From a virus: a stretch of 21,576 nucleotides of DNA. Location: positions 1 through 21,576 of IMG/VR virus record IMGVR_UViG_3300030103_005567. One strand, written 5' to 3'. Each line of letters starts with the position of its first letter. The stretch's first letter is position 1. Below the pieces are notes generated by a model. That model was given only the letters and a program-made list of their open reading frames with translations. It had not been told where the DNA came from and did no database searches. Positions 1 to 21,576 of the stretch are shown one piece after another. The position numbers and the translations under genes are program-made.

Positions 1-205
1 CTCTATTTTCTTTAACGGGACCATCCTTATAGTTTTTGACTTCTCTTTGTAAAATTTCTCTAGGGTAATATCTACCATTACCATTTTTGGTTTGGGCAGC
101 TTGTAACCTACCCGAAACAAGCAAATTGCCTCTTTCGGATGTTTTAGCCTCAGTTAATGCCTGAGGGGAAATTTCAAAAAGTTGAGTCTCTATAAGGGTT
201 TGCAT
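1..205 (-). CDS. Prohead maturation protease, gp21-like (N-terminal part, cut by window edge)
   Basis: About 68 residues are visible before the window ends. The segment LLVSGRLQAAQTKNGNGRYY (residues 28-47), followed by PREIL, matches the opening of T4-like prohead core proteases, where a short beta region leads into an 'xNGNGRxYP' motif. In T4 this serine protease sits in the prohead core, cuts scaffold, capsid and internal proteins after (L/I)-x-E, and then degrades itself. The N-terminus here carries its own candidate site, ALTE|A, at residues 16-20, consistent with self-processing. The start codon overlaps the stop of the upstream gene by one base (TAATG), which fixes the start. Its place downstream of terminase and portal also fits T4 order. 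The catalytic residues lie outside the window, so the family call rests on the N-terminus and context. Confidence 0.82.
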   Translation of the reverse strand, partial: MQTLIETQLFEISPQALTEAKTSERGNLLVSGRLQAAQTKNGNGRYYPREILQREVKNYKDGPVKENR

Positions 206-1236
206 TATTTGCTAGTGTTATAATTAGCTTCGGCAGTCATGTATGCTTTTTCGTATAAGGCAATTTCACTTTGAAGTTCTTTCTTTTTATTCTCATCAAT
301 AAATTCTGATAAGTTAGAATCTTCATTTATGGTACCTAAAGTTTCTTCTAATTCTTTTTTCTTCTTACCATAAACTTCCATCATTACTTTATTTTTAGCC
401 ATTTCACCTAATTTTTCGGCTTTTTTAACTACTTCGTTATAAGTTAATTTACCTTCTTTTTTAGGTTCTTTTTCTTCTTTTTTCATACCTGCTTCTTTTC
501 CTTTTTCGTACTCATAAGCACCGTAGCCTTCTTTAGCTTCTTCTTTTTCTTCATTTAAGAAAGCTTCAAATTTAGATTCATAATTTGCTTTTGTTCGATC
601 AGCAAAAGGATTACCTAATGAAGGTACTCCAGCTACTGCTTCTTCTAATAATTCTTTAAGATCGTTTGATTTACTCATTTTATTTTCTTTTAAGTCTCCG
701 TAGCCGGAGGATTTATATTTTCCTTTTGGTTCTTCTTGTTGTTTTAATTCTTCATATCCTAAACCATCTATTTTAAAGGCAGCATTTTTAGTATAAAAAA
801 TTGGATCTTTTTCTAAGTTTTTAGCAACTACTTTTTTTGCTTCGTCTATAGTTAATTTAGGATCTTTTTCCATTTCAACTCTTAAACCATTTAAATATTG
901 GTCAAATATTTGGTTATCTAAATTTTTAGGATCCTTATAATCGTAAGTTTTTATTTCAGCCTCTTCTACTTCTTTAGTAGTTTTAGTTTCAGTTGCTTTT
1001 ACATCTTCATTTACAAATTTATCAAAGGTTGTAAATGGGTTTAATCCAGAAGAGGGCATTAAAGGAAATATATTTTCACTAATTACACTACGCTGCTTTA
1101 ATAACTTAGCAGTTTGATTAAATGTAGCAGCATTAGGAACAATATCAGGAAACAAACGTTTTGCTTCCTTCATAAATGTATTTTTATGTCCCTTTCCTTC
1201 TTTAATTAAATTATATTGTTCTTGAAGTGTCTTCAT
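205..1236 (-). CDS. Charged head-region protein, possible scaffold/prohead core component
   Basis: A 343-residue protein very rich in Lys and Glu, with long predicted helical or coiled-coil stretches, especially residues 190-340. It lies directly before the prohead protease and two genes after the portal, the interval where T4 carries the small core genes 67 and 68. The N-terminus MKTLQEQYNLIKEGKGHK contains an IKE|G sequence (residues 11-14) of the form cut by gp21-type proteases. Composition, position and cleavage site together suggest a prohead core or scaffold protein, but no domain is recognised with certainty and T4 gp22 lies on the other side of gp21. The start at 1236 is 3 bases downstream of a TATTTATA element. 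Confidence 0.6.
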   Translation of the reverse strand: MKTLQEQYNLIKEGKGHKNTFMKEAKRLFPDIVPNAATFNQTAKLLKQRSVISENIFPLMPSSGLNPFTTFDKFVNEDVKATETKTTKEVEEAEIKTYDYKDPKNLDNQIFDQYLNGLRVEMEKDPKLTIDEAKKVVAKNLEKDPIFYTKNAAFKIDGLGYEELKQQEEPKGKYKSSGYGDLKENKMSKSNDLKELLEEAVAGVPSLGNPFADRTKANYESKFEAFLNEEKEEAKEGYGAYEYEKGKEAGMKKEEKEPKKEGKLTYNEVVKKAEKLGEMAKNKVMMEVYGKKKKELEETLGTINEDSNLSEFIDENKKKELQSEIALYEKAYMTAEANYNTSK

Positions 1237-1239
1237 GTT

Positions 1240-1247
1240 TATAAATA
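1240..1247 (-). promoter_or_regulatory. TATTTATA element before the charged head protein
   Basis: The coding strand reads TAATATTTATAAACATG, where TAA is the stop of the upstream gene and ATG the start of the next. It is one of eight copies of an ATATTTA motif, one per gap in the window. It could be a phage promoter -10-like element with a near-leaderless transcript. The function is inferred from recurrence only. Confidence 0.45.
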
Positions 1248-1796
1248 TTAATCTTTATACAAATCTATAAACTCAAATCCCTTTGATTTTTTTCTAAGAG
1301 CTTTTTGATCTACAGGTTTATACCCCATTTTAAGGTATTGTGAAATATTAGCAGGAGAGCCTTTTTTTTTATAAGCATATTTAGTTAAATAACCTCCAGC
1401 AGCACCCGAAGTACTAATTTCCTGAACTTGTTTTTTAGTCATTGCGTATTGATCAGGATAATTTTTTCTAAAAAATGTTCTAAATGAATTAAATGTATCA
1501 ATTATACTATTTGCCTGGGATTGGTAGGCTTTATCATTTCTTAAATCTTTATTAGATTGTAATTTTTTAGCTGATCCACGAGCATCATCTAAGGTTTTAA
1601 ATAAATCAATAAAACTAGGAAGATCTATTACATTATGTTTTCTTCCTCCTCCCTCAGATTCATATGAGGGGTCAAATTTATAATAAGTACTTAAATCATC
1701 AGAAAAAAAATCTTTTTCTATGTCTACTTTCCCATACTTATCTTCAAGACCTTTAAGGAAATTAGGAGATAGCTCTGATGGTTTGATAGTTGCCAT
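1248..1796 (-). CDS. Unidentified head-region protein (182 aa)
   Basis: Function not recognised. The protein has a charged N-terminal half, a helical middle (about residues 60-115), and a segment TSGAAGGYLTKYAYKKKG at about 129-146 that resembles the Ser/Gly/Ala-rich, aromatic-containing linkers often seen in T4-like head proteins. The C-terminal part is strongly basic. It sits between two head-region genes downstream of the portal, its start overlaps the previous stop as TAATG, and it ends in a stop fused to the TATTTATA element. A structural or prohead core role is the likeliest reading, from position only. Confidence 0.55.
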   Translation of the reverse strand: MATIKPSELSPNFLKGLEDKYGKVDIEKDFFSDDLSTYYKFDPSYESEGGGRKHNVIDLPSFIDLFKTLDDARGSAKKLQSNKDLRNDKAYQSQANSIIDTFNSFRTFFRKNYPDQYAMTKKQVQEISTSGAAGGYLTKYAYKKKGSPANISQYLKMGYKPVDQKALRKKSKGFEFIDLYKD

Positions 1797-2653
1797 TATT
1801 TGATTACTTTAGATAATTCTTCAGTTAATTGATAGTATTGAAGAAGATTAATTAAATCATCATTATTAATACGGGAACCTTTATCTATTTCTTTAAGTAA
1901 TTTAATTACCTCCAATAACTTAATTTTAGTAGTTTCGTCTTTTACTTTTTTAATTTGTAAATTTAATACTTTTTTTACTTCAATAATTTTAGTATTATAA
2001 ATTTCTTTTAAACGAGGAGTATTATCAATAGAGTTCATAAACTCTTTAAGGACTTCTTTTTGTCCTTTATTTAAATTCGCATACTTGCCATTAAATTTTT
2101 CAAGCATTACTTTATAAGTAAGAATTCTTAAATCCTTATCATATTTACTAAATTCTTCAACTAAATCTTGTTTTACTTTCTTTTGGTTAACAGGACGTTC
2201 AGTTAAACATTCTAATATAGTTACTTTATTACTTATAATTTCATCAGTTTCAGATAATTTATCTGAATTGAATATCTCGATTAATTTATAAAAAGCAGCA
2301 TATCCTTTATAATTAGGAACTTGATGTCTAAAGAATTCTTCTAAGTTATAGTGTTTACGAATCTCGTTAATTAAACTATATTTTTCTCTTCTTAGGGCAC
2401 TTCTATTTAACTTACGAGTTGCTTCCAATACAGTATTTAAAGTAATATCTGCTTTACCTTCACTTAAATTTTTATTTTTGAATAATGATTCATAAAGTTT
2501 ATACTCTTTTCCTAATTCAGTCTTAGCAAATGATTTTTTTAAAATATCAAGGGAAGGAGACTCACCACCAGACAAGGTGTCAGCAGTTATTTGTCTCACT
2601 AAAAGCTCAAATAAAAGGCCCGTATTTTTGTACTTAGAATGTTTGATTCTCAT
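1796..2653 (-). CDS. Helical protein encoded next to the portal; conserved type in marine T4-like phages
   Basis: A 285-residue, mostly helical, Lys/Glu/Leu-rich protein that opens MRIKHSKYKNTGLLFELLVR. I associate a similar opening (KYKNTGLLFELLxRQIT) with proteins encoded right after the portal in other marine T4-like phages, but this is from memory and not a search. No catalytic motif, signal peptide or membrane segment is visible. The position between portal and prohead protease suggests a role in head assembly, perhaps as an assembly factor. The start is 13 bases downstream of a TATTTATA element, and the stop overlaps the next start (TAATG). Confidence 0.6.
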   Translation of the reverse strand: MRIKHSKYKNTGLLFELLVRQITADTLSGGESPSLDILKKSFAKTELGKEYKLYESLFKNKNLSEGKADITLNTVLEATRKLNRSALRREKYSLINEIRKHYNLEEFFRHQVPNYKGYAAFYKLIEIFNSDKLSETDEIISNKVTILECLTERPVNQKKVKQDLVEEFSKYDKDLRILTYKVMLEKFNGKYANLNKGQKEVLKEFMNSIDNTPRLKEIYNTKIIEVKKVLNLQIKKVKDETTKIKLLEVIKLLKEIDKGSRINNDDLINLLQYYQLTEELSKVIK

Positions 2654-2666
2654 TGATAGGCTTTTT

Positions 2667-2674
2667 TATAAATA
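2667..2674 (-). promoter_or_regulatory. TATTTATA element between portal and the 285-aa gene
   Basis: The coding strand reads TTTATATATTTATAAAAAAG in the 32-base gap after the portal gene. The exact 8-mer TATTTATA lies 13 bases before the start codon. It belongs to the set of ATATTTA motifs that occupy every gap in the window. Confidence 0.45.
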
Positions 2675-2685
2675 TATAAAGATTT

Positions 2686-4587
2686 TTATTCCTTTAAATT
2701 ATCTTCATCTAATAGCGATCCTTCTTGCTCAAATACTAATTGTTTACGATTAATAGGAATTTTTCTGAGCATATCTTTATTTTGCAAATAAGCAGTTTTA
2801 GCTTCTAAAGCTAACGGGGAACCTCCTTTATATGTAGGCTTTATTGAATCAGAATCATTTTTATCAATATCTTTCATCCGCTTTACTCCTAATCTATCTT
2901 TACCAAAATTACCATCTTGGGTATCAATATTAGAAACTTTTTCCTCAGGTCGACCTAATTCTTTTTCATTATATCCTGCAGGGACATTATCTGGTTCATC
3001 GTAATATCTACCTTTGCCATATAACGAAGCTAAATCATGTGGAGTACCATATGATTCACCTGTTTCTACAGGATCATTTCCTTCAGATTCGATTTGGGTA
3101 TTGCGGAAAGTACGTTTAGAATCTTCTCTAACTAAATCTCTAAATTCAACATATTCATCTTCACTCAAATGGAATAAGTTATCATATATAAAGTCAGATG
3201 GGAATAATTTGGAATCAACCATTTGGGTTGCTAATTCCATTTTTTCTTTCATTAACACTACTTTTTCCTGATCATAAATGATTGAAGGAGTGGTTAAATT
3301 AAGTTCAAAATTAACTAAATCATCACCATCATATCCCTGAGTGTAAAGATGGACAACTGCAATTTTATATAATTCTGAAAGAATGATTCGTTGGATGCGT
3401 TCTACAGTACGGGCAAATCTAATATCCATAGAGGCTAATGTGGCCTTACCTTCAACATCTTCAGCATAACCTAAAAATGCTTTAGGTACTTTAAGAGCTG
3501 CAAATAATTTATCTCTTAAGTACTCTACATCAGTAATACCATCATACTGTAACCCGGGGGTAGTTTCTATTTTAGTAGATGCATCATTACCTCTCAAGGG
3601 GATATAAAAATCCTCTAAGAGATTTTGCATATTATACTTTAAGTTATAATCTCCAGTATTTTGATCAACATATGGAGTACGCTTCATTTTTGAGATAGTC
3701 TTTTGCATAAAGTTTTCTACCTCGGCAGGTGGAATAGCACCTACATTTATATAAAAAATACGCTTTTCGGGTGCACGTACAATTCTATGTACTAACATTG
3801 CATCCTCCATTAACACATATTGTTTAAATAATTTGCGTGCGGGTTCTATGTAACTTCTACCATATGGAAGATAATTTACATCTGAAAGGAGTCTAAAGTG
3901 TGCAATTTCGTAGTTATCAAAATAAATTGCTCTTGAATTAGTATTACCTCCCGCACTTTGTAAGCCTCCAAAATAACCACCATATTCACCTCCACCACTT
4001 AATCCATCAGGATCAAATTTAAATTTAACTTCTACTTGACTATTATTAGATTCACTTATTTTTTCTTCCCTTATAATATTATATGCTGTATAGGGGATTA
4101 CATTATAAACACCAAATTTATCGGCAATTTCAAGTTTTAAGAAGAAATCACCGTACTTACACATCTGGCGGATCCATAAGTTAAATTCTATATTTAAAAC
4201 ATCATAAAAAAGATTATATAAAATTTTCTGTAGGTTTTCATCAGATGATTTTATCTGCATTACTTCACCCATAGCATTCTTAAGGGTAGATTCATCACAT
4301 ATGATATCTAAAGCAGAAGCAATAATAGCATCGGTATCCATTGCTTCATAATCAGAATACAATTGTGTTCTTAAAGTTTGATAATTTAAAGCAGGATTAT
4401 AAATAGGAGCTTGGTTTGTAGTATACAAACGGTTATACCTATCAACCATTGAATTAGTTTCAACTTGACCTGTTTGTTGGTAATTGCTAAAATCTAATAC
4501 TTTTAGTTTATCTCCTCCTACATTACGAATTAGTACGTCTGTGGAAAATAGTCTTTTTAATCTTGTAAATACGCTTGTATCAGCCAT
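2686..4587 (-). CDS. Portal (head-tail connector) protein, gp20-like
   Basis: A 633-residue portal protein. T4 gp20-like features are visible: an N-terminal region with 'RYNRLY' and 'YxALxTDAIIASALDI'-type helices (about residues 45-95), the 'VRAPEKRIFYINVGAIPP' strand-turn near residues 270-287, and the 'YLRDKLFAALKVPKAFLGYA' stretch near residues 355-374 that forms part of the channel-lining region in the family. The portal forms the dodecameric ring through which the terminase packages DNA and around which the prohead assembles. T4 gp20 is about 524 residues; this one has a charged, probably disordered C-terminal extension (roughly residue 490 onward). The gene directly follows the terminase, whereas T4 has genes 18 and 19 between them. 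The start is 16 bases downstream of a TATTTATT element. Confidence 0.92.
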   Translation of the reverse strand: MADTSVFTRLKRLFSTDVLIRNVGGDKLKVLDFSNYQQTGQVETNSMVDRYNRLYTTNQAPIYNPALNYQTLRTQLYSDYEAMDTDAIIASALDIICDESTLKNAMGEVMQIKSSDENLQKILYNLFYDVLNIEFNLWIRQMCKYGDFFLKLEIADKFGVYNVIPYTAYNIIREEKISESNNSQVEVKFKFDPDGLSGGGEYGGYFGGLQSAGGNTNSRAIYFDNYEIAHFRLLSDVNYLPYGRSYIEPARKLFKQYVLMEDAMLVHRIVRAPEKRIFYINVGAIPPAEVENFMQKTISKMKRTPYVDQNTGDYNLKYNMQNLLEDFYIPLRGNDASTKIETTPGLQYDGITDVEYLRDKLFAALKVPKAFLGYAEDVEGKATLASMDIRFARTVERIQRIILSELYKIAVVHLYTQGYDGDDLVNFELNLTTPSIIYDQEKVVLMKEKMELATQMVDSKLFPSDFIYDNLFHLSEDEYVEFRDLVREDSKRTFRNTQIESEGNDPVETGESYGTPHDLASLYGKGRYYDEPDNVPAGYNEKELGRPEEKVSNIDTQDGNFGKDRLGVKRMKDIDKNDSDSIKPTYKGGSPLALEAKTAYLQNKDMLRKIPINRKQLVFEQEGSLLDEDNLKE

Positions 4588-4603
4588 AATATATTAATAT
4601 ATG

Positions 4604-4611
4604 AATAAATA
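4604..4611 (-). promoter_or_regulatory. TATTTATT element between terminase and portal
   Basis: The coding strand reads TTATAATATTTATTC, with the TAA stop of the terminase merged into the element. It differs in the last base from the commonest form TATTTATA. The portal start codon is 16 bases downstream. It is one of the eight intergenic ATATTTA motifs. Confidence 0.42.
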
Positions 4612-6183
4612 TTATAAAAGCCAGCTAAAATCTTCAGTTCCTCCTTTCCCATCATCCATGTGATAAGGATTATCTTGTCCTGTTGAAAAATAAGCTCCTT
4701 GATAATTAGTTGTTGATTTATGAAATGAACCCAAAGCAGCCTTAGTTATATCCACTCCGTGTTGTCTAAATTTAAGTGCAGTATCCCTTACATATAATCC
4801 AATGCCAAAGCTCATTACTAAATCATCATTATAGCCTATTTGGGCTTCAGCTCTACCATGTTTCCAAATAAAGGTTTTCATTTCTTCTAGTAAACGCTTT
4901 GATTGAATTATAACCCCTTTATCACCTACATACTCCTGGAATTTACCAATAACCATAGGGCGGGTTCTAGTTGACATAGTAAATCCAGCAGTCATACTGG
5001 AATTATTTTCATAATTTTGTAAATATGAATCTACATTAACTGTATCTGATTTAGGTGAATAGTATAGATTAGGGTAATTACGTTCAATTATAGTTTGAAT
5101 TGTACTCCATCCAATATTAGCATTTTCAACTACTAATAATGCATTATTATATTCTGTTGAAACTGCCGTAAGTATGTTTCCAAAATCTTTAGTTGATACT
5201 TGACCTTTATACTCACCTACTTGTGTAGCATTTTCAACATCAAAAATATGAAATGCTGAATAATCCTTGCCATCACCCCTAGCTACATCAGCAGATATTA
5301 AATATTGTCTTGTATAATCCGCAGGTTCCCAAATCCATAAATTTTGATCTACACCTCGTTTTTCTAAAGGATCACGGATAGTAGACTTTTCTATGTATTC
5401 TAAATATTCCGGGTAAAATACAATATCACCCGAAGTGCTAAAATCACAATCACATTCCTGTGCTGCCATTCTAGGATCTCCTAATAATTCGTCTTGTCTA
5501 TCTCTCCAACCCTGGTCTCTTTCAGGGTGAACGTACCAAGGTAATTTAATAGGTAAAAAATCATTTTCACTAGCCTCTGCTCTTACCCAAGTTTGGTGAA
5601 ACCAATTACCTGTTCCATAAGGAGTAGATAATGCTATACACCCACCACCAGTAGCAAGTGTTTGTTGAGCCGAAGCCCATATTTCACCAATATTTTCAAT
5701 AAATGCTGCCTCATCAATTAATAGAAGGGAAACTGCTTCTGATCTACCAGCATCACTTGATGCCGAAGTAGCTTTAATTTGAGAACCATTAGCTAATCTA
5801 AGGGTTAATTTATTATTTTCTTCATAATCTACTTTAAGCCATGAAGGTAGATTTTCATACATAAATTTAACCTTTGTAACCATATTTTTAGCAGTTTCCT
5901 GCTTAGTAGCAATACAAAGAATGTTTTTATCTTTATGAAAAGTCATTAACCATAAAGAATATCCCGCAGATAAAGTTGAAATACCTAACTGACGAGATTT
6001 TAATATAATTGAATAGGGATTATCTTGAACTAGTCGTAAAACTTTTTCCTGAAAAGGGTATAAATGAAAGTTGATTCTACCCCTTTGTGGGTGTTGAATC
6101 ATACAATATTTTTTCATAAAATGTACTGGGTCCTGAGCACACTTTATATATTCTTGTCTTATTACTTTTTTTAAATCACTCAT
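4612..6183 (-). CDS. Terminase large subunit, gp17-like
   Basis: The packaging motor: an ATPase plus a headful nuclease. Using the internal start MSDLKKVIRQ (523 aa), the ATPase motifs are Walker A LKSRQLGIST (61-70), Walker B LLLIDEAA (153-160, D157/E158) and the coupling motif STPYGTGNWF (186-195). The RNase H-like nuclease has its acidic residues in LISADVARG (D299), LLVVENANIG (E353) and YNDDLVMS (D453/D454), matching the T4 gp17 arrangement. A longer reading frame reaches 6243, but the start at 6183 overlaps the upstream stop as ATGA, like most junctions here, and the extra 20 residues lie over the end of the upstream gene, so the shorter form is preferred. The portal gene follows directly. 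Confidence 0.95.
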   Translation of the reverse strand: MSDLKKVIRQEYIKCAQDPVHFMKKYCMIQHPQRGRINFHLYPFQEKVLRLVQDNPYSIILKSRQLGISTLSAGYSLWLMTFHKDKNILCIATKQETAKNMVTKVKFMYENLPSWLKVDYEENNKLTLRLANGSQIKATSASSDAGRSEAVSLLLIDEAAFIENIGEIWASAQQTLATGGGCIALSTPYGTGNWFHQTWVRAEASENDFLPIKLPWYVHPERDQGWRDRQDELLGDPRMAAQECDCDFSTSGDIVFYPEYLEYIEKSTIRDPLEKRGVDQNLWIWEPADYTRQYLISADVARGDGKDYSAFHIFDVENATQVGEYKGQVSTKDFGNILTAVSTEYNNALLVVENANIGWSTIQTIIERNYPNLYYSPKSDTVNVDSYLQNYENNSSMTAGFTMSTRTRPMVIGKFQEYVGDKGVIIQSKRLLEEMKTFIWKHGRAEAQIGYNDDLVMSFGIGLYVRDTALKFRQHGVDITKAALGSFHKSTTNYQGAYFSTGQDNPYHMDDGKGGTEDFSWLL

Positions 6184-6548
6184 TGAGGAAGTGTATAATC
6201 CACTGCATGTAATAGTAAAAGGGTTCCTACTACTCCTACCCAAGGTTTTTTATACCATTTATCTACTTCATTTAATCTATCTCTATAGAGAATAATTTGA
6301 TCATTTAATAATTCTATCTCCTCATCTCTATAAAGGATAATATTATCATTATGATCGTTTAATTCTTTATAAAAAACTATTTGTTTTTCTAATTGTTCAA
6401 TTAAAATAGTTTTAATAGAATCTTGTCTTTCTAAAGTATCTAAAGCTAAGAAAAACTCTTCAAGTTCCAATGCAGGAATTTGAAGAGTATCTTGTGAAAA
6501 ACATAAACTAGATACACATAATAATAGTGTAGTTAGTATATGTTTCAT
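6180..6548 (-). CDS. Small exported coiled-coil protein with C-terminal membrane segment (possible spanin-like)
   Basis: A 122-residue protein with an N-terminal signal sequence (MKHILTTLLLCVSSLCFSQD, cleavage probably after FS or FSQ), a Glu/Leu/Ile-rich coiled coil (about 25-95) and a hydrophobic segment WVGVVGTLLLLHAV near the C-terminus (about 103-116) preceded by a KWYKKP junction. Envelope-spanning coiled coils near small membrane proteins are typical of phage spanins, which act in outer-membrane disruption at lysis. That role is only a hypothesis, because no holin or endolysin is visible nearby. No convincing lipobox is seen. The gene overlaps both neighbours by ATGA and so appears translationally coupled to the terminase. 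Confidence 0.6.
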   Translation of the reverse strand: MKHILTTLLLCVSSLCFSQDTLQIPALELEEFFLALDTLERQDSIKTILIEQLEKQIVFYKELNDHNDNIILYRDEEIELLNDQIILYRDRLNEVDKWYKKPWVGVVGTLLLLHAVDYTLPQ

Positions 6549-6838
6549 TTTTTCTTAGTTCTGTATTTTTTCTTAAAGTCACCAGTAGTTTTTTTAGCAC
6601 TGCTAGTTGATTTAACTTTAGCCTTAGTTTTTGCTATTTTTTTATCTTGATTTTTAATAGCTTTTTTAGTTTCTGCTTTTTTAGCTTCTACTTTTTTAGC
6701 TTTAGCCTTAACTGTTTTAATTTCTTTTTTATTAGCTTCAACCTTTTTTTTAGTTGATTTTTTTTCTTTAGAAGAATTAACAGCTAATAATCCTCCTATA
6801 AAAGCAATAGCTCCTAAGATATATTTCCATAATTTCAT
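6545..6838 (-). CDS. Membrane-anchored Lys/Ala-rich small protein
   Basis: A 97-residue protein with one N-terminal membrane helix (LWKYILGAIAFIGGLLAV, residues 3-20) followed by a tail made almost entirely of Lys, Ala, Thr, Val and Glu. The tail resembles histone H1-like low-complexity tails and is probably cytoplasmic if the helix is an uncleaved anchor. The function is not recognised; contact with nucleic acid or with the acidic coiled coil of its downstream neighbour are both possible. The start at 6838 is 3 bases after a TATTTATC element. The stop overlaps the next start as ATGA, so the two small membrane proteins probably form a pair. Confidence 0.55.
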   Translation of the reverse strand: MKLWKYILGAIAFIGGLLAVNSSKEKKSTKKKVEANKKEIKTVKAKAKKVEAKKAETKKAIKNQDKKIAKTKAKVKSTSSAKKTTGDFKKKYRTKKK

Positions 6839-6841
6839 GGC

Positions 6842-6849
6842 GATAAATA
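6842..6849 (-). promoter_or_regulatory. TATTTATC element before the small membrane-protein pair
   Basis: The coding strand reads AAATAATAATATTTATCGCCATG, where the first TAA is the stop of the kinase gene. The element sits 3 bases before the start codon. It is one of eight ATATTTA motifs in the window's gaps. Confidence 0.42.
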
Positions 6850-6852
6850 TTA

Positions 6853-7371
6853 TTATTTAATAGTTTTTAAAATTTGTTGAATACGTTCTTCAGTTGATCC
6901 CTTAATAGTATGAAAAATAGGGCGACATTCAAATAACAATTTTTGAATTTCTTCATCAATTTCTTTTCTATATTCTGCATTTGTTTCACGAATTCCATTA
7001 TCTTCTATTCCTATGCCCTCAGGTGAAATATAAAATATAAAATCATATTGTCTAATAAAACGTTTAGCATATTCTTTAAAAGCATCTCCATCTAAATAAC
7101 TTACTTTTTTAGCACAATTAGTAAAAGCCATTACATCAATAATTGTTCTATCTGTTATAAGATTTTCATACATTAGCTCAGTAACACGTTCAGCTAAAAA
7201 TATAGTTTGACCCTCAATAGTTGTTTCGTGATTTAATGGAATACCTAATGAATTAAGATATTTACTACGTTCAGTAGCAAAATTATACCCATTAAATATA
7301 GGTAATTTTTTTAATTCTTTTACTAGTGTAGTTTTACCTACACTCATTGTTCCTGTAAGTCCTATTTTCAT
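6853..7371 (-). CDS. NadR/AAA_28-like P-loop kinase
   Basis: A 172-residue P-loop NTPase. Walker A is GTMSVGKT at residues 7-14, and an acidic DRTIID segment (74-79) sits where Walker B or the substrate site is found in NadR-type ribosylnicotinamide kinases and related nucleoside kinases. The opening MKIGLTGTMSVGKTTLVKEL and the 'ATERSKYLN' stretch (32-40) also fit that family. It could phosphorylate nicotinamide riboside or a (deoxy)nucleoside; the sequence alone does not separate these. No nucleotidyltransferase domain is attached, though such a domain occurs in the 1012-aa protein of this window. The start overlaps the upstream stop (TAATG). Confidence 0.72.
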   Translation of the reverse strand: MKIGLTGTMSVGKTTLVKELKKLPIFNGYNFATERSKYLNSLGIPLNHETTIEGQTIFLAERVTELMYENLITDRTIIDVMAFTNCAKKVSYLDGDAFKEYAKRFIRQYDFIFYISPEGIGIEDNGIRETNAEYRKEIDEEIQKLLFECRPIFHTIKGSTEERIQQILKTIK

Positions 7372-7628
7372 TATCCTCCTTGTCTTGCTGATTCACGCAT
7401 TGCAGGGTTCTTATACCATGGAACCCCATTTCTATCTCGTTTAATTTCTTTCCACTGTTCTTCAGTATATCTAATCCCATAAATATAATATTCTCTATGT
7501 CGATAGACACCCTCAGGTATTAAAGCAGGTCCTTCCCAATTATGTAATTTACCATCCCAATGGTGTAAGATAGTTCCATCAGGTGTTTTAGTTTTTGTAG
7601 GTGTTGGCCATTTATTATCTTGAGTCAT
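7371..7628 (-). CDS. Small HxxDGPA-repeat-like protein
   Basis: An 85-residue protein with a single unit of the type DG-x-x-x-x-W-x-G-x-x-H-x-x-x-GPA, seen here as DGKLHNWEGPAL at residues 25-36. It is flanked by aromatic residues (HREYYIYG) and followed by EEQWKE. This unit resembles tandem repeats found in many phage and bacterial hypothetical proteins (HREDGPA-type). The function is unknown. Both junctions are TAATG overlaps, so it is co-translated between the flavoprotein and the NadR-like kinase. Confidence 0.6.
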   Translation of the reverse strand: MTQDNKWPTPTKTKTPDGTILHHWDGKLHNWEGPALIPEGVYRHREYYIYGIRYTEEQWKEIKRDRNGVPWYKNPAMRESARQGG

Positions 7629-9142
7629 TATTTTTTATTTATAAATTCCATAAAACTATTATCTTTATCATTAGATAAACCTCCAACAGTAAAGATTTTA
7701 TCATCTTCTTCAGACCAAGGTCCGGGTTTATCAGCCCATTCTAAAAAATCATCTACTTCTTTTTGATTTAAAATTGATTCTGCAACGTAAGTTCCTTGTG
7801 CTCCTGATACTGTGATTCCTCTTGCACTTAAAGCATCTCCTACAAAATGAATATTTGATACTTCATTTAATGACAAGTTATCATAATCTACAAGGGGTTC
7901 AGGTGAGAGATATTTTACTTCAGGAATATAGATACCCCAATCATCACCAAGAGTTGGAAATACTTTTTTCATATCCTCAATAAAATCTTCAATATATTTA
8001 AAATATCCTTTGAACGCATCTCGTACTTCTTGAAGACCTTTTTCTCCAATGTAATGAGCTTTTACCCAATCACCCTCTGAAGTAAGGGTTTTATCTTTAC
8101 CTGAAGGGCTATAATAAAGTCCTGCTTTATATTTTGATTCAAAACGGCCCACTGCTTTTTTACCACCTATACCTTCACCAGATACAATATTAGATTTTTG
8201 TACTTTAGAAACTAATTCACGAGACCATTCAAAGGGTTTATCAATACCTCTAACTTCCATTAAAATGCCAAAATTAGTCATATCATTACGATATGATTCA
8301 TCTTTTTTAGCATGACCATTGTAGCTATAATCACCATATGTTTCTTCAAGTGCTACATATGCTGCATTATTATTAGTGCAGAATGAACGAAGTGATACAC
8401 CTTTATCTTCAAACTTACGATATAATTTAAAATCATAACTTACATCAATAAGTTTTTGGAAATGTTTTTGGGGTGCTTCAAAACGGACCCCAACTTGTAC
8501 TGGTTTAGCTTCAGTTGGGTATTTATTTTCTTCAATAATTCTTTTACCGAAATCAATACCAGATTTACCAACACCAAAAATTAGACGGTCATAATCAAGT
8601 GTTCCTCCTCCTTGACGATTTCTGTTTAAATGTTCAAATCCAACTCTATTTTTATCAGGAAAAACATTAGTTACTTTAGTATTCCAATAAAATTTAATAC
8701 CCTTATCACAAAGAAAATCATACCAATTTTTACCAATTTCATGTAGATAATCTGTACCTACGTGCCAAACTGGGAATAAACGAAGGCCAAAATATGGTTT
8801 AATAAAGTCAGGTTCAGCAATTGGATTTGAACATTGTACCTCTTCAGGTTTTGGGTGAAATCTTTTAAAATTAGTAATTACTTGGTCCATTAATTCCATA
8901 GCTTTTTCTTCACCACAGTATTTAGACATATGTCCCCCGATTGAAGTATGGTAAGTGAGTTTACCATCACTCCATCCTCCAGCACCCATAAAACCTGTCA
9001 TTACTTCTTCGGGTTTACGGTTATAGGGATTATTACCCATATCAATAATGGTGATATGGTCTCCAGGATAACCATTATCTACTAATTTAGTTGCGGCATT
9101 AACTCCTGCTACGCCTGCTCCAATTATTACTATTTTTTCCAT
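7628..9142 (-). CDS. FAD-dependent dehydrogenase-like flavoprotein (COG2509 type)
   Basis: A 504-residue flavoprotein. The N-terminus MEKIVIIGAGVAGVNAATKL carries the GxGxxG dinucleotide-binding motif (8-13), with the ribose-binding acid D34 in ITIID. Family-like motifs follow: GAGGWSDGKL (53-62), VGVRFE (217-222), RSFCTNNNAAY (252-262) and the C-terminal FAD motif VGDALSARGITVSGAQG (434-450). These match the pattern of uncharacterised FAD-dependent dehydrogenases (COG2509). The frame stays open upstream to 9211, but those 23 residues run into the terminator, so the start is placed at 9142. The terminator separates it from the genes before it, so it needs its own promoter, perhaps the TATATTTA element. 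The substrate is unknown, and such a gene is unusual in a phage. Confidence 0.85.
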   Translation of the reverse strand: MEKIVIIGAGVAGVNAATKLVDNGYPGDHITIIDMGNNPYNRKPEEVMTGFMGAGGWSDGKLTYHTSIGGHMSKYCGEEKAMELMDQVITNFKRFHPKPEEVQCSNPIAEPDFIKPYFGLRLFPVWHVGTDYLHEIGKNWYDFLCDKGIKFYWNTKVTNVFPDKNRVGFEHLNRNRQGGGTLDYDRLIFGVGKSGIDFGKRIIEENKYPTEAKPVQVGVRFEAPQKHFQKLIDVSYDFKLYRKFEDKGVSLRSFCTNNNAAYVALEETYGDYSYNGHAKKDESYRNDMTNFGILMEVRGIDKPFEWSRELVSKVQKSNIVSGEGIGGKKAVGRFESKYKAGLYYSPSGKDKTLTSEGDWVKAHYIGEKGLQEVRDAFKGYFKYIEDFIEDMKKVFPTLGDDWGIYIPEVKYLSPEPLVDYDNLSLNEVSNIHFVGDALSARGITVSGAQGTYVAESILNQKEVDDFLEWADKPGPWSEEDDKIFTVGGLSNDKDNSFMEFINKK

Positions 9143-9160
9143 TTTTAATTTAAAGTTGTC

Positions 9161-9168
9161 TAAATATA
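9161..9168 (-). promoter_or_regulatory. TATATTTA element upstream of the flavoprotein gene
   Basis: The coding strand reads CGTATATTTAGAC, 18 bases before the ATG and just downstream of the terminator T-tract. It fits the Bacteroidota -7 consensus TAnnTTTG except for the last base. A TTTG lies 20 bases further upstream, inside the terminator hairpin, a spacing similar to Bacteroidota -33/-7 promoters. It shares the ATATTTA core with the other seven gaps. Confidence 0.45.
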
Positions 9169-9170
9169 CG

Positions 9171-9205
9171 AAAAAAAAGATGTAACCCCAAATTGAGGCC
9201 ACATC
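9171..9205 (-). terminator. Rho-independent terminator after the Hc1-like gene
   Basis: The coding strand forms an 11-bp stem: GATGTGGCCTC, a 5-base loop AATTT, then GGGGTTACATC, with three G-U pairs. It is followed directly by eight T residues. It lies in the 114-base gap between the Hc1-like gene and the flavoprotein gene. It is the only clear intrinsic terminator I see in the window. A weaker hairpin (GGCTAG/CTAGTC, 9226-9246) lies just before it. Confidence 0.85.
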
Positions 9206-9256
9206 TCTCACTTTTTATAAAGATCGACTAGGATATGAATCTAGCCTATATGTTTT

Positions 9257-9427
9257 TTACTTTTTATCTTCAGCAACTGAGGCTTTTCTATATTCTGTTA
9301 CTAATTTTTTTATTTCACCTAAAGCTTTACGAGCTCTTCCGTGTGCTGCTTTAGATTTACCTTCATGTTCAGCTTTAAATGTTCCATATAAAGCATCAAT
9401 TTGTTCAAATAACTCTTGAGTATTCAT
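9257..9427 (-). CDS. Hc1/histone H1-like small basic protein
   Basis: A 56-residue protein that reads MNTQELFEQIDALYGTFKAE, then HEGKSKAAHGRARKALGEIK, then KLVTEYRKASVAEDKK. The layout matches small histone H1-like (Hc1-type) proteins of Bacteroidota: an acidic-amphipathic first helix, a central 'GKSKAAxxRARKALxEIKKL' and a basic second helix. Those proteins are about 55-60 residues and bind DNA. Its start overlaps the stop of the cupin-like gene as ATGA, which fixes the start at 9427, and the gene is followed by the terminator. It may help compact phage DNA or replace a host nucleoid protein. The family call rests on pattern similarity and length. Confidence 0.75.
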   Translation of the reverse strand: MNTQELFEQIDALYGTFKAEHEGKSKAAHGRARKALGEIKKLVTEYRKASVAEDKK

Positions 9428-9675
9428 TTTTTTATAATTTTAATTGTTAATTTTCCGTTTCCTTTTATTACACGATGTAAATATCCACGAGGAATATCAA
9501 ACGTTGTATTTTCTGTAAGTTCAAATGGGAGTTCTTCATCAAATTGAAATTTCCACCCATTTCCTTCTATAACTTCTATTGTTCTATCTTCTTGATCTTC
9601 ATGCCAAATAAGTTCCATAGGGTCTACATCTTCAGCAAATGTTCTTATGTTTGAATTATCTGTATAGGGGTTCAT
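9424..9675 (-). CDS. Cupin-like small protein
   Basis: An 83-residue protein with the pattern ELIWHEDQEDRTIEVIEGNG, WKFQFDEELPF and PRGYLHRVIKG, ending in alternating hydrophobic strands (KLTIKIIKK). Strand-rich sequence, a late PxGxxHR turn and short length suggest a single cupin-like barrel, a type I recall in other marine T4-like phages. The usual full cupin metal set (two His, Glu, His) is not clearly present; H25 and H67 are the visible His residues, so an enzymatic role is doubtful. It overlaps both neighbours (TAATG upstream, ATGA downstream). Confidence 0.55.
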   Translation of the reverse strand: MNPYTDNSNIRTFAEDVDPMELIWHEDQEDRTIEVIEGNGWKFQFDEELPFELTENTTFDIPRGYLHRVIKGNGKLTIKIIKK

Positions 9676-10256
9676 TAACTTACGATATCACTAATTACAT
9701 CTTTAAAAATAGTGTGTACTTCTTTACCTTTAATTAAAGATTTTAAACTATACAAACCACCTTTGAGATAACTAGCTTTTTTAAGATAAGATGCTGCATT
9801 TCCTCCAGCTTGGCCAGCCATCATTAAAATAACTATAGCATAAAGTATTTTAGCTATTTGATCTTGTTTTTTAGGGTCTTTAGTAAATAAGCTAACTACT
9901 CTTCTAATGGGAGCTTGGAATGCTTTTTCATTATCGTGGGTCCACTTATAAATTTTTTCAGCTGCTTCTTTACCAGTACCCCAGTCATGTTTTGTAGCTT
10001 GATTTTTAACAAATTTAGAAAGCATATTTGCTACAGTATTTGATAAAAGGATATATCCAATTATTCCTACTACACCAGCAACTTCATTTAATTCTTCTTC
10101 TTTACCTTCTAATTCGTCTTCAATAGCGTTTGCTAATTGATCTCCTAAAGCATTAAATTCAGCATCAAATGCTTTTTCTTCGGGTCCATTATCTTCTACT
10201 TCCTCTTGAAGTAAAGGATTATTGTAAATGTATGCTTTATAATCGAAATCACCCAT
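9675..10256 (-). CDS. Membrane protein with capsid-targeting-like N-terminus
   Basis: A 193-residue protein using the start MGDFDYKAYIYNN at 10256, which overlaps the upstream stop as TAATG; a start two codons earlier is possible. The N-terminus ends in a candidate gp21-type site LLQE|E (residues 15-19). An acidic stretch (20-57) follows, then a hydrophobic helix VAGVVGIIGYILLSNTVANM (59-78), a basic amphipathic middle, and a second hydrophobic segment ILYAIVILMMAGQAG (137-151). No family is recognised. If packaged as the leader suggests, it could be delivered to the host membrane at infection; otherwise it is an ordinary phage membrane protein. Confidence 0.6.
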   Translation of the reverse strand: MGDFDYKAYIYNNPLLQEEVEDNGPEEKAFDAEFNALGDQLANAIEDELEGKEEELNEVAGVVGIIGYILLSNTVANMLSKFVKNQATKHDWGTGKEAAEKIYKWTHDNEKAFQAPIRRVVSLFTKDPKKQDQIAKILYAIVILMMAGQAGGNAASYLKKASYLKGGLYSLKSLIKGKEVHTIFKDVISDIVS

Positions 10257-10927
10257 TACCAAAAAGTATTCATTTTAGGGCCTAAACCTAACATTGGAGC
10301 GTATCTAGGAAGATTACAACTCCAATATGAGGCTTTCATTCTATCTTTTTTATTGGGACAATCATGTCTTTTAGAAAAAGCATTTCTCGCTTTAGGGTTT
10401 CTAATTTTAGCTTTTAAACCACCAGAACCAAAACGTATTGTTTTAATATTTTTAGTTTTAGGATCTCTAACGTAAACTTTATAAGCCTTACCTCCGGAAG
10501 AAGAGCGCATTGGTTTTCCAATAGGAGGATCTTTTTTCTTTTTCTTTTTATTTTCTTCTAAATCCCATTCATTTAACATAGGTAAATCAAGGGGTACTTT
10601 TTTACCTTCGTAAATCCCAAATTTACCAATGTCAGTATTTTCAATAAGAAATTTACTATTTTCATCTAAGCTAATAGTATCCCACTCAAGGAGCATTCTT
10701 GCTTCAGCAAATAATTGAAGATATTTTTTAGATCCTATTCTAAATACATTTTCTTGCAATGAAATGCCATTCTCGATGTGATAGCGAAGACCTTCGCTTA
10801 TAGGCGCTTTACTCTCTAATAATGCAAGTTTAGGGGGTGTATCATCACAGGTATTACAACCGCATGAACATGATTCCTTGGGTGCTTTAAACCTTTGTAT
10901 TGCTTCTTGAATGTATTGTTTAAGCAT
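10256..10927 (-). CDS. Cys-cluster protein with conserved C-terminal phage module
   Basis: A 223-residue protein. The N-terminus MLKQYIQEAIQRF has a candidate processing site YIQE|A (5-9), followed by a tight Cys cluster CSCGCNTC (20-27). Several further (L/I)xE sequences follow: LLE (36-38), ISE (43-45) and LQE (57-59). After a Lys run (127-132) comes a module at about 134-210: GKPMRSS..GGKAYKVYVRDPKT..., then a segment ending RHDCPNKKDR and YWSCNLPRY. I recall a module of this shape in many marine T4-like phages, often near head genes. The Cys residues C190 and C204 may bind metal. The start is 3 bases after a TATTTATA element. The function is unknown; a capsid-internal role is inferred. 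Confidence 0.6.
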   Translation of the reverse strand: MLKQYIQEAIQRFKAPKESCSCGCNTCDDTPPKLALLESKAPISEGLRYHIENGISLQENVFRIGSKKYLQLFAEARMLLEWDTISLDENSKFLIENTDIGKFGIYEGKKVPLDLPMLNEWDLEENKKKKKKDPPIGKPMRSSSGGKAYKVYVRDPKTKNIKTIRFGSGGLKAKIRNPKARNAFSKRHDCPNKKDRMKASYWSCNLPRYAPMLGLGPKMNTFW

Positions 10928-10930
10928 AGT

Positions 10931-10938
10931 TATAAATA
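10931..10938 (-). promoter_or_regulatory. TATTTATA element before the Cys-cluster gene
   Basis: The coding strand reads ATATAATATTTATAACTATG, with the TAA stop of the upstream gene fused to the element and the start codon 3 bases after it. Exact match to the commonest form of the intergenic motif. Confidence 0.45.
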
Positions 10939-12048
10939 TTATATAATTTCATTATATGAAAGTTCAATATTGTTTCCTTTTAGCTTTCCATCTTTATAGA
11001 GTGTATTTTCAGGTTGAACTAAAGCTCTTAATCCTCCAGTAGCACTTCTAGTGGAATCATGACGTATTCTAAGAACGGGTTGGAGATTAAATTTCTCTAC
11101 ATCTTGAGTGTCTTCAATAATTTTACTCACTTTGATTCTTAAGGTATCTCCTTCTAATGAAAAATCCTTAGGAGAAAAAGTACGGTATATAACAACTGCA
11201 TTGTCACTACCAAAAATAATACTATCAGTATCATCACTAGGAAGATCTGTTACAATTACTCCTGCTACTTTTTGTTGAGTTTGTTTATTAAACATAGTAA
11301 AAATTCCTTCTTTTGTTCTGCCTGCTTGATCTCTAAAAGGAATAAAAGTTAATTCTGGAGCAAATTCTCCTTTTTTTATTTTGTCAGCCAGTGTTGTTAC
11401 TATTTTTTTATATCTAGTATCTGAACTTTCCCAGAATCCAGCATTATCTTTTTTAATAGATATGGCTGCTATTTTATTCTCACCCCTAAAAAAATCTATA
11501 TCAGATTTAGAACCTCCTACAACTTCTAAACCTGTTCCTTTTACATTTGTAAAATTTTGGACAGGATAATTTTTATCAGGACTTATAAATAAAATATTTT
11601 TTGCCCCCTGATCTTGGAATTCTTTTATTTTTTTCTCTAAAAAGTCTTCATTTCCTACTCCCGCTGAGGCTCTTCCCTGAGCACTTTCGGGTTTAAGGAG
11701 AAAAACAACATTTTTATAAGTAATTCCTCCTATTGAGGAACCTTTAATATTAGGGTCATAATCAAACCCCTCAATACCCTCTACTTTTTCTATATAGCTA
11801 TAACGATCAGCTCTTGGTACTAAAATTTTAAATCTTTTAGATGAAATTTCAGTAAATTTATCATCAGTTAAACCTAACTTTGATTTTAAAATATCTATTG
11901 CTTCTTTAGCATCAGAAGATGGAGCTTCTTTAAGTAATGCTTTTAACATCCCCTCTAACATAATCATATCCTGTTCGTTATTAATGTCAGGATATCCCTT
12001 AGGAAATTTATATGAAACTTTTTTTAAAAATTTATCTAATACGTCCAT
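10939..12048 (-). CDS. PD-(D/E)XK nuclease-like protein (tentative)
   Basis: A 369-residue protein. The central part has an arrangement resembling restriction-endonuclease-fold proteins: an early acidic helix GVGNEDFLEKKIKEF (E134), then SKSDIDFF (D183/D185) and, after a short loop, AISIKKDNAGFWESS with K199/K200. This gives a D-x(n)-xIK pattern in place of a classic ExK. The 'SIKKDxAxFWES' segment is something I recall from phage proteins of this type. The C-terminal half is beta-rich. The N-terminal helix contains LLKE|A (38-42), a possible processing site, though farther in than in its neighbours. It overlaps the upstream gene as TAATG. Nuclease activity is a hypothesis from motif spacing. 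Confidence 0.45.
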   Translation of the reverse strand: MDVLDKFLKKVSYKFPKGYPDINNEQDMIMLEGMLKALLKEAPSSDAKEAIDILKSKLGLTDDKFTEISSKRFKILVPRADRYSYIEKVEGIEGFDYDPNIKGSSIGGITYKNVVFLLKPESAQGRASAGVGNEDFLEKKIKEFQDQGAKNILFISPDKNYPVQNFTNVKGTGLEVVGGSKSDIDFFRGENKIAAISIKKDNAGFWESSDTRYKKIVTTLADKIKKGEFAPELTFIPFRDQAGRTKEGIFTMFNKQTQQKVAGVIVTDLPSDDTDSIIFGSDNAVVIYRTFSPKDFSLEGDTLRIKVSKIIEDTQDVEKFNLQPVLRIRHDSTRSATGGLRALVQPENTLYKDGKLKGNNIELSYNEII

Positions 12049-12482
12049 TATGAATTCTCTTTACGTTCTTGCCATTCATAAGACACTTTATCTGTATCAA
12101 TAGGACCACCTGAAGCCCAAGTGTAACAAGATCTTTCGCTATGACATTTAAAGCTATGCATCCAACAATACCCAAGATAACCATCTCTTTGTACTGATCC
12201 AGGCATACACTTAAGCATTCTTTTAGATATATCAAAGGCAACACAATTTTTACATTTAGATTGTTTAGCTACATCAACAGATGTTTTCCAATGCTTTGCG
12301 GCTCTTTCCCAATATTCTTCATCATTTAAATTAAGAGGTCCATATTGAATATAATCAGCTTCAATAGCAGAATTTCTGTTTTTAGTATTTAATTCTAAAT
12401 CCTGGGTTGGAAGGGGGCAGGCCATTACATCTTCATGTAGCTTACCTTCTTTTAAATATTTTCTTAAATTAAAATTATTCAT
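12048..12482 (-). CDS. Cys-rich protein, possible iron-sulfur or zinc binder, with capsid-targeting-like leader
   Basis: A 144-residue protein. The N-terminus MNNFNLRKYLKE|GKLHED has a clear LKE|G site (10-13). The core has seven Cys: C22, C77, C80, C92, C106, C113 and C119. They sit in KCKNCVAFDI, LKCMPG, LGYCWMHSFKCHSERSCYTW, followed by a GGPI turn. The spacing and the aromatic 'GYCWxxxFxC' resemble small high-potential iron-sulfur-like or metal-binding phage proteins, but no assignment is certain. The N-terminus overlaps the end of the upstream gene by 8 bases, and the stop overlaps the next start as TAATG. Confidence 0.6.
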   Translation of the reverse strand: MNNFNLRKYLKEGKLHEDVMACPLPTQDLELNTKNRNSAIEADYIQYGPLNLNDEEYWERAAKHWKTSVDVAKQSKCKNCVAFDISKRMLKCMPGSVQRDGYLGYCWMHSFKCHSERSCYTWASGGPIDTDKVSYEWQERKENS

Positions 12483-12732
12483 CGTTTTTAACTATATCGG
12501 GTTTAGCTCCTTGTGCAGACCTAGATTTGCCTTTTTTAGGTCTAAAATCTTTTTTCTTTTTACCATCGGAACCCTTAATTTGACCTTTACATACTTTAAC
12601 TGCTCTAGCCATTAAAAAAGGATTATGATCTTCACCTTCTCTTTTTCTTTTAGATATGTAATTATAACCCCTTTGACATAATTTTTCAGTAATTATATCT
12701 TCAATTAATTCTGTTAAAGAGATTTTACTCAT
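12475..12732 (-). CDS. Small basic protein with LCxRG/KVCKGQIKG module
   Basis: An 85-residue protein, preferred start MSKISLTELI at 12732, one base after the upstream stop; a start at 12744 would overlap the upstream gene. Residues 1-17 form a leader with LTE (6-8), LIE (9-11) and ITE (14-16) sequences. Residues 18-61 are the module LCQRGYNYISKRKREG...AVKVCKGQIKGSDGKKKK, shared with the C-terminus of the 241-aa protein encoded at 14818-15543. Two Cys (C19, C48) flank a basic helix. The tail is Lys/Arg/Ser-rich. Such basic modules suggest nucleic-acid binding. The function is unknown. Confidence 0.6.
   Translation of the reverse strand: MSKISLTELIEDIITEKLCQRGYNYISKRKREGEDHNPFLMARAVKVCKGQIKGSDGKKKKDFRPKKGKSRSAQGAKPDIVKNDE
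12550..12681 (-). repeat. LCxRG module, copy 1 (coding repeat)
   Basis: Codons 18-61 of the 85-aa protein. They align with codons 197-240 of the 241-aa protein: the shared pattern is LC-x-RG-x-NYI-x-x-RKR-x-G, then VKVCKGQIKGSDGK-x-KK. Third-codon positions have diverged, so this is an old duplication kept at protein level. Confidence 0.8.
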
Positions 12733-12733
12733 A

Positions 12734-13252
12734 TTATAAATCATCTACTGAATCAGGTACCGCGGGTTCTAATTCTGTTTCAGGAGTATCTTCTGTATCT
12801 TCTAAAGCACCAGCTAGACCATCATCTTCAATATCTTCTCCTTTAGGAACAACTGCATAATTATATCTTAGTAGGCGAGCTATAGCTTCTGATGCTTGTT
12901 GTTCTTCTGGGAGGGATTCTAAAAAGTATTTTTTACCTGCTACTTGAGCTATAAATATTCCTTTACCAGCACTTTCACCTTGATAAATTAAGTAAAAATC
13001 AGCTCCATTTACAAGCATAACTCTAAAAGTTGTTGGACGTGGGGCTACCCATTGTATATCTTTTACGAAGGGTTCATATTGAAAATCAAATAAATCATCC
13101 ATAACCGCTTTTAATGGAGGAAATTTATTGATTACTGGGAATTTAGTTACAATATCTTCAATTTCCTTAGCATCAGCTAAAGGATTAGATTTTTCAGCAT
13201 ATACTACTTTTGCTAAATCCTTAATTTTTGCTATGAATTTAGATTTTTGCAT
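12734..13252 (-). CDS. Unidentified 172-aa protein with acidic tail
   Basis: Function not recognised. The first 15 residues (MQKSKFIAKIKDLAK) form a basic amphipathic helix like those starting several neighbours, but without a clear (L/I)xE site. The middle (about 60-135) looks like a compact alpha/beta domain with strands FRVMLVNGADFYLIYQG and KGIFIAQVAGKKYFLESL. The last 35 residues are acidic and probably disordered (EDTEDTPETELEPAVPDSVD). Both ends are closely coupled to neighbours: TAATG upstream and one base to the next gene. It may be a virion component by context only. Confidence 0.5.
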   Translation of the reverse strand: MQKSKFIAKIKDLAKVVYAEKSNPLADAKEIEDIVTKFPVINKFPPLKAVMDDLFDFQYEPFVKDIQWVAPRPTTFRVMLVNGADFYLIYQGESAGKGIFIAQVAGKKYFLESLPEEQQASEAIARLLRYNYAVVPKGEDIEDDGLAGALEDTEDTPETELEPAVPDSVDDL

Positions 13253-14121
13253 TATTCTCTTAATTTCGCAATTGCTCTATCAATACGATTTAATTCAGCC
13301 CCATATCTATCTGCAATTGGTCCCCCCTCTAATTCAGCTTCTTGTTCCATATCCCTCATTAATCGTTCTCTTTCTTTATTAAGAAAACCTAATTTTTTAA
13401 GTTTAGTAAGAGATTTTCTATCTGATTTAGGAGCTGTTTTTTTAATTCTATCTATGGCTTTTTCTGCTTGTTGATCCGCTGACATAGTTGCTCTCATTTT
13501 CATAAGTACGGGATCATTCATCTTTATTTCTTCTCCTAACATAGCATCTATTTGAGGGATTTTTAATTCTCCATCCAAATAGTGCTTAGCTGAGATGAGC
13601 ATTTCTTTTGATTTAATAATTTTGGATTGCCACCAATGAGGGAAATCTACTTCCATTCCGATGTTATCAAAATTATTTACCATTAAATAAAGTTCAGAAG
13701 CATATTTAGCAATTCTATAGAGATCCTTTTTAAGCATATGGGGTTCATTATCTTGGTGACCTAAGTCTAAATCTCCTTCTTTTTGGATAGCTTTAGATAT
13801 TGCTTTTCTACGGTTTTTTAAGTAGTCATCTGTTTTATCTACTTTTCCGTCATTATTTATGTCAGCATCTTCTTTACCTACAGGATCTAATTTTTGTTCA
13901 TCAATAGTATTTACAATTTCTTGTATTTCTTCTAAATCAAAAGCTTTTTTAAATTTTTTCACTTCTTTTTCTTTTTTTTTCATTTCACCTTTAGTAAGTT
14001 TACGCTCATTTTTGGGTGTTTGAGGTTTACCATGCTTAGCCAAATTAGTAGCTAATGCATAAGCCAATGATGTCTTTTCTTTTTTAGACATCTTATCTAA
14101 TTTGGTTTTTTTCTTAGCCAT
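13252..14121 (-). CDS. EF-hand-like protein with conserved phage helical module
   Basis: A 289-residue protein with three parts. Residues 1-60 are strongly basic. At 87-98 is a textbook EF-hand/dockerin-type calcium loop DINNDGKVDKTD (D87, N89, D91, G92, V94, D98), here as a single loop. Residues 123-195 form a helical module opening NEPHMLKKDLYRIAKYASEL and containing DFPHWWQSKI (159-168), which I recall from many marine T4-like phages in virion-associated genes. The C-terminal quarter is helical with dense charges. No catalytic motif is seen. The start and stop overlap neighbours as TAATG. A structural or packaged role is inferred from context. Confidence 0.6.
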   Translation of the reverse strand: MAKKKTKLDKMSKKEKTSLAYALATNLAKHGKPQTPKNERKLTKGEMKKKEKEVKKFKKAFDLEEIQEIVNTIDEQKLDPVGKEDADINNDGKVDKTDDYLKNRRKAISKAIQKEGDLDLGHQDNEPHMLKKDLYRIAKYASELYLMVNNFDNIGMEVDFPHWWQSKIIKSKEMLISAKHYLDGELKIPQIDAMLGEEIKMNDPVLMKMRATMSADQQAEKAIDRIKKTAPKSDRKSLTKLKKLGFLNKERERLMRDMEQEAELEGGPIADRYGAELNRIDRAIAKLRE

Positions 14122-14540
14122 TATGTTTCAGGTGCTATTTTCTTAAATTCAGTTTTAGCTGAAAATTTAGCAGAGTTAAGGATTTGATTAGCCAATTCTG
14201 TTTGGCCTGCATCTTTAGCTTTTTTAGCTAAATCAACTAAACCATCTGTGATATCATCAATAGATGCTTCACCTGTTGGTTCAAATTCAAAGCTTGTTTC
14301 GTCTTCAACATCAAATTCTTCTTCAGTTTCTTGTTCAGTAATTTCAGCTAAAATTTCATTACGAAGATATTCTTTAAATTCAGATCTTTTTATTTTACCT
14401 TCTTCCATATTTCCCATGAGTTCTCTAGTTTTTTCTAATTCAGCATTAAGCTCTTTTTGCTTAGCTATATCCTCATCAGTAGCTTCAGTCATTTTTAAAA
14501 CCTCGTTTTTGAGGTATTCTTTAAATTCGGACTTTTTCAT
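14121..14540 (-). CDS. Acidic helical protein with internal duplication of its N-terminal helix
   Basis: A 139-residue protein. The opening KKSEFKEYLKNEVL (2-15) is repeated as KRSEFKEYLRNEIL at 51-64, with an acidic helix between them. The rest is acidic and then helical (about 94-139). The repeated helix resembles the short leaders of neighbouring proteins and is followed by ITE at 67-69, so it may be a duplicated capsid-targeting-type peptide. In T4, internal proteins carry one such peptide. The function is not recognised. The start overlaps the upstream stop as TAATG, and the stop overlaps the next start as TAATG. Confidence 0.6.
   Translation of the reverse strand: MKKSEFKEYLKNEVLKMTEATDEDIAKQKELNAELEKTRELMGNMEEGKIKRSEFKEYLRNEILAEITEQETEEEFDVEDETSFEFEPTGEASIDDITDGLVDLAKKAKDAGQTELANQILNSAKFSAKTEFKKIAPET
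14349..14390 (-). repeat. SEFKEYLxNE helix, copy 2
   Basis: Codons 51-64 of the 139-aa protein, KRSEFKEYLRNEIL. They match codons 2-15 at 11 of 14 residues. The exact shared core is SEFKEYL. Confidence 0.85.
14496..14537 (-). repeat. SEFKEYLxNE helix, copy 1
   Basis: Codons 2-15 of the 139-aa protein, KKSEFKEYLKNEVL. This is the N-terminal copy of the duplicated helix. Confidence 0.85.
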
Positions 14541-14818
14541 TATTTTTTCTTTTTAAAAGTTGCTTTTTTAGTATTTCTAACAAATTGTTTACCTTTTTTA
14601 CTACCTCTAACTTTTTTAGCTACCGTAGCTTTTCTTTCTGCTTTAGTTAAAGATTGAGCTTTCTTTTTAGGTAAACATCTTGTTGTTGCCTTACCTTTTT
14701 TCATAGTACCACAAGGACCAGTAATATTACCTTGAGTATTAATACGCACCCAGTTTTCTTTTTTAAACCAGTCACGTAAAGACTCTTGAATAACTTCCTT
14801 TATGCGGTCTTGTGTCAT
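14540..14818 (-). CDS. Small very basic protein with capsid-targeting-like leader
   Basis: A 92-residue protein. The leader MTQDRIKEVIQE|SLRDWF has an IQE|S site (10-13). After it come ENWVRINTQGNITGPCG and a second Cys in TTRCLPKKKAQSLTKAERKA (C36, C48), then a tail rich in Lys, Arg, Ala and Thr. The 'WVRI-x-T-x-G-NI-x-GPCG ... RCLP' pattern is one I recall from several marine virus proteins, of unknown function. The net charge is strongly positive, suggesting DNA contact inside the capsid. TAATG overlaps couple it to both neighbours. Confidence 0.6.
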   Translation of the reverse strand: MTQDRIKEVIQESLRDWFKKENWVRINTQGNITGPCGTMKKGKATTRCLPKKKAQSLTKAERKATVAKKVRGSKKGKQFVRNTKKATFKKKK

Positions 14819-15543
14819 TATCCTTTTTTTCTTTTACCGTCAGATCCCTTAATTTGGCCTTTACAAACCTTTACTCCCCTACCTGAAAGGTAGGCAGAGG
14901 ATTTTTCACCTGCTCTTTTACGGGCCGCTATATAATTTTTACCTCTAGCACAAAGACCTTCAGTTAAGTTTTCACCAAGTTTTTTAATTTCTTGGACTTC
15001 CTTTACTATTTCTTCTTTAGTAAGCCCGGGGTTATTTTCCATTACAAATTCTATGGTTTCTTTAAGCCCACCAGGCGTAGTAAGTTTTTTACCTTCCATA
15101 CTTCTATTATACCCACAACTACCTTCTTTACGTAATGTTTTTGAAAGTGTTAAACCTTTTAAGTATTTGCTGTCTGAGGGGGATAACTGTGCCCCGGGTT
15201 TGTCTTTATCTTTATCTTTTCTTCTTAAACGAGCTATTTCTTTATCTATTTTAGAAGTAGGGATTTTTTCTCCTTTTTTAACTCCTAATTTTTTTCTAAT
15301 AGTCCCTTGTTTAAGTTTACCAGTTGCTTTTCCTTTTGCGGAAAATTTTTCAATAGTATCACCCTCTTTCATTACATGTTTATCTAACAGATGCTTTAAA
15401 TCTATTACAAACTTAGTTTTATCATCTATTTCGATTTTTTCTTCATTTACTGGGAATGAAAGAGTAATATCATCAATGGATATTTCTTCTCCTTTATGGA
15501 GTTTATCCATCATATCCTTAGTAATTTGCAGTTTTTTAGCCAT
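14818..15543 (-). CDS. Basic protein with C-terminal LCxRG/KVCKGQIKG module
   Basis: A 241-residue protein. The N-terminal 60 residues are helical and charged. Residues 66-140 form a basic stretch (AKGKATGKLKQGTIRKKLG... through KYLKGLTLSKTLRK) of a kind I recall in other marine phage genes. A short helical segment (158-192) follows, then LTE|G (194-197) directly before the module LCARGKNYIAARKRAG...GVKVCKGQIKGSDGKRKK (197-240). The (I/L)TE sequence also precedes the same module in the 85-aa protein, so cleavage could release the module in both. The function is unknown. The start is 6 bases after a TATTTATA element. Confidence 0.6.
   Translation of the reverse strand: MAKKLQITKDMMDKLHKGEEISIDDITLSFPVNEEKIEIDDKTKFVIDLKHLLDKHVMKEGDTIEKFSAKGKATGKLKQGTIRKKLGVKKGEKIPTSKIDKEIARLRRKDKDKDKPGAQLSPSDSKYLKGLTLSKTLRKEGSCGYNRSMEGKKLTTPGGLKETIEFVMENNPGLTKEEIVKEVQEIKKLGENLTEGLCARGKNYIAARKRAGEKSSAYLSGRGVKVCKGQIKGSDGKRKKG
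14824..14955 (-). repeat. LCxRG module, copy 2 (coding repeat)
   Basis: Codons 197-240 of the 241-aa protein, paralogous to codons 18-61 of the 85-aa protein. The longest shared run is VKVCKGQIKGSDGK. Confidence 0.8.
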
Positions 15544-15549
15544 GTTAAT

Positions 15550-15557
15550 TATAAATA
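15550..15557 (-). promoter_or_regulatory. TATTTATA element before the 241-aa gene
   Basis: The coding strand reads ACATATTTATAATTAACATG. It lies in a 21-base gap, 6 bases before the start codon. Exact 8-mer match with four other gaps. Confidence 0.45.
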
Positions 15558-15564
15558 TGTAAAA

Positions 15565-16143
15565 TTATTTAACTTTCAAATTTTCTAAAAATTCTAGTCC
15601 TTCTTGTAATTCCTGTTCTAATTTTTCTTTACTAAAACCACCTTTCCAACTTTCTACATCTCCCCTTTCTGTGATATAACTTTCACTACTTTCATTAAAT
15701 TTTTCTTCCATAAAATTTTTATATTCTTTTTGAAGATTATTTATATGTTCATTGTGCATGTTGTTGTAATATTCTTCTGCTTTTCCTTCTTTTCTAAGTT
15801 GGGCTTCATAGTCTACAACACAATCAAAACACTTTTGATAAGCCGGGAATACTTTTTTATCAAGATGTTTTTTCATTAAAGTACCACATTCTGGACAGAA
15901 TAAGGGCATATGGCCCATTTTTCTAAATTTGTCCATTTTAGTAATGTTTTGTCTAAGACCATTTTTAATAGTCCAAGTACGTCCATTTTCTTCCCATTCA
16001 TCACCTTCTTTATGATGTTCATATTTTTTAGTATAACCTATCCCCTCAGTAGTACGAGCACTAGTGTTGCCCGTAACAATGTTACGAGCACGTTGTACAT
16101 CTTTTTTAGAGAATTCTTTTTTTAAAACATTATCATTATTCAT
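15565..16143 (-). CDS. Zinc-ribbon-like protein
   Basis: A 192-residue protein with two CxxC pairs: FCPECG (C83, C86) and KCFDC (C105, C108), 18 residues apart, typical of a zinc ribbon. A basic N-terminus comes before it, including EENGRTWTIKNGLRQN. The C-terminal half is helical, and an ITE|R sequence lies near residues 157-160. I recall similar 'CFDC-V-x-x-E-x-x-L-x-x-x-G' zinc-ribbon proteins in other marine T4-like phages, where the function is not known. A nucleic-acid-binding or structural role is possible. The start overlaps the upstream stop as ATGA. Confidence 0.65.
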   Translation of the reverse strand: MNNDNVLKKEFSKKDVQRARNIVTGNTSARTTEGIGYTKKYEHHKEGDEWEENGRTWTIKNGLRQNITKMDKFRKMGHMPLFCPECGTLMKKHLDKKVFPAYQKCFDCVVDYEAQLRKEGKAEEYYNNMHNEHINNLQKEYKNFMEEKFNESSESYITERGDVESWKGGFSKEKLEQELQEGLEFLENLKVK

Positions 16144-16292
16144 CGTCTAAAACCTTTTACTTGTTTTTTAGTTGCTACATCCATCATAGTTTTAAGCATT
16201 AATAATCTTTTTTCAATTAAACCCTGCATTAATTCTAAGGTTTCAATATCAAATTCATTATTAACTGCCTTTATAAAATCTTTAGTCTTCAT
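16140..16292 (-). CDS. Small helical protein (50 aa)
   Basis: A 50-residue reading frame: MKTKDFIKAVNNEFDIETLE, LMQGLIEKRLLMLKTMMDVA, TKKQVKGFRR. It is predicted fully helical with a basic end. It is accepted as a gene because its start lies within an 11-base overlap with the upstream gene, its stop forms an ATGA overlap with the next start, and it exactly fills a space otherwise empty in a compact gene string. The function is unknown. Confidence 0.6.
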   Translation of the reverse strand: MKTKDFIKAVNNEFDIETLELMQGLIEKRLLMLKTMMDVATKKQVKGFRR

Positions 16293-16434
16293 TTTTATAT
16301 GGAAATTTTTGGTTTAATTTTTTTTTACGTTTATCACAACCACAATCCTCACCTACAATTTTACCAAATAAAGATTTAATACCAGTTGCCTTAGTAAATT
16401 TTTCAACTGTATCTCCTAGTCCTTTACTTTTCAT
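16282..16434 (-). CDS. Small CGC-motif protein (50 aa)
   Basis: A 50-residue protein MKSKGLGDTVEKFTKATGIK, SLFGKIVGEDCGCDKRKKKL, NQKFPYKNED. The combination GLGDTVEKFTKATGI plus CGCDKRxxxLNxxFPY is one I recall from small proteins of T4-like marine phages and Bacteroidota phages. The function is unknown; the two Cys may bind metal with a partner. A longer frame opens at 16497, but those residues lie inside the end of the upstream gene, so the start is placed at 16434, overlapping it by 11 bases. Confidence 0.65.
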   Translation of the reverse strand: MKSKGLGDTVEKFTKATGIKSLFGKIVGEDCGCDKRKKKLNQKFPYKNED

Positions 16435-19400
16435 TTTTAATTGAATCTTCCCAATTTCTAAATAAGATATTACCTTGTTCATAGGCCTCACGTTCAATTT
16501 TATCTAAAGCACTATCGGCATTAGTATTTGTAGTTTGACTATGATCTAAAGTATTATTTAAGTTTTGGTGGTGGTGAATTAATTCATGAGCATATGATCT
16601 TAAAATATCTTTAGGATGTCTACCCATAGTATATAAAGCTATTAATTGTTGATTAGGATCATAATAAGCAGTTCTGCCTAAAATGTTTTCAGCATTTTCT
16701 TTATTATCATCAATAAATTTTAATTTAGGATAAGGTTTTAAATTTAAACCATTACTACCCATGTATTGAGTTAATGATAAAATAGAAGGCATTAAATCCT
16801 CTTTTAAAGGTTTATAACCTGATCCATAAGGTGCTGATTTTTGATTATGATTAGGGGCTACATTTTCTGTTATGTCTCTATAATTTGTAGCAGGAGCGAA
16901 AGACTGCATCTTTTTTTTAGCTGCCTCCTTAGTTTTAAAAGGACCAAATGTTTGTCTAATACCCTGACCTAAAGCATCGTCTTGGTCATAATAAAATTTA
17001 CCTCCCTTTTTATAAATTGCTCTATATCTAGTACCTACATTCCCTTTAGCAAACCCACCCTTAATTTCATTGGCCTTCTTTTTTTTCTTTTGGGCCTGCA
17101 AGCGTTTAGTCTTAGCTTTAGAAGCTTCTTTACGTTTTTTAATATAGTTAAAAGCCGTTTGTAAACGTTTTTTCTTTTTAGGATCCTTAGTTCTACTTAA
17201 TGCTGCCCTTACTCTCTGATGTATTAGATTAATTACTTGGGATTGGCGAGCATGTGATTTATTTTTAAATGAGGTTTTAGATAGAGTATCAACTATATCT
17301 TGTCTCGTAGAAAACTTTACTTTTACAGTATCAGTAGGATCCTCATCTGTGTATAAACGTCTACCACTACCTTTAGGTTTTTTACCTGTACCTTTTTTAG
17401 GGTCGGCTTCAGTAAGTTTAAATAGTTTAGCATCTTCGTCACTTAAAGGACCTATTTTAGATACAGGACTACCAAAATGCCAATCTTTAATAATTCTACT
17501 TGAATCAATTTCAAAATCCACTACATGGTATCCCATAGTAGGTTCTTTACTATATTCCCAAGCTAAAGGTTTGGTTTGATATTCAGGTTTATTTTTAGTA
17601 AAATTAGGATAAGCATCTCCCCAAGTAGCAGGAACCCATTTATTATCTTTAGGAATAAGTAAAACTATTTTACCATCTTGGGTTTTAGATACAGCTATTT
17701 TTTTAAAGCCCTTTCCCATTAAAAATTGAACTGAGTTGGCTTCTTTTTCAAATTTAGGATCTATAAACATAGATTGTTGTTTCCAACCATGTAGACCTGC
17801 ATCTTTGCCTCCTGTGTTGGCATGATATGATTTAATTCTTCTAAGTTGGCTAGTAGAATTTTTTCTGACATATTTAGATCCTTGGCTAGTTTCAAAATAA
17901 GTAAAATCTTTAAGATCTACATTTTCATCTATTTGGGCTGCAGGTAAATTCTTTTTAGCATAAGCTAAATATATTTTTTTTATTTTAGCCTCTTCATCAG
18001 GGGTTAATTCATCTACTCTTTCATCCAAGAAATTTTGTAATGCTTGGCTAAAGGATATTTTTCTAGTTTTAGCATTTTTATAAATGCCCTGAACAAAAGC
18101 AGGGATTTCATAATCTAAAGTAAGATAATCTACTAATGGTAAATCCTCTTGATCTACATCACCCGGATAAGCGTCCTTACTAAATCTATATTGTGCTACA
18201 TGTTCTAATTCATGTCTTATAGCATCCTTAAGTTCAGGAATTAATTCACTATAAGCATCTGGGAATTGTGGTTGTTGATAATCTATTTGAATAGCTATTC
18301 CATCCTCATCCCCAGCAGCATTTATTATAAAAGGATTAGGACCTAATGTTTCAAAATCATTAGGAACTAAATAAACCTCTAAATCATAAGGTTCGCCTTT
18401 TAATTCACCGGCATCTTCAAAGTTGTTTTCTACTTTTTCTCCTAATGTGTCTTTAAAATAATTGATTATCATACGAGATATCATTGTTACCTCAGCATCA
18501 TATGTCCCCTCATCAAGTGGTAAAACTTGATTTGAAGTCATAAAATTCTTTTTACGCATAATAGTTTTAGCGATAGCTTTATTAGCTCGCTTCATAAAAG
18601 GAATATTAAGATTACTCTCAGTATCCTTAACTACTACGTCTTTATATTTTCTAAGGAATTCAATAAATGCTTCTTTTTCATCAGCTAATTTATCAAAAAA
18701 TTCTTCTAATTCTTCAATTGAAATGTCTGGAAAGTTTCTAGGGTCATTAAGGCGATCAAAGAAATGATTACCTGAAAGGTCTACATCTATAGGAGCTAGT
18801 TTTCTATCAGCCATATCATCTACAAATTCTACATCACCTTGGGATATAAAATCGGAATTAAATGATATACGTTCTGCAACTATATCTTTAAGCATATCCC
18901 AAATTTCATCTACTTCGGGAATGTCTGGAAGGTATTGAATGAATGCCTCTTTATCTTGGGCTAGTAATGCTTTTCTAGCCTTGGTACCACTTACCGCTCC
19001 ACCTGTTACAATTTGTTTAACTTTTACATTTTGATAAGGAAGTTTACGAAGTGAGCGAGTACGCTTTTCTATATCTTGAAAATCTTCCTCATTTCCCTCT
19101 CGAGCTCCTACAAAAAAATAAATAATTTCATCAGGATTTTTTCTAGCATAAGAATAAATAGCACCAATAGGGGGTTTATCCTTGGGAGAAGCCATTATTG
19201 TTACCTTACTAGGAAGGTATTTTTTATACATGTTCCAAATAGCAAGTGATTCTTCTTGACTTATAGAATCTCTTGTTCCACTTCCTACTAAAATAATTAA
19301 TTCATCTAGCTCAGGATTTTCTTTTAAAGCAAGCTTTACTACTTCTAAATGGCCTGCTGTAGGGGGTTTAAACCCACCACCAAACATACCAACTATTTTT

Positions 19401-19462
19401 CGGTTAGTAGATTCATTCACGTCTATAAGGCCCTCTAATAGTGATTTAACTAAATCATTCAT
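16424..19462 (-). CDS. Giant multidomain protein: nucleotidyltransferase plus two HExxH metallopeptidase domains
   Basis: A 1012-residue protein. Residues 1-15 (MNDLVKSLLE|GLIDV) form a capsid-targeting-like leader with LLE|G. Residues 21-200 form a cytidylyltransferase-fold domain: GGFKPPTAGH (29-38) for the HxGH-type site and SGTKAR (158-163) for the late motif. Residues 205-310 are a helical module (HFFDRLNDPRNFPDISIEEL...). The first zincin domain has HELEH at 417-421 with a possible third ligand E452. Residues 510-680 form an alpha/beta region of unknown fold. A very basic helical region (711-797) follows, then a short strand-rich segment (803-860), and a second zincin domain with HELIH at 959-963 and E991/E994 as possible third ligand. 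Candidate (L/I)xE sites lie between parts: LDE318|G, LTE685|A, ITE866|N and LKE888|D. The start overlaps upstream as ATGA. Confidence 0.8.
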   Translation of the reverse strand: MNDLVKSLLEGLIDVNESTNRKIVGMFGGGFKPPTAGHLEVVKLALKENPELDELIILVGSGTRDSISQEESLAIWNMYKKYLPSKVTIMASPKDKPPIGAIYSYARKNPDEIIYFFVGAREGNEEDFQDIEKRTRSLRKLPYQNVKVKQIVTGGAVSGTKARKALLAQDKEAFIQYLPDIPEVDEIWDMLKDIVAERISFNSDFISQGDVEFVDDMADRKLAPIDVDLSGNHFFDRLNDPRNFPDISIEELEEFFDKLADEKEAFIEFLRKYKDVVVKDTESNLNIPFMKRANKAIAKTIMRKKNFMTSNQVLPLDEGTYDAEVTMISRMIINYFKDTLGEKVENNFEDAGELKGEPYDLEVYLVPNDFETLGPNPFIINAAGDEDGIAIQIDYQQPQFPDAYSELIPELKDAIRHELEHVAQYRFSKDAYPGDVDQEDLPLVDYLTLDYEIPAFVQGIYKNAKTRKISFSQALQNFLDERVDELTPDEEAKIKKIYLAYAKKNLPAAQIDENVDLKDFTYFETSQGSKYVRKNSTSQLRRIKSYHANTGGKDAGLHGWKQQSMFIDPKFEKEANSVQFLMGKGFKKIAVSKTQDGKIVLLIPKDNKWVPATWGDAYPNFTKNKPEYQTKPLAWEYSKEPTMGYHVVDFEIDSSRIIKDWHFGSPVSKIGPLSDEDAKLFKLTEADPKKGTGKKPKGSGRRLYTDEDPTDTVKVKFSTRQDIVDTLSKTSFKNKSHARQSQVINLIHQRVRAALSRTKDPKKKKRLQTAFNYIKKRKEASKAKTKRLQAQKKKKKANEIKGGFAKGNVGTRYRAIYKKGGKFYYDQDDALGQGIRQTFGPFKTKEAAKKKMQSFAPATNYRDITENVAPNHNQKSAPYGSGYKPLKEDLMPSILSLTQYMGSNGLNLKPYPKLKFIDDNKENAENILGRTAYYDPNQQLIALYTMGRHPKDILRSYAHELIHHHQNLNNTLDHSQTTNTNADSALDKIEREAYEQGNILFRNWEDSIKNEK

Positions 19463-20253
19463 GCTAAAAAGGATTTTAATTTAGATTGTGCTTCTTCTCT
19501 AGATACCGAATTATTTACTACATTTTGTATAAACTTATCGTTTAACATAGTTTTTATTTCTTCGGCATCTTTAGCTTTACGAGCATCTGAACTGGCTTGT
19601 TGTTTAGGTGTTTTAGGTTTAGTTCCTTTAGGTTTAAAAGGATCAAGATATATTTTCATTATATCTTCTAAATCCGAAATTTTTTGATCTTCTAAAGTGT
19701 TAGCCACAGAAACAAAATTAGACCCAAATAAATTTTTATATGGTTCATAATTTTGAGTTACATCTTTCCAGGTTTTCATTACAATACCCGGGGCTAAACT
19801 TCTATCTTTACCACCTGATTTTTCGTAACGATCTTGGTTTTGTTTTAAGGAACGTTCTAAATCAGTATAGACATATAACATAAATACTTCATATCCTGCT
19901 TCTTCTAATTGATCTTTTAGTTTAGAAGTTTGATTAAATGAAGCCCCGGTACCATCTAATATAAATGATTCTTTATTACCTATAGTAGAATCTAAATTAG
20001 CTTTAAATTCTTTATTAGCAGCAGCCATAGCCTTAGCTTGATTACTTCTTTCTTCAGGAGTAGCATTTTTTAGGTCTAATGTTATATTAGCCTTTTTTAA
20101 CATAGGAACATAGATATCATCTACGTTTAATGTTTTTAATCCTCCTAAATCTAAACCTCTTAAAGTATATCCTTTCCCAGCTCCAGGAGCACCTGCTAAT
20201 ATAACAGCTTTGGATTTACTTTGTATTTCCTTTAAAATATCGTATAGTTTCAC
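19459..20253 (-). CDS. Zeta-toxin-like P-loop kinase with capsid-targeting-like leader (GTG start)
   Basis: A 264-residue protein. The leader MKLYDILKE|IQSK carries LKE|I (7-10). The P-loop AVILAGAPGAGKGYTLRGL has GAPGAGKG at 21-28. VDDIY (44-48) is placed like the acidic pair of zeta-toxin/adenylate-type kinases, and FILDGTG (97-103) is the second core strand. A LERSLKQNQDR helix (132-142) may be the Arg-bearing lid. After about residue 195 comes a Lys/Pro-rich linker and a C-terminal helix. Zeta-type kinases phosphorylate UDP-sugars, but other substrates (nucleotides, tRNA ends) are known for related folds, so the substrate is open. No ATG fits the domain start; GTG at 20253 gives the leader. 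A TATTTATA element lies 14 bases upstream. Confidence 0.75.
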   Translation of the reverse strand: MKLYDILKEIQSKSKAVILAGAPGAGKGYTLRGLDLGGLKTLNVDDIYVPMLKKANITLDLKNATPEERSNQAKAMAAANKEFKANLDSTIGNKESFILDGTGASFNQTSKLKDQLEEAGYEVFMLYVYTDLERSLKQNQDRYEKSGGKDRSLAPGIVMKTWKDVTQNYEPYKNLFGSNFVSVANTLEDQKISDLEDIMKIYLDPFKPKGTKPKTPKQQASSDARKAKDAEEIKTMLNDKFIQNVVNNSVSREEAQSKLKSFLA

Positions 20254-20267
20254 AGTAAAGTATTTGT

Positions 20268-20275
20268 TATAAATA
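20268..20275 (-). promoter_or_regulatory. TATTTATA element before the kinase gene
   Basis: The coding strand reads GATTTGTAATATTTATAAC, where TAA is the stop of the upstream nuclease gene. The GTG start is 14 bases downstream. Exact match to the commonest form of the motif. Confidence 0.45.
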
Positions 20276-21040
20276 TTACAAATCTCTTTTAGCTGTGGTT
20301 CTGAATTCGGTGAAAGCAGGTTTGTGGTTTGGGTTTTCTAAGTCAAATAAAGTGCGGACTGCTCTATAGATATCTAGGTTTTCTTCTATCGTTCTAGGTG
20401 ATTCATATACTTCCCATCCTTTACCTTGCATTTTGCCCTTTTTAGAACCTCGTTTAGAAGATTTTAACCATAAAACACCAGTACGATCTACTTTTTTACC
20501 AAAACATTCCTCAAAACATTTAGCATACATAGCAGTTTGTAAATCATAGGTAGTTTGAAGGTGGTTTGAAGTTTTAAAATCAATTACCCATAATTCACCA
20601 TTAATTTCACAAATCATATCACAAGTACCTGCTACTTTTAAATCATCCGAAAATAAATGGACTTCAGCTTCAATTAAAGTAGGTTTATATTCTTCCCAAA
20701 AATCAACAAAACGTAAAAACATTTGCCAAACATTAGGAGCATACATAGGACGTCCATGTTCTAAAAATTTTAACTCCTCACCATTAAGGTATGCCTCAAT
20801 CATTTCATGTACCTGAGTACCTTCTTCGGATGCTTTTTTAACAATATAATCCGCCGAATATCCTACTTTTTTAAGCCAATCCTCAAAGAATTTACCTTTA
20901 GGGTAATGACTAAGTACGTAAGTTACTGAGGGGTAATATTCACCATTACGTTGGTAATATCTTCCATCAGGAAGTGTAATTTGTTTATGGTCATCTGATA
21001 TTTCTAATATTCGACCATAATGTTTTTTAATTTGTGTCAT
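20276..21040 (-). CDS. PD-(D/E)XK exonuclease (RecB/Cas4-like)
   Basis: A 254-residue nuclease with the full motif series of RecB-type PD-(D/E)XK enzymes: GTQVHEM (H78), an acidic strand TLIEAEVHLF (E124/E126), VAGTCDMI (D141), WVIDFKTS (D154, K156) and the trailing LQTAMYA (Q168, Y172). These residues bind the metals and position DNA in the family. No iron-sulfur Cys set of Cas4 type is seen. Encoded directly after the primase with an ATGA overlap, it is best read as a replication or recombination exonuclease. Length is typical of phage members. The last bases of the gene lead straight into a TATTTATA element. Confidence 0.85.
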   Translation of the reverse strand: MTQIKKHYGRILEISDDHKQITLPDGRYYQRNGEYYPSVTYVLSHYPKGKFFEDWLKKVGYSADYIVKKASEEGTQVHEMIEAYLNGEELKFLEHGRPMYAPNVWQMFLRFVDFWEEYKPTLIEAEVHLFSDDLKVAGTCDMICEINGELWVIDFKTSNHLQTTYDLQTAMYAKCFEECFGKKVDRTGVLWLKSSKRGSKKGKMQGKGWEVYESPRTIEENLDIYRAVRTLFDLENPNHKPAFTEFRTTAKRDL

Positions 21041-21576
21041 AGGGCTAATTTTCTAGCCAAAAGCCCAGATAAGGTTAGGGGAGTAGACTTTTGTATAAGT
21101 TCGGTGAAACGATTGAATCCCAACTCACTAGGGTCTTTATCGTCCATTTCTAATAAGTGGACCTCTTTACCCTCATTCATAAATCGTTCACAAAATTTGA
21201 GCGATGACTTAAGCGCATCACTATCTAGTGCTATATAAATTTTTTCAACCTTAGAAGAAACAATTTTCTTCATTAAGTTAGTTTGTATATTTTTTCCTAA
21301 AAGTGGGATAGCATTTCGTTTGATGGCTATGGCATCAAATGGTCCTTCGCATAATACTAACGGGCTATTCCAATTTATAAACATTTCAAACGGTACAATA
21401 TCGCGAGATACTGATGGGTTTTTATATTTTCTATATGGTTCTTTCTCAAAACTACGAGCGGTAAAATAATTTAAATTACCATTAACATCATAAGAAGGAA
21501 TAATAACCATATTTTGATATTCTCCATCTTCACAATATCCCATATGATATTTAATCATATCTTCTCTAGTAACACC
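21037..21576 (-). CDS. DNA primase, Toprim domain part (gene continues beyond window)
   Basis: About 179 residues of the C-terminal part are visible, and the frame is open to the window edge (GVTREDMIKYHMGYCEDGEY at its visible start). The opening region matches the segment of DnaG-type and T4 gp61-type primases just before the catalytic core (IPSYDVNGNLNYFTARSF). The Toprim motifs are present: VLCEGPFDAIAI, with the catalytic Glu at about residue 77 of the visible part, and YIALDSDA with the DxD pair 40 residues later. It makes RNA primers for lagging-strand synthesis. There is no helicase motif in the visible part. The stop overlaps the start of the nuclease gene as ATGA. Confidence 0.82.
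   Translation of the reverse strand, partial: GVTREDMIKYHMGYCEDGEYQNMVIIPSYDVNGNLNYFTARSFEKEPYRKYKNPSVSRDIVPFEMFINWNSPLVLCEGPFDAIAIKRNAIPLLGKNIQTNLMKKIVSSKVEKIYIALDSDALKSSLKFCERFMNEGKEVHLLEMDDKDPSELGFNRFTELIQKSTPLTLSGLLARKLAL

Follow-up and report, generated by a model that had tools for sequence, protein, structure and literature searches.

Likely head cargo of T4-like phages carries (L/I)xE leaders and leader-like sites at polyprotein module junctions

We analyzed a window of 21,576 nucleotides from a viral genome (the whole of the analyzed stretch of IMG/VR record IMGVR_UViG_3300030103_005567), and concluded that the gene block at positions 9675–20253 likely encodes the head cargo of a T4-like phage, with a gp21-type protease cutting after (L/I)xE both at N-terminal leaders and at junctions between protein modules; the cleavage, the injection, and the functions are inferred. 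In T4, the internal proteins IPI–IPIII and Alt carry capsid-targeting sequences that are cleaved by gp21 after (L/I)xE (PMC9026906). By inference from T4, the short N-terminal amphipathic leaders would bind the assembling scaffold core and bring proteins into the prohead, where the gp21-type prohead protease would then cleave after (L/I)xE and release the cargo. In this clade, the same signal is also set between the modules of large polyproteins, so that one protease should yield many packaged products from few long chains. Small very basic proteins and three kinds of enzyme are predicted as products, the enzymes being a NadD/CoaD-type nucleotidyltransferase, a zeta-type kinase, and zincin peptidases. 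All would accompany the DNA into the cell and have an immediate effect on host metabolism and defences. The features are listed in table 1.

Table 1. Features of the window, in order of decreasing position (a slash marks the putative cut).
Positions	Strand	Feature	Details
19459..20253	-	Zeta-toxin-type P-loop kinase	Leader MKLYDILKE/I at 20227-20253; GTG start
16424..19462	-	1012-aa cargo polyprotein	Leader MNDLVKSLLE/G at 19433-19462
18968..19396	-	NadD/CoaD-fold nucleotidyltransferase module, residues 23-165	AlphaFold, Foldseek
18914..18922	-	(L/I)xE DIPE/V, residue 183, nucleotidyltransferase/HFFDR boundary	Weak candidate
18530..18772	-	HFFDR module, residues 231-311	AlphaFold pLDDT 88.5
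18509..18517	-	Putative junction site LPLDE/G, residue 318	Low-pLDDT linker, directly before zincin B
17954..18499	-	Putative zincin metallopeptidase module B, residues 322-503	RHELEH (HExxH motif), module HMM
17924..17932	-	Putative junction site QIDE/N, residue 513	Edge of low-pLDDT segment 513-595
17408..17416	-	Putative junction site KLTE/ADPKKG, residue 685	Low-pLDDT linker
17084..17398	-	Basic DPKKGTG helical module, residues 689-793	Stretch 686-866 pI 10.5
16865..16873	-	Putative junction site DITE/N, residue 866	Disordered 857-882
16799..16807	-	Putative junction site PLKE/D, residue 888	Before zincin A
16445..16741	-	Putative zincin metallopeptidase module A, residues 908-1006	AHELIHHHQN (HExxH motif), module HMM
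14818..15543	-	Protein without N-terminal leader	C-terminal basic module GLCARGKNY... (pI 10.6), preceded by NLTE/ (14959-14967)
14540..14818	-	Small basic cargo protein, mature pI 11.3	Leader MTQDRIKEVIQE/S at 14783-14818
13252..14121	-	YASE module and dockerin-like DxNxDG motif	N-terminal leader absent
12734..13252	-	WVAP-domain protein	Leader-like helix, non-canonical VVYAE
12475..12732	-	Basic LCAR-type cargo protein	Leader MSKISLTELIEDIITE/K at 12685-12732
12048..12482	-	Unknown cargo	Leader MNNFNLRKYLKE/G at 12447-12482
10256..10927	-	Cargo with LxE-rich HVEN region, then basic YVRDP module	Leader MLKQYIQE/A at 10904-10927
9675..10256	-	Unknown cargo	Leader ending NNPLLQE/E at 10203-10256
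205..1236	-	Head/core-type protein, outside block	Leader MKTLQE/QYNLIKE/ at 1198-1236; 15 LxE sites
2..205	-	gp21-like prohead protease, cut off by record end	Leader ...SPQALTE/ at 149-205

The source of the window is a marine T4-like phage, a relative of Flavobacterium phage immuto, which is an isolate. The original prediction, made from the sequence alone, was that many products of the block begin with a leader ending in (L/I)xE. This observation was confirmed, as real minus-strand open reading frames encode all six quoted leaders, in frame, at their N-termini, and a seventh was found in the basic LCAR-type protein. As a block-wide feature, the claim held only in part: a [LI]xE ending at residue 6–20 was present in 7/14 genes (binomial P 0.006 vs. 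a background of 17.8%), compared with 1/7 of the neighbouring genes at 6180–9675, and the remaining seven block genes (14121, 12734, 13252, 14818, 15565, 16140, and 10939) had no canonical N-terminal leader. A gp21-like protease had also been predicted at the left edge; this held, but the record contains only its first 68 residues. The fragment matched PF03420 (E 0.0019) and PHROG 207 (5.6e-9), the full gene was present in the near-identical L004, and a PF03420 protease was encoded in all 11 near-complete relatives. The likely maturation site of the major capsid protein (MCP) in this clade reads VxE; thus, the exact specificity of the protease may differ from that of T4.

Leader frequencies were determined for the window together with five related genomes that are near-complete. 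Of the cargo/head-region genes, 84/145 had an (L/I)xE leader, compared with 175/982 other genes (58% vs. 18%; Fisher P 7e-23), and residue shuffling of the cargo/head N-termini gave only 34 expected leaders (z = 10.8). Enrichment over non-head genes, which the original prediction had named as a check, was significant in each of the five genomes by itself (P 7e-4 to 4e-8). The altered motifs [VM]xE, [FYW]xE, [AST]xE, and [LI]xD/Q/N showed no enrichment in the leaders of the same genome set. A strict regex requiring hydrophobic spacing lost significance, and the plain gp21 motif, without such a requirement, was therefore used to define leaders. Within one genome, similar leaders were found on unrelated bodies in 13/927 pairs, compared with 8/4242 (P 9e-6); a first count of leader modularity across genomes took in diverged orthologs and was set aside, so that only the within-genome count was used. 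The enrichment of the leaders, its motif specificity, and the sharing of leaders among unrelated proteins are shown by these data.

Individual genes conformed to this pattern to different degrees. The kinase matched Pfam Zeta_toxin (6.5e-16) and carried an LxE leader in 7/7 non-redundant N-terminal relatives. The MNNFNLRKYLKE leader belongs to an FDLRKYL type that is also found on unrelated proteins of relatives. Stand-alone WVAP proteins had a leader in only 7/21 cases, and in immuto gene 192 the WVAP domain is fused behind an LxE. The product of 205..1236 is a homolog of immuto gene 200.

In addition, we recognized that the large proteins are polyproteins, an aspect that the original prediction had missed. 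The 1012-aa protein contains, in order, a nucleotidyltransferase, the HFFDR module, a zincin, an unknown part, the basic DPKKGTG module, and a second zincin. The nucleotidyltransferase model had pLDDT values mostly of 80–90, with Foldseek matches to NadD/CoaD up to TMt 0.83. The zincins were tentatively assigned by two HExxH motifs in the sequence, with a weak Pfam match below the cut-off (Peptidase_M91, 0.021). The HFFDR module, a separate gene with its own leader in immuto (gene 191), had no PDB match with E <= 0.001; a guess that it is a BECR/RelE-type nuclease was accordingly unsupported. According to the model, the site at residue 183 falls in a confidently folded stretch, as do several further LxE sites; residue 183 is therefore considered only a weak candidate.

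Relatives differ in how the modules are arranged: modules that are separate genes with their own leaders in some phages are joined into fusions elsewhere, in a shuffled order, giving 50 multi-module architectures in variable combinations; immuto genes 183 and 192 encode chains of 907 and 841 aa. Fusion/fission pairs retained the (L/I)xE site, and in one relative a fused zeta kinase and nucleotidyltransferase have ...NNILNE/ in between. LxE was present upstream of internal modules in 173/219 cases, compared with 32% in control windows, and 87% of 185 junctions carried (L/I)xE. Its density was 27.3 per 1000 aa in junctions versus 6.6 in module cores, where it occurred at 0.47 of expectation, a twofold depletion (z = -8.1); the controls were at 1.02 ([LI]xxE in cores) and 1.08 (other proteins in the same genomes). 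LxE was not depleted (1.20) in the mature MCP, which is also exposed to the protease, indicating that depletion is no universal mark of protease exposure. The placement at junctions and the depletion inside modules are observed directly. Both suggest that cargo polyproteins are split by the head protease into individual proteins for injection; the cutting and the injection are themselves inferred.

Three alternative explanations were considered. First, a low-GC phage whose N-terminal helices and linkers are amphipathic and rich in glutamate might show the pattern incidentally. In its favor, [LI]xxE was also enriched in leaders, more weakly (z 6.6), as expected of any amphipathic helix. However, composition-preserving shuffles did not reproduce the pattern (z 10.8 and 10.9), [LI]xxE, [LI]xxxE, and [LI]xD were at expectation in junctions, and the pattern was absent from non-head proteins of the same genomes, which all but excludes this explanation. 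Second, the N-terminal helices might only dock on the scaffold, with LxE as an uncut docking surface. An aspartate at position 10 of T4 IPIII stops processing and still allows targeting (PMC9026906), so that docking and cutting are separable. We consider this second explanation very improbable, because [LI]xD was neither enriched in leaders or junctions nor depleted in cores, the pattern tracks the P3 and P1 needs of the protease, and docking leaves the depletion inside modules unexplained. Third, leaders might target the cargo and be removed, with the junction LxE sites being leftovers of gene fusion; the polyproteins would then stay intact through packaging and injection, and their own zincins might split them later. 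Most of the N-terminal evidence fits this equally well, putative zincins occur within the polyproteins, zincin processing has been proposed for polyvalent proteins (Iyer et al. 2017, PMC5512222), and phage N4 packages its virion RNA polymerase uncut, although this protein contains a peptidase domain. However, fusion relics would decay and would leave cores undepleted, but the motif is halved within modules, and the distance from junction to module is fixed whatever module precedes: the DPKK junction glutamate lies ~4 aa before the module in most relatives (3–5 aa in 13/20). Uncut polyproteins are thus unlikely, and we prefer cleavage by the prohead protease.

The original prediction further inferred that the phage packages many proteins, including enzymes, for delivery with its DNA. 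This inference is supported, by analogy, by purified-virion mass spectrometry (MS) published for two more distant T4-like cyanophages, S-CREM2 (PMC10665884) and S-SCSM1 (PMC9602691); packaging in the window's own phage, cleavage, and delivery are still inferred, as there are no N-terminal or virion data for its clade. Virion enzymes of these cyanophages with leaders include a nucleotidyltransferase, a SAM hydrolase, and a kinase, and include relatives of block modules; the S-SCSM1 virion NMNAT begins with MKSFLQFLKE/A. In S-CREM2, the leader was found in 9/10 non-structural virion proteins versus 21/180 non-virion proteins. This set of 10 was picked by gene position after the data were seen; with all 28 non-structural virion proteins, the association had a P of 0.008. 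The leader is associated with virion-detected proteins in cyanophages, whose authors cautioned that virion proteins were possibly co-purified. Modules of the window have relatives among virion-detected proteins: the HMM of its RCLRIA module matched S-CREM2 gp160 (3.2e-9), and the product of 13252–14121 shares PHROG 4359, 38880, and 3326 with the virion-found S-SCSM1 gp92. The clade nucleotidyltransferase HMM did not match S-CREM2 gp154, and the two have only the broad superfamily in common (Pfam CTP_transf_like, GxxxPPxxGH motif), with a weak Pfam match for the window protein. No virion proteomics of immuto or close relatives was found in the literature searched; the Baltic phage paper concerns other phages.

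A bolder reading, toward which we lean only slightly, is that T4-like phages of a large marine and freshwater clade use the prohead as a maturation chamber. There, packaged polyproteins would be cleaved by the capsid protease at their leader-like module junctions, giving separate enzymes and DNA-binding-type proteins for injection, and the (L/I)xE leader would predict injected proteins across T4-like phages, including cyanophages. If true, a short rule would predict from genomes alone which proteins enter the cell before phage gene expression, and many "hypothetical" genes by the terminase would become candidate first-strike effectors, including an NAD- or CoA-type nucleotidyltransferase relevant to NAD-based defence. 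Polyprotein maturation by proteolysis, as known from RNA viruses, would also extend to the heads of tailed phages, and the recurrent nucleotidyltransferases in cyanophage virion proteomes would be accounted for. Immuto, being an isolate, makes the reading directly testable.

Like the T4 internal proteins and Alt, the block combines short N-terminal leaders ending in (L/I)xE, a PF03420 protease, and a cargo of small basic proteins and enzymes; the cyanophage leader MKNFSSFLTE resembles the T4 IPIII type. It departs from T4 in grouping several times more cargo genes beside the terminase, in encoding multi-module polyproteins that have internal sites, in a cargo that comprises a nucleotidyltransferase, a kinase, and putative zincins, and in its Flavobacteria-type hosts. 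No homologs of the mature parts of IPI–III or Alt were found among Pfam/PHROG matches; thus, we claim the same mechanism and not the same protein family. The HFFDR module also occurs in Sinorhizobium phage phiM12 and Methylophilales phage Melnitz, with no comparable leader-rich block in the stretches examined around it.

As with the S-CREM2 and S-SCSM1 NMNAT/cytidylyltransferases, which are MS-detected in virions and mostly single-domain genes, the same enzyme superfamily lies in or beside the head genes with an LxE leader and related neighbour modules; the leader was unreported in the consulted text of those papers. In phiKZ, 201phi2-1, and SPN3US (PMC10052503), a distant gp21-like protease likewise cuts head propeptides after xxE, ejection proteins are packaged, and propeptides have multiple sites; there, the motif is S/A-x-E or AxE, and the cuts remove propeptides, with separation of enzyme modules unreported. 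Prohead-protease processing of polyproteins and capsid-targeting sequences in marine phages had no prior description in the literature searched. Polyvalent proteins are similarly large, multi-domain, and encoded near packaging genes; injection is predicted for them too, and their modules are likewise reshuffled from one relative to another. They contain zincins, which in the block are weakly supported, and processing by these embedded zincins or, in a few, by a C-terminal assemblin-type domain has been proposed. Unlike them, the block has module junctions with putative sites for the prohead protease, which is a separate protein, and leaders are present on those modules that occur as stand-alone proteins. 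Taken together, the system is a variant on both the T4 internal proteins and the polyvalent proteins, in which the polyprotein arrangement is new.

The window sits within a 25.4-kb virus record, in which the minus strand carries, from right to left, a primase, an exonuclease, the putative cargo block, a few metabolic genes, the terminase, the portal, three head genes and the start of a gp21-like protease. The original prediction of such a protease at the left edge held: its first 68 residues fall within the record, and the full gene is present, with scaffold and major capsid genes, in a near-identical contig (L004). Flavobacterium phage immuto (160 kb; isolation host Flavobacterium sp. LMO8) has its genes in the same order, and its terminase shares 59% identity with that of the window. 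A FAD/NAD oxidoreductase gene without a leader lies between the block and the terminase, an arrangement shared by roughly half of related loci (45/81 loci with a terminase). In addition, immuto carries 7-deazaguanine pathway genes (QueC/D/E, FolE, QueF and DpdA); thus, its genus might have modified DNA, an inference from sequence.

Coordinates of the features discussed
Feature	Source	Position	Strand
Putative cargo block	Window	9675-20253	-
1012-aa polyprotein	Window	16424-19462	-
Dockerin-like gene	Window	13252-14121	
Gene with HVEN module	Window	10256-10927	
FAD/NAD oxidoreductase	Window	7628-9211	
Major capsid protein	L004	11278-12942	
7-deazaguanine genes	immuto (L084)	18-37 kb	
gp12, Cas9-annotated	S-CREM2 (L369)	7704-10313	
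Second 'cytidyltransferase', annotated	Syn30 (L366)	7139-8176	
Its upstream open frame	Syn30 (L366)	6973-7139	

The six leaders quoted in the original prediction were all correct in sequence, and (L/I)xE ending at residues 6-20 was found in 7/14 block genes (P 0.006 vs background). The proposed comparison with non-head genes, run on immuto together with four uncultivated, near-complete relatives (each of 160,000 or 156,904 bases), also held: leaders occurred in 84/145 genes of the cargo/head region, delimited by landmark genes, compared with 175/982 in the rest (P 7e-23), and in only 34 cases when the N-termini of the region were shuffled (z 10.8). With known head genes left out, immuto alone gave 13/23 versus 34/205 (P 6e-5). 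Alternative spacings and residue classes were mostly flat; (L/I)xxE was raised, though less than (L/I)xE. Near-alike leaders on non-matching bodies were observed in 13/927 versus 8/4242 within-genome pairs; MKKSELVKLIKE, MKKSQLRQIIKE and MKKSQIVKAVQE are examples on unrelated bodies. Exceptions without the motif include most stand-alone WVAP proteins and a Zn-ribbon protein. These results demonstrated that the motif is enriched and specific, and that the leader is modular.

Leaders were also associated with virion-detected proteins in cyanophages. Mass spectrometry of purified S-CREM2 virions (PMC10665884 Table 3) detected a cytidylyltransferase, SAM hydrolase, kinase, Cas9-like protein and several hypothetical proteins, and N-termini of its virion proteins include MKNFSSFLTE↓A, MKDFDSFLEE↓F, VKRFDAFLTE↓E, MKDLHSFLTE↓Q and MKKLISE↓L (arrow, predicted cut). 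Outside the structural gene blocks, 9/10 virion proteins had the motif (the remaining one ends MAE), compared with 21/180 genes not found in virions (P 1.7e-7; P 0.008 when widened to all 28 non-structural virion proteins). S-SCSM1 showed the same pattern, its virion NMNAT starting MKSFLQFLKE↓A and the virion neighbours of this protein MDSKTFNSLSE↓A and MATVAETLLALNE↓I. Both author groups cautioned that virion proteins might be co-purified. S-CREM2 gp160 includes a module seen directly after ISE↓ in cargo of the window's clade (HMM 3.2e-9), and three PHROG families are common to S-SCSM1 gp92 and the dockerin-like gene; thus, modules of the block are represented among cyanophage virion proteins. 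S-CREM2 gp12, a virion protein with a leader-like start (...FASFMAE↓A), could be a packaged nuclease. The second 'cytidyltransferase' of cyanophage Syn30 stays open in frame upstream, its annotated start is probably too late, and the missed part encodes LDPVGKEDSDVNNDGKVD..., a motif also present in the dockerin-like gene.

Large block proteins of relatives consist of the same modules in varying order (50 multi-module architectures in the collected loci), and those that form separate genes with their own leader in one phage occur fused in others. In the window, the zeta-toxin-type kinase and the nucleotidyltransferase each have a gene with a leader, but in the relative G009 they form a single 1112-aa chain with GLSE↓FLVNNILNE↓ at the seam; WVAP has its own gene in the window and is fused behind SELKEIMLEAYIEVLQE↓ in immuto, and HFFDR has its own gene in immuto (MKKSQLRQIIKE↓A) and is fused in the window.

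The motif is placed at module junctions and avoided within modules. In 173/219 non-redundant cases, it lay upstream of an internal module at a distance of at most 35 aa, versus 32% in same-protein control windows, with 27.3 motifs per 1000 aa in junctions and 6.6 in cores; other spacings differed only about 1.2-1.3-fold. With HVEN left out, cores held 0.47 of the expected number (z -8.1), compared with 1.02 for (L/I)xxE and 1.08 for other proteins of the same genomes, an avoidance expected of proteins exposed to the protease. AlphaFold modelled the leader of the 1012-aa polyprotein as a helix (residues 2-12) and placed sites 318, 513, 685 and 866 in or next to low-confidence linkers. Because (V/M)xE was 2.8-fold enriched at junctions and depleted in cores (0.68), the clade's protease may also take V or M at P3. 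In the L004 major capsid protein, LLE↓G and ILE↓N sites are conserved, and what is probably the last site of the pro-region is VxE, a hint of V at P3.

The NadD/CoaD fold of the nucleotidyltransferase module makes NAD or CoA chemistry likely without fixing the exact substrate. HExxH (zincin) motifs are present in two modules, and several modules are very basic (pI 10.1-11.3), which by analogy would fit DNA-associated internal proteins. The well-modelled HFFDR had no PDB match with E <= 0.001. A dockerin/EF-hand-like motif, DINNDGKVDKTDxYLxxRR, recurs in cargo of Flavobacterium-type phages, including the window and relatives, and cyanophages; calcium binding is conceivable from the motif. In contrast to all other modules, HVEN holds about 5.7 (L/I)xE per 100 aa in relatives, as if, by analogy, it were degraded like the T4 core protein gp22, and might be a shredded core or propeptide part ahead of the basic YVRDP module.

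We proposed that the leader would recruit cargo to the core, as inferred from T4 (PMC9026906), that the PF03420 (gp21-family) protease would cleave it, and that the cargo would be injected and then act in the host. Each of the three elements, the capsid-targeting leaders of T4, polyvalent proteins and virion NMNATs, is already known; the open-licence literature searched gave no description of their combination, in which cargo is leader-coded on such a scale and prohead-protease sites, with cleavage inferred, stand where the modules of cargo polyproteins meet.
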